Assembly (NCBI GenBank): GCA_951230915.1
Contig: OX579641.1
Coordinates: 1,054,001 to 1,118,000 of the forward strand
Source: Antitrichia curtipendula
Taxonomy: Eukaryota; Streptophyta; Bryopsida; Hypnales; Leucodontaceae
Reading direction: 5' to 3'
Length of the DNA stretch: 64,000 nucleotides
In this document: piece by piece, positions 1-64,000 of the stretch
How positions within the stretch are numbered: the first letter of the stretch is position 1
How the letters are laid out: the number at the start of each line of letters is the position of its first letter
The notes under the pieces: generated by a model
Databases searched by the model: none
What the model was told of the DNA's origin: nothing
The model's input: the letters and a program-made list of their open reading frames with translations, nothing else
Translations under genes and position numbers: made by a program

Positions 1-1270
1 AAATAGGAATCCGCAATATTCAAAATACACCTAGTGTTGAATGGGTTTTGTTTTTGGGGATTCAATCAAAGATTTACCAAAAGAATTTAGATCATCCACG
101 GATTAACAAAATAGGAATCCACACTATTTGAAATACACCTAGTGTTGAATTTTATTTTTTGGAGATTCAATCAAGGACTTACCAAAGGAATTTAGAGCAT
201 CCACAGACTAACAAAATAGGAATCCACAATATTCGAGGTACACCTAGTGTTGGATGTTTTTTTTTTTTTGGATTCATCCAAGGACTTACCAAAAGAATTT
301 AAAGCATCCACGGACTAACAAAATAGGAATCCACAATATATGAAATACACCTAGTATAATTGAATTGGTTTTGTTTTGGGGGGATTCAATCAAGGACTTA
401 CCAAAAGAATTTAGAGCATCCACGGATTAACAAAATAGGAATCCACACTATTTGAAATACACCTAGTGTTGAATGTTTTTTTTTTTGGGATTCAATCAAG
501 GACTTACCAAAGGAATTTAGAGCATCCACGAACTAACAAAATAGGAATCCACAATAATCGAGATACACCTAGTGTTGGATTTTCTTTTGGGGGGGATTCA
601 ATCAAGGACTTACCAAAAGAATTTAGAGCATCTACGGACTAACAAAATAGGAATCCACAATAATCGAGGTACACCTAGTGTTTGTTTTTTTGTTTTTCTT
701 TTATTCATCCAAGGACTTACCAAAAGAATTTAAAGCATCCACGGACTAACAAAATAGGAATCCACAATATTCAAAATACACCTAGTGTTGAATGGTTTTT
801 GTTTTTGGGGATTCAATCAAAGATTTACCAAAAAAATTTAGATCATCCACGGATTAACAAAATAGGAATCCACACTATTTGAAATACACCTAGTGTTGAA
901 TTTTATTTTTTGGGGATTCAATCAAGGACTTACCAAAGGAATTTAGAGCATCCACGGACTAACAAAATAGGAATCCACAATAATCGGGATACACCTAATG
1001 TTGGATGTTTTGTTTTTTTTGGATTCATCCAAGGATTTACCAAAAGAATTTAAAGCATCCACGGACTAACAAAATAGGAATCCACAATATTCAAAATATA
1101 CCTAGTGTTGAATGGGTTTTGTTTTTGGGGATTCAATCAAGGACTTACCAAAAGAATTTAGAGCATCCACAGATTAACAAAATAGGAATCCACACTATTT
1201 GAAATACACCTAGTGTTGAATTTTACTTTTTTGGGATTCAATCAAGGACTTACCAAAAGAATTTAGAGCA
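1..1270. repeat. 107-bp tandem satellite with trimeric higher-order structure
   Basis: Twelve tandem copies of a 105-112 bp unit. The anchor AAATAGGAATCC recurs at 1, 109, 214, 321, 433, 539, 645, 752, 860, 965, 1072 and 1180. Units fall into three subtypes, told apart by the bases after the anchor and by GATTCAATCAA versus GATTCATCCAA. They follow the order A-B-C-A-B-C-C-A-B-C-A-B, so the repeat is partly trimeric (about 320 bp) with one extra unit. The array continues beyond the left edge. Open frames inside it are repeat artefacts. Confidence 0.93.
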
Positions 1271-1280
1271 TCGATGAACT

Positions 1281-1590
1281 AACGTTGTAATGGATATTTT
1301 TACAAATTAAATACTCAACCATAAAAAGGATGTATATGCATATTCTAGTTCTTGAAAAAAAATATTCAATCATGTAGTAATAAAAATAATGGATATTTTT
1401 ATGAAATAAATACTCAAACATAAGAAGGATGCATATGCATATTCTAATTCTTGGATAAAAAATATTCAAGCATGTAGTAATGAAAATAATAGATATTCTT
1501 ACAAAATAAATACTTGACCATAATAAGATACATATAAATATTCTCGTTTTTGTTATTTAAGAAATATTAAACCATAGTAATGTAAGGGAA
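1281..1590. repeat. AT-rich 100-bp tandem repeat, about three copies
   Basis: The motif TGGATATTTTTA (variants) starts at 1291, 1390 and 1490, giving a period of 99-100 bp. Each unit also holds ATATGCATATTCTA and CATGTAGTAAT. It abuts the 107-bp satellite directly but is unrelated in sequence. The last copy is degenerate and fades out near 1590. Confidence 0.75.
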
Positions 1591-1732
1591 GGTGTTTCTT
1601 ATTCTTATAAAGGATAAAATTTAACAATAATATGAAATAATAATGGGCGTTTTTATTCTTACAATAGAAAGATCCAACAATATTAAAATATACTGTGTAT
1701 TTTTTTTTTGTAATACCCTAAATATTGAATTC

Positions 1733-1742
1733 TAAAACCCTA

Positions 1743-1775
<33 letters not shown>

Positions 1776-1800
1776 GACCTAAGACCTAAGACCTAAAACC
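1733..1800. repeat. Interstitial telomere-like run (CCCTAAA / CCCTAA / GACCTAA)
   Basis: A short run mixing CCCTAAA (the plant telomere unit), CCCTAA and AAGACCT. It is internal, degenerate and only about 65 bp long, so it is not a chromosome end. It lies next to the satellite arrays, which would suit a subtelomeric or pericentromeric history. Confidence 0.8.
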
Positions 1801-1950
1801 TTCAGATGACAATATTAAGAGAAGGTTGTTGTTTTCCTTATAAAAGAGAACATAGAACTATAAATATACCTGTAGGAGCTAATATTAATGTACACATGTT
1901 CTCTGCCTGTCATTGCACATCGGATTCCAATCTTTTTCTTGGATAAATGA

Positions 1951-2165
1951 CAAGAAAAGAGTTCTGCCTTTTTTTGAATTTTGCAAAAGAGAATGTACCT
2001 GAAAAAGCACCCCCGATAACTTGGATGTAGTTGCAGGTGAATCCTGATTTAGGCAGGACGTGGTGGACGTTCATTGGTCCCCTACATACAACATGTACAC
2101 ATTGTATTCCTTTATGCATTCCTAAAGTCAACTGAAGCTTCCAATCCAGAAGACACATTTGTAAG
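1951..2165. repeat. Left copy of a diverged direct repeat flanking the 3.1-4.7 kb RING gene
   Basis: This stretch aligns in the same orientation with 5521-5690. Shared blocks include TTTTTTTGAAT, AGAGAATGT, AAAAGCAC, GTTGCA, TGAATCC, GATTTAG and ATTGGTCCCCT. A small minus-strand open frame here (1910-2158) is not supported by anything else. The pair brackets the RING gene, so it may mark an old duplication or element boundary. Confidence 0.6.
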
Positions 2166-2683
2166 AATATTTGGTTACAAAGATATGGATATATACCAAT
2201 GTAGCTGCATTGCTGCAGCTGTACAATATTTCATTAATTGAAGCCTAAAAACCTAATGCAACTGTGTAACAATATACTCAATAACTAATTTTCAGTGTCT
2301 ACCTAAGCCGATACACTAAGTACAAACCGTCGAGATGCAGTTTATATGCTAAACTATTGGGCAAAATTATCGGAATGCACACCATAAATTTTTTAAATTT
2401 TTGGTCAATTTGTTGCTGCTGTGAGACAATTCCAGCCTAGCCAAGACAATCCTTCCAAAAATGCACCAACGTTGTGAGGGCACAATTGATTCTACTATTC
2501 CAAATAAACCCTGTTGACTCAGAATAGAATGCTGCAATTTCAGATACGGAATACAATGCTGCTATTTCAGAGTCGGAATACAATGAGGCCTTTCACTTGC
2601 TCGTTCATACAAGTGGCCCAGCCTACAACATTACGTTGATGACGTACTAAAATGTACAATACGTACCGAATGCATCCCTAACT
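2166..2683. other. Intergenic, no gene seen
   Basis: AT-rich sequence with no convincing open frame, RNA gene or repeat beyond short direct copies such as GGAATACAATG around 2548-2583. Confidence 0.6.
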
Positions 2684-2914
2684 CTAGCCAAGTGGAGTAA
2701 TTCTGTGGCTTTTGTTGGTTTTCTTCGGTTTCTTCTTCGCTTCCTCTACCTCTTTCGCTGCTTCCTCCGCAGCGATCTCACTTCTCGTTTTCCGCTTGGA
2801 TATTGCAATGTCATTGTCAAGTGGAGGCAATGGTGGGGGCTGAGGCACCTTTACCACCCCCCTAGTCACCATGTATTATTTCAATTGCTCTTGGTATAGT
2901 TTCTCTGGATCTGA
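2684..2914 (-). other. Possible 3' exon or degenerate tail of the RING gene
   Basis: A 62-residue basic, proline- and lysine-rich frame (PQPPPLPPL, then an EAAKEVEEAKKKPKK stretch) lies downstream of the RING gene on the same strand. A good acceptor (poly-T then GGTTCAG) ends near 2915. The frame carries an in-frame TAA just before its ATG. It is either a decayed exon or an unrelated frame. A Lys/Arg-rich end would match the RRS/RRASRR-type tails of other genes in this window, but that is inference. Confidence 0.3.
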
Positions 2915-3088
2915 ACCACAAAAAAACACAGGTAACTTAGTGAGGTTGTAAATCAATAGATGGAGACCGGAAATCAATAGACAACCCGCTTCGTAGTTCG
3001 TACCATTATGTGGATGTTTTTCTACTGTTGCATACCAATTGTACAGAGGTTTGTACTTGACATTAGATTGTCAGGTATCAATATATAA

Positions 3089-4681
3089 TTATTTATTGTT
3101 TGTACTGAATAGTATAAAATTTGTGACTAATTGCATAAGGCTGTATTCAACAGGGCAGAATTGCGTACCAATATGTGGATGGGATTCCAAAATTGTCGAT
3201 GTCAAGGTTGCGAGGAGCCTCTCTTGCTCCTCCTCTAACTTTGATGATTGTACCAGTTGTTGAAGAGTTGCATGTAATTTGCCAAATTCGAAACTAGTAA
3301 ACCAAGAGGGATGCACTGTTGTACCGCAAGATGTATCTGCGCAGTGGCTAGAAACTCCAAACCAGACCCCCGCGCACCATGGATGATATAAGTGGCCGCA
3401 TGTGCACACTATAATGTCTTTGCGGAGAAATCCGCTGAAGCAAAGTGCACAGGCTGTTAAAGAAATGCTGTCAAAATCGGAAACGGTCTTGGGCTCAAAT
3501 TGAGAGCACAAAGGCCGTGGTCTCAAATCCACTCCAACTTCACCTCTCTTCATTTTAGCAATTTGGGATGACAAGGCATCAAATTGCTTCTTCAAACACT
3601 TCTCCCTAGCTTCAAGATTTTTGTACCTCAAATTACATTGTTCCAATTCCAGTACAGCTGCATCATAATCAATTAGAGCGTCCTTTACCATCTCATTGTA
3701 TGCTTCCAATTTATTCGAGGCAACCTCCACGGCCTCCGCTTCATGCTCTAGCTTCAGAACTTTGTCTTTAGTTCTCCGCAGCACTCCTTCTTCTTGTGAG
3801 GCCTTGGATTGCAACTCAGTTCTCTCTTTTCCAACAATGACATAGTCTTCTGTTACAGCATGCAACTGTAATCCTACCAACTTCGTCAAGTCGATGAGGT
3901 ATGTGATGTCTTTTTCACTTTCTGTACAGTTTTGTACGCTCTGTATATCGTCTCGTACAGCACTGTCCATCCTGTACTGAGTCTTTTGAAGTTCTGTTGT
4001 AGGATCATTGAAAAAGTCGTCGATGCCTTCTGCCTTGTATATTTCCTTCTTGTTAGAGCCGGTGATGTTGGCAATGGCCGCCAAACACAACGTAATCTTC
4101 TTGAACCATTTGCTCTGTTGATTTTTATTGGAAGTTCTTGCAAACTCTGCCCAACTTACGAGTTTTTTTTTGCGCTTCTCCATGATGATTCCCCTAGCAA
4201 ATTGCTTTGCTATCACCTTGGACCTTGGAAGATCTCGTAAATACACAAGTGGCAAAATTTGAAGAATACAATGAAGAACTTCTTCATCCTTGCATTCCGC
4301 ATAACCGTACCCATATCTTCCATTTCTCCCCTTTGCTGGTCCAAAAACATCGCTCACATCTTTCTCAACAAGATCGTGTGGAATTCTAAGTTTATGTGGG
4401 TTTTTACCGTGTTTGGGTAAGCCATACTTGGTCTCAAACTCCTCCATAGTAACAGCTCGAGGAGGAGGATGCTTCTTCAAAGAAGCCAACTTCTCTAATT
4501 CCTTATCCAAAGGACTCTGCTCCACCTTTGCGTCTACAATATCGTTGGCCCCTGGCGAGGTAGCGAGAATATCGTCGATGAAGTCCTCGTTGCTAAAAAC
4601 ACTAATGCTGCAGTGCTCATCTTCCCCTTGAAAAAGTCGGCTCCGAACCACCCACTCGTCGTCGGATGCCATCGTCTTCAA
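3089..4681 (-). CDS. RING-type zinc-finger protein with coiled coil, possibly transposon cargo
   Basis: An intact 530-codon frame; a second Met at 4672 (MASDDEW) is an equally good start. An acidic N-terminus is followed by a central domain I do not recognise (about residues 75-240), then a long charged coiled coil (about 280-390). A RING-like finger lies at about 411-452: CALC, an 11-residue gap, CTCGHLYHPWC, then CADTSC. The HLYHPxC core matches the RING genes at 30573-36345 and 51754-55140 closely, so all three are one family. E3 ubiquitin-ligase activity is the usual role of RING-H2 fingers, but the final Cys pair is spaced C-x4-C instead of C-x2-C. It is the only member here without a stop or frameshift. 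Upstream lies a TGTAC-rich repeat; diverged direct repeats flank the locus. Confidence 0.8.
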   Translation of the reverse strand: MKTMASDDEWVVRSRLFQGEDEHCSISVFSNEDFIDDILATSPGANDIVDAKVEQSPLDKELEKLASLKKHPPPRAVTMEEFETKYGLPKHGKNPHKLRIPHDLVEKDVSDVFGPAKGRNGRYGYGYAECKDEEVLHCILQILPLVYLRDLPRSKVIAKQFARGIIMEKRKKKLVSWAEFARTSNKNQQSKWFKKITLCLAAIANITGSNKKEIYKAEGIDDFFNDPTTELQKTQYRMDSAVRDDIQSVQNCTESEKDITYLIDLTKLVGLQLHAVTEDYVIVGKERTELQSKASQEEGVLRRTKDKVLKLEHEAEAVEVASNKLEAYNEMVKDALIDYDAAVLELEQCNLRYKNLEAREKCLKKQFDALSSQIAKMKRGEVGVDLRPRPLCSQFEPKTVSDFDSISLTACALCFSGFLRKDIIVCTCGHLYHPWCAGVWFGVSSHCADTSCGTTVHPSWFTSFEFGKLHATLQQLVQSSKLEEEQERLLATLTSTILESHPHIGTQFCPVEYSLMQLVTNFILFSTNNK

Positions 4682-4739
4682 CGACTACAAAAAAGAATCA
4701 AAAACAGTCGTTTTAAACAATTATGTCCGCGAACTCTTA

Positions 4740-5160
4740 CAAAGTGTATCTAAAACGTACAAAATGTACTTAAACAATGTATGTATTGTACAATGAATGT
4801 ACTAGTGAACTCTCTCGTCTCGTTCCAAGGAAAACTATGTACCCCAGGACAATGCAAACTCTCGAAACTGTACGAAAACCATTGTGTACTTAACCACGGA
4901 AATGTTGTACAGAAACATTGTACATATTGCACAATGATTGTACCTAATGAACTCCGTGAAGGAGGCATGTTGTATCTAACAAGTAACAACGTAAAGGCTA
5001 TATTAAAATATTGTGCATATTGTACTTTGATTGTACCCAATGAACTCCGTAAACAATGCTGTTGAATCTAACAACGTAGACGTTATACTACAACATTGTA
5101 TATACTGTACAGTAATTGCAGCCACTGAACGCCGTGAAGGAGATGTATTGTAAATCAACT
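4740..5160. repeat. Degenerate tandem repeats upstream of the RING gene, TGTAC-rich
   Basis: Three to four imperfect copies of a roughly 85-95 bp unit with the core ATTGTACATATTG...ATTGTACC..TGAACTCCGTGAAGGA occur near 4914-4970, 5000-5058 and 5086-5140, with a weaker one near 4770-4830. They sit directly upstream of the minus-strand RING start. The position resembles the arrays found before other cargo genes here, but the base composition is AT-rich. A promoter role is inference. Confidence 0.6.
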
Positions 5161-5520
5161 GCTAAAGAAATATCGAGACTGATTTATGTTCTAAAGGTAG
5201 TCGTTCTAATCTAAATCCAGATTCGTACCATAAACAAGGTCTACAGTCGTTCTAATCTCAAAACAAAGACCTCGCGGAAATTGACCACCGAGGAAATCGA
5301 CCTTTGTGGAACTTGGGCAGTTCTGTACCTTTGCGAAAATCGATCTCGTGGAAATTGACCTCGGTGTGTTCAGCGTCCCTCCTCGCTCCTCTCCCACGAA
5401 TGCGCAAATTGTAAGCGGAGCTGTGAGGTTGGTCCACTTTCTTCAACATCCGTGTGAAGTGCTGCAAATTCAAAACAACTAGACACATGATGGATAGTAG
5501 ACAAGATTAGACAACATTAA
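5161..5520. other. Intergenic with short TCGNGGAAATTGACC direct repeats
   Basis: Four imperfect copies of a GTGGAAATTGACC/GAGGAAATCGACC motif lie at about 5276-5365. Minus-strand frames of 63 and 76 codons cross them, but nothing supports translation. Confidence 0.5.
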
Positions 5521-5690
5521 GATAGCGCTGCATTTTTTTGAATGTGCAAGAGAGAATGTCGCTGCAAAAGCACACTGTATAATCGGGATGTTGCAATGAA
5601 TCCCGATTTAGATGATATGTGGCAGACGACTATTGGTCCCCTCTGTACAATAAGTATGTACAGTACGTTCTGTGTACAATGGGCAAACCC
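5521..5690. repeat. Right copy of the diverged direct repeat flanking the RING gene
   Basis: Same-orientation partner of 1951-2165, roughly 70 percent similar by eye over about 150 bp. Together the two bracket a 3.4-kb segment holding the RING gene. Confidence 0.6.
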
Positions 5691-7545
5691 TAGAGGCTGC
5701 TAGGACGTTTCAACTAATAAATCTCCGATAGAGAAAATTGTAACCAAAACATCATGTATACCAAAATGAAATATTGGCCCATCTCAATAAAAAGGTCTTT
5801 TTATAGATTCTAAAATTTAAAATGAAAATACACACTTTAAAGTCAAAATTTGGACCTTGTACCAAAATCACACATTTGTAAGGATATTTTCTTATAAAAT
5901 TCCCCAAACCCTAGTGAAATGCCAAAACATTGTATGTAAACATTAGAACATTGAATGTAGTTCTTTGCATTGCAAGAATGAACTCCTAAACTTGACACAA
6001 TAAGTACAACAATGCTAAAGCTGAATCTGTGACAGTACAAACATTTTATGTTTGTACTTTATACATTGAATTAATAGATGAAAGTCACTTTTTTGCTATG
6101 CAATTTTCAATGTGCACGAGATGTAAGACTTCGCCTTATTTCTTTTTTTCCAAAAAACCAACCAGAACCATAGTAAAATTGACTCTAAACTTTCATCCTG
6201 TGCAGAAATTCTGCCGTGACTACAATTTTGGACAACCGTAGTGTGCTTTCACCCATGTACTTCAACGGATTTATAAAATATGTACATTAATTGTTTTCTT
6301 TCCACCTCGTGTATTGTTGCTTCGCCTTTGTCTATTTTTGTAATCTATTGGACCTTTTTGTAATAGTATAGAAGAAGCTTGTATGCTTAGATGGTAGGTA
6401 AAAGAGTGTTCTATTTTATTTTTGGTGAAGCCCTAAAGTCTGAAGTCCATTTTTTGGCCCAAAACACCCTAAACCACCACTTTTGCTATGTTCACCTATG
6501 AATTAAATTTTCCGTTTTTTTTTTAATCGAACCAAAGGATCTTGTTCTACACTTGTCTTAGATGACGTGATAAAAAATTAGTAATGTTTGACTGTATGGA
6601 TTGAAAGTTATTAGCATTACCAGTGAAAGAAACAAATTTATTTTAAGAAGTTGCTAGGATTGCCCGCTCCACAAAAAACCCATAACTTTTCCATTCCTAA
6701 TCCAAATTGGATGAATGAAAGCCTCCCATTTAAAAGAAAATATAATCCAACTGGCAAAAAATATACAAATTTGTATTTCATTTTTTTGTGGATTTTTTTG
6801 TCTACTCGGAGTCCTGGACTGCCCGGTGTCCCAATCTCCTATGTTTGAGGTTATTGTGGCATACCCTTTGCTCTTAGGCACCGACTGGAATAGAAATTGT
6901 ATTATGAATAAACTCATAAGTTATCTATCAATCTATATTATCATTCTTATGAAAAAGTTTTCAAAAGTTTCAGTAAAAAATGAGATCATGGGAGCCTATC
7001 GAAAATCCATTTTGTCCCTTGCAGCAAGAACAATGAGAGTATGTTACTTTAGGGGCTAAGAAATAAAAACAATGGAAATTGTTTACCAAAGCAAGAAATA
7101 AGTAACAAATTATTTTATTGCTTCCTATTTGATGAAATCTCCTTTAAGTCTTTAGAATTAAACCAAAAAATAATTCACGTTTTGTAACTTTTGTTCTATT
7201 AGTTTTAATGTTTTTTTAGTTGGACTATTTAGTTGACTACTCCTTCATGTTTATTTTTAAATCCAAAGTTTACAAATTAAAGTATTGAACATTTTTCAAT
7301 TTTTTCTCAAATGGCATTATGGAAATCAAATGATCAAAGTCTAATATCTTGCAATTGCTAACTTGATAAGGTCAAGCTATATGAAATTTATTTGAAAATC
7401 AATTGAAATAAATGACTTTATGAATGGCGATCCTATACTTGAGAGTCTTAGATTGAATAGATTCTAATTTTTTCTTTTCATTTCATTTCAAGATGAACAT
7501 GGTGAAATGACAACTTGGAGTTTTTTTTGGCAATAATTAGCATAG
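5691..7545. other. AT-rich intergenic region, no gene seen
   Basis: No supported gene. Around 6665-6840 the sequence CATAACTTTTCC..TTCCTAATCCAAATTGGATGAAT then GCCTCCCAT loosely matches 10140-10200 and the reverse complement of 50400-50470. It is therefore a worn copy of the same dispersed non-coding repeat. The rest is low-complexity A/T. Confidence 0.55.
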
Positions 7546-7552
7546 GCAGGGT

Positions 7553-7870
7553 TGACAGGACGTCCGCGTCCACGTCCGGCGGACGTGGACGCTGACCTCC
7601 GGACGTCTTTTGACATCCCTGGACGGGCCGTCCGGTCGGTCGGATCGTCCGCGCGGTCGGGAGGCTCGTGGACGGGCCCTCGGGCGGACAGGGCGGACGG
7701 CAGACGGACGCGATCGAGCGGACGAGATCGCGCGGACGGATCTTGCGGACGGGATCGTGTGGACGCGATCGCGCGGACGGGCACGTGCGGACGGGACATC
7801 CGCGCGATCCCATCCGCACGATTTGCCCGTCCGATTCGCACGTACGCGTCCGCATTGCCTTGTCCGCCTT
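7553..7870. repeat. CGGACG-rich subterminal array of element I (left)
   Basis: About 320 bp dominated by irregular GCGGACGG / CCGTCCG motifs in both orientations, strongly GC-rich against AT-rich surroundings. Long open frames on both strands here follow from base composition and are not genes. It ends just before a TATA-like box and the RING-family gene, as arrays do elsewhere in the window. Confidence 0.8.
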
Positions 7871-7877
7871 CGGACGC

Positions 7878-7886
7878 CATAAATAG
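7878..7886 (+). promoter_or_regulatory. TATA-like box before the element I RING-family gene
   Basis: CATAAATAG sits at the inner edge of the GC-rich array, about 280 bp before the ATG at 8161. The same array-TATA-gene order recurs at 26381, 30436 and 42111. Confidence 0.45.
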
Positions 7887-8160
7887 CGCGGTGAACGGCT
7901 CATTCCTCACAATCGTTTCCCTTGCGGAGTGGGTGATCCAATGCCTCTTAGTGGCTCTGCACGCCCCTTTCGTTTTGGTGCGTGAACGATTGTGCTCGGA
8001 TACTGAATTGCACCAATTTATTTTGGTGATTACTTGGTTTTGAAGGCCTTGTTAACAACTTCACCTCGTTTCATTGGCAAGTGTCAAACATTTTGTTAAG
8101 TTGTTCTAAACTTTCATGTGAACTTTGTCATCAAATCATTTCATTTTAATCAAGGTTATC

Positions 8161-9258
8161 ATGCCTCGCAATAGTAGTTCAAGGTCCAGTAACAAAGGCA
8201 AATCCCAAGACATGAACTGGGGAGATTGGGCAAATCCAATGTGTGTAGCTGAACCTGGATGGGAAGAAGAGCCCAAGAAGGTTTGGGACTGCACAATGTG
8301 CAAAAAGTACGTCAAAATGACGCACCTCTCCAAAATGTGGTCACAAGAAAGAGCAGACAAACAAGTTCGACTCTGGGAAGGACAAATTTCCACGTGCAAG
8401 AGCCAACACTTTGTGCACCGATACGAGGAAGTAACGCGGTGCGCTGAGCTGCCTGACTCCAAACCAAATGTTATGAATTATTCTAACATGGCCATGGTTT
8501 GGGTAGAGATTGTACTCCACAAAGATGTAGATTGACGCACAATTTACGGGAAAAATGTTGACAATATGAAGCGCACTGATGCTGTTATTTATACGAGTTG
8601 GACTCAACCAAGCGATTGTATGCGAATGTGGTCCAATCGAGGGCAGTTTGGATTTCCGCCGGTTGTATTGCCGGATGCTGAGGATGAATGGTCGGACGAC
8701 GATGATGTAGAAGACAATCCAGCACCCGTAACATTTACAGTGGGACATGAGCGTCAAGAAGCTCGGGAAGACATTGAGTTCAATCAACAAATGCAAGAAG
8801 CTATGCTTAGAAGCATGGAGGATCGGGGTCAACAATACGGGCATGACAGGCTCTACCAACATGATCGTACTGCATCTGGTTCACAAGATGGTCAAAGGGT
8901 CTTACACTACGCTAACGACCCCCAAGGTACTTATTACAACCCAGAAAGAAGCCATGGAACCACACATGATTTTGGATCTAGCCAAGGAGGCTCCCAATAC
9001 TTGTCCGGATCTACTACGGGTGGTTCATATGAGCGTCACACAGGCTCTCGTCATGTCGAACCAAGGCAAGGAAGGTCTCAACACCGTGATGTAGTTCCTC
9101 CTCCAACTTTTGGAGGTCCTTACTATGGAAATCCCAATCAAGGAGCTACGCCAAGCGACTATGGATGCACTTGGGGCGGAGGACCATATCTTGGCACTTA
9201 TGGATCCGGTTCCACACCACCAAAACGTAGAGATGACATCCATTCAGATTCCGAGTAA
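8161..9258 (+). pseudogene. RING-family cargo gene, N-terminal part, one in-frame stop
   Basis: The frame opens at ATG 8161 with a Ser/Lys-rich start. A conserved N-terminal domain follows, with CxxCKKYVKM-HLSKMW, a FVHRYEE block and NMAMVWVEIVLHKDVD. Matching blocks occur in the genes at 30.6 kb and 51.75 kb (HIDKLW, FVHRSLE, VDWST). The stop TGA at 8533-8535 falls exactly where both relatives have Trp in VDW, so TGG became TGA. The frame then stays open to 9258 through a Gln-, Gly- and Tyr-rich low-complexity tail ending in PPKRRDDIHSDSE. No RING finger is present in this copy. Its product is likely a decayed relative of the RING proteins, of unknown biochemical function. Confidence 0.75.
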
Positions 9259-9529
9259 AGTAGGTAGAGCTATTTTAGTCGTTGTCTCACAATCGAGTGG
9301 GCCTTGGAATCTTTTGTTATTGGATTATGGAGTGTGGCAATCATAGTACAAACATATCGGCATCTCGGCGAATAGCATTTACGTACTAAAATACTTTGAT
9401 GTAAATATATTGTATTAAAATGTATTTGGACGTTAGTACTTGGTATCATCATAGCGGTATCGTTCAAGTATCAATTGTATTGCTTTTCAATATAAAAAAA
9501 TATTTGCGTATGATGAAATTCTATTATCA
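9259..9529. other. Non-coding 3' flank of the element I RING-family gene
   Basis: AT-rich, no gene seen. It probably holds the 3' untranslated region and polyadenylation signals of the preceding gene; none is distinctive. Confidence 0.4.
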
Positions 9530-10160
9530 TTATCCCCTAAATGTTTTTGACTATGTTTTCACCAAAAACGCTCCAAAACTGCCATTTCTAATACTAGTGT
9601 CAAATTTTAGAAAAGAAACATTCTTGGACACATGTAACCATAGGATCTTGTAGTGAACTTGCTTAAGAAGATGTGGAAAAAATTTCAGAATTTTCCACCA
9701 TGTGGATTGCAAGATAATAGTGTTTGAATTGACAAAAATCCTTTTTTTGTCCCTGCAAAAAAAACGGGCTGCTGCCCTTCACAAGGTCACATTCATATGA
9801 AAAAATGTCCAAAATGGTGGTTACTCTTTGGATTTACTCTTGAAGGCAAGTTGGCTACATGCTTGAAAATTTTCAGATCATTTGGAATTGTACAACATAT
9901 AGGAAAAAAATAGTAAGTAGAAAGAGGTAGAGAATGATTCAAAACACTAAATTGTGAAGAATTTATTTATGGAATTGAAAAATGCCAATCCAACGGTTGT
10001 AATGTTGTAATAAACAATCTACACCCAATGTTTTTATTTTTTTTCAAAAATATTGAAAATAAAGTTAAATAAAAGACTTCAAGTCTTCAAAGTTTATTTT
10101 AGAGTTGAAATTCCATAACTACCCTTACACTAAGAATCCTCATAACTTTTGATTCATAGA
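9530..10160. repeat. Dispersed non-coding repeat, inverted partner at 50400-51050
   Basis: The sequence from CCCCTAAATG.TTTTTGACTATG onward matches the reverse complement of 50400-51050 over about 630 bp, at roughly 75-80 percent identity by eye. Landmarks are CGCTCCAAAACTGCCATTTCTA, TTGGACACATGTAACCATAGGA, ACATGCTTGAAAATTTTCA and TTGGAATTGTACAACATATAGGAAAAA. The match continues weakly to about 10200 (CATAACTTTTGATTCATAGATC..GGAATGATTCAAAGC). No coding frame. It forms the filler between the two cargo genes of element I. Confidence 0.75.
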
Positions 10161-10825
10161 TCTAAATGGAATGATTCAAAGCTTCCCATGTACATATAAA
10201 TCTAAAGAACCAATTTCAAATTTTTATTTTCTTAAAAAGTGATTTTTGAAGAAGTTTTTTTCGTTGCCCGTGCTGCCCGCCAAGGACTGAAAATGACATA
10301 TCATGCAATAACTTTTTAACCATGTAGTCTAAATGTATGAAAATTGTTGGGCCTTAAAGCTACTCCTTGGGCACGTGTTGTATGATAATTTCAAAGAAAA
10401 AAAATATAAATTTCATTTGTAGTGAGCTGCCCAAAATCGCTATGTTGCCAAAAAAATCACTTTGGTCTTTTAGGGGTTATATGTGTTCAATATTGATTAT
10501 ACAATTTTGAACCCAACCATACCAAGCTAACATCCATCAACAATAATTGTTGCATTGCACTTCTCATCCAAGGATTTCAAGCAAAACATATGATGAATGC
10601 ATAAATAGATGGTAGACATTGGACACTGGAAGTTTCAAAACACACAAACATTTCAAAACTTTATATGAATTATAAGGGTGCACATATATTAGCATACATT
10701 GATGGTGCATATATATACTAGAAAATCCTTGCACACAATCATACAAATTTATGTACTCGCCTCTACATTTACCTAATACTTTTATAGTTCTATCACTTCT
10801 ATGTCGTTCACTAATACCATAGACA
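10161..10825. other. AT-rich non-coding filler of element I
   Basis: No supported gene. A 118-codon minus frame at 10564-10920 overlaps the 3' end of the kinase-like gene and looks spurious. The region probably holds the 3' end of the kinase transcript. Confidence 0.5.
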
Positions 10826-12310
10826 CTAATATGAGTGGCGGAAGTGTTCATCTGGAATAGGCCAGTTGTAATTATTGGTAAATCGATGGATGATTTCGGA
10901 CAAGCTACCGCGAGAATCAATCACCGAATCACAAAGGCGCTCCAAGTAAAGGTGAAAAATCCTTGCCAAATCCTCATGGCTAAATCTTGTATGTCCTTCA
11001 TTTTCCCGATGTAAGCTCACGTAGTCCACCGACATGCAACCATTGTTGATGGCTTGAGCTATTCGACCAACCGCATATTCCTCCGATTTACGTAATAAAT
11101 CCGGTATCATTGACACATCCGCATCTCTTCGGTGCAAGTATGCAATAGAAGGGTCCACCCACCACCTCTTTTTCAAGGTCTCAATTCGCTCACTCTGAGA
11201 GGTGAACGTGTACAAGGACTTCATTGGTTCATTACGTAAAGTAGTCATGCCCCAATCGCAAACTCCAATGTAAACACGTGACTCATCATTGGGAAAGTGA
11301 AACATAATGTTGTCCAGTGAAAGATCATTGTGCAAATGTCCAGCGCTGTGCACTGCATTCATGAGGTGCACCAATGCCCATGCAAGCTCCGTGCGCTTCT
11401 TCCTCCAACGACCAAGAAAAAAAGCTTTCGTCACCTCTTCCGGGGTCGGTTGAGAATAAGCCAACCAAATGCCAATGTTATCGGGATATTCCTTATCCAA
11501 TTTTAACATTTGCTTCAATGTTCCGCCATTCCATCAATACGAGTACTCTTCGTTTTGCGTTGCATGAATAGCAGAAAACCGGATAACTCCATCATGTGGA
11601 ATTCTCACTGCCATTGACTCGTTTTGGTGTTCCAACCTTGCGAGCGGAGGTCGTATGCGTTGTTGATGAGATACCTTCGCTGCGAACTCCCAAAATGTGG
11701 GTATCTCACGACATCCTTCAATTCGGACCCTCCGAATTGTTGCGTATCCACCCCTCAGGATTTGATCATCTTGTGGAATCACCCTTGCTGTTTCCGGAAG
11801 CGCTAAGAGATGTCGTCGCCTACGTTGCAACTCCACAAGTCCCTCATCACTATTCCACCAACCCATTGAATCTCGCCTATTTCGATTCTTTGCAAAAGGG
11901 GCGCACTAGCGAACAAACAAGTCTGCCCTCAAAATGACCTGTTCAAAAGCGCCATCACCTACGCGGTGTTGCTTCCTGTACTTCTCGAAGATCACCTTTG
12001 CATTCCACAATGCATCATGGACCTTGTTCTTCAAAAATTGTTGAAAGCCCTTCTTTTCCATTTCATGAATCCAATAGGGTACATTTAAAGCATCCGTGAA
12101 CTTTTGTGCCATATCTCCCTTGAATTTAGTTGAGCAGTTGTCTTCATACCTCGCATATTTGGTATACAACGACGCAGTGGTTTCCGACTCATAAAATTTG
12201 ACAATGCACTCAATGAGAAATGCTTTGCAAGCGAGAGAGGGAGCGTCCATACTCGCCTCACTGTCCGGCTTCACTCGTTTGTCCTTCGCAGCCTTCTTTG
12301 GTCTCGGCAT
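10826..12310 (-). pseudogene. Kinase-like cargo gene, two in-frame stops
   Basis: One reading frame runs from ATG 12310 (MPRPKKAAK) to 10826, broken by TAG at 11906-11908 and TGA at 11534-11536. The N-terminal domain (FYESETTASLYTKYA, then YWIHEMEKKGFQQF) aligns with the start of the 26.6-kb kinase gene. The kinase domain follows: GGYATIRRV as glycine loop, WEFAAKV with the ATP-site Lys, HLHNDLSLDNIMFHF as catalytic loop (HND for HRD, Asp and Asn kept) and VCDWGM in the DFG position. The TGA lies where the relative has the first Trp of WWNGG, so it is a Trp codon lost. Substrate and role are unknown. Confidence 0.75.
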
Positions 12311-12529
12311 CGTGATGAAATCACGTTTAGAAGTGCACTTGCAATTTGTAATCCACAAGGCAATATACGATTTGCCAAATGATCATATACGAAATATAGA
12401 AAAAAAAGCAACAAGTATCCCCTAGAAATCACACTCTTATCTTCCCTTAGAAAGGAGCCAATGGAGGCTAAACCACCAAGCTCTCCGCTCTCTCTTGCAT
12501 GACACAAGGGGGAAGATAAAAGTGAGGAG

Positions 12530-12995
12530 CGGACAGGCCGTCCGACTCTTTTATGCAAGGCGGACGTCTCGACCGTCCGCCTGATTGGACGGACCCGACG
12601 AGGCGGACAAATCATCGTCCGCCTCGTCAAGATTGTCCGATCAGGCGGACGCCACCCGTCCGACACATCGGACGGCCCCGGTGAATCGGACGGCCGCCGT
12701 CCGCTTTGGACGGTCCGATTTTAAAATCGAAGGCGGACGCCTCGCCCGTCCGCCTGATCGGGCGGACGAGACGACGCGGACGGACAGTCGTCCGCCTCGT
12801 AAGGACCGTTCGATCAGGCGGACGCCACCCGTCCGACTCATCGGACGGCCCCGATGTATCGAACGGCTGCCGTCCGCTTAGGGCCGTCTGACCTGGGCAA
12901 TCCGCCTGATTGGACCCCCCCTCTCAAGTGGAGATCAAATTGAGAGATTTTTTAAGGTCGTCCGACCAGGCGGACGGCTGCCTCATCTGACTCCT
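12530..12995. repeat. CGGACG-rich subterminal array of element I (right)
   Basis: About 460 bp of GC-rich sequence with many GGCGGACG / CGTCCGCC motifs, including two long near-copies around CGTCCGCCTCGT..GGCGGACGCCACCCGTCCGA at 12615-12665 and 12790-12840. It mirrors the array at 7553-7870 and lies upstream of the minus-strand kinase-like gene. Open frames inside are compositional. Confidence 0.8.
12546..12556 (-). promoter_or_regulatory. TATA-like box for the element I kinase-like gene
   Basis: On the minus strand GCATAAAAGAG occurs inside the inner part of the array, about 240 bp before the ATG at 12310. Spacing is similar to the other array-linked TATA boxes. Confidence 0.35.
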
Positions 12996-15202
12996 AAAAC
13001 GACCTCGACCAGCAAATAATGACAAGGATGGAAAAGACAAAAATCTCATCGACATTCACTTTCTTACTTAAAGAACTTAAATCATTAAATAAAACTCCAG
13101 CGTTTTTTTAATGCAAAGATCTTCAATTTTATACACTAAATCCTACATCCTAAACCCTATACCCTAAATCCTATACTCTAAATCCTATACCCTAAATCCT
13201 ATATCCTAAAACCTAAATCCTAAATTGTACTCTAAAGTTACAAATGTAAGAAATCATAACTAATTAAAAATATGAAAACAAATGCAAATTAAGTTCCTCA
13301 AGAAATATATGGACCATCTTCAATTAAGAACTTAACTTGAGGATTCTTGATTGGGTTTAGGTGTTTCTTGAATTCATAGCACGCACAAGTTCACAAATAA
13401 AGCTTTGAAGTCAATTTTTTAATTTCTTATGTGAATATATTTTGTTAAACAAATTCAACAATAGACATTTTATGTAACTTTATCAACACCATTGTCCCAC
13501 ATTAGTTGCATGAATTTATACCTCAAAGAATTCACCAATGTGCAATTGTGCATGGAATTTAAAAATTAAATGTTTACTTCTCTAGCTTTTCTAAATTGGG
13601 ATGTTTGGTCATTCAACCCTTTGAGGAATATTCACGTACGTCTTTCACCTTGTGCATTTTAGCCAAAATTTAGGCAATTGAGTTATGAATAAATGATTAA
13701 ATGTGAAATGTTTAACCCCTACTTTTTAGGCACCTTGGCACCTTGCTTAACTACATTTTTTTGCGATGAACCTTTTTAACTAAAAAAGGCTACTCTAGTG
13801 ATGGTGAATGTCTAATTTTATATGATAAACAATTAAGTTGAGAATCTAAAAAAAAGATTTTAAAAAAGAAACACTTAGTTTTCACTCATTAAAAAATTGT
13901 TAGGTAGAAGTAGATTCAAGATCGAAGGAAAAATTAAATCATTAATAGCTCTAAGGTAATAAGATAGAATTGAAATATACTAATTTCCACTCTAAGATTA
14001 TTCTAGCAAGGAATCTAGACCTCATGAAATTTTTTTTTGATTTTAACTCTTAGAATTCAATTCAAAAATGAATACTTCAAGTTCTTTATTCTAAAAGATA
14101 CCAAAAAAACTCAGAAATTTACAAAAAATATTGAGGCCATAGGAGCCTGCCTAAAAATCTTACATCCATTTTGTCCCCCGATGGGACAATGGGACTTTAG
14201 AGAATTAGAGGTTAAACTCAAAAGAACTATACATTCATTTTTAAAAATTTGTGAAGTAGAAATTGATGCACTATTAAATGAAAAATAATACGCTAATAAC
14301 TTTTGGAAGAATTGAATAATTGTTAATTCCAATGAAAAAAATATTCTAATAGACAATTAATATTCTTTGATATCAATTTTGAATAAAGAACTTTGAATTC
14401 TAGAGACATAAGACAACTCTATATGCTTTTTCTAACTTCATGATCCGCACTCCGCAAGACCGCAAGTCCGCAACATATAACTCCAAATGATTTTTGACAA
14501 CATTATTTGACATTGAATGGGGCAATTTCTTATAAGTAGGTAATTACTAATTAGGTATCAATCTATACTATCATGACCAAAATGATTTTTTAATATTACA
14601 TCAAAATATTATCACACATCCATTTTCAAAATACACTTCTAATTTGGACAACATTTATATGAATGACATGAACCCTAAATCCTAAATCCTAAATCCTATA
14701 TTAGAACTTTGCATACAAATATCTTAGAAGATCGTGACTTTGATGCAATAGTATTATATAAGTACATAGCAATTGTTTCTAGTTTCATGACATTAAGTCG
14801 GATTTGGCTTACTTCGACAAATTTCTTCATAAAAACAATTATTTTAAAATTGAGATGTCTTACAATATATAGTAATATATGATTAAAATCCAAATAAATT
14901 TTTGAATATAATTAAATCTACGATCTATCATCAAAAATTTAGAAAAAAAAATTTAGAACTATAGGTAGCATTTCATTTTGATCTTTCAAGATGGTCATTT
15001 CAAAATATCATTGAGATGTTTAATTTCAAGATTACACCTAAAAATATGATGTGCACATTGAAGAATGAAGTTTGATGTTGGTGCCATGAGGAGTTCAATG
15101 TCTTTGAAGTATTCACATTGGATGCTTGTTGTCATGAAGGCACACTCTTTGGAGATGACCTGGCCATTTCAAGAATCCTATGCTGCACTAAATGAGAAAA
15201 AA
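12996..15202. other. AT-rich intergenic region with two degenerate telomere-like runs
   Basis: No gene supported; an 83-codon plus frame at 14037-14288 has no recognisable domain. 13141-13225 is a run of TACCCTAAATCCTA-type units, and 14669-14700 holds four CCTAAATC units. Both are degenerate relatives of the plant telomere repeat and are internal. Confidence 0.6.
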
Positions 15203-15211
15203 ACATGCACT

Positions 15212-15435
15212 GCCATGGTCCGATGGGCGGTCGGACCGTCCGCCCGTCGGATGGAGGTGACCAAGGCGCGGACGGGAGACTAGGCGGACAGGCGGTCGGA
15301 CCGTCCGCTTGTCGGACGGAGGTGACCAAGGCGTGGACGGGAGACCAGGCGGACAGGCGGTCGGACTGTCCGCCCATCAGACGGAAGTGACCAAAGCGCG
15401 GACGGGCCACGAGGCGGACAGACGGTCTTCACTAG
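15212..15435. repeat. 65-bp subterminal repeat, three copies, end of family X copy A
   Basis: The anchor GCGGTCGGACCGTCCGC and variants start at 15227, 15292 and 15357, a period of 65 bp. Copy B has only one unit (59310-59405), so the array expands or contracts between copies. The sequence stops matching copy B just outside CCATGGCAGT / CCATCGCAGT. Confidence 0.85.
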
Positions 15436-15595
15436 TTTTAAGGTATTTGAAAAAACAAATTTTTTATGGTGTGCACAACATGAATGAGCAAATTTGTATT
15501 ACAAACTTAAAGTTCGAACAATGAATTGTCATAACATAATGTGTTTAGGGTAAAAAACTAAACACCCAAGTTTACATCTTCTCAATCTTTATAAA
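15436..15595. other. 3' flank of the split family X gene, copy A
   Basis: AT-rich, matches the reverse complement of 59134-59310 in copy B. Probably the 3' untranslated part of the transposase-linked frame. Confidence 0.55.
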
Positions 15596-16136
15596 CTATG
15601 GTTGATAGTCACTATCTCCTTTGACTTCAGCCCCGCTACTATGACCTGTTGTATCCCATCCGGAATCATCGTCACTGGATGAATTTTGCATACTATCTGA
15701 TGAAGATTGTACAATCTTCCCTCCTTCTTCTTGTACTTGTTTCGATGTGCTTGATCTCACTGGTCTACCTAACTTATGATCCCTTTTGACTTTTAGTAGA
15801 GACTTTCCAATACCTCCCTTAAGATCGTGGATTGGTTTCACCTTTCGCTTGGTTAGAGGCAGACTTGCATCAAGAGGGGTTCTACCTACATTTTGTTTTT
15901 TCAATGGAGAGATTGCAAAAGGCTCCATTATTCTTTTCCTCTTAGCTTTTTTGGACTCCTTCATCGCAGGTGGACGTGCTTCCGAACCTCCTGGAATGTT
16001 TGTCTTCTCTGCGGACAAAGCTTTCACTGTAGGGTTTGAAAATTTGATCGGAGAATGCTTTGCATGGCCAGAAAATCGACGAACATAGACTCCAATGTTT
16101 GCACATCATCGTTGTCTGATGAAACGGATGGATTGG
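15596..16136 (-). pseudogene. Distal C-terminal segment of family X transposase gene, copy A
   Basis: Continuation of the family X gene beyond the Ty3/gypsy insertion. The part next to the insertion (16136 to about 16027) encodes the last residues of the transposase frame (SSDNDDVQ, FVDFLAMQ) and ends in TGA. A second frame, with no ATG, runs from about 16027 to 15596. It is rich in Lys, Arg, Ser and Asp, with KKAKRKRIMEP as a likely nuclear-localisation patch and an acidic Ser-rich end. CCCTACAG before the second frame could be a splice acceptor, so an intron may have joined them. A run of six A in this copy keeps the second frame open where copy B has five. Confidence 0.6.
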
Positions 16137-16214
16137 TGTCACAACACAGAAACCTAATTTCCGTATAGATAGAGTAGAATAGATGGAATAGATAGAAATT
16201 TTCAAACTTCTTTA
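16137..16214 (+). repeat. Truncated 5' LTR (first 78 bp only)
   Basis: Matches the first 78 bp of the 3' LTR at 21623 almost perfectly (TGTCACAACAC.GAAACC ... TTCTTTAGGTTA) and then diverges abruptly into sequence leading to gag. About 3.4 kb of LTR plus the primer-binding site is missing. Confidence 0.88.
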
Positions 16215-16284
16215 GGTTAGACCACAAGGAAGAACTCCTGCAGGTCGTCGTTCTGAGCGATTAAACGAAACTGGTAGAAGAGTA

Positions 16285-17997
16285 GTGGTACACGGAATTC
16301 CCGCGACAGAGTCGGAAGAAGATCTGGTACACGTTCCTCATCAGGAAGTGAGACCAGAGAATCTTCCGGATCCAGTTGCCAATCCGGAACCAGCCTCTGA
16401 ACCGGAACTCGTTGTAGAGGAACCGAAAAGGAGGGTAGCATCCGAATCTTCTGAGGAAGATTCCTCTGCTGAAGAAACAGAGATCATGGTGACTACCACC
16501 CGTCTACGGTATAGTAGATTCAGAGGGGATGGTAGCAAGGATGTAGATGATTGGATGGGAGAATTCGAGGCCACTGCTGTTGCGAACCAGGAGGACCCAG
16601 CCGCCAGACAGAGTATATTCCAGGGCTTACTGAAAGGGGAAGCCCTACGATGGTATCAAGACGTTCCGGAACTTACCCGGAACAACTGGAATCGTCTTAC
16701 TGAATTGTTCCTCCGAACATTTAGGGAAGTTGGGGGAGAAGCTAGAGCATTGGGAAAACTGAGCAAAGTTACGATGCATACTAATGAGTCGGTCCGGAAG
16801 TATGGACAAAGAATAAAAGCTCTGATTAAGAAACTGACTATAGACATAGCTCAAAGTATACAGGTGGAATGGTATGTGGCAGGATTTCCGGAAGAAATGG
16901 CGTTCCAAATCCGTCAAAGCCGGCTCACTACTTTATTGGAGGCGATGGAATCCGCCCAGAATTACGAGAACTCTGCCCAATCTTTACGAAGATCCGTCAA
17001 AAAGAGCGATAAGATGGACAAAGGACGGAGCAAGAAGTACGAGAGAAGAGAGAGAAGAAGACGGAAGTTTTCTGACTCCGAGACTGTAAGTTCCGGAACT
17101 GGAACTGATGCATCAGTAACGGATACCAACAGTTCCGGAAGTGAGCCGGAAGCATCCAGCAGTAGGAGAATGCCACGCGGCAAGAATGAGAGGGTTAGCC
17201 GGAAAACAGTCAAGGTGAAGGTCGAGGATGATGACTCCAAGAAATTCATGAGGAGTATTCAAGAATCCTTGGAGGCAATCAAGGTCAACTTGGCGGAACA
17301 CTGGATGCCAAGACGGACGGTGCCAACAACTCGTGCAAATGTTTGGTGTACCAGGTGTGGGAGACCCGGCCATTACGCGAGCGAGTGCAGTCAAGGACCA
17401 CCGAAGCAGATTCACTTTGTGGACGAGGAAGGAGTGTATTATACACTACCGGATACGGAAGGAGAATATGAAGAACGGGTCAATCCGGTTTTTCAGATCC
17501 AGACGGGATACGGAAGAGGACGGATGCCACAACAACTGGTCCGGACAAATCCACATAATGCAACAGCCAGATCTAGCCAAGGTAATTATCCACCTTCCCG
17601 GTTTCCACCTGGGACTTGTTTTTCGTGTGGTAGTCCTCAACATTACGCCAATAGTTGTCCTCATAAGGGACATGGGCAAGGAGCACCCTTACCCCTCCCT
17701 TGTCAAAACTGCCTTGAGTATGGACATGGAAGTAATGAGTGTCCGAAACCACAACAAGTTTGTACCATCTATAGACAGGTAGAGGTTCCCCCGAGAGATC
17801 AGACCGCTCTTAATTACGGTTCTACTACCGGAATTGAGAATCCGAAAAATGACAATCAAGGGTGGAACTTCCGGAAGAGCGAGAGGAATCTGTGCATAGA
17901 GTATCAACCCAGAGTTCCACCAAAAACCGGGAAGAAAAATATAGAAATAGTGAACGGAGAGGAAGAGAAAGAACCAGATCCAGAGATACGGATCTGA
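16285..17997 (+). CDS. gag: Ty3/gypsy gag with three CCHC zinc knuckles
   Basis: A 570-codon frame. An acidic N-terminus is followed by a retrotransposon capsid-like domain at about residues 80-230, with the typical GEALRWYQ..PELTRNNW..LTELFLRTF block. Next is a basic, Ser-rich linker and three nucleocapsid knuckles: CTRCGRPGHYASEC (about 355), CFSCGSPQHYANSC (about 450) and CQNCLEYGHGSNEC (about 473). Three knuckles is more than the one usual in plant Ty3 gag. The true start may lie upstream in sequence lost with the 5' LTR. The frame overlaps pol by 136 bp in the -1 frame, which suggests frameshifting for Gag-Pol. Confidence 0.88.
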   Translation: MVHGIPATESEEDLVHVPHQEVRPENLPDPVANPEPASEPELVVEEPKRRVASESSEEDSSAEETEIMVTTTRLRYSRFRGDGSKDVDDWMGEFEATAVANQEDPAARQSIFQGLLKGEALRWYQDVPELTRNNWNRLTELFLRTFREVGGEARALGKLSKVTMHTNESVRKYGQRIKALIKKLTIDIAQSIQVEWYVAGFPEEMAFQIRQSRLTTLLEAMESAQNYENSAQSLRRSVKKSDKMDKGRSKKYERRERRRRKFSDSETVSSGTGTDASVTDTNSSGSEPEASSSRRMPRGKNERVSRKTVKVKVEDDDSKKFMRSIQESLEAIKVNLAEHWMPRRTVPTTRANVWCTRCGRPGHYASECSQGPPKQIHFVDEEGVYYTLPDTEGEYEERVNPVFQIQTGYGRGRMPQQLVRTNPHNATARSSQGNYPPSRFPPGTCFSCGSPQHYANSCPHKGHGQGAPLPLPCQNCLEYGHGSNECPKPQQVCTIYRQVEVPPRDQTALNYGSTTGIENPKNDNQGWNFRKSERNLCIEYQPRVPPKTGKKNIEIVNGEEEKEPDPEIRI

Positions 17998-20900
17998 GTG
18001 ATTCTGATCACTCGGTCCGGATAGAACCTATCCAACCCATAGTAGAGTTAGAAAAAGGGGTAGAACATTATACTATTCCCATCGACATCAGCCAGGAGAT
18101 ACGGAAGAATTTGGGTTCTTCCGTCATGACTCCGGAACCAGTAGCACGGAAAGTCACCTTCAATGATATTCCGGTTTTTATGAATCCAAATTTGAAAGTG
18201 GATGAGTATGATATTGTACAAGACGTAAAGGATCAGAAGGCGAATGTGACCATTGGACAATTACTCCATGACAACATGAATTACCAAAGGTTGATCCGAG
18301 AAGCTTGGACAAAGAGACGGAAGAGAAGATTGAAGCTGTTTTCAGTTGCAGTCAACTTCTCAGGAATGGAAGATTACGGAGCACCGGAACTGGAAGTGGA
18401 AGTGGGAGGATGCATCGTTCCCAAAGTTCCAGTGGACGGCGGATCCGGAGTCAACCTTATGTTGGAAGATACGGCTTTTGACCTCGGGTACACAGCTTTC
18501 CAGGCGACAACCCAAGTATTACGGATGGCGGATCAATCCCGAGTCCATCCGGTCGGCAGACTATCAAAAGTTCCGACTTGGATAGGAAAGGAGACGTATC
18601 TCCTAAACTACGTAGTAATCCGGGTAACTAAGGGAAGACCCTTTTCTATGTTATTCGGAAGGCTATGGCTGTATACGGCCAGAGCCCTAGTGGATTGGGG
18701 AGCCAAGGAATTTGTGGTAGGAAAACCAGCCACTCGGATTTCTTGGAAACATATAGACTATATGGGAGAAACCAGTGAATCAGACGGATACACCACCAAT
18801 TGGTCAGATCCAAAAGATTCCGATTCTGTCCCAAGTTATTTCACGTCTGTGACGGAAACTGATTTTGAGTTTCCAGAACCTACCTTGGAAATCGCGATGG
18901 AAGAACCCTTGGTCGAGATTCCGAGTATACCTCCAGAAGACAGATCCATGGGAGAGATGGATGTTGTACTCTCTTTTGACTGGATCCGCCAACAGATTTT
19001 GGAGGGAAATCTTCCAGCCATTGGGATGACTAGACTAGGACAAGAGTCCTCGTGGAGTGAATTCCGGAATGATGCTGAGGAGACTGAACCGGAGCAGATC
19101 AAGAATATTGTGAATCCTTCCGACTATGAGAAAGTCCAAGTGGGATCCGGAAAATCCTTCTTCATGAGTAACTCTATGTCGGCGGAAGAAAGGAAGGAGT
19201 ATAGGAAGGCTTTGGAAGAATACTCGAACGTTTTTGCATGGGTAACATCAGATCTGAGTGGAATCCCGGCTGAGCTGGGAGAACACAGGATCGATCTGGT
19301 GGAAGAAGCAGTTCCCATCCGGCAACGCCAATACCGGCTTAATCCGCGATATTCCTTAATGGTGAAGGAAGAAATTGACGCTTTATTAGAAGCCGGATTC
19401 ATTTATCCGGTGCACAACTCCAAATGGGTGTCGCCTATTGTGGTTGTCCCCAAGAAAGCTGGACCGGAAGGAAAGATCAAGATCCGGGTATGTCAGGATT
19501 TCCGGAAGCTAAATACAGCAACCCGGAAAGACTACTTTCCCTTACCCTTCACGGATATCATTCTTGATCATGTCTCCGGAAATGAGTGTTATAGCTTTCT
19601 CGATGGATTTTCTGGATACAATCAAGTCTTTATCCGACTTATGGACCAGCTAAAGACAACATTCACTACGGAATGGGGAACGTTTGCTTTCACCCGGATG
19701 CCGTTTGGATTATGCAACGCCCCGGGAACTTTCCAGCGATTGATGATGGATATTTTCCGGGATTTCTTACGACATTTTCTGGAAGTATTCATTGATGATT
19801 TTGCAGTATTCAGTTCAAGGGAAACACACCTTGAGTACTTAAAAATGACCTTCCAGAGGTGTAGGGAAACTAATCTGAAGTTGCATCCAGGAAAATGCTT
19901 CTTCGGAATGGTTTCCGGAATCCTGTTGGGACATGTCGTCAGTCAAAAGGGATTGCAAGTGGATACGGACAAAGTCAAAGCCATGCTAGCGCTTGTAGCT
20001 CCGACTTGTGTCCGGGAGATCCGGCATTACCTTCTTGGATATCCGATTGTGTTTCACACAGATCATGACTCGCTCAAATATCTGGTAAACAAACCAGATC
20101 TATCCGGACGGATAGCCAGATGGGTATTGTTACTCCAGGAGTTCGATTACAAAGTAATCGTAAAATCTGGAAAGTCCAACGGAAATGTAGATATCCTTTC
20201 GAGGTATCGAGGAAAGACAGCACTGGAGGATGTCTCCGCGGAATTTTCTGATGAGTTTCCGGAAAGGCAGGGGGGTCCGGTATTTCATCTCGAGGGGAAT
20301 AAGGAGTCAGATTTCCACGACATCGTGACCTACCTTACCAGTGAAACATATCCGGAAGGATTGAACCGTGAAGAGAGGATCACTTTTCAGAGGAAGATAG
20401 CCCCTTATTCATTGATTAAAGGAACACTGTTTAAAATGGGGGCGGATGATCAACTCCGGAGGTGCTTGGAGGCCAAGGACCGGAAGCAAGTCATGACAAC
20501 AATGCATTCCGGACCATCAGGAGGTCATTTTGCAGCCATCACTACCGTTAACCGGATTCGAACTGCCGGGTACTGGTGGCCATACCTTATCCGGGATGTC
20601 AAGACATACGTGGGCAGTTGTGATCAGTGTCAACGGATGGGTGCCCCATCCATCCGGAACCACTGGCCACTTAATCCCATTATACCACTTGCACCCTTCG
20701 CGAAATGGGGGATTGATTTTATTGGGCCCATTGTTCCTGTTAGTTCCGGAAGGAAGAGGTACATAATTCTGGCAATAGATTATGCAACCAAATGGGTGGA
20801 AGCACGAGCAACGCGGAAGAATACGGCTCAAGTTGCGGCCACTTTCCTGTTTACGGAAATCTTGATGAGGTTTGGTCATCCACTGGAGTTGGTGAGCGAT

Positions 20901-21611
20901 CAAGGGCTACACTTCCTCAACGATGTTATTCAGAACATCACGACCAAGTACTACATCAAACACCGGAAGACTACTCCGTATAATCCAAGGGCGAATGGAT
21001 TAACGGAAAGGGCAAATGGAATTGTGGAGAAATCACTCAACAAAATGATTTTGGAACACAAGACGGATTGGGATTTGAAACTCCCATCTGCCGTACATGC
21101 CTACAACACATCCGAGAAGACCACAGCGGGAAGGACTCCCTTCTACTTAGTATTCGGACAGGAGGCAGTACACGGGATTGAATTGGAGATGGAGACGTAT
21201 TGGGTGATGGCAACCCGGAACGCGGTGTCAGCCAGTGATCCGGAAATCCGGCTACTCGTAATTGAAGACCTGGAGGAGGCTCGTCTGGTAGCATTGGACC
21301 AAACAAAAGAAATACAAGCAAAGCGGAAAATGGTTCACGAAAACAAGCTTCCAGCCGAGCACGGGATCAAGGAGGGCGGATTGGTACTACTGTACGATAG
21401 CCGATTCCGGATCTTCCCAGGCAAGTTACACACGAGGTGGATGGGACCCTACAAGGTAAAGTATGTCTTCCCCAATGGATCTATACAATTGGAAGATTTG
21501 CAAGGAGTATGGCTTGACACCCGAGTCAACAAGTCCAGGGTCAAAAGGTACAAACCGGATCTTGAATCGGAAGATGAGAGAGAGGATGTTCGCGGGGACT
21601 CTCACAGTTGA
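17862..21611 (+). CDS. pol: Ty3/gypsy pol (protease, reverse transcriptase, integrase) with RNase H deletion
   Basis: A 1249-codon open frame. Protease active site VPVDGGSGVNLM lies at about residue 190, reverse transcriptase at about 490-700 with RMPFGLCNAPGTFQR and VFIDDF as the catalytic box. Integrase has an H..H..CDQC zinc region at about 885-925 and catalytic Asp in GIDFIG (about 950), Asp in VSDQG and Glu in LTERANG, the last two spaced D-x35-E. Near residue 720 the frame jumps from VREIRHYL straight to LGYPIVFHTDHDSLKYL. The tether and most of RNase H, about 150 residues, are therefore missing although the frame is kept. The product could not complete reverse transcription. Confidence 0.9.
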   Translation: MELPEEREESVHRVSTQSSTKNREEKYRNSERRGRERTRSRDTDLSDSDHSVRIEPIQPIVELEKGVEHYTIPIDISQEIRKNLGSSVMTPEPVARKVTFNDIPVFMNPNLKVDEYDIVQDVKDQKANVTIGQLLHDNMNYQRLIREAWTKRRKRRLKLFSVAVNFSGMEDYGAPELEVEVGGCIVPKVPVDGGSGVNLMLEDTAFDLGYTAFQATTQVLRMADQSRVHPVGRLSKVPTWIGKETYLLNYVVIRVTKGRPFSMLFGRLWLYTARALVDWGAKEFVVGKPATRISWKHIDYMGETSESDGYTTNWSDPKDSDSVPSYFTSVTETDFEFPEPTLEIAMEEPLVEIPSIPPEDRSMGEMDVVLSFDWIRQQILEGNLPAIGMTRLGQESSWSEFRNDAEETEPEQIKNIVNPSDYEKVQVGSGKSFFMSNSMSAEERKEYRKALEEYSNVFAWVTSDLSGIPAELGEHRIDLVEEAVPIRQRQYRLNPRYSLMVKEEIDALLEAGFIYPVHNSKWVSPIVVVPKKAGPEGKIKIRVCQDFRKLNTATRKDYFPLPFTDIILDHVSGNECYSFLDGFSGYNQVFIRLMDQLKTTFTTEWGTFAFTRMPFGLCNAPGTFQRLMMDIFRDFLRHFLEVFIDDFAVFSSRETHLEYLKMTFQRCRETNLKLHPGKCFFGMVSGILLGHVVSQKGLQVDTDKVKAMLALVAPTCVREIRHYLLGYPIVFHTDHDSLKYLVNKPDLSGRIARWVLLLQEFDYKVIVKSGKSNGNVDILSRYRGKTALEDVSAEFSDEFPERQGGPVFHLEGNKESDFHDIVTYLTSETYPEGLNREERITFQRKIAPYSLIKGTLFKMGADDQLRRCLEAKDRKQVMTTMHSGPSGGHFAAITTVNRIRTAGYWWPYLIRDVKTYVGSCDQCQRMGAPSIRNHWPLNPIIPLAPFAKWGIDFIGPIVPVSSGRKRYIILAIDYATKWVEARATRKNTAQVAATFLFTEILMRFGHPLELVSDQGLHFLNDVIQNITTKYYIKHRKTTPYNPRANGLTERANGIVEKSLNKMILEHKTDWDLKLPSAVHAYNTSEKTTAGRTPFYLVFGQEAVHGIELEMETYWVMATRNAVSASDPEIRLLVIEDLEEARLVALDQTKEIQAKRKMVHENKLPAEHGIKEGGLVLLYDSRFRIFPGKLHTRWMGPYKVKYVFPNGSIQLEDLQGVWLDTRVNKSRVKRYKPDLESEDEREDVRGDSHS

Positions 21612-21622
21612 AAAAGGGGTCA
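21607..21622 (+). other. Polypurine tract before the 3' LTR
   Basis: TTGAAAAAGGGGTCA lies directly before TGTCAC at 21623 and overlaps the pol stop region. A purine-rich run touching the LTR start is the usual plus-strand primer site. Confidence 0.7.
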
Positions 21623-21916
21623 TGTCACAACACGGAAACCTAATTTCCGTATAGATAGAGTAGAATAGATGGAATAGGTAGAAATTTTCAAACTTCTTTA
21701 GGTTAAGAAATGGTAGTTGATTCCCGGAAGAGCTTACGTTTGGAATAAGCCTTCATCCGGAAACCAGTTTCCGATCCGGCCAGGTTAGGGTTTCCGGAAA
21801 TGAACCGGAACGCCGCCACATACGGACTAGGGATCCGACCTACGAGGCTAGGGGACGCGCCTCGGGAACAGAACCCTAATTCGGTTCCAATCCGGGAACT
21901 AAAGGCGTTGTTCTGG

Positions 21917-21926
21917 CTATTTAAGG
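21917..21926 (+). promoter_or_regulatory. LTR TATA box
   Basis: CTATTTAAGG lies 294 bp into the LTR and 130 bp before the LTR frame. The solo LTR keeps GGCTATTTAAAGG at the equivalent place (near 34583-34595, minus strand), which supports promoter function. Confidence 0.6.
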
Positions 21927-22057
21927 ACCACCACCCGCCTTTCTCTCTTCAGCTTTTGAGTTTTCAAACTCGTTCGCGCTTAGCTAGTTGAGAGAAAGTC
22001 TGGTGAGAGTGCGTTTACGGATAGCGAGAGGTGAGGCCAATAGTTTCTGGGTTCCGA

Positions 22058-24012
22058 ATGGCGGAAAGTAGTAATCCGAGATCCGCGAGAGTGTCGGTCA
22101 TCGCCCGGATGGTCTGTCCGGCGATACCAAATGACCCGGAGGTCCGGAAGGAGTTGGAGGAGGATCTCCGACGGATGGGATGCGTAGGGCTGATAGAGAG
22201 ACCCTGGAACTTGAAGAAAGATGAGTTGATTTAGGAACTCATTGATGGGACGGCGAATCAGTACGAGCTGACTGTGAGAGGACAGAGGAAGGGATGGACG
22301 GAAGACGTCTGGGCAGAGGTGTATCAGTTCCGGAAGTTCGGGAATGGCTTGGCTTCCAGGGCGGATAAGTTCGCAACAGGGAAGTTCCGGAATCCACCCA
22401 ACGCCAAGGAGGGCTATGCAATCGCGGACTGCATCAACGAGCGTCACCGGAGAGTATTGGAATTTATGATTCCGATACTCTATTCGGAAAAGCCGAGCCG
22501 GGTCACCGTAACAGTGGCCAACACGATTTTCGGAAGCCTGGAGGAGAGGGTGGTGCATTGGGGAAGAGTTATCGCGACGGTGGTCACCAAATTGGCGGAT
22601 CACGTCAGCAAGGCTAAGTACAGCCCGATCTGCCCTACCTTTTCCACCTGTACCATCATGGAGATGTACTGACGCCAGATGAGACTCTCATCTACGAAAC
22701 CGGATGCGAAATCCTCAAGTACGGATTGATGGGTGAAGTCCAGGAGGATGTCCCAGTTTCAGAAGAGGAAGAGGAAGAACTTGAGGAGGACCGGATCAGG
22801 CGGAGGGGAACCAAGCGGAAATCCACGGATCCGGATTCAAGGGGGAAGCAGCCCGAGATGAACCCGGTGGAGCCAGACCAAGTTCCGGAAGAGAGAAGAA
22901 ATTCCGGAAAGGAGTTCTTCGACGTGGGGGACCAGTGGATGGTACAGGCACGACTCCTACATGTGAGGACGACCGCGTTCATCCAGGAGGTCGCGGATGA
23001 GCTGAAGGTTCCGCCCGAGGAGATTATCGATGAGATCCGACGAAGGCCGGATTTGGATACGATCCGCCTGAAGGACGAGGAGATCCGGAATCTGGAGAAG
23101 ACCCGGGATGAATTCCAAACCCGGACCAGTTGGGCGGAAGGAGAGTGTTCCTTGGCGAGACGGAATGAGAAGGACGCCCTCGACATGGTTCGGAGTTTGC
23201 AGTCGCTGTTCACTCAACCGGCAGATTTGATTAACAAGGCGGCCCTTTACGACGTGCAGCTGGTGACGGATGGACACATCACCGGATCGAAGGTGGTGAT
23301 GATCCTGATGGACTTCCAGACGAGGATGGAGAGAGTCTTGAAGGAAATGCAGGCGTTGGTGGCTCGGGTGGATCCGGAACAGGCGATGAATTTCTCATCG
23401 TTTTCGGATCTGTCAACCAATCCGTACCTTCAGACTCCGGTGAAACATGTGGGCGAGAGCTCCATCCGCTCGAAATCAGAAGAACTTGGGTCACTTCTTA
23501 GGCCACACGAAATTCCACAGGGATGGTTGGCGCAGCGGAGTCAGATCGCCGCAAAGATTCCGGTCCAAGATACTCCAACTTAGGCGGAAACACCAGTGGA
23601 AGCGGTAACCCCCGCACCAGTACATGGCGGAACTTCCGATTCCGTAAAACAGACACAGTCGATGGTGGATAACAACTTCATCAGGCGGATGGGGTTGGTG
23701 GCCAATCCGGCCCGGACAAGTCCCTAGGATTTTGTGCATATGCGCAAGACGGATGCACCAGAAGGAGAAGCACCAAAGGGGAAAGAAGCTCCCATCGACC
23801 TGGACGAGATGGAGGATGTAAACGAGATCGTGGATTCGGACAAGGACGACTACGAATCCGGATCCATGACGGAAACAGATGAAGATCTTCCGCCCCCTCC
23901 CAAGAAGATTCAGACTCGTGTGGCTCTCCGGTCGACTCCTGTCAAGGCCAACCTGAAGGAAGTTATGAATCAAGGTGGAAGTAGTTCAAAGAAGACGCGC
24001 CGCGGAAAGTAG
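22058..24012 (+). pseudogene. LTR-encoded protein of unknown function, broken copy
   Basis: Aligns over its length with the LTR frame at 32550-34445. A conserved N-terminal domain (WTEDVWAEVYQFRKFG, SRADK.ATGKF, NTIFG.LEERVVHWGR) precedes an acidic linker. After that come a helical coiled-coil region (ADELKVPPEEIIDEIRRRP, GECSLARRNEKDALDMV), MILMDFQTRMERVL and an acidic tail ending in a Lys/Arg patch. I do not recognise the family. This copy has TAG at 22232-22234, 23581-23583 and 23725-23727. A one-base loss in a C run near 22637 is evident because the relative has CCCC. The first TAG replaces a Gln (CAG) kept in the relative. Confidence 0.8.
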
Positions 24013-25109
24013 ATAGGACGGATAGTTAGGATTTTTAGCTTTTAGTTTTTGGAACGGAATTTTCCGTAAGTGTGGGCCCGTTTCCGGATTTTTAGGGATA
24101 GTTTTTGGTGCCAGGTATCTCGGCTTCTTTTGTAGTTGGTTAGCTTGATTTTCGGTTCCCTTTTTCCCTTTTTGTTTTGGTTTTAAATGGTGGTCAGGTC
24201 TGTTGCCCATTCATTCCCTCCTTATGCAATTTGAAGTTTCATTTCAATTTCCTCATTTCAAATTTGAGACACCGAGTATACTTTCCATGTGTTTAAGTAT
24301 TTTTGGAGGACTTGGGTGGTGTGTGTGTGTGTTTTCTTGGAGAGTTGTGAGGGACTAGGAAGGAGGAAACCGGATCCCATAATTGTTTGGAGTGAGACAG
24401 TAAGGGAGAATCTGTGGTGAAGTTAGGACGGATCTGTGGGACTTGTGCATTTAGAATCTTTAAAATATTGGAACGGTAATCCGATTGGAGTGTTGAGGGT
24501 GAGGTTCCGGAACCACTTCTGGTTCCGTGCGGAGTTAAGCAGCCGCCAAGGGGAAAATCCCTACTTACCGGAAGATCTGCCAACTGCAGTGTCGCCTACT
24601 ATCTCATAGAATTTCTCTTGTATTAAATCCGGATAGTTATGTATCTGTCGTTGTAGTGGAGAGGAGAGACCGGATTCTGTGTGACCTGCTTTCTGGATAG
24701 GCCATCCGGAAAGTTGTGAGGAGACGGAAACCTACTTTATTGCAACATTTAGATCTGTTGAGTGTCTTGGGTTGTTTTGTAGGTGTTAGATTGTGTAATT
24801 GATAAGTGGTGGAGTCCCTGCCCCTTCAAAGAGTAAAAGCGGACCCCCTGAAGGTAAAACAAGGGTATTACAAACCGAAGAGTTACTGTATCCGGATTCC
24901 GGAAAAGGACGGATTCGGATTAGAAACCAGAAAGAAGTAAAGTTCCGGAAGAGGGAAAGAGAGGTTTTAGGTTCCCTTAGGGTGTTTTAGAGATAATCCG
25001 ATTAAATCCAAATTCATAGCAACATAGTAGAGTCCCTGGGACGATTTTCCGTGTCATCTACCCACAATTGTGTGTTAAAGGTGCTTACCCCTAGATTACG
25101 CGTACGACA

Positions 25110-25877
25110 ATTGGGATTGGCTCCAATGTGCAATTCTTTCAAATTGCTCAAATGTTGTTCTTTAAACCGTGAGTCTCTAGGACCATTCAGAGTCGTGCTA
25201 CCGCTTGTATATAGTGCATGTCGAGGACCACTACGTGATGGTAATTGAGGATCTCGCACGAGGTGCTTCATATCTTTGGCGTTGCGGTGTGGCATTGGGC
25301 ACACGGACTCCAATACACATGGATCTTGACTTCCCTCTATTCGAGGTGCTTGTGCATTTTGAATGCCGAAAAGTCCAATAGTTTCACTTGTCAATGCCCT
25401 TGGTAATTCAATATTTTGGTTGATCACATTTGTGTGGGACTTCACCCCACACTCTCTCATGTCTTCGTGTTGATCATTTTCTTCCGTTCCTACCGTTGTC
25501 ATGGATGGACACTCGGGAATTCGAATCACTTCATCCATTTGGGGAGTTTCATCACCTATAACCATTTCCTCATCTTCCTCCGCTACCTTCGCATGAGTAT
25601 TTTCCCTATTTGCTAGAATGTTTTCACTACGCAACAATCCGGTTCCATCTAAGTATTTAGCTATGGAAGGTCCACCTTCGTCATATTCACAGTCGTCCTC
25701 ATCCAACGGAAACTTGTAAGGATCTTCACAATGATCTCCGATGTCTGCATCATAATGAGGTGGGCTTCGAAGCAGTTCATCATCGAAATTGCGGATGCCG
25801 TGGTCATTTTCATCGTCCATGAGGGGATCAACTTCTTCATCGGATTCACCACCCTCGTCTTCCGATGAAGACAAGGC
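25110..25877 (-). pseudogene. Proximal C-terminal segment of family X transposase gene, copy A
   Basis: On the minus strand this continues the transposase gene from 47028 across the element Y insertion. From the duplicated site GCCTTGTC it reads SSSEDEGGES.EEVDP, then about 100 acidic residues absent from copy B, then QMDEVIRIP, PRALTSETIGLFGIQNAQAP and LRDPQLPSRSGPRH, matching copy B nearly residue for residue. It ends at the Ty3/gypsy insertion at 25109. The apparent ATG near 25889 lies in the terminal repeat of element Y and is accidental. The segment is a transposase C-terminal extension of unknown function. Confidence 0.8.
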
Positions 25878-25965
25878 CATTGTTGTCATACTGTACGGAC
25901 GTCCGGTTCGCCCGTCCGTCCGTCCGGGACATCCGTTAGAGGTCTCACCCGCCCGATACAGTCAA
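25878..25965. repeat. Left terminal region of element Y
   Basis: Starts CATTGTTGTCATACTG and continues with CGGACGTCCGG, GCCCGTCCGTCCGTCCGGGAC. The inverse of the right end at 46930-47027 shows the same order of motifs, including GTCCCGGATGGACGGGC. This gives extended, imperfect terminal inverted repeats of roughly 80 bp. Confidence 0.8.
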
Positions 25966-26004
25966 CACAAAGTTGACTTTATGAAACCAAAAAAGTAGGC
26001 CACG

Positions 26005-26345
26005 TGGACGCCACGGGGACGCCACGGGGACGCCACGTGGATTTAGGAACATGCAAGGCGGGGACTCCAGAGTCAGGGCGAGGACTCCATTGAGTGGGGG
26101 CAGGGACTCCATCCAGTAGGGGCGGGGACTCCAGACAGTGGGGGCAGGGACTCCAGTGAGTGGGGGCGGGGACTCCAGTGAGTGGAGGGCGGGGACTCCA
26201 GTGAGAGGGGGCGGGGACTCCAGAGAGTGGGGCGGGGACTCCAAAGAGTGGGGCGGGGACTCCTGCGTGGAAGCGGGGACTCCTGCGTGGAAGCGGGGAC
26301 TCCAGCGACTGGGGCGGGAATGTGAGGAGGACGGGGCGTGGACGG
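26005..26345. repeat. GGCGGGGACTCC tandem array before the kinase-like gene
   Basis: About a dozen copies of a 20-26 bp unit with the constant core GGGGCGGGGACTCCAG and a variable tail such as TGAGTG, AGAGTG or CGTGGAAG, preceded by three ACGCCACGGGG units at 26012-26035. The reverse complement of the same core makes up the arrays at 30.2, 38.8 and 41.5 kb. Units are contiguous, with no unique spacers. Confidence 0.85.
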
Positions 26346-26380
26346 CACGTGTCGGGGCGGGTACTTGAGGAGCGGGGAAC

Positions 26381-26390
26381 TATATAAAGC
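26381..26390 (+). promoter_or_regulatory. TATA box of the element Y kinase-like gene
   Basis: TATATAAAGC immediately follows the GC-rich array and lies about 190 bp before the ATG at 26573. It is the best TATA match in this part of the window. Confidence 0.65.
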
Positions 26391-26572
26391 GAGTCCCCAC
26401 CCTCATTTCTTTGCCAAGTCCGCGCCCTACGCCTCACACACTAGTTCGTCCCCACGGCCTATGTGAGTGAGTTTGGTGGGTGGTGGGCTTGGCCCTCATA
26501 TGTGACCCGGTTTTTTTCAAATTTTCGGGGCTTTTGTGCTTGCAGAGGCCCATTGAACACTTTCTTTTCGTT

Positions 26573-28152
26573 ATGGCGGGGGAAGGGAGTGCATCGGCGG
26601 AGAAACGTCCTATGTTTGTAGATTTAGATGATGTCGGTGAGATGATAATTCCATCCACGGACAACTTGATGGCCTCAGGTTCATCGAACCCTTCTTCATC
26701 AAGCCAAAAGAAACGCAAGAAAGCACTCAATCCCCATATGCCTCCACATGAATTCATAGTTGAAGGGAGAGCAATAGTTGTGGTGTTCTACACTCGTCGC
26801 AGTACGACTATGTTGACCAGGGAGTATGTGGCGCTCAACGAAGAAGGGTACCACAAACTCACGAGGGACCTGCGAACGGAGCTGGAGTCAAAGTTTGAAG
26901 CATCTAAGAAATTCAACAATTTCTCCGATTATTGGTTGCACCAAGACTGGCTGGATAAACAGGTGGTTGCCTTCACAACCAATATAGTGTCAAATTGGTG
27001 TTACCACATGGGGAAGAAAGAAGATGGTAGCGATTGGGACACACAAAATAAAGAGGTGGTTGCAAAGTTGAAAATCATTCAAAACTTTGCTCAACAATTT
27101 TCTTCATTACGTAAGAAAAAGCAAGCACCTTGGAAAGCGACAATTGAAGACACCATAACAGCTCATTGTGTTAGTGGAACATTCAAGTGGCTTGAAAGTT
27201 CAGTAAAAGTCATCCCCATGCCGGAACAGAGTGCCGTTGGTTCATATGGGACCGTGAGGAAGGTGATGCTTACAAAACTTCAGAGCATTCCTAGTTGGAT
27301 ATTTTTTGCTGGGAAGAGCTTGAAAACCACGAATGAAAAGGAGAAGCGCCAAGGAATCATCAATGAGGCGGACGGGTGTCCAGTGAGACATCCTGGCATC
27401 ATTCGAATTGCGTACCTCCATCCTAAAATGATGGAAGGCTACACGTTATGGTGGAATGGAGGCTTTCTTATTTCTTTCTTATCCAAATACAATTCGAAAG
27501 TAAGCGAAACATTGGATGTCGATGAGATTAAGCATGAACAAGGTACAGGGTTGACAAAAGAGGAGCTTACATGGGTTGCAACTTACCGACGGAACCGAGT
27601 GAACTTGGCACTCTCTTTGCTTTTAATGTGGGGAAATGCCACGATGCGCAGTACATGCACAACGACATCACTCCATCCAATATTTTGCTCCATTTTGATG
27701 ATTATAAAGAGCACACGGTGTATATAGGGATATGTGATTGGAGACTTTCTAGCCGAGCTGTAGAGAAGGAGCCGTCAAGGTATGGCTTTCCCAACAAGGA
27801 CATCCTAGTGAAGGAGAAGAGAATGCGAAGGTTTGCAGCCTCTGAATTGTTTTATATATACGGAGAGCAAGGTTCGGCAAATTCAATTGAGGCCATGCAA
27901 AAAATGCATTTGTATTCCATGGCAGCTGATGCATATGCGGCCGGATGGATAGCAGCACAAATTTGGAAGGAAGAGTGGGACTGCAAATACTTTAGAACGA
28001 AGAATCCAAAGCAGTATCAGAACCTCAGGATCAAATTGGAAAGCCTCGTAAAAGAGGATGTGAGTGAAAGGGCGTCAGTGCCAGATGTTCTCGACGCATT
28101 GAAGAAGGCCCCCCACTGTTGGACTATGCCAGAATGTTGTTATCGTATATAG
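26573..28152 (+). pseudogene. Kinase-like cargo gene of element Y, one frameshift
   Basis: Starts at ATG 26573 (MAGEGSAS). After a Ser-rich start comes the N-terminal domain shared with the gene at 10826-12310: VVFYTRRSTTMLTREY, then YWLHQDWLDKQVV. The kinase domain follows, with GSYGTVRKV as glycine loop, FFAGKSLK with the ATP-site Lys and NEAD as a possible helix-C Glu. The frame is lost near a GGGG run at about 27630 and resumes one frame over with YMHNDITPSNILLHF and GICDWRLS. The catalytic Asp and Asn and the metal-binding Asp are all kept, so the ancestral protein may have been an active kinase with HND in place of HRD and DW in place of DF. Known plant kinases with this exact motif set do not come to mind. 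It is the first gene of element Y, behind a GC array and TATA box. Confidence 0.78.
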
Positions 28153-30188
28153 TATTTAGTTTTTTTACTTTTTGTAGCTTAGCATATAGTTCAGGCATAG
28201 AAGGTAAATAATCCTCATAGAGGACCATGTGTATGTACTTCGCAATTGCCGAACACCTCAAATATATATGAAGTCGGATGCATTGTACATTCAAAATCTC
28301 ATGTGAATATATTAACCTGCTATGTCATTGTTCTTTCTCATTGCATGTTTATGAGTTCTATGAATTGATGATAAAACTTTTATAAAAATAGTGAATGCAA
28401 TAGTTTGGTATAAAAATACATACACTTTATCTTTTCACTATGTCTATGTTTTACAGTTTTAGAAGTTAATGAAGCCCCCCCCAAAATAAAATAAATGATC
28501 CAACAAAAAAAAGAATAACATTGAAGTACATTGGGATAATTTTAATCATGAACACAAAAAAAGGTTCAAAAAAATTAAAAATTATAAAACGAAAAAAAGA
28601 AAAGGAAAGGGAATGGTGGAACCCAAAAATAAGATTAATGGCTTTGAGTTGAGGTGGAAGAACTTTAGTAAATTAGAAAAAAATAAAGTAGGGAAAGGAA
28701 AGATTGAACGAATAAAGCTAAACTATGAATTCGAATAAAATAGTCTTCTCACTTAATGAACGAAAACAAAATAGAAAATGAAATGTTTGAACAAAAAAAA
28801 AAAAATAACTATAAGTTGGAATGGGAGAGTTTTAGGAATGAAGCGAACAAAAAAAAATAATCATCCAAGCCAAAAGAAATGGCATAGAGTTGGCATGGGA
28901 ACTCCTTTGTTCATTAATGAAAAAAAAAATAGGAAAGGAAATCATGGAACAAATCCAAAATGGCTTGGGGTTGGTATGGAATAATTTTGTGAGAGAAATA
29001 GACCCACAAAAAATAGTGTGTCAAAGTGATTTCAACTAACACCCCAAAAAATTTACCATTTAGTTCAGATAGATTTGCGTTACCACAAAAAGTAAATGGA
29101 ATTTCCTTTAGATGAAAGAGCTTGGTTAATAAAAGCAAAAAATGAAATTAATAGGAATGATCATTCAAAAATAAATGGCCTCGAGTTGGGATGGAACAAT
29201 TTTGCTAATAGCGGGAAAAAAAAATCATTCCACCTTACACAAGTGGCATTGAATTCAAATAATTTTTTTTGGTAATGATGCCCACAAAATAGGGAAGAGA
29301 ATGAAAACACCAAAAAAATTATGGCAATCACTTGAAATGGAAGTGTGCTTTAAAAATCAATGTCTAAAAGGAGAGATGGAGTGACCAAAGCTTTAGAAAA
29401 GCATACCAATTTATTTTAGGATTTTTAGCGGGGGGAATTATTTTTACGGACTTAAATAATCTGACATTAAAAGAAATATGAATGGTGGAGTGCTTTCTTA
29501 TATGGAAATGATTTGGGTGTCACTATAAAATAATGTAACATCCAAAAAATCTATGGAATAGTGGAGTGATTTGGACATGGAAGTGGTTTGGGGGTTATAA
29601 ACTTATAATGAAGCAATTTAACACCCAAAAAAAATATGGAATGGTGGATTGATTAGGATATGGAAATTATTGGGGTGTTAGAGTGATATGATCTAACATT
29701 AAATCTCAATATGGACTGCTAGAGTCACTTAGAACATGGAGTAATGTAGAAGGCTCAGAAATCACTCATCTAAGGGCTGGTTCGCATTTCTACAGTATTT
29801 CTTTACATGGGAATATTTTTAAGCTCATCCTTGAAACCAAGAAAAATTGATGAGGAATGTAGCCCAATCGGTTTCATATTTTTTTAAACATTATTGAATT
29901 AATTATAAATTTTCAAAGGAGATGTGTCCTAGGTCCCTATTTATATTCTTACGTCCTTCATATTGCAATTCTAAAGAAAAATGGGGATAGCAAAGACAAT
30001 GATTGGCTCTTGTGATAAAGAATGTTTTTTTCCTTCCTTCCTTTTTGTCTTTTGAGGTCAATTTGAAAACTGCATCATGTCCATTCTACAACCACTTATA
30101 GGGGCAGTTCTTAATGCCAAAACTCTTTTCGAGCCTTCTACCTTAGGAAATGGAAATATGTCTAAGCACATTAACTTCGTATATTTAA
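28153..30188. repeat. AT-rich filler with degenerate GGAATGAAGC...AAAATAGGAAAGG repeats
   Basis: From about 28550 to 29300 the sequence repeats motifs such as AAAAATAGGAAAGGAA, AATGATTCAAC, ATGGCATTGAGTTGGGATGG and GAGTTTTAGGAATGAAGC in a loose unit of about 70-100 bp. The same family fills 36700-38330 and 40190-41270. From 29300 to 29730 a related ATGGAATGGTGGAGTGATTTGG motif recurs. No gene is supported. Confidence 0.65.
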
Positions 30189-30189
30189 A

Positions 30190-30425
30190 TCATGTCCGCG
30201 CCCACTCTTTGGAGTCCCCGCCCCACTCTCTGGAGTCCCCACCCCACTCTCTGGAGTCCTAGTCCCACTCTCTGGAGTCCTCGCCCCCACTGTCTGGAAT
30301 CCCCGCCTCCACTGTCTGGAGTCCCCGCCCCACTGTCTGGAGTCCCCGCCCCATTGTCTGGAGTCCCCGCTCCCTCTCGGTGGAGTCCCCGCCCCAACTC
30401 GATGGAGTCCCCGCCCTGGCGTCCC
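30190..30425. repeat. GGAGTCCCCGCCC tandem array before the RING gene
   Basis: Eleven or so copies of a 19-23 bp unit with the core CTGGAGTCCCCGCCCC and a variable ACTCT or ACTGT tail. The core is the reverse complement of the array at 26005-26345. It ends 10 bp before a TATA box. Confidence 0.87.
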
Positions 30426-30435
30426 CCAACTGCAA

Positions 30436-30445
30436 CTATATAAGG
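30436..30445 (+). promoter_or_regulatory. TATA box of the element Y RING gene
   Basis: CTATATAAGG follows the GC array and lies about 137 bp before the first in-frame ATG at 30573. Confidence 0.6.
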
Positions 30446-31421
30446 CCGTCCCCGCCTCATTTGTCCCCGCCCTGCATACTCTCAGCCTTCCATCTCTTCA
30501 TTGAGCTGGTTGTGAGCATTGTGCGAGGTCTACTTGATTGCCACGTGGAGGATTTCGCTTTTTTCTACAAAAATGGATACACCACCAAGAATGACCAAGG
30601 AAGAACGAGATAGGACCTGACCATGAGCCGGAAACAAACATCGCAAGCGATTACATGTTCTACGAAACCCTGACAAGCTTGCATTCAGGGGGTGGGAGGG
30701 CGTGCTTGAACCATGGACATATGATGACTGCGCCAATTACATTGAGTGGTGCCACATAGACAAGTTGTTCTCGGAAGAGCGACACAACTGTCACAGACGC
30801 TTCCACAAGGCAAATTTAAAATACTGCTTGGACGAAGAATTTACAAACCGATGCATTGAGGTGTACCAAGTGTTGTATGCTCTCTCAAACGTCATACGCA
30901 ATGAAGTGCAACTTTTCCTTGCACGAGGGGTCTATGCGGAGCTGAAGTTGAACAAGAGAGTGGATTGGTCAACTTTGAAGCAAATGGGAGAAAATGTCAA
31001 TATTCCTACTGCAGCAAATGGATTCATTCCAAGGGGGGTAAAAAGATACCCGGAAGGTGGTCTAGGGAAAACAAATACGCAGGTTCAAGCACCACGAAGA
31101 TATGATACTGAAGACTCATCTACGGACGACGACTCAGATGGATCTCGTGTACCAATTGTAGTCAGCCATAGAACTCAACTACTACGAGCTAGAAAGAGGA
31201 GGGCTTCGCGTCAAACTGCTGAGGTTTTACATGAAAATGTTGTGGAAGAACAGGAGCCACCTATTGACGAACCAGTGGTAGGAATTGTGGATGTTACAAC
31301 TGCTACAAACCGAATCCAGGGTTTGTTGATTGAAGTGAATGAGAAGAATGAGGAATTGCATTCTTTGTATAATGATGTTAACAAAATGAGAGAAGACATG
31401 CAAGAGAAGGACAACATTATC

Positions 31422-34400
31422 TGTCGTACGCGTAATCTAGGGGTAAGCACCTTTAACACACAATTGTGGTTAGATGACACGGAAAATCGTCCCAGGGACT
31501 CTACTATGTTGTTATGAATTTGGATTTAATCGGATTATCTCTAAAACACCCCAAGGGAACCTAAAACCTCTCTTTCCCTCTTCCGGAACTTTACTTCTTT
31601 CCGGTTTCTAATCCGGATCCGACATTTTCCGGAATCCGGATACAGTAACTCTTCGGTTTGTAATACCCCTGTTTTACCTTCAGGGGGTCCGCTTTTACTC
31701 TTTGAAGGGGCAGGGACTCCACCACTTATTAATCACATATTCTAACACCTACAAAACAACCCAAGACATTTAATAGATCTAAATGTTGCTACGAAGTAGG
31801 TTCCCGTCTCCTCACAGCTTTCCGGATTTCCTATCCGGAAAGCAGGTCACACAGAATCCGGTTCTCCCTCTCCACTACAACGACAGATACACAATCATCT
31901 GATATAGACACAAGAGAAAATCCACGAAAAAGTAGTTGGTGTTGTAGTTGGTGGATCTTCCGGTAAGTGGGGGTATTCCCCTTGGCGGCCGCTTAACTCC
32001 GCACGGAACTAGGAATAGTTCCGGAACCTCACCCTCTTCACTTCAATCGGATTACTGTTCTAGTAATTTAAAGACCCTAAATGCACAAGTCCCACAAATC
32101 CGATCTAACTCCTTCAAGGATCCTCTTCTAAGATCTAAATCAAAACAACCATGAATCCGGATTCCTCCTTCCCGGTTCCTCACAACTTACAAGGCACACA
32201 AACACACCACTCAAGTCCTTAAAAAGTACTTTAAAACATGGATAGTTCACTAAGTGGCTTGGATCAAAGTAAGGAAAATGAAATAAAAACTGAAATTGCA
32301 TAAGGATGGAATCCATGAGCAACAGACCTGCTCACCATTTAAAACCAAAACAAAAAGGAAAAAGACAACCGAAAATCAAGCTAACCAATCACAGAAGCAT
32401 CCGAGATATCCGGAGTGCTACTGTAAGTTATCCCAGGAATTCCGGAAACGGGCCCACATACGGAAAATCCGTTCCGGAAAACCCTAAATAAAAATTTAAC
32501 TTCTAAATCCTACTTTCTTCGTCTTCTTCGAGTTGCTCCCCGTCTGCACCTAAGATGTCCTCGCCCTAGTCTTCGGCAGTGGTGTGAGCTTTCCGGCCGC
32601 TCGTGTCTGGATCTTCCGCTTCTTCGGCGGTGAGTCTTCTTCCTCATCCGTCTCTGTCGCGGATTCCGTCTCGAAGTCCTCCTTCTCGGATTCGAGAATC
32701 TCCATCTCCCGGATTGGTGAATCCAAGTTGATCGGCTCGTTGATAGCCTCCGGGGACGATGGCTTCGCTGGTGTTTCCTCCCGCATATAGACAAAGTCAG
32801 CCGGATGCGACTTGGCCGGATTCTCCACTGCTCCAATCCGGTTGAGCAGATTACCCCGGATCTGCATCCCTTCTTCCGGTGTCTGAGTTTGATCCGGCGT
32901 GGAAGTTCCGCCTTGTTCCGGAATGTTCTGCTCCTCCCTTTGATTCTGTCCCGGAGAATATGTCTTTTGAGCCAGCCATTCGCGCTGCACAAACGGCTTC
33001 AGGAGAGACTGTAGTCCTCCTAGTTTCGACAGTACCGGAATCCCCACAACTGGTTTCGGCGGAGTTTGGAGATACGGGTTGGTGGTGAGATCCGCTTCCG
33101 GAAAGGTCGAGAAGTCCATTGCCCTATCCGGATCGACTCGAGCCACCAGAGTCTGCATTTCTTGAAGTACCCTCTGCATCCGGGCCTCGAAATCCATAAG
33201 GATCATTACGATCTTGGATCCAGCCACGTGTCCCCCTGCTACCAGTTGGGCGTCGTAGAGTCTTGCCTTGTTCACAACCTCCGCCGGTTGTTCGATCAGG
33301 GCTTGGAGGTTCCGGACCATCTGCATGGCATCTTTCTCATTTTTCTGTGCCGCCTCGCATTCTCCTTGTGCCCAGTTCCTCCGGCTTTCCGCCTCCTCCC
33401 GGCTTCTCTCCAGGACCCGGATATGCTCGTCCTTCTGACGGATGACTTCCGGATTCGGCCTCCGCCGAATTTCTTTGATGATCTCCGTGGATGGTACGTT
33501 CAGTTCCGTCGCCACCTCTTCCATGAACTGGATGGCCTTGTGGTGTAGGCTCTGGGCCTAATGCATCCAGTCAAACCCGATGTCGAAGAACTCCCTTAGA
33601 GGTGGCTTCTCCTCTTCCGGAACTGGGCTTGGTTCCCGTTGTTCCATCTCAGGTTGCTTCCCCCGTGAACCCGGATCCGTCGACTTCCGCCTGGGCTTCT
33701 TCCGCTCCAAGGCTTCCTCTTCCGGATCGTCTTCCTCCGCCTCCATCAGCTCGTCCTTCTCCAGCTCATCCGTAAGGTCATATTTGAGCAATTCCAACCC
33801 GGTGTTGTACACCAACATCTCATCCGTCGTCAATACGTCACCGTGGTGGTAGATGTGGAAAAGGTAGGGGCTGATCGGGCTGTACCGGCTTTTGGATATG
33901 TGGTCAGCGAGTTCTGACACCACCTGTGCTATGATACGTCCCCAGTGCACCACTCTCTCCTCCATCGCTCCGAAAATTGTGTTGGCCATCGTAACCGTAA
34001 CCCGGGTAGGTTTTTCCGGATACAGTATCGGAATGAGGAAATTCAACACCCTCTTGTGGCGCTCGTCCACGCAGTCGCTAATCGCATACCCTTCTTTCGC
34101 GTGAGGAGGGTTTTGGAACTTTCCGGTCGCGTACTTATCTGCCCGCGAGGCGAATCCGTCTCCGAACTTCCGGAAAGAGTAGACTTCCGCCCATACGTCC
34201 TCCGTCCACCCCTTGGGCTGCCCTCGCATCGTCAGCTCATACTGGTTCGAAGTCCCGTTGATCAATTCCTGAATCAACTCTTCCCCTCTCAGATTCCACT
34301 GCCGGTCGATCAATCCGGCACACCCTAATCTCTGGAGATCCTGCTCCAACTCCTGCCGAGCGGTGGGGTCTGTCGGTATGGACGGACTCACCATCCGGGC

Positions 34401-34891
34401 AACCACCGACGATTTTGCGGATCGCGCCGCACTAGTTTCCGCCATCGCTACACCGACAAAGAAAACCCTAATCCGGCCTCACCTCTCTCTATCCGTAATC
34501 GAACTCTCACCAGACTTTCTCTCAACTAGCTACGCGCGGACGAGTTTGGAAACTCAAAAGATGGAGAGAGAAAGGCGGGTGATGGCCTTTAAATAGCCAA
34601 AACAGTGCCTTGAGTTCTCGGATTGGAACTGGATTAGGTTTCCGTTCCCGAGGCGCGTCCCTTAGCCTCGTAGGCCGGATCCCTAGTCCGTAGGTGGCGG
34701 CGCTCCGGTCCATTTCCGGAAACCCTAATCTTGGTCGGATCGGAAACTAATTTCCGGATGAAGGCTTATTCCAAACGTAAGCTTCTCCGGAAGACATCTA
34801 TCATTTCTTAACCGAAAAAAAATTAAAAATCTCTATCTATTCCATCTATTCTACTCTATCTATACGGAAATTAGGTTTCCGTGTTGTGACA
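31422..34891 (-). mobile_element. Solo LTR (3470 bp) of the Ty3/gypsy family inserted in the RING gene
   Basis: On the plus strand it runs TGTCGTACGCG...GTGTTGTGACA, the inverse of the LTR at 21623-25109, and is flanked by perfect TTATC duplications (31417-31421, 34892-34896). No gag, pol, polypurine tract or second LTR is present, so recombination between LTRs removed the interior. The two LTRs are clearly diverged in their coding region, so they come from different insertions or subfamilies. Confidence 0.93.
32550..34445 (-). CDS. LTR-encoded protein of unknown function, nearly intact copy
   Basis: ATG at 34445 opens a frame interrupted only by TAG at 33558-33560, after DWMH, where the relative at 22058-24012 has Gln. 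The frame continues in phase to 32550, about 630 codons in all. Conserved segments are RLGCAGLIDRQWNL, GWTEDVWAEVYSFRKFG, VTMANTIFGAMEERVVHWGR and YLFHIYHHGDVLT. An acidic stretch, heptad-like helices (EELNVPSTEIIKEIRRRP region, RNWAQGECEAAQKNEKDAM) and MILMDFEARMQRVLQEM follow. The tail is acidic, then basic (PPKKRKIQTR, a likely nuclear signal). It lies in the sense direction of the LTR, downstream of the LTR TATA box. No enzyme motif is evident. Function unknown; a structural or DNA/RNA-associated role is only a guess. Confidence 0.75.
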
Positions 34892-36345
34892 TTATCAATC
34901 AACAACAACGTGAGATGGAGGTACTTCGGCACGCTCTTGAGGCAGCAACATTGGCCAATCGTGGTCAAGATCCACGAGGGGAAGCGCAAGGGCCTTCAAA
35001 TAATTCTCAAATTCCATTGGAACCTACAGAAGTTGGTGCAACAATGGATACTCAGGATGATTCTTTGTCCTTTGGAGAATTACCCGCAAATGTAGGTGCA
35101 GCAGGGCCAGTGGACCAAAGCATCCAACTGACGGACGCGCTTGCAATGAATTTGACATTGAAAAATCAATTGCATGCATTGATAGAGCAGTATTACCAAT
35201 GGAAGCTGGCATGTGTCTTCAGTGTTGACAGGACTAGGCAAATGGAGGAGGAATTCAAAAAAATTGACCACAATTACGGCGCACACAATCAAGAGAGGGT
35301 TTAGGGTTTGACATCGTGGGCCCTGGTGGATGATCATTTCAACATGGATGAAATGGCAACCATTGACATTGCTGGTGGACAAACAACCATCGACTGGTCC
35401 AAACATGATTGGGATTTCAAGAATGAAGTTGGCTCTGCCGTGGACCATGAAGGCAATCCATTACTACTGTGGCCAAACCCTTCAACCTTCGTACACGATG
35501 GAACTACATGTCCCATTTGCCTTAATCCATTTGGCCCGGAAGGTGGAATGCACTTAGGCACGTGTGAACATTTGTACCACCCATTCTGCCTAATTAGCTT
35601 GATGATTGTCCACCGACGTTGTTCACTATGCAAGGCTCCTTTCCATAAGCGCTTGTATGAGTTGTTTGGATTAGTTCCCTACATGCCACCGCATTGGAAA
35701 TTCAATGCTGAAAATGCCCCTGATCATTCTCAGAAGTGGGGAACAGACTTGGTGTGGAGTTGGAAATTGAACATCCATTCGTTGGGCAAACAACAACTTT
35801 GTACCGAATGGGGTTGGGAAAAAGATCCGGCTCAAATTGTGGAGGTGTGCCACCACTTGGTTCCATTGAAGGACAACTTTAGCCAAGGACGACGGAATTT
35901 CTTCTTCCAATGCTTCAATGGGCATTGGAATGAGGCACAAGAATACTTCCAATTTGGACCTCATCCTCTTGGATGGTTGTGGGGCGTTGATGGAGTTCGC
36001 ATTACTGACGACCAGGGGATGCGGAGGGGGGAAGACATTGACATGCCAGACCCTGCTGAACTTGCACAACTATCGGAGTCAGAGTGGCAAGAAACCTTTC
36101 GAAATGATGGGATGGACTTCTTGTTGGAACAACATAGCCCGGGAACTCTCCAATGTCTTCAAAGCCTCAAGCAATCACAAATATTGAAGGCTCTTTTAGA
36201 GGAAGACGGACCAGCGAGGAGAACTCGATCCGCAGTTTGTAGACTTCGTTTGGGAACAGATGAAGACCTTCCAATTCGCGCCGGGACACATGACAATGAG
36301 GCTGGACCAAGTGGCAGTGCAAGTAGTCCAATGAACATGGACTAA

Positions 36346-36699
36346 GTATAGTTTTGAGTATAGTTTTGAGTGTTTTAGCTAGTGAGCTTAGGTTTTCTTA
36401 GAAGACTTATTTTCCTAGCACTATAATATTATATAGGCTTATATACTTTCCTACTTTGTATTACACTATGCATATGAAATATATTTGATTTTGTTTTGAA
36501 TGATTTTGCCCAAAGTGACTTCATTTATTTTTTGCACGTACTCATTTGAAATTTGAATGGACTTGTGGACTTCATACATATTAAAATTATTTATACCATG
36601 AAATAAAATGTCATTGAATTGGAGTACAATTCATTCCCAATTTCTACTCAATGAATAGAAGTAGGGAAGGTTGGACGGACCACGAAGGCACGAAGTGGC
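36346..36699. other. 3' flank of the element Y RING gene
   Basis: AT-rich sequence after the RING frame, with a GTATAGTTTTGA direct repeat just past the stop. It probably holds the 3' untranslated region. No gene seen. Confidence 0.45.
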
Positions 36700-38330
36700 C
36701 CGAACTTGAAATTAGGGAAAAAAACGCTTTTCAAATGTCATTAATGCCTTGATGGAAATATATATATGCAAAGGAATGATGGAACTCCCCCCCAAAAGGG
36801 ATTGAAATAGGTAAAAATTCACTTGCAAAATAGGCAAAGGAATGATAGAGAAAAGCAAAAAATAGGGAAGTAATTACCTACTTAAAAATGAATGGCATTT
36901 AGTTGGGATAGAATAACGTGACAAATGAAGCCCAAAAAAATTAGAATGGGTTTAGAGAATACAAAATTTAAATGGCCTTTGATTGAGAATTTTAGATAGA
37001 GCAATTTTGCTAATGAAGCACAAAAAAAGTAGGAAGGTAAACTGAATGCCAAAAATTGGCATTGAGTTGGAGAAAAATTAGGAAGAGAATAATAATGCCA
37101 TTTAGTTTTTATATAACTTGGGATGTAACAATTTTGCTAATCAATCTAAAAAAAATTGGAAAAGAAATGAATCCAAAAAATTAGGAAAGGGAAAGAATCC
37201 TCCCCAAAAAGGAAAGGGAATGAATCCCAAGAAACATTTGATAAGGGAATGAATCCCAAAGAAATAGGAAAGGGAATGATATACAAAAAATAAAGGGCAT
37301 TGGCCATTGGGATGGCATGGGATAATGTTGCAAATGAAGTTCAAATAAAATTAGGAAGTAAATGATATACCCAAAAAAAAGGCATCTATTTGGGATACAA
37401 TAATCTTGCAAATCACTAACAAAAAATAAGAAGGGCTTAGGTAATACAAAAATTAAATTATTTAAATGGCCTTCGGGCTCATGATGGAATGGAGCCATTT
37501 CGGCATTTTGCTAATGAATTTTACAAAGATTAGGAAGGGAAAGAAATGTAAGTGCATTTTAAATGTTGCTAATAAAAACAAACAAATGTGAAAGAAATAT
37601 GAAACAAATATTGTTTCACATTACCTCTTATGTCATATGAAAAATGGGAAGTGAATGGATAGACTTCAATTTCGTACCATAAAGAAAAAAATTTAGGGAA
37701 TCCCTTAGGATGGAATAATTGTGCTAATAAATAAAACAAATAGGAAAGGAAATAAGCAAAAAAAAAATGCTTACCGTTGGATTAAACAATTTTAGGAATT
37801 AATGAAGAAAAAAATAGGAAAGGAAGTGAGTTGGATGAATAAATATTGGCATGGAGTTCACATAAAAGAGTTCTATGAATTAATGAAGAAAAAAATGGTG
37901 TCTTTGAGTTGGGGACTTGGGGTGGGAGAACTTCAGGAAATAAGCAAAAACAAAATAGAGATGGAAATGATTCAACAAAAAAAGATGAATTGAAAATTGG
38001 GATGGAAGATTGTTAGGAACAAAATAGAAAAAGGAATGATTCAACTAAACCAAAAAAATTAAATATAATTTGGGATGGGAGACTCTTACGAATGAAGCAT
38101 CTACAGAAAAAGAAGACAAAATGATCCAACCCAAAAAGAATGCCATACAATTGACAAGTTGGGATGGGAGACCTGTGCTAATTCCTGGAAAAAAATAGGA
38201 AAGGGAATGATGCCCCCCAAAAAAGGACAGTGACTTAGAATGGAAGACTTTTAGGAATGAAGCCCGAAAAATTAGGAAAGGAAATGATGGAATTAAAAAT
38301 TGCAGTTGCATATTGAAGGCCTAGAATTTT
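36700..38330. repeat. AT-rich degenerate tandem repeats (second block)
   Basis: Many imperfect copies of AATGAAGC.CAAAAAAATTAGGAAAGGGAATGAT and ATGGCATT.AGTTGGGATGGAA. Minus-strand frames here are repeat-derived, such as the one at 37181-37498 with several FIPFP/FSLS stretches. Same family as 28550-29300 and 40190-41270. Confidence 0.7.
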
Positions 38331-38555
38331 AAATAACTCCCCTACTATTTCTTTCATTTCAAATACAATGCAGTTTTATCCTTTTATCTAGTACACTACA
38401 TTTCAAAAATATTGATTAAACATTTACTAAATATTTCCTCAAAGTGTCCTAAACATTTCCTAAATCAAAGAATTTACATTGTTTTTTACAACCTAAATGA
38501 TATGTTTGTTCAAAGTAGTTTGAAGTGTTAAAAGAAGTAAGGAAAAACATTTCTC
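38331..38555. other. AT-rich spacer, nothing recognised
   Basis: No open frame, repeat unit or motif that I can support lies between the AT-rich repeat block and the duplicated array module. Confidence 0.4.
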
Positions 38556-38943
38556 ACCACAACAAAGGAGACATCCTCTTCCATGGATTTTCTTCCAAAT
38601 CTTAGGCCATGGACCTCTTTATTCGGCATCTTGCTTTCATTGTCTTGTTAGAATCCAAAATAAGTTGTTGAGGCTAAATTAATGCTTCCCACTCTCCAAG
38701 GAAAAGGGCGGTTCAAGGATGTCGCATTTCAAAGTCTTGCTTCCTGTGCTGGACGAGTTAGTCCCCGCCCTGCCTTCGAGTCCCCGCCCTGCCTTCGAGT
38801 CCCCGCCCTGGAGTCCCCGCCCTGGAGTCCCTGCCCTGACTTCGAGTCCCCGCCTTGACTTCGAGTTCCCGCCCTAGAGTCCCCGCCCTGACTTCGAGTT
38901 CCCACCCTTATTTGAAGTCCCCACCATGGAGTCCCCGCCCTAT
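38556..38943. repeat. Duplicated segment and GGAGTCCCCGCCC array (copy 1)
   Basis: 38556-38758 matches 41272-41480 in the same orientation at about 85 percent by eye (CTCTTCCATGGA, TTTCTTCCAAATCTTAGGCC, CTCTTTATTCGGCATCTTGC, CTTGCTTCCTGTGCTGGACGAG). A tandem array of CGAGTCCCCGCCCTG units then runs to 38943. No gene follows this copy; a Tc1/mariner remnant is inserted at its end. Confidence 0.8.
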
Positions 38944-38947
38944 TGTA

Positions 38948-40182
38948 CAGTACCCTCCAAAAAGTCTTGCAACCCCATTATGAAGTCCTTCAAATTTTCC
39001 TTTTTAACTCCATTTTAAGAACATACTATGAAAATTATCCTATTAAATCTATTGCTTTATGGAACCTTCACCAACATATGAAATTTCAATGTCTAAAAAT
39101 AGAAACTCCATTTTTGGTGAATTATTTTATTTATTTTTCACGATATTACATAATAATTAATTAGAAAATGTGTATGATGATTTTTTAAGATTTGATTGCG
39201 TATATATTTAGGAAACATCATTGTTCACATCTTTCATATTACAAAGATGCACACTATGTATGTAAATTTTTTGTCTATTTGGCTTTAATGTATTTTGCAA
39301 TTTCCTTTCATACATGTTCAAGGCAAAGGTCATGTATTCAAAAACATTTGAATAAATATTGTCAAATAGGATATCATTAGGAAGCTATGGTATTGTAGAA
39401 GCCTACTATATCATGAATTTTACAGTATGTCTCGCTGACTAGCAATGACTTTGCAACAAAGTGTTACACCTACTACCATCAAGTACTACCACCTTGAGCT
39501 GCTATCTTAGCTTTGATTTGGTTAGGCATCGTAGAAATTGACTTTTGAATACTTTCTTGAGGTATATCCTTGCATGCCATATTCACTAATGTCCACATTT
39601 AGTCATTGTTGTAGGATCTACATCTTTTTTGTACTCGATCTTTGACTTGCTTCTATAAATTCTCTATAGGATTAAGGCCAAAAGAATTTGGTGGCCACTC
39701 AATGAATTTTACATTATGTCATGGTGCAAAGTTGACCAACATTGCTTAGAACTTCACAAGTTTGCTTATAGAACTTCTAGCAACATCATATATACAATAT
39801 TTTAGACAAACATTAATTTTTTCTCACAAAACTTCTAGGCTATGTCTACAAGCAACAATCATTAGAAGCATGCATGCACTAATGTTGATCCTCTCAACCG
39901 CAAAACCGGTTGAAATCCACTACCTATGATCTTCTACAATGAAATTTTCAAATTAGCATTGTCCCTTTAAATTTAGCTTAGTGTTTTCAAAATCAACCAC
40001 CTTTCACAAAGAAAGATTTTTCTAAGAAGTGGAATGAGTTACAACAAGGTGCATGACTCACCTAGTTTGGAGCAAAAAATCTCAATCAAATATCTAAATT
40101 TACCTACCATGAGTTTGATTTGTAATCAAACTACTTGGATGAGAACTAGACATGGGGTTGCAAGAGTTCTTGGAGGGTACTA
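38948..40182 (-). mobile_element. Tc1/mariner element remnant, 1.2 kb
   Basis: Terminal inverted repeats start CAGTACCCTCCAAAAAGT on the left and, inverted, TAGTACCCTCCAAGAACT on the right, then share TCTTGCAACCCCAT. TA duplications flank both ends (38946-38947, 40183-40184). On the minus strand near 39475-39715 the translation reads EWPPNSFGLNPIENL, the Tc1/mariner signature next to the last catalytic residue, followed directly by a stop. The transposase is otherwise decayed. It inserted into the array module of element Y. Confidence 0.85.
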
Positions 40183-40189
40183 TACATTC

Positions 40190-41271
40190 AATTAAAAAAG
40201 AGTCCCTTGTGCCAAGTATTCCAAAAAATGAATCCCTTTACATGAAGAACAAACTATAACTTGTAACTTCTCATTGTTCTAAGACAAGAATGAAATAAAA
40301 AATCAATAGGAATATGAATAATGGATTAAAAAACAAATGGCATTGAGTTCGGAACTTTGGATGGAAGAATTTGTTTATGGATGAAGCAAAAGTGATAAGA
40401 AAGGGAATGATTCAACAAATCAAGAATGGCAATGATTTAGGATGGAAGAGTTTTTGGAACGAAGCAAAGAACAAATATAGGAAAGGGAATGACTAAATAA
40501 AAAAAGATTGGCATAGACTTGGAATAAAAGAGTTTAGGAATTAAAGAAGGAAAAAAATAGGAACGTATATAAAAATAGAGAATCGAATGATTCTACATAT
40601 AACTATTGGCATGCAATTGGAATTAAAGAGTTTTAGGAATTAATGAAGCCAAACAAAATAGGAAAGGGAATGGTGGAACAAAAATAAAATGGCATTGAGT
40701 TGAAAACAAAGTGCTTAAGGAGTTCATGTAGCCAAAAAAACTAAGGGGCATTGAGGTGGAATGGAAGAATTTTAGAAATGAAGCAGAAACAAAAACGAAA
40801 AAAAAGAGAATGATGGAACAAATAAATTATGGCTTTGAATTGAGGTGGTAGAACTTCAAGAAATAAGCAAAAATGAAGTAGGAAAGGGCATGATTCAACA
40901 AACAAAGATCGGCATGGTGTTGGAAGAATACTACAAAAGGGACTTGCTAAGTTTTGAAGCAAAACAAATTAGAAAAAGAGATCATTCAACAAAACAACCC
41001 AAAAAATATGAATTGGGATGGGAGAGTTTTAGGAATGATCCAAATAAATAGGGAAAGGAATGATGGAACCAAAAATGAACATTTGGCTTTGATTTGAGAT
41101 GGAAGAGTTTTAGGAACAAAATAGAAAAAAGAATGATTCAACCAAAAGAAAAAGAATTAGAATAAGTTGGAATGGGAGAGTTCTAGGAATGAAGCCCAAA
41201 AAAAAGGAGAGAGAAAGATCCGACCTCGAATGAATGGCACAAACTTGGGATAGGAGAGTTTTCCTAATACC
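40190..41271. repeat. AT-rich degenerate tandem repeats (third block)
   Basis: Same loose unit as the other two blocks (GGAATGAAGCAAAA..ATAGGAAAGGGAATGATTCAACAAA..GGCATGGAGTTGGAATG). In the undisturbed element this block would follow the 38.8-kb array directly, so this module has no gene. Confidence 0.7.
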
Positions 41272-42092
41272 TTTCATCACAACGAAGGGGACATGCTCTT
41301 CCATGGAGTTTCTTCCAAATCTTAGGCCGTGGAGCTCTTTATTCGGCATCTTGCTTTCATTGTCTTGTCAGAATTTGTTGAGGCTAAAATTAATGCTTCC
41401 CCCGCTCTAAGGAAAAGGCGGTTGAAGGATGTCAAGCACAAGCGCATTTCAAAGTCATGCTTCCTGGGCTGGACGAGTACGTCCCCGCCCTGGAGTCCCC
41501 GCCCTGCCTTCGAGTCCCCGCCCTAGAGTCCGCGCCCTGCCTTCGAGTCCCCGCCCTAGAGTCCCAGCCCTGCTTTCAAGTGCGCGCCCTGACTTTGAGT
41601 CCATTCCATGGAGTCTGAGATTGAGCTGCGCTCTCTCAAGTTCCTCCATTTGTGTGAATTGTCCGCCCCGGAGTCCGCACCCTGCGTCCGCGCCCTAGCA
41701 CAATCCATTCAGCGAAAACATTGGGGAGTGAAAGCCATTTTCTTTGCCCACGAATTTGGGGGCGTGACGACATTTAATGTTCCCCTTTTTCCATGAAAAG
41801 GAGGGACACAATCTTCCCAGACCATTAAGGATGGCGAAGGTCAACGTACTTTTCGATGCATCCCCGTGAGCACACCTGCATTTCTGTACTGGAGTCGCGC
41901 CCTGGAGTCCGCGCGTTCGAGTCCCCGCCCTGGAGTCCCCGCCCTACCTTCGAGTCCCCGCCCTGGAGTCCGTGCCCTGCCTTCAAGTCGCCGCCCTGCC
42001 TTCGAGTCCCCGCCCTAGAGTCCCCGCCCTGACTTAGAGTCCCCGCCCTGACTTCAAGTCCGCGCCCTATACTTTGGTGACGAAGACGTCCG
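41272..42092. repeat. Duplicated segment (copy 2) and GC arrays before the transposase gene
   Basis: 41272-41480 is the second copy of 38556-38758. Tandem GGAGTCCCCGCCCTG / CGAGTCCCCGCCCTG units follow at about 41481-41700 and again at 41891-42072, separated by about 190 bp. Frames inside (e.g. PRPGVPALPSSPRPRV) are repeat artefacts. Confidence 0.82.
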
Positions 42093-42110
42093 CGCCCCCT
42101 AAACCGCTAA

Positions 42111-42120
42111 GTATATAAAG
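42111..42120 (+). promoter_or_regulatory. TATA box of the element Y transposase
   Basis: GTATATAAAG lies at the inner edge of the array, 270 bp before the ATG at 42380. Confidence 0.65.
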
Positions 42121-42379
42121 GAAAGGAAGACCCAGCATTCCCCACATTTGTCACCTGGCCTCTATTTCTTGGACTTCAATTCATTTTGAGCTCCTTGTGA
42201 GTCTACTTGGGTGGCAGATGGCCCTAGTTTGCTGCTGAGGTGATGTCAAAATCAGTTCAAGCAGTGGAGTAGCGCTAACTGCTGTTACTGATACTGTGTT
42301 TGGTATATCTTGGATCCTTTTAACTTCAATATAAAGGAGGAGGAAGACGGAAGAAAATATCCTTGGATCGTTGAACGCA

Positions 42380-45300
42380 ATGGCAAGTCAAAGGAAGCAG
42401 ACCAAGGAATGGGAGCCGTGGCTTCAGTTTACGGAGAATGGGGTTAAAGTGACTTGTGTTTTCTATGCTGGGACCGTCAGTTACAAACGCGAGCGTGCTT
42501 TTGCACACTTTGGATATGGCTCCAAATCGGAGAGGTCAATTTGTCGAAGTATGCCTCGTCCAGTGCGACATAGATTTGCCAATTGTGCAGGATTTGTCCC
42601 GCTACGAATCGATGTCGGGGACATGTATGAAGGAGAACCAATTCAAAGTGCGCCATCTAGAGCAACTCCTCTTGCAAGTTCAAGTGAAGCCACTGAAAAT
42701 GAGGTGACGGGTGGGATCAATGGTGGAAGAGTGGAAGAAGGGGCAAACGTTTCAGAAGGAATTGATATTCTACAAACGTCAAATAGTCTTGCTGGATCCA
42801 ATTCTACGAGATCTGGATCATTACGTCAACAACGCATGGCGGACGCATTCAACATTGCAAAGAGGAAGGAGTTGGATGAGAAGTGGGCAAGTTTTTTCTA
42901 TGAAGCGAATGTGCCATTTAATGTGGCAAGGCATCCAGCCTTCATTGAAGCGGTGAGGGCAACCTCAGTGGCGAAGTTTGAATACAGTCCACCTTCTTAC
43001 CATCAATTTAGGACTAATTTGATTGAACCGAGGAGGTTGCAAATTGAGAAGCAGATTCAAGAGAAGGTTGGATTTGCTGTCAAGCACTACGGGGTGTCGA
43101 TATGCACCGATGGTTGGGATGATGTCAATCGGAGCCCCCTCATGAATGTGATGATGTCATGCCCCACAGGTGATGTATTTTTGGGGTCAATTGATACTAC
43201 CTCGCAAAAGAAAACCATGAGCTACATATCGGACCAAATGAACGTGTACATTGAGAAGGTGGGTCCCAAATATGTAACACAAGTGTGCACAGATAATGTA
43301 GCAAACATGCTTGGCGCATTGAAGGACATCACTAACACATACCCGCATATTTTTGCGCAAGGCTGCATGGCACATGCACTAGATCTCATGTTGGAAGACT
43401 GGGCCAAAGTCCAAGAATTTTCCGATTTAATTGCCAGGGCAAAAAGATTGTGCCAATACATTCGAAACCATCATGCGACCATGTCGGTTTTCCGCGAGTT
43501 GAGTCCAAATCTGCAACTCGTAGTGCCTAGCGAAACCCGCTTCGCTTGTAATTTCCTCATGTTGCAGCGATTGGTGAAACTCAGAGGAGTCTTGGAGCGG
43601 TTGAATAACCACCCACGTGTTCTAAATTTCTTTGATACCCTAAGGAATGAACAAAATGGACCGCAAGCAGCTACCGCTTCACGTAATGTCAAAAGAACCA
43701 TTGAAGATGTGGCTTTCTGGCAACGGTGTGTGAATTACGTGTACATGACTGAAGACGTATTGAAGGCTTTGCATGTGTTTGATGGACGAGAACCAGCCAT
43801 GGGTCGGGCGTGGCTCGTAATGCACAATTTGCGAGGGCATGTGTTTTCTTTAAGAGAACCACCTTTCAGCTTACGTGATGACATAGCAGTCATTTTGGAA
43901 GAATCTTTCAGTGCAAGATGGCACATGGTTTTTGAAGATACACACTATGCAGCGGCCCTTTTGAATCCATACCTCTTAGATAACGTGGCGCTCAGGGAAG
44001 ATCGAACTGCCCTACGTGCATTGTACAGAGTCATCCGCAACATGATGGGGAACCTGGGTGTCAATTTTGATGATGTGATGGCAGAATTAACAGAATTCGA
44101 GGAGGGTATTGGACCCTACAGTCCAGCTGAGACACCCAACATCCGTGCGACACAAATGCTTCCCCACCAATAGTGGCATAGGGTTGGAGATCGGGCTCTT
44201 TCGAAAATTGCCGTGCGTGTTTTATCCCTCACGTGTTCCGCCAGCTCCTGTGAAAGGAATTGGAGTATGTATTCCTTTGTTCACAATAAGATCCGAAATC
44301 GATTGGCCCCTGAAAAGGCAGAGTCCCTGGTATATATTTATACCAATAGCCGTGTACTTCGCCAACGACCAGGAGCCGATCCAGTTCATTGGTATGATGC
44401 GAATATGTACTCAGAGGATTCTGATCCAGATGCCCTTGGACCGATCCCGGTGAATGAACGCAATCGGGAATTTGACGCACTACAATCAGAGGAAGAAGAA
44501 GAGGTTGATGGGGAAGCCAATCGAGGAGCTCAAGAGTATCCGGCAAACCCAGATCTTTGGAGGCAAGGAGCCGATCACCTCGAAGAAGCGCGGAACTACT
44601 ATGGAGATGCTGATGATGGAGAGGAGGAACTCCTTCGTGGTCGTAGGGGACCACCACCACCAAATCCTCGTCGTAGTCTTTCACCTCCACTTCCTCAAAA
44701 TGAAGGGGTTGTAGAAGTCCCAGCTTTGTCGTCTTCTTTGGAGACCGACAATCCAAATGACGATAACGTTGATGATGGTATTTCCCACAACAACAACGAC
44801 GATGATGACAACCTCCCTCCAGGAAATGGCGGCGGAAATGGCGGTGGAAATGGAAATGGTGGTGGACATGAAAATGGCGGTGGACATGAAAATGGCGAGA
44901 GAAACAGGGGGAGGAATGCGAATCCAAATCATGGAGGATCTTCTCACAATCGAGATGGCAATACACGCCCTACGGGAGTGGAACCAGCAACTCGTAACAT
45001 TAGAGCTCTAGAAAAACAGCATGATAGAAACGTTAGAAATGCAAGAGTGCCACGCCCTTTTGCAAGAAATCAACCGGCTGGTAACATGAGAAGGCCTTTT
45101 GATCCAGAGTATGTGGACCATGATGATGTTTTTGCTTTTGTAGAACCACCCGAAGACATTGCCCCTGTACCGGCTCCAGTTGCGGGCCATCCTGCTATTT
45201 CTGAACATGGTACACAAGTGCCACATTCCCTAGATCCATCTTCAGAAACAATTTCCAATGCCATCCAAAGACCTTCTCAAGAAAGATTAGGCTCAGTGGG

Positions 45301-45910
45301 AAATGTTGATTTGACTCTGCAAAGAGTTTCACGTGGTAGACCACCTGTGGCCCCTCGGCCCTCCGTTCATCATGAAGTAGGTCAATATCAACAAGCCCGT
45401 GGACGGACGAGAGGCCATGGTAGAGCTGCAGGCCGTGGAGGGAGTACAGGCCGAGGACGAACAGAAGATCTGCATATTGGAGAAGCATCATCGCCAAGGC
45501 ATGCTAATCGTTCACCCCTCGGAATTGGAGCAAGAGATCCAAATAGGGTGATAGAACCGTTCCTAAGTACATACGTACCAGGACCTAGCCGGTCAACTCC
45601 GGCATTTGTTGTTCGAACAATTCCAGGTGGGCCTACTATAAATTCTGATGTAGAAGACCCCAACGCACAACAACACAAGAGGTTGAAGCGCAAACGTACT
45701 CATGGCCAAACAACTATAGAGCTTCAAAATAAAAACTCGGAAGTTGAGGAACATTGGACCACCGACAGTGGTGAAGCAGAAAATGAATATGACAGCAATG
45801 AAGATGCCAATGACGAGGCACCAGAGGATGATGATGTTGTTGTTCGAGATGCTAATGCAGCGAATCCAAGTGCCCAAGAAGTTCGTAGGTCAAGTCGTTT
45901 GAATAATTGA
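42380..45910 (+). pseudogene. hAT transposase of element Y (DUF659/hATC type), one in-frame stop
   Basis: A single frame from ATG 42380 to 45910, about 1176 codons, broken only by TAG at 44171-44173. The N-terminus has a BED-like region. The RNase H-like core shows STDGWDD (Asp about 244) and CTDNVANM (Asp about 305), the two acidic positions expected in hAT, followed by PHIFAQGCMAHALDLMLEDW. After the stop comes the dimerisation motif ASSCERNWSMYSFVHNKIRNRL. The stop sits where family X has the first Trp of AWWDFEG, so TGG became TAG. The last 500 residues are an extra tail: acidic, Gly/Asn/His-rich (NGGGNGGGNGNGGG), ending RRSSRLNN. This is the natural mobilising enzyme of element Y. With one stop it may have been lost recently. 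Confidence 0.85.
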
Positions 45911-46336
45911 GGTTATTGAGTTGCATCGATGGTAGATCTCGGGTCTTTAAGAGTTGAAGACAATTGTAGCAATTGGAAGAAATATAGACGAGAAGCCAAA
46001 AAAATGTTTTGGATACCCTATGAGAAACAGAGAAAGTGAGCGTATTTTGGAAGTATAGATTCATTGTATTGATATTGTACTTTGCAATGCATGAATTTTA
46101 TAAACTATTTTGGTTATCACAAACATTGCAGCCTACCTGTTATTTTTTTGTGTATTTTGTATTTGATGGGCCTCCTGGAAACCTTGGTGGGGAAATCATG
46201 TAAAATACATTCCAGTTACTGGTTCTTTTTAATGCAGTGGGGTCTCCTATTTGTTCCGAATTTTTTTTATACATATATATATATATATATACATATATAT
46301 ATGTATTGTAGAACACATAAATTTAATCCACCATTG
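45911..46336. other. 3' flank of the element Y transposase with a (TA)n microsatellite
   Basis: AT-rich, no gene. A TATATATA run with two internal ACATA breaks lies at about 46269-46305. Confidence 0.6.
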
Positions 46337-46880
46337 CCCGTCCGCGCCCTCCCACTCACGTTCAGGTCCGGGCCGTACCTGAAGGAGTCCGCATCCTAAC
46401 GCGCTGAAGTCCGCGCCCTGCCTGAAGGAGTCCGCGCCCTGCCTGTCACAGTGAAGTCCCCGCCCTGCTTGAAGGAGTCCGCACTCTGACGCGTTGAAGT
46501 CCGCGCCCTGATTGAAGGAGTCCGCGCCCTCACTGTCACACTAAAGTCCCCGCCCTTCTTGAAGGAGTCCGTGCCCTGACACGTTGAAGTCCGCGCCCTG
46601 ACTGAAGGAGTCCGCGCCTTGACTGTCACACAGAAGTCCCCGCCCTGCTTCGAGGAGTCCGCGCCCTGCTTGAAGGAGTCCGCGCCCTGAAGCTCACACT
46701 GAAGTCCCCGCCGTGATTTGATGAGTCTGCGCCCTGAAGCGTTGAAGTCCGCGCACTGAATGAAGGAGTCCGCGCCCTGACGCTCACACTGATGTCCCCG
46801 CCTTGCTTGAAGGAGTCCGCGCCCTCACGTGCCGAAGTCCGCGCCCTGACTGAAGAAGTCCCCGCCCCTGGATCCAGCTG
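46337..46880. repeat. GAAGGAGTCCGCGCCCTG tandem array near the right end of element Y
   Basis: About 25 copies of an 18-22 bp unit with the core GGAGTCCGCGCCCTGA, alternating with TGAAGTCCCCGCCC and GCGTTGAAGTCCGCGCCC variants. The alternation gives a longer period of about 110 bp (TCACACTGAAGTCCCCGCC near 46448, 46538, 46628, 46692 and 46783). Orientation is the same as the arrays at 30-42 kb. Confidence 0.83.
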
Positions 46881-46929
46881 TCCAAACTGACGTGTCATTG
46901 AAAAAAATTCCACAACTTTGAGAAATTGA

Positions 46930-47027
46930 GGCCGCCCAGTTGGTTCGGACCGTCCGCCCGTCCGGTCCGGTTTGCCCGTCCATCCGGGACGTCCGATGAC
47001 CCTAACTCGCCCGTTATGACAACCCTG
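46930..47027. repeat. Right terminal region of element Y
   Basis: Read inward on the minus strand it starts CAGGGTTGTCATAACGG and continues through GACGTCCCGGATGGACGGGC and GGACGGGCGGACGG. This is the inverse of the left end at 25878-25965. The 8-bp duplication GACAAGGC follows at 47028. Confidence 0.85.
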
Positions 47028-49048
47028 GACAAGGCCGAATCCTCCGACTTGAGGTTCTCATCGTACCACTTCTTTTTGTCATTTTGCTTTGATGCACCGA
47101 GGACTTTGGAATTGGTATACACATATACCAAATCTTGTGCTCTTTGTGGCTTCAACTTGTTCCGATATTTGTTGTGAACAAAAGAATAGCTCCTCCAATT
47201 TCGTTCACATGAAGACGATGATACCGGTTGGGCCAAAATCCTTTTGGCAATTGGAGCAATGAGCTTTCCGCACGCGCCCTCAAAATCCCACCAAGCATGC
47301 GCCGACAATTGTTGTTCACCCGGATCCAACATATTGTGGAACGGAGGTTCCCTATGGCGGAAGGCTACAAATTCCTTCACCACCTTCGCGTACTCTAAAG
47401 GTGTACATATTTGCATCAAAACGCGCTTGCATGCAGCCATGGCATCGGTGTCGTCGGCTAGTTCTTTGTCTTCAAGAAGGTAGGGATTCAAAAGTGCTCC
47501 TCCATAATGTAAATCGGTCTTCACCATATCACGTCGTTCGTAGAACGCCTTCACCAACGGGATGGCTTTATCCAAAGCCAAACAAAAAGGCTCTTTGTCT
47601 AAAGCGAGGACGTGCTTCTCTAGTTTCCTCATAATATGTAACACCTTGCCCATGCATGGTGTCTTTGCATCCAAATCACGAAGAGCACTGACAATTGGAG
47701 CTGTCACATCTTCAAAATTTTGACAACGATGCCAAAAATGCCCACTTAGAATGGTCTTCTTCACCCGTTCGGATTCTAAACGAGTTTTGGATTTTCGCGA
47801 GTGCTTTCTAGCATATTCCTCCCATTGCGGGTCCGTCACAGTTTGTTGCAATTGTGCTTTTACCTTGAGCATACATGCAACCATGTTGTAATTCGAGGCA
47901 AATCTTGTTTCCACCGCCAACAACAAGTTGTACTGCGTCGAATATTTCCGAAGTATCGCAAGCAGCATGTGCCTCTTCTTGAAGAATTTGACTATCTTTC
48001 GGGAATCTTTCATGACGTCATCAATCCATTGTTCGTTTGCCCAATCTTTTAGCAACAAATTCAAGGCATGCACCACGCAACCTTGGAAAAAAATGTGGGG
48101 ATAGGTAGTAGATACCAAACTCCATGCTGCTGGATTTACAGCCGCATTATCTGTACTCACCTGCACTACGTTTGCAGGGCCCACTTGTTCTATAAAACTC
48201 TCTAATATAGAAGCCAAATATGGAGCATCTTTAGTTTTTCCAGTTGTATCCACCGATCCTAGGAATTGCTCACCCGCGGATGACACAAGCATGGCATTTA
48301 TCAATGGCCGATTCGAAACCGAGGTCCACCCATCAATAGACAATGTGGCTCCAAACTTCCTAATACTGGTTTCTGTCCGCTTACGGAGATTGACCTCTAA
48401 GTCTACCTTAGCTTGGTCAAGCAATTTATGACGTAGATCATGGTATAATGGTGGGCTATAAGGTTGGTGAAACTCCGCCATTTTCTTCACTGCTTCTTTG
48501 AAGGCTGGATTTCGGGCTACAGCAAATGGTATATTTGTCGCATAAAAGAAATTGGCCCACATTGCATTCAAAATGCGTTTATTTGCTTCGTCGAATCCCT
48601 CTACTAGCCTACTCTGTCTTTGAGGCCTACTGCTTGATGTCCGCTGAGTTCCACGTCCACCTGATGCTTGTGTACTTGGATTTCCTTGGGAAGAACCACC
48701 AACATATTCCTCTGGTGCCGTGCATGAGTCTTCTTCGGTAGAGTTCACAGTGTCTCTGGCATTTGACATAGCACGAACAACCATAGGCATAGGTGTGTCG
48801 TTGCCATCCACATTGTGTGGAGTAACTCTTTGTGGAATCACTCCATTGCAACGAACAAATAGACCTCGAATTTCAGATGTCATTTGAGTACAAAGGCTGA
48901 TTCCTTTGTCACGACTCCCCGATGTGCCTGCATATCCCAAATGACTAAACATACGGATCGGCTTCTTGGCAAATACCAATTTGCAAGCCTTGTATTGTAC
49001 TTTTCCATTTGATAGGGTTTCGTACCAAGAAGACCAATCCTTGGTCAT
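47028..49048 (-). pseudogene. Family X hAT transposase, N-terminal two thirds, copy A
   Basis: 673 codons from ATG 49048 (MTKDWSSWYET) to the element Y insertion; the gene continues at 25877. It is essentially identical to copy B (56100-58118). One difference I noticed is decisive: the BED-type finger begins QYKACK here and QCKACK in copy B, so the first zinc-binding Cys is Tyr (TGC to TAC at 48992-48994). DGWTS and STDNAAVN acidic positions and SSSSCERNWRSYSFVHNKYRNKL are intact. The apparent extra 50 residues after SEDSALS are translated from the terminal repeat of element Y and do not belong to the protein. Confidence 0.88.
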
Positions 49049-49570
49049 GGTGGCTGTTTTAGACTCTGTGTATTGAAACCCTAAATTCAAAACGTAATGA
49101 TAACAATTGGGTAAAATCGTTCAAATGTTTATGCACAAAGCCTTGGAAAACAAGGCCCCCCTTTCCACTGAACTATGCATTACCAAGCAAGGGACGCAAA
49201 AAATTGCAGCCCCTAGCCCTTGGAAATCTTAACGTTCAGTTTCTTAGGAGTGTTTGCAAATGTCAATTTCAGGACTCTTATAGTCTTCATCTGTTTGTAA
49301 CCGTTGAATATGGGAAGAAAAAAAATCCTCCCACAACGGTCACACGGACGGCCAGCTGGGCCGTCGGAACAGCGGACGGCCAACTAGGCCGTCGGAACAA
49401 CGGATGGCGGACGGCGGACGCGAATCTGGTCCGTCCAAACAGCGGACGACGGACTGAAGCCGTCAGATCAGCGGACGGGAATCTAAGTCGTCGGATCAAC
49501 CGACGAGCCGACGAGCGGACGGAAATCTGGACCGTCGATTCAGCAAACGGGCGGACAGGCGGTTCTTATA
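49049..49570. repeat. Promoter region and CGGACGG-rich array of family X copy A
   Basis: 49340-49565 contains about ten units built on CAGCGGACGG..GGCCGTCGGAACAACGGA. It is the counterpart of 55505-55805 with a few small insertions and deletions. 49049-49330 is the non-coding leader shared with arm B. Confidence 0.75.
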
Positions 49571-49979
49571 ATTTTGGTAAGATGTTTGAAGTGTGCAAAC
49601 AGGCGGACAAGTGGATTACGCGAATAGAAATGTATGTGCAAATGAAAATGGGTGATTTGTAGGCATGGGATTATAGAAGATAATGTTCATAACAATAACT
49701 TGAAATGATTTTGTACAAATGTACAATAGGTATGATCTTCTGCAATATGTACGCAAAAGAAACATATTTGACAAATAAAGAAGGCAAAATTTACCGTTAT
49801 GAAAAAATAAATCCAAACATATTTGTATTGCATAAATATTTATATATTAATTAAAAGCAACTCATGACATACCATGAGTGTTGTGCATTACTAATATTGA
49901 ATCCTCATGAGATTCAAATAAGTACAAAACAAATTTCATTGGTTAACCCCCTAATACAAACACTATTTGTATCATCGCT
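49571..49979. other. Non-coding spacer of arm A
   Basis: AT-rich spacer between the array and the RING gene fragment, identical by eye to the reverse complement of 55150-55560. Frames here, such as 49616-49816, occur identically in arm B and have no domain. Confidence 0.6.
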
Positions 49980-50377
49980 ATCGTTTGAGGAAATATGAGA
50001 GGCACCCTCTAACCGTCTTGTTCCTTAAGTCTTCGACTTGCTCTACGAGTTTGAGGACCACCCGACCCGGAGGCTGTGCCCCCTCCTGATCGGACTTCCA
50101 TGTCCATGGCGATGAATTGTCGTTTGGTTTCTGGAGAGTAGTCATCTTCGTCTTCCATCTTCTGTTTATTTTCCTTGTGGGAGACAAATCTACTTCCTGT
50201 GCCTTTAATACTCTCAAAGCCAAATAAATCTTTTCTATCATAGCATTTACCGCTTTGTCATCATCTCGAGGGGTCAACGAGATCGCTTGCCCTGTGCCAT
50301 GTAGAAAAGTCCTCCACGTCGTTATAATGTCGGTGATCCTCTTATCAAATGCACTTGCCACCTCCACGAGTGCATGT
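49980..50377 (-). pseudogene. 3' fragment of the RING-family gene carried into arm A
   Basis: Identical to the last part of the frame at 54609-55148 (VASAFDKRITDIITTWRTF, then PRDDDKAVNAMIEKIYLALRVL). Only the 3' end is present. The fragment begins at the inverted-repeat breakpoint, so it was copied or left behind with arm A. Confidence 0.85.
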
Positions 50378-50399
50378 GCGCAAGGAAAGCTTTAAATCA

Positions 50400-51050
50400 T
50401 TCCACTTTGATTTATGAGATGAAAGTTATGAGGAATTTTAGTTGTGGATAGTTTGCGGGTAGTTATAGAATCTCTACTCTAAAATAAACTTTGAAGTCCT
50501 TTATTTAACTCAATTTTCAATATTTTTGGAAAAAAATATGAACACAAGGTGAAGATTGTTTATTACAACATTATAACTGTTTGGATTGGCATTTTTCAAT
50601 TCCATCATGAAATCCTTAACAATTTAGTGTTTTGAATCATTTTCTACTTCTTTCTACTTACTATATTTTTCCTATATGTTGTACAATTCCAAATGATCTG
50701 AAAATTTTCAAGCATGTAGCTAACTTGCTTAAAAGAATGAATCCAAAGAGTTACGACCATTTTAGACATTTTTTCATACAAATGTGACCATGTGAAGTAC
50801 AGCTGCCCGGTTTTTCGCAGGGACAAAAAAAGGGTTTTTGTCACTTCAAATGCTAATATCTTGCAATCTACATGGTGGAAATTTCTGAAATTTTTTCCAC
50901 ATCTTCTCAAACTAGTTTACTACAAGAATCCTATGGTTACATGTGTCCAAAAATGTTTTTCATCCAAAATTTGGTACTTGCACTAGAAATGGCAGTTTGG
51001 GAGCGTTTTTTGTGAAAACATAGTCAAAAACCTTTAGGGGTTCATTTTAA
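50400..51050. repeat. Dispersed non-coding repeat, inverted relative of 9530-10160
   Basis: Reverse complement matches the filler of element I over about 630 bp. The match ends at the arm A breakpoint on one side and at the start of the 51.06-kb array on the other. It is a fragment of an element I-like transposon wedged between arm A and the RING gene. Confidence 0.75.
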
Positions 51051-51054
51051 AGGT

Positions 51055-51560
51055 CGCCCGTCCAGCTCGGCTGTCTAGCGCGGCCGTCGACGGAAGGTAG
51101 ATCGTCCAGCTTGGCCGTCGACGGAAGTTCGCTTGTCTAGCCAAGGTTGACGAATTGGAACATCCGGGGGCAAATTACGTCCAAAAATCGGACGTCCGGA
51201 CGTAGCGTCCGCAGACGCTGTTGCGGACGTAGCGGACGTAGTGGCCACCGTCCGACGGACGCAGACCACGGGACAAGCGGACGGGCGGACAGGCGGTTCG
51301 ACTCGGACGATCCGACTGTCCAATCAAGTGGACGGTCAGATCGTCCGGTTGATCGTCCGATCCGGCCGCCCGATCTAGCGGACAGTTAGTCCGTCCGCTT
51401 GATCGGACGGTCAGACCGGCCGCCCGGTCCAGCGGACGGCCAGACCGTCCGATCGAGCGGACAGTAGGTTCGTCCGATCAATCGGACGACCTAGTCCGCT
51501 TCGGGAGGTTTGGGAGGGCGTTCGCCGCCGGACCTACTTTAGGGTTGGTGGCGGACGGGT
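51055..51560. repeat. CGGACGG-rich array before the 51.75-kb RING gene
   Basis: GC-rich, with a GTCTAGC.CGGCCGTCGACGGAAG repeat at the left edge. A run of GATCGTCCG / AGCGGACGG / GCGGACAG units follows to 51510, including alternating palindrome-like CCGTCCG-CGGACGG pairs. It precedes the RING gene as the other arrays precede theirs. Confidence 0.8.
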
Positions 51561-51753
51561 ATGAAGGCGGACGGCCCTTCCATTCTTCCTCACTTCTTCT
51601 CTCCATTTAGAGGTGGAACCCGTGTCGGACGTTACAACCATTGCTTCATTGTGCTGGTTGCTCCTATACGGGTGGAGAGTGAGATCAATTATTTTTTGAT
51701 ATCACTTGTCGTCAGTCATAACAACGGAAGGTACGAGCAAGGGTACTGTAGCG

Positions 51754-54700
51754 ATGACTTCAAGAGGTGGCAAGAGCGGGAAGACAAAATCAAAGGGGAC
51801 TGCCCACGAGCTTCACTGGGACATTTTAGATGATCCAAATATCAAAGTGGAGAGCAAATGGGAGAAGGAGGAAAAAACTTACTCGACCTCCAAAATCTGC
51901 AAAAGATATGTGAAAATGTATCACATCGACAAGTTGTGGCCTCGTGAGTTCCACATTATTCACACACGAGGGTTTTGTTGCAGGCCATCAAATTGCAAGG
52001 ATGGACATTTTGTCCATCGATCACTTGAGGTTTGGCGGGCCCTCATCGGGGACAAATCAATGAGTAAGGGTCTCATAAACTACAACGTGGCCTCTATGGT
52101 GTATGCTGAGCTCATATTGGCTCGGAAGGTGGACTGGAGCACATATCCAACAACAACTACGGCTCCGCTTTTGCTTAGAGTAGGGCAAAAAGATATTCCG
52201 GATTTGTATGATCCAAAGGTAAGTCCAAGTGAGGCACCAAAATCACAAAAGCGACAAAAAGATGCTTTAATGCAGGTTAAAAAAGAGATCATGGAGGGGG
52301 GAAATATTGGAGTACATTTGGATTCTACGAAGATTCCAACTACAATGTCAAATGCCACGGTGGAAGGTGTTGACGGAGAGGTGTTTTCAACTCCTCGGGC
52401 GGATTGGATATGCACACGCAATTTTACATCCGTGGGTGAACAAAGTGGTGCTTCAAGCATGCGGCCCGTGAAGGAGGAATCGGTGGCCCCGTTTGCACCA
52501 CAAAAACGTCGGGAAGAGGTTCGTCCCGAACAAATGGCAAGGGCCATTGCATCAATTGATAATATCATAGCGAGCGATGCTACGAATTTTATGACACAAG
52601 TACCTTGCAATCAAAACTTGCCAACCACACCGAGCCCCGTATTGAGTCCCGTATCAAGTCCTATGTTGGGCCCCGTATCGAGCCCAAGAGTTGAAGGGCA
52701 GATGTTGCCAAAAAATGGAAAGCAACTCGATGGCATGGCGCAAAATGTGTCCATTGATGACAACCCATTGGATAAGAGCTATCCGCATTTGTCAACTCAA
52801 AATACGGCACAATTGGAGGATCTTTGTCATTTGCCAATGGCGAGGGAATTGGAAAGCTTGTTGGAAGCTTCTTATTTGTTTAGAGCACATTAACAAGACA
52901 TCTCTCTTCAACCAAAGCAAGTAATCGAGACAAATGAGGCCAGTCCTAGTAACCCCGCAAATAAGGCGGGCTTGACTGAAACCGCAAACGAGGCCGGACC
53001 AAGTAATCCCTTTGCCGAATACAATGATGAATGGCCCAATTTTGTGATCACCTCCAAAAGATTGTCGATTACAGCTAAATTTGTAGCTAGCATTGCCCCC
53101 AAACTTATGGAAGTTGCTCAGGAATTCACCAAATCCGGGCCCGAGTTGGTGGAAGGTGCCTTGTCGTTTTGGAATTTCGTCACGTCTATGAAACCATTAT
53201 TGGAGGAGCGGGTCGAAAATAATCGCAAGCTGCTCATCTTCGCTGAAGAGAATGAGAAATACAAGGCCTTGAAGATAGAGCACGAGAAATTGAAAGAAGA
53301 CCACAAGCAATTGAAGGATGCATTCAAAAGAGTGTGCGCTAATTATGAAAGATTTGCGAACGCATAGGATTGCCGATATGACACTCTAGTTTCTCAAAAG
53401 GAATTTATCGAGAAATTGGAGTACGAAATTGTAACGCTCAAGCAAAAGAATTTGAAGGACAGAGGATATGTTCTTCCAAAGACCAGCGGAGCCGTGCGTA
53501 TAGAAGCGGTTGAGGAAAACAACCAAAAGGAAGTAATATCCGAAACCGCCATGGATAATTCTCCTCCCACATTCCAAGACGCGTCCATGCAAACGGAAGG
53601 CCATGAGTTTGAAGAGGTGAAGCATGAACTAGAGTTGGTAACTCAACAAAACGTCTATTTGGATGCACAATATCAGAAAATGATGCAAGTAGTGGAGCTA
53701 GATAAATGCTTGCCAAAGAGCAGTTCCGACACTCGTTGGTTGACGTGGGTTCAAAAACTACAAGACAAACCGTCTGTAGTAACTCGAGCAATGAAGGGGC
53801 TTCTCAAATTAGCCATGAAGTCGAAGGAGCAATGCGATGCCATTTCCTCTGACCTCCTATCTATTAGAAGGATGTTTGAGGTACATCATAGAGGTTCAAT
53901 TGACATCACATATTGGGGGACATGTCGGCAATGTTTGAGCGATTGAATGACGCGCAGAAGATTGCGTCAAAGTCCATGAATTGGACCTTGGAAGTAGAAG
54001 AAGGTTGGGCCCCTTACAACATGCATTCAGCGTACATCAAAGAGGCGGACAAGATAGTAGTGCATGGTGAAAGTTCAAATACGGAACTATTGGAGGGTAA
54101 ATGCAGCCTTTGTCTAAATCATTTTGGTTCCGAGGGTGCCTTAATCATGGGCCAATGTCGCCACACTTACCATATCACGTGCGTGGTGAAATTATCCCTT
54201 GTTCGTTCGGTTTGTCCCGAGTGTCGTTCTTCTTTGAGCCCTAGGTTTTACGAAATGGTTGGGCACGAGGAGAGCATGCCCCCTAGCCACGAACACAATC
54301 GATGGACCCTTCCACTTGACCAAAAGCCATTTCTATTCCAAAATTACATTCATTGGGGGCGACCTCTAATTTGGAATGCGGAAAAACTCATGCATGATGT
54401 TTGTGAGAACTACAGTGACGAATTGGATGACTTTGACTGGATGACGCGCAATAGAGAGGTGGAGTTGCGGGCCAGGGGTATTGAAGACTAAGAGGCTTGA
54501 GAATTGTTTTGTCGTAGCATGGGGGGACACTAAAGCATCTCACATCAAAAGTTCTTCCGATTTCCTGAAAAGGAAGTGCGGAATGGAGAAGATGGCGTCT
54601 GAATAGAAGTGCAACCATCCCAAGAGCTCAATGAGCAGTACGGAGCATACAATCACAGCTTAATAGGGAGGGCCCTCTTCTTATCAAAATTGGAAGAAAC

Positions 54701-55140
54701 TGCGCAAGTTCGTGCTGCTTTTAATGTAGATGGGCTATCAAGCACAGAACATGCACTCGTGGAGGTGGCAAGTGCATTTGATAAGAGGATCACCGACATT
54801 ATAACGACGTGGAGGACTTTTCTACATGGCACAGGGCAAGCGATCTCGTTGACCCCTCGAGATGATGACAAAGCGGTAAATGCTATGATAGAAAAGATTT
54901 ATTTGGCTTTGAGAGTGTTAAAGGCACAGGAAGTAGATTTGTCTCCCACAAGGAAAATAAACAGAAGATGGAAGACGAAGATGACTACTCTCCAGAAACC
55001 AAACGACAATTCATCGCCATGGACATGGAAGTCCGATCAGGAGGGGGCACAGCCTCCGGGTCGGGTGGTCCTCAAACTCGTAGAGCAAGTCGAAGACTTA
55101 AGGAACAAGACGGTTAGAGGGTGCCTCTCATATTTCCTCA
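51754..55140 (+). pseudogene. RING cargo gene next to family X copy B, several lesions
   Basis: ATG 51754 (MTSRGGKSG). The N-terminal domain has KICKRYVKMYHIDKLW, FVHRSLEVW and ARKVDWSTY. A linker rich in Pro/Ser (TPSPVLSPVSSP) follows, then coiled coils at about 53190-53460. TAA at 52891 and TAG at 53365 are in-frame single stops. Near 53905 the frame shifts, and a RING-H2 finger follows at about 54102-54223: CSLCLNHFG, CRHTYHITC, CPEC. The frame stops at 54489, and an unrecognised C-terminal part lies at 54609-55148. Near 54950 the sensible reading switches again: the +1 frame gives an acidic then basic end, TRRASRRLKEQDG, like the RRSSRLNN end of the element Y transposase. Stops could be hidden in introns, but no convincing splice sites bracket them. 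Confidence 0.72.
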
Positions 55141-55148
55141 AACGATAG

Positions 55149-55500
55149 CGATGATACAAATAGTGTTTGTATTAGGGGGTTAACCAATGAAATTTGTTTT
55201 GTACTTATTTGAATCTCATGAGGATTCAATATTAGTAATGCACAACACTCATGGTATGTCATGAGTTGCTTTTAATTAATATATAAATATTTATGCAATA
55301 CAAATATGTTTGGATTTATTTTTTCATAACGGTAAATTTTGCCTTCTTTATTTGTCAAATATGTTTCTTTTGCGTACATATTGCAGAAGATCATACCTAT
55401 TGTACATTTGTACAAAATCATTTCAAGTTATTGTTATGAACATTATCTTCTATAATCCCATGCCTACAAATCACCCATTTTCATTTGCACATACATTTCT
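55149..55500. other. Non-coding spacer between the RING gene and family X copy B
   Basis: AT-rich, same as the reverse complement of the arm A spacer. No gene seen. Confidence 0.5.
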
Positions 55501-55504
55501 ATTC

Positions 55505-55805
55505 GCGTAATCCACTTGTCCGCCTGTTTGCACACTTCAAACATCTTACCAAAATTGTAAGAACCGCCTGTCCGCCCGACAGGTTTTAGGTCGGCCCGTC
55601 CACCATCCGCTCGTCTGCTGAATCAACGGTCCAGATTTCCGTCCGCTCGTCGGCTCGTCGGTTGATCCGACGACTTAGATTCCCGTCCGCTGATCTGACG
55701 GCTTCAGTCCGCCGTCCGCCGTCTGCCTGTCCGCTGTTTGGACGGACCAGATTCGCGTCCGCCATCCGTTGTTCCGACGGCCCAGTTGGCCGTCCGCCGT
55801 CCATG
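55505..55805. repeat. CGGACGG-rich array before the family X transposase, copy B
   Basis: Reverse-complement counterpart of 49340-49565, with an added GACAGGTTTTAGGTCGGCC segment near 55578 and other small length changes. It is the fastest-changing part of the inverted repeat. Confidence 0.8.
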
Positions 55806-55863
55806 TGACCGTTGTGGGAGGATTTTTTTTCTTCCCATATTCAACGGTTACAAACAGATGAAG

Positions 55864-55873
55864 ACTATAAGAG
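55864..55873 (+). promoter_or_regulatory. Possible TATA box of family X transposase
   Basis: ACTATAAGAG lies after the array and about 230 bp before the ATG at 56100. The match is weaker than the TATA boxes in element Y. Confidence 0.3.
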
Positions 55874-56099
55874 TCCTGAAATTGACATTTGCAAACACTC
55901 CTAAGAAACTGAACGTTAAGATTTCCAAGGGCTAGGGGCTGCAATTTTTTGCGTCCCTTGCTTGGTAATGCATAGTTCAGTGGAAAGGGGGGCCTTGTTT
56001 TCCAAGGCTTTGTGCATAAACATTTGAACGATTTTACCCAATTGTTATCATTACGTTTTGAATTTAGGGTTTCAATACACAGAGTCTAAAACAGCCACC

Positions 56100-58706
56100 A
56101 TGACCAAGGATTGGTCTTCTTGGTACGAAACCCTATCAAATGGAAAAGTACAATGCAAGGCTTGCAAATTGGTATTTGCCAAGAAGCCGATCCGTATGTT
56201 TAGTCATTTGGGATATGCAGGCACATCGGGGAGTCGTGACAAAGGAATCAGCCTTTGTACTCAAATGACATCTGAAATTCGAGGTCTATTTGTTCGTTGC
56301 AATGGAGTGATTCCACAAAGAGTTACTCCACACAATGTGGATGGCAACGACACACCTATGCCTATGGTTGTTCGTGCTATGTCAAATGCCAGAGACACTG
56401 TGAACTCTACCGAAGAAGACTCATGCACGGCACCAGAGGAATATGTTGGTGGTTCTTCCCAAGGAAATCCAAGTACACAAGCATCAGGTGGACGTGGAAC
56501 TCAGCGGACATCAAGCAGTAGGCCTCAAAGACAGAGTAGGCTAGTAGAGGGATTCGACGAAGCAAATAAACGCATTTTGAATGCAATGTGGGCCAATTTC
56601 TTTTATGCGACAAATATACCATTTGCTGTAGCCCGAAATCCAGCCTTCAAAGAAGCAGTGAAGAAAATGGCGGAGTTTCACCAACCTTATAGCCCACCAT
56701 TATACCATGATCTACGTCATAAATTGCTTGACCAAGCTAAGGTAGACTTAGAGGTCAATCTCCGTAAGCGGACAGAAACCAGTATTAGGAAGTTTGGAGC
56801 CACATTGTCTATTGATGGGTGGACCTCGGTTTCGAATCGGCCATTGATAAATGCCATGCTTGTGTCATCCGCGGGTGAGCAATTCCTAGGATCGGTGGAT
56901 ACAACTGGAAAAACTAAAGATGCTCCATATTTGGCTTCTATATTAGAGAGTTTTATAGAACAAGTGGGCCCTGCAAACGTAGTGCAGGTGAGTACAGATA
57001 ATGCGGCTGTAAATCCAGCAGCATGGAGTTTGGTATCTACTACCTATCCCCACATTTTTTTCCAAGGTTGCGTGGTGCATGCCTTGAATTTGTTGCTAAA
57101 AGATTGGGCAAACGAACAATGGATTGATGACGTCATGAAAGATTCCCGAAAGATAGTCAAATTCTTCAAGAAGAGGCACATGCTGCTTGCGATACTTCGG
57201 AAATATTCGACGCAGTACAACTTGTTGTTGGCGGTGGAAACAAGATTTGCCTCGAATTACAACATGGTTGCATGTATGCTCAAGGTAAAAGCACAATTGC
57301 AACAAACTGTGACGGACCCGCAATGGGAGGAATATGCTAGAAAGCACTCGCGAAAATCCAAAACTCGTTTAGAATCCGAACGGGTGAAGAAGACCATTCT
57401 AAGTGGGCATTTTTGGCATCGTTGTCAAAATTTTGAAGATGTGACAGCTCCAATTGTCAGTGCTCTTCGTGATTTGGATGCAAAGACACCATGCATGGGC
57501 AAGGTGTTACATATTATGAGGAAACTAGAGAAGCACGTCCTCGCTTTAGACAAAGAGCCTTTTTGTTTGGCTTTGGATAAAGCCATCCCGTTGGTGAAGG
57601 CGTTCTACGAACGACGTGATATGGTGAAGACCGATTTACATTATGGAGGAGCACTTTTGAATCCCTACCTTCTTGAAGACAAAGAACTAGCCGACGACAC
57701 CGATGCCATGGCTGCATGCAAGCGCGTTTTGATGCAAATATGTACACCTTTAGAGTACGCGAAGGTGGTGAAGGAATTTGTAGCCTTCCGCCATAGGGAA
57801 CCTCCGTTCCACAATATGTTGGATCCGGGTGAACAACAATTGTCGGCGCATGCTTGGTGGGATTTTGAGGGCGCGTGCGGAAAGCTCATTGCTCCAATTG
57901 CCAAAAGGATTTTGGCCCAACCGGTATCATCGTCTTCATGTGAACGAAATTGGAGGAGCTATTCTTTTGTTCACAACAAATATCGGAACAAGTTGAAGCC
58001 ACAAAGAGCACAAGATTTGGTATATGTGTATACCAATTCCAAAGTCCTCGGTGCATCAAAGCAAAATGACAAGAAGAAGTGGTACGATGAGAACCTCAAG
58101 TCGGAGGATTCGGCCTTGTCTTTATCGGAAGACGAGGGTGGTGAATCCGGTGAAGAAGTTGATCCCCAAATGGATGAAGTGATTCGAATTCCCAAGTGTC
58201 CATCCATGACAACGGTAGGAGTGGAAGAAAATGATCAACACGAAGACATGAGAGAGTGTGGGGTGAAGTCCCACACAAATGTGATCAACCAAAATATTGA
58301 ATTACCAAGGGCATTGACAAGTGAAACTATTGGACTTTTCGGCATTCAGAATGCACAAGCACCTCGAATAAAGGGAAGTCAAGATCCATGTGTATTGGAG
58401 TCCGTGTGCCCAATGCCACACCGCAACGCCAAAGATATGAAGCACCTCGTGCGAGATCCTCAATTACCATCACGTAGTGGTCCTCGACATGCACTATATA
58501 CAAGCGGTAGCACGACTCTGAATGGTCCTGGAGACTCACAGTTTAAAGAACAACATTTGAGCAATTTGAAAGAATTGCACATTGGAGTCAATCCCAATCC
58601 ATCCGTTTCATCAGACAATGATGATGTGCAAACATTGGAGTCTATGTTCGTTGATTTTCTGGCCATGCAAAGCATTCTCCGATCAAATTTTCAAACCCTA
58701 CAGTGA
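56100..58706 (+). CDS. Family X hAT transposase, copy B, BED finger and C-terminal extension
   Basis: An intact 868-residue frame. A BED-type zinc finger starts at about residue 19 (CKACKLVF, later SHLGY and a downstream Cys). A Ser/Arg-rich linker and the RNase H-like core follow, with IDGWTS (Asp 239) and STDNAAVN (Asp 300), then PHIFFQGCVVHALNLLLKDW. The dimerisation motif SSSSCERNWRSYSFVHNKYRNKL lies near residue 620. Normal hAT proteins end soon after this; here an acidic extension of about 190 residues continues in frame (LSEDEGGES, PRALTSETIGLFG, FVDFLAMQ). Copy A has about 100 further residues between EEVDP and QMDEVIR, so B carries an in-frame deletion. B also keeps empty target sites for element Y and the Ty3 element. 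It is the best candidate here for a functional transposase. Confidence 0.88.
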   Translation: MTKDWSSWYETLSNGKVQCKACKLVFAKKPIRMFSHLGYAGTSGSRDKGISLCTQMTSEIRGLFVRCNGVIPQRVTPHNVDGNDTPMPMVVRAMSNARDTVNSTEEDSCTAPEEYVGGSSQGNPSTQASGGRGTQRTSSSRPQRQSRLVEGFDEANKRILNAMWANFFYATNIPFAVARNPAFKEAVKKMAEFHQPYSPPLYHDLRHKLLDQAKVDLEVNLRKRTETSIRKFGATLSIDGWTSVSNRPLINAMLVSSAGEQFLGSVDTTGKTKDAPYLASILESFIEQVGPANVVQVSTDNAAVNPAAWSLVSTTYPHIFFQGCVVHALNLLLKDWANEQWIDDVMKDSRKIVKFFKKRHMLLAILRKYSTQYNLLLAVETRFASNYNMVACMLKVKAQLQQTVTDPQWEEYARKHSRKSKTRLESERVKKTILSGHFWHRCQNFEDVTAPIVSALRDLDAKTPCMGKVLHIMRKLEKHVLALDKEPFCLALDKAIPLVKAFYERRDMVKTDLHYGGALLNPYLLEDKELADDTDAMAACKRVLMQICTPLEYAKVVKEFVAFRHREPPFHNMLDPGEQQLSAHAWWDFEGACGKLIAPIAKRILAQPVSSSSCERNWRSYSFVHNKYRNKLKPQRAQDLVYVYTNSKVLGASKQNDKKKWYDENLKSEDSALSLSEDEGGESGEEVDPQMDEVIRIPKCPSMTTVGVEENDQHEDMRECGVKSHTNVINQNIELPRALTSETIGLFGIQNAQAPRIKGSQDPCVLESVCPMPHRNAKDMKHLVRDPQLPSRSGPRHALYTSGSTTLNGPGDSQFKEQHLSNLKELHIGVNPNPSVSSDNDDVQTLESMFVDFLAMQSILRSNFQTLQ

Positions 58707-59133
58707 AAGCTTTGTCCGCAGAGAAGACAAACATTCCAGGAGGTTCGGAAGCACGTCCACCCGCGGTGAAGGAGTCCAAAAAAGCTAAGAGGAAAAGAAT
58801 AATGGAGCCTTTTGCAATCTCTCCATTGAAAAACAAAATGTAGGTAGAACCCCTCTTGATGCAAGTCTGCCTCTAACCAAGCGAAAGGTGAAACCAATCC
58901 ACGATCTTAAGGGAGGTATTGGAAAGTCTCTACTAAAAGTCAAAAGGGATCATAAGTTAGGTAGACCAATGAGATCAAGCACATCGAAACAAGTACAAGA
59001 AGAAGGAGGGAAGATTGTACAATCTTCATCAGATAGTATGCAAAATTCATCCAGTGACAATGATTCTGGATGGGATACAACAGGTCATAGTAGCGGGGCT
59101 GAAGTCAAAGGAGATAGTGACTATCAACCATAG
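58707..59133 (+). pseudogene. Basic/acidic frame downstream of the family X transposase
   Basis: Continues in another phase after the TGA at 58704-58706, starting near TGAAAGCTTTG with no ATG. It encodes a Lys-rich stretch (KKAKRKRIMEP) and an acidic Ser-rich tail (SSSDSMQNSSSDNDSG). In this copy a run of five A near 58833 replaces the six A of copy A and shifts the frame. The frame recovers at 58888 to 59133. CCCTACAG just before it may be an acceptor, so it could be a last exon of the transposase gene. Confidence 0.55.
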
Positions 59134-59405
59134 TTTATAAAGATTGAGAAGATGTAAACTTGGGTGTTTAGTTTTTTACCCTAAACACATTATGTTATGA
59201 CAATTCATTGTTCGAACTTTAAGTTTGTAATACAAATTTGCTCATTCATGTTGTGCACACCATCAAAATTTTGTTTTTTCAAATACCTTAAAACTAGCGA
59301 AGACCATCTGTCCGCCCGTCTGCCCGTCCGCCTCGTGGCCCGTCCGCGCCTTGGTCACTTCCGTCAAATGGGCGGACGGTTCGACCGCCCGTCGGACCAT
59401 CGCAG
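59134..59405. repeat. 3' end region of family X copy B with one subterminal unit
   Basis: 59310-59405 holds GTCCGCCCGTCTGCCCGTCCGCC and a single 65-bp type unit ending GACCGCCCGTCGGACCAT. Copy A has three units. Similarity to copy A stops right after GCAGT. Confidence 0.75.
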
Positions 59406-59959
59406 TTCAAACATCATATTCATTAATTTGAGAGAATTCTCAGATTATGAGAGTTTTGATAGCCGTTTTCAATCCAATTATATGCTACAATTGCATACAA
59501 TCATGGTGAAAAATATCATTCATTTGTAATGAAGAAGTCATTCATTCATAGTCAATAATCAAATCGTAACATTATTACTCTCAATAAGAGCAACATAAAC
59601 TCAAAAAATAATTGGAGAGTGATGGTCCATGTATTTATAGTAAGATTGCCAAATATGACAAGCATTACATTAGTTTTGGACTTCTAGAATGCCTATTTCA
59701 CTGTAAATCTAATAATGTGATTCAATCTTGCATCCAAATGGCAAATGATTGTATAGAATTTACAGTAATATATATAGGTATAACATATACCATATAATAC
59801 ATAACAGGGTTTGCAGGTGTATAACATATATATATATAATAAGGTATAATATATACCATATAATATATAACAAATTATTCATCTTACTTGATCTATGAAA
59901 TCCCTATAGCTATACACAGTTTTATGCATGAGATCTACTCCTTAGCTCTACCATTGCTT
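59406..59959. other. AT-rich intergenic region
   Basis: No gene. 59805-59880 is a low-complexity TATAACATATATA stretch with repeats of GGTATAA.ATATACCATATAATA. Confidence 0.6.
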
Positions 59960-60729
59960 TCAATATCTAAGGTCCTCGACTACATTCTTGAGTGCGTATT
60001 GGTGGGGATGTTGTGGTTCTTGCATCTTCAAGGACCTCCTCTCCCATGCATCCCAAGGTCGACGAGTACAATGCATGAGTCGTTCATCATGTGACTTCGA
60101 TGGACAATGACGTTGTACCAATATTTTAGGAAGTAGACCAGGTTGAACTTGTAACCCTAATTTCCTCGGATATTCAGCATTTGCTGAATTGATAGGTCGT
60201 TGAGAAATTAGAATGGATTTTGTGCTTATACACTCTTTTCTTTGGGATCCACTCGATACCTATAAAATAAAGAAGACAATAAATGAAAAAGTTATAATTG
60301 CAATAATATGTGTTAATGTAATCCAACACATGCATAGAACACAATTGTAGCAAATGGATAAAAAACCAAATTCATTCATACCTTAGAAGTTGTAGCAATG
60401 TGTCCGTTGTCAACATACAACTTTCTTTGTGGAACAATAACATCAGCTGAACATAAACAAGCTGAAGGAGCTATTTTCCGAATTTTCAGTGGCGACGGGG
60501 AGCTCACTGGGAGCAATCGCTTTCTTCCGCTTGGTGGACTATCCACTACACCATCATTAATGGGTCTTGTGGAGAAGTCCATAGTAGATAGTGCAGTAGC
60601 TACCAAGACCATAATGTGACCCACACTGCTTTGAGATAATGCATATTGGCCATATTCTAAAATGGAATCCACCGATGCATTACACTTGGAAACACTACCA
60701 GTATATGGTACGGAACAATCACGCGAATC
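59960..60729 (-). CDS. Two 3' exons, probably of the FCP1/NIF-like gene
   Basis: Exon 60729-60382 follows an acceptor with a strong pyrimidine tract (TTTTGTCCCCTTCAG) and ends at AAG|GTATGA. It encodes DSRDCSVPYTG...VDSPPSGRKRLLPVSSPSP...VDNGHIATTSK. Exon 60259-59960 follows TTTATTTTATAG and continues in phase (VSSGSQRKECIS) for 99 codons to TGA at 59960. The lengths 348 and 300 keep the frame. The upstream join is uncertain. CTA|GTTAAG near 60955 in the preceding exon is in a compatible phase and would bypass the stop at 60931. No domain recognised. Confidence 0.55.
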
Positions 60730-60930
60730 CTGAAGGGGACAAAAGTCAGTGTGATTACAAAGAATAAAAGATAGACAATTGGAATATAAATAATAAAACA
60801 ACTCGAAATGAATTAAACAATCATCCATTTCGCAAGACGACTATGATAGAACTATAATTGATACACTTGTCTTTAATGAAACACCATAGCAATAGATAAA
60901 ATGCACAAATGCAAAGAATATTGTTCAGTA

Positions 60931-62161
60931 TTAGCGACGAGTGGAATGATCCTTAACTAGCATCTTAGACTTCTCTATGGCGTCTATAAGTTCATCGTAT
61001 TCTTGCGTATCCTGCTCCTCAACAAGCATCCGTCGTCCAATGTTGTCATTCTTCCGAAAGGACAATAGTCCACGATCCTTGGTGCCATGCAAGCGTGTAA
61101 TCCAAGGCAAAAGCTCATCTAGCAAGAAAGTGTCTTTAAAACCATCTCCTTCCTTTGACCACGAATCCGACAGCACAACGTTTTCAGGCTCGTTCAGAAC
61201 ATGCTTCTCAGGACTGTCGTCTACCATAATAGTATTGCAAATAGTAAACTTGGAGTTCTGTGCATCGAACAATTTGTCTAGAGGTTTGAGGAATATGTCT
61301 TTGTCGGTTCCCTTCACTTTCAAAGTTGTGATGTTTCCTCGCGGACCCCTACACTTCAGATTGTCGCAAAACTCTTGCCCAAGGATACTCCATGGTGTTT
61401 CTAATCCTCTAAATAGGTATTTGCATATGAATTTTGTTGTAGAAGTCATCATGGAACTCCAAACAGAAATGTATGCAACTGTGGCTAATTGTCGGAGGAA
61501 TTCCTTGCATTGAGGATGAACATATACAGCTTTTGAACCAATAGATACTAGAAAAACGCTAGAATGTGGCTCCGAGAGATCATTGTAGACTGTGCCCTTA
61601 GGAAGATTTTTCTTTTCCTTAGATACATAAAGGATCCCATTCAGGTCTAGAATGACATTGAGCCACCTTCTTCTCGGCCTGGAAACGAGCGGAGGAACAA
61701 TACGCTCCTGTATTGCACCTATACATATTTCTGAAAGATCGCTCCTCTGTTAAAATCAAGGCAGAGAAATGCGCCAACAGTTGTTAGTAAACATTTGAAC
61801 ACAAAATAGAAACACAAATGAAGGGACTCAAACAATAGAAGATCCAAGTCACATGAACAAATATCTCAATAGATGCACATTAAAATAAAGAAAAGTTGAC
61901 CACTTACGATTTCCTCAGACGTTGGACTTTGTAAGGATTCTTTAGTGCATGCATTATTTGCTGGAGGCGGTATTAGAACCTCCATATCCTCTTGCAATTG
62001 GACTCCTTGAAGTGACACTTCCAAGTTAGGGTCGATTCTTCCACCAGAATTTGGATGGTTTGATCTTGGAACACATGAAGGGCTCTTTGGGAAGGACACA
62101 TTCGAGGGATCATTGGTAGAAGGTGGAAGATGTTGGGGCACTATGTCCTCATTAAGAGAAC
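60931..62161 (-). CDS. FCP1/NIF-like HAD-fold protein, spliced
   Basis: Two exons join in phase. Exon 62161-61908 begins after TAATAATTCGCAG and ends GAAATC|GTAAGT. Exon 61746-60931 begins after TTTTAACAG and runs 272 codons to TAA. The second exon shows the HAD order of the FCP1/NIF family: VILDLNGIL near 61660 (motif I), ISVWSSM near 61465 (motif II), and NTIMVDDSPEKHVLNEPENVV near 61225 (motif III, Lys and double Asp kept). Motif I reads DLNG where active phosphatases have DxDxT, so the second Asp is Asn and activity is doubtful. FCP1-like enzymes dephosphorylate RNA polymerase II tails and other phosphoproteins. Upstream exons are not identified. It is not obviously part of a transposon. 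Confidence 0.7.
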
Positions 62162-62750
62162 CTGCGAATTATTACAAGTGGATAATGAGTAGTTTCCAAA
62201 ACAAATGTAGATGATCACTTCAAATCTTATGAAAATGTATTATGTTCACAATCTAATGCACATAAGTGTGGATTCATATCAAACATTACCAAACAAGAGT
62301 CGCACTTATAATTTATGTACATGTAACTATGGATTTACATTTATAATATAAATGAAAAAATCCAGTATTCATATTTACATACACTTAAGTAATTAAGTAT
62401 GAATTCACAGTTAAAATCTTCAAAAGAAAAAATGTAATACTCACAAATTTAAAAGGTGAAAGATAAAATTGAATTTTACATATAAAAGCAAGCGAACAAA
62501 AGATGGAATACTTTTGCAATTCTATACACATACATTTTGAAAATAATTAAAAATCATGAAAAAACGATTGCAATATTTACAACTTCATATTTGTAAATGC
62601 AATCTTCAAAATTACATTCAACAATACAAAACAATCCTGTAAAAGTAAAAAAAATCATACTTAAAAAAACAAAAATAGCGCAACTTCAAAACATCCCAAA
62701 TCATTACAGTGAGAGTTCACTGAGATGAACCTTGGGGATCATTGACTTCC
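62162..62750. other. AT-rich interval between the two spliced genes
   Basis: No open frame or motif found. It may contain the 5' end or an intron of the FCP1/NIF-like gene. Confidence 0.5.
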
Positions 62751-63946
62751 TCATTCCTGATGAACCCCGGAACTCATTGCAGGAGTCTGCAGGTCATCTG
62801 ATTGCAGCAGCGCCTCGGAAGGACTATGCAATGCTGGATCCAGTTCCATGGATGTCCTAAGAAGAATATGAGCTCCACTACCTGAAGATACCGATACACG
62901 GTTCTCTGATGACACATGAGGGGCCGGCTCACTCATGTCAATAGTTGGAGGGGAAGAGTTTCCAGAAGGTAGAGTTCCCTTGATGATAGTCATCAGCTGA
63001 GCATATTCAATCCTTGAACGCTTCCTCTCCTCAAATTGTTCCTCCTCAAACTTCTGCATCCTTTCATGCATCATTTTCATATAATCCTTCATAGTAAGAT
63101 CTTCTGTTTCATCCAACTTCCTCTTTCCTCGATCACGCTCTGAAGAAGGGGAAGGAGAAGTGAACGATGAACCACGACGTTCACTTGCTGGTGGATTCAT
63201 AGGGGTGACCGTTCCAGCATGTGGAGTGCCAAACTCTTGGGACGCGGGAGGATTGATCATATGGAGTTCATCACCTTCTCCTTGGTCAATCATGTCGTGC
63301 TCTGAATCTTGAGCAACCAACTGAATACGATCTCTCTTGCCCCTACCGGATGACGAGGTGTCATTATCGACCGTCTTTGGATACTTCTCTTCATCAACAT
63401 AGTACCCTGACTGAAGGAAATCCGCCTTGTCCAACTCCACAGACAATTGCGAGAGGTCACTAAAGGATTTTGTCTCGTCAGAATCCCCAATGATATAATT
63501 TATCAGCGAATTCATCTGGAAGAAGATGAAAAAATAGTTAGAATAACATATTTTAGATAATAAACTCCAAGAACAAACAAACATGTCAATTCACCTTGAA
63601 TGGAGGTGAATACTTAGAAAGAACAACATACTCACCCACGCCGCACAAATGATTTTTCCACCCCCGTATATTGTAAAGACCGCGTCGCCGGGATTGCAAA
63701 ATAAAGCCAAAATGCTTATGTAGAACTCCATCCGTAATTCATTCTCATAGATTTGGTATTGCATTTCATTGTAAGCTCCCGAGGTAAGGAATTCATGCGT
63801 TTCCGGAGCCTTGAATTTTGTGGGCAAGGAGTTGCATTTTGCCTTGTGGTTCTTCTTAATGAGGAACATGATGTGGACATTCGCTTCGACTTTCTTCTTG
63901 TTCAACTCAAGATCCTCAAGTCGCTCGTACTTCGCTGGCATGTACT
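62751..63946 (-). CDS. Spliced gene of unknown function, 5' end outside the window
   Basis: Exon 63946-63636 follows the acceptor CATCACGCAG and ends GCGTGG|GTGAGT in phase 0. The next exon, 63515-62751, follows CATCTTCTTCCAG and runs 255 codons to TGA. The first exon encodes a compact domain (AKYERLEDLEL, EFYISILALFCNPGDAVFTIYGGGKIICAAW). The PGD..F.IYGGGK segment loosely recalls the nucleotide-binding loop of methyltransferases, but I would not name it. The second exon encodes a disordered Ser/Pro-rich region with GRGKRDR, a basic ERDRGKRKLDE patch and a helix (MKDYMKMMHERMQKFEEEQFEERKRSR), suggesting a nuclear protein with a short coiled coil. Start lies beyond the right edge. Confidence 0.65.
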
Positions 63947-64000
63947 CTGCGTGATGAAGGACATAATTATCTGTAAATATGGAATGGTAAAAATGGTGTA

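What the first reader, a model, noticed from the sequence alone, without database searches (positions are those of the whole stretch)
25878..47027. A 21-kb hAT transposon carrying a kinase-like gene, a RING gene and its own transposase
Seen: perfect 8-bp duplication GACAAGGC, related terminal repeats CATTGTTGTCATA / CAGGGTTGTCATA, and an empty site in a second copy of the host gene at 58113-58120. Inside are three gene families in the same direction. Known: typical autonomous hAT elements are a few kb with one gene. Inference: this is a cargo-bearing hAT lineage in which kinase and ubiquitin-ligase type proteins travel with the transposase.
Basis: partly seen in the sequence, partly recalled or inferred. 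Interest (0 to 1): 0.92.

Follow-up and report, generated by a model that had tools for sequence, protein, structure and literature searches.

The report
Multigene hAT transposons with kinase, RING
A large cut-and-paste jumping gene, present in many copies in this genome, carries a kinase gene and a RING (ubiquitin-ligase type) gene besides the transposase that moves it, and it has landed inside a second, distantly related jumping gene with the same three kinds of gene.

Summary
In detail: 25878-47027 is a hAT element with a perfect 8-bp duplication, an empty site at 58113-58120, and kinase, RING and transposase genes in one direction. The genome (G000, 400 Mb) supports the interpretation. All 10 further copies I fetched (chosen for a left end plus an open RING frame) are 14.8-18.9-kb elements with the same ends and gene order and different target duplications (9 perfect, 1 with one mismatch). 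Less selected: 38 of 40 scored left ends and 37 of 40 scored right ends have the RING gene on the expected side. One copy has all three frames open. A diverged subfamily (proteins 61-78% identical, transposase tail 49-50%) has the same ends and genes; dN/dS is 0.12 (kinase), 0.17 (RING), 0.15 (transposase core). The interrupted "host gene" is itself the transposase of a second hAT family (about 34% identical), whose one fully read copy (16.3 kb) also carries RING and kinase genes, in another order. So this is a hAT lineage with a conserved kinase-RING accessory set. The window copy is broken in all three genes. What the kinase and RING proteins do is inferred only; I favour service to the element.

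The parts
25870..25877 (.). left target-site duplication GACAAGGC
25878..25890 (+). left end CATTGTTGTCATA (other copies CATGGTTGTCATA)
26057..26318 (+). GGGACTCC tandem array; with the inverted array at 30196-30416 it flanks the kinase segment
26471..28152 (+). protein kinase gene in two frames here (single 560-aa open frame in 5 of the 10 fetched copies)
30196..30416 (-). inverted copy of the GGGACTCC array
30627..36345 (+). RING-finger gene, open from residue 38 of the intact protein, split by a nested retroelement piece (784-aa open frame in 10 of the 10 fetched copies, which were chosen for it)
31422..34888 (-). 3,467-bp retroelement piece with 5-bp duplication TTATC inside the RING gene
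38783..41344 (.). 2.56-kb spacer module, present in 7 of 10 fetched copies and the window, absent in 3; no gene recognised
42335..45910 (+). hAT transposase gene (DUF659 + Dimer_Tnp_hAT) with in-frame stop at 44171-44173
47015..47027 (-). right end, CAGGGTTGTCATA on the minus strand
47028..47035 (.). right target-site duplication GACAAGGC
58113..58120 (.). empty site in the second, inverted family-A copy
7547..50377 (-). target element A1: family-A hAT, truncated at its 5' end, interrupted by this insert and by a retroelement at 16137-25109; right end CAGGGTTGACAGG at 7547-7559
10826..12382 (-). kinase gene of A1
47036..49120 (-). transposase gene of A1, interrupted by the insert near codon 698; it continues at 25577-25110
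51142..59406 (+). family-A element A2, truncated at its 3' end, with RING gene 51700-54491 and transposase 56028-58706

Best explanation
The insert is one degraded copy of a high-copy, recently amplified family (B) of hAT cut-and-paste transposons whose full form carries three genes: a protein kinase, a RING-finger protein and the transposase. The transposase cuts at the CAGGGTTGTCATA ends and reinserts with an 8-bp duplication. The kinase and RING genes belong to the transposon and are not chance passengers: they recur in nearly all scored copies, are under purifying selection about as strong as that on the transposase core, and occur with the transposase in a second hAT family (A), about 34% identical in transposase, in a different gene order. 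Shown: ends, duplications, gene content, recurrence, constraint, the second family. Inferred: cut-and-paste movement and recent mobility (from young copies with intact ends and frames). Inferred and less sure (about 0.45): both proteins act for the element, modifying host or transposase proteins by phosphorylation and ubiquitin transfer, for instance to blunt silencing or set transposase levels. The confidence given is for the structural statement.
For: 10 of 10 fetched copies with both ends and all three genes, 9 perfect TSDs and one with one mismatch; 38 of 40 left ends and 37 of 40 right ends with RING, 72 of 78 kinases with RING; one copy with all three frames open, 560/784/1185 aa; dN/dS 0.12-0.18 for kinase and RING against 0.15 for the transposase core; conserved catalytic motifs and a protein-kinase fold for a relative; family A with end CAGGGTTGACA, TSD GCTGTATG, RING, transposase and kinase.
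Against: The fetched copies were chosen for a left end and an open RING frame. Genome searches scored only the best candidates, so short copies without the extra genes may exist; 2 left ends, 3 right ends and 6 kinases lacked a listed RING partner and were not inspected. Only one family-A copy was read in full, its kinase lies in two frames and its transposase has one stop; 25 of 50 scored A transposases had no listed RING gene. Kinase and RING dS is near saturation (1.3-1.6). Shared changes within family B do not show constraint in the kinase (15 N, 2 S). The genome-wide transposase search for B did not complete. No expression or activity data.
Confidence: 0.88

Rival explanations
1. The kinase and RING genes are host genes captured once and carried passively, amplified with the element but without function.
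For: Gene capture by DNA transposons is common (review PMC13317346, passages); within family B the changes look near neutral.
Against: dN/dS 0.12-0.18 between subfamilies, like the transposase core; open full-length frames rather than fragments; both gene types also in family A.
Confidence: 0.06
2. The kinase and RING genes are cargo that helps the host, and the element is kept for that reason, as proposed for fungal Starships (recalled).
For: Purifying selection and wide spread fit.
Against: Over a hundred near-identical RING copies with a star-like burst, and decay after insertion, look like selfish amplification rather than host-level upkeep of a locus. No trait is known.
Confidence: 0.15
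3. The kinase-RING pair is a selfish drive or addiction module that rides on the element.
For: Only an analogy recalled from fungal Spok genes, which hold a kinase-like domain and ride on a giant transposon (recalled, no call).
Against: Nothing in the sequence points to a killing function; the RING protein has no known fold outside its finger.
Confidence: 0.04
4. The 21-kb unit is a chance nest: an ordinary one-gene hAT with unrelated kinase and RING genes from other insertions or misassembly.
For: The window is full of nested repeats.
Against: Same gene set between the same ends with different TSDs in 10 of 10 fetched copies, and the co-location counts.
Confidence: 0.01

Closest known systems
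hAT superfamily (Ac, hobo, Tol2 and kin)
   Same: [quoted passage not shown] motif as in PMC9587614, passage)
KIU (Kaonashi) non-TIR MULEs
   Same: A DNA transposon with a constant extra gene of a ubiquitin-like pathway (Ulp1 domain), one of three genes (PMC13317346, passage)
   Different: MULE, not hAT; a protease domain, not kinase and RING ligase
Kolobok lineages with accessory proteins (KolobokE, H, P, D, KolX)
   Same: DDD/E superfamily in which lineages keep distinct accessory proteins (PMC9587614, passages)
   Different: Kolobok, not hAT; the accessory proteins named there are nucleases, a helicase and KolX, not kinase or RING
Giant eukaryotic transposons (Burro, Teratorn and others; review PMC6431247)
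   Same: Large mobile elements with extra genes, in Burro also RING and ubiquitination-related domains (passages)
   Different: Other transposition enzymes; the term hAT does not occur in the held text of that review

Membership tests
hAT superfamily | 8-bp target-site duplication | tested here: met
   Family B: window and 9 of 10 fetched copies perfect, 1 with one mismatch. Subfamily D: 1 of 2 perfect, 1 none. Family A: 1 of 1
hAT superfamily | Short terminal inverted repeats of CAGGG type | tested here: met
   B right end CAGGGTTGTCATA, B left end CATGG/CATTGTTGTCATA; D CAGGGTTGTCATA; A CAGGGTTGACA
hAT superfamily | Transposase with hAT dimerisation domain and DUF659 core | tested here: met
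   PF05699 1.8e-8 and PF04937 3.3e-36, both above the curated cut-offs
hAT superfamily | Catalytic D, D, E with C/DxxH motif before the E | tested here: met
   CTDGW 257, CTDNA 318, CMAH 344, SSCERNW 637 in the intact copy; which residues are catalytic is recalled
hAT superfamily | N-terminal BED-type zinc finger | tested here: inconclusive
   CVFC at residue 41 fits, but no Pfam hit; feature recalled
hAT superfamily | Transposition by the encoded enzyme | not testable with these tools
   Needs an assay
Pack-type gene-capture elements | Captured gene fragments without own transposase | tested here: not met
   Full open frames plus transposase in the same element; definition recalled
Starship-type giant elements | Tyrosine-recombinase captain | tested here: not met
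   The three proteins hold only kinase, RING and hAT transposase domains in Pfam; definition recalled

The most novel reading that the evidence does not exclude
A whole clade of hAT transposons, old enough that its members' transposases share only about 34% identity, has as its core gene set a transposase plus a dedicated kinase and RING ligase, a signalling module that the transposon uses to manipulate host phosphorylation and ubiquitination, for example to escape silencing.
Probability: 0.45. Interest if true: 0.88.

Novelty: new variant of a known kind. Interest (0 to 1): 0.78.

Why it matters
hAT elements are usually treated as minimal one-gene transposons (recalled). A hAT lineage that keeps a kinase and a RING protein under selection like that on its transposase, with the same gene types in a second, old family and dozens of open frames, would be a natural system for asking how DNA transposons control or evade their hosts with enzymes other than transposase. 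Ten searches of the held open-access papers turned up no hAT lineage with such genes in their listings; subscription papers and Repbase were not searched.

Tried and rejected
Viral origin: the kinase and RING alignments found no relative in viral contigs (22 and 18 pattern stretches, none confirmed). A scan of genome contigs with the RING alignment gave one relative, L033, a 4.9-kb contig filed under a cyanobacterial MAG, 39% identical with an 814-aa open frame; none of the 87 protein records then held matched it outside that RING gene. Structure of a RING relative (P0066): low confidence (pLDDT 54), no PDB match at E <= 0.001. Kinase relative (P0040): pLDDT 76, protein-kinase fold. The idea that the 13-bp end is itself improbable in the window was rejected. 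The shared-change test within family B was uninformative. The organism was not identified; AAACCCT arrays only hint at a plant-type telomere repeat (recalled). The genome-wide search with the B transposase did not complete, so its copy number is not known.

Full report
CHECK. The insert 25878-47027 is bounded by GACAAGGC on both sides. Joining the two flanks reproduces the second, inverted copy at 85 of 88 bases with a single GACAAGGC. Pfam finds kinase, RING and hAT transposase domains; the window's own kinase and RING frames score below the curated cut-offs, the intact kinase above, the intact RING just below. A 13-bp end alone is not unusual in this window (19 matches with up to 3 mismatches, 16.7 expected), so the case rests on the coincidence of end, duplication and empty site and on recurrence.

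RECURRENCE. The window lies in a 400-Mb assembly. I chose 10 copies where a left end and an open RING frame lay together, so this sample favours good copies. All 10 have both ends, lengths 14,837-18,928 bp, 9 perfect 8-bp TSDs and one with one mismatch, all different. All 10 hold kinase, RING and transposase in the order and direction of the window. RING is open over 784 codons in 10 of 10 (by choice), the kinase over 560 codons in 5 of 10, the transposase over 1185 or more codons in 3 of 10; copy c4_10.8 has all three open. Less selected counts: 38 of the 40 scored left ends (352 candidates) have RING downstream on the same strand; 37 of the 40 scored right ends (245 candidates) have RING upstream, 30 have a listed kinase, and 2 have neither; 72 of 78 scored kinase matches (1433 candidates) have RING on the same strand within 15 kb. 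Those without a partner were not inspected; the partner may be missing or may lie below the scoring cut. Of 117 scored RING matches (1413 candidates), 106 are at 95% identity or more (my count). Two size classes come from a 2.56-kb spacer module (window 38783-41344), present in 7 of 10 copies and the window.

CONSTRAINT. Two of the eight places where the RING query matched at 72-73% were fetched. Both carry kinase (69-70% identity), RING (61-62%) and transposase (63-78%, tail 49-50%), with ends of the same kind. One has a perfect TSD, CGCCTTGG; the other has none. Here the kinase points away from the RING gene; in family B inverted GGGACTCC arrays flank this segment, which suggests an inversion between them. 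Nei-Gojobori dN/dS of c4_10.8 against d10: kinase 0.121, RING 0.166, transposase residues 42-767 0.153, tail 0.38; against d3: kinase 0.128, RING 0.184, transposase residues 13-450 0.146. dS is high for kinase and RING (1.3-1.6), so those ratios are approximate. Within family B, 11 copies show mostly singleton changes with pN/pS 0.59-0.65 in the three genes, as expected of decay after insertion; shared changes are few, pN/pS 0.54 (RING) and 0.46 (transposase), but 15 N to 2 S in the kinase, which does not show constraint.

THE TARGET. The interrupted gene is a transposase of another hAT family, A, 33-35% identical to B's. An A copy on C7 is 16,303 bp with ends CAGGGTTGACA and TSD GCTGTATG; it has the best terminal-repeat match (11 of 13) among 1637 pairs with equal 8-mers, and its left end is where homology to the window's A2 begins. 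It carries, in order, an 867-aa RING frame, the transposase (one stop at codon 814), a kinase in two overlapping frames and, on the other strand, a frame related to the RING protein's N-terminus. The window thus holds A1 (7547-50377, minus, 5' truncated, with the kinase at 12382-10826) and A2 (51142-59406, plus, 3' truncated, with RING and transposase). Genome-wide, 25 of 50 scored A transposases (2035 candidates) have an A RING gene upstream on the same strand, 24 at 4.2-5.0 kb and one at 9.6 kb, where chance would give about 0.2% each; 25 have none in the list of 104 scored RING places (1904 candidates). A tree of 22 transposases puts A and B in different supported groups, each with metagenome relatives.

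PROTEINS. Kinase: glycine loop, FAGK lysine, HND, N and DWG kept in most of 20 relatives (one has HNN, one HCD), with a helical N-terminal domain and a protein-kinase fold. RING: finger CPIC...CEHLYHPFC...CSLC, predicted coiled coils, otherwise no known fold. Relatives of transposase, kinase and RING occur in public metagenome proteins at up to 75, 88 and 88% identity over 56, 91 and 66% of the query; their genomic context was not available.

MECHANISM. Shown: unit, ends, gene set, constraint, two families. Inferred: cut-and-paste movement by the hAT transposase. Inferred with about 0.45 probability: kinase and RING serve the element by acting on host or transposase proteins. Precedents of the same sort are KIU MULEs with a Ulp1 gene (passage of PMC13317346) and Kolobok accessory proteins (passages of PMC9587614). 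Of PMC6431247 I saw passages; the term hAT does not occur in its held text. Ten paper searches listed no hAT lineage with kinase and RING genes; most listed papers were seen as listings only.

VERDICT. Interest 0.78: well-supported and surprising as anatomy, open as to function.

Noticed in passing
16137-25109 and 31422-34888: Two insertions with TG...CA ends and 5-bp duplications (ATTGG, TTATC) share sequence. The longer has gag, RT and integrase but only an 83-bp stretch of its start repeated inside it; the shorter (3.47 kb) corresponds to the part from that repeat to the end, so it looks like a solo long terminal repeat with open frames of 306-335 aa in it.
   Followed up: partly
47028-50377 vs 54749-58120; also G000 C1:21.57/21.60, C3:10.15/10.19, C4:12.77/12.81, C4:25.93/25.97, C8:3.91/3.99 Mb: Copies of both families occur as opposite-strand neighbours: A1/A2 in the window (97.5% identical arms) and five opposite-strand RING pairs 30-79 kb apart. 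Large inverted duplications or assembly folds; not resolved.
   Followed up: no
3089-4684: 531-aa open frame on the minus strand with a RING finger distantly like those of the elements (37% over 62 aa): perhaps a third element's RING gene.
   Followed up: no
8209-9258: Stretch in A1 related to the N-terminal domain of the RING protein but with no RING finger found; 95% identical in the C7 copy of family A: perhaps a fourth gene of family A.
   Followed up: partly
60931-61749: Open frame with an NLI-interacting-factor-like phosphatase domain (PF03031, 2.8e-12), outside the elements described.
   Followed up: no
26057-26318, 30196-30416, 38754-42069, 46340-46867: The element is studded with G+C-rich arrays of GGGACTCC/GAGTCCCCGCCC units, in inverted orientation around the kinase segment that is flipped in the related subfamily.
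   Followed up: partly
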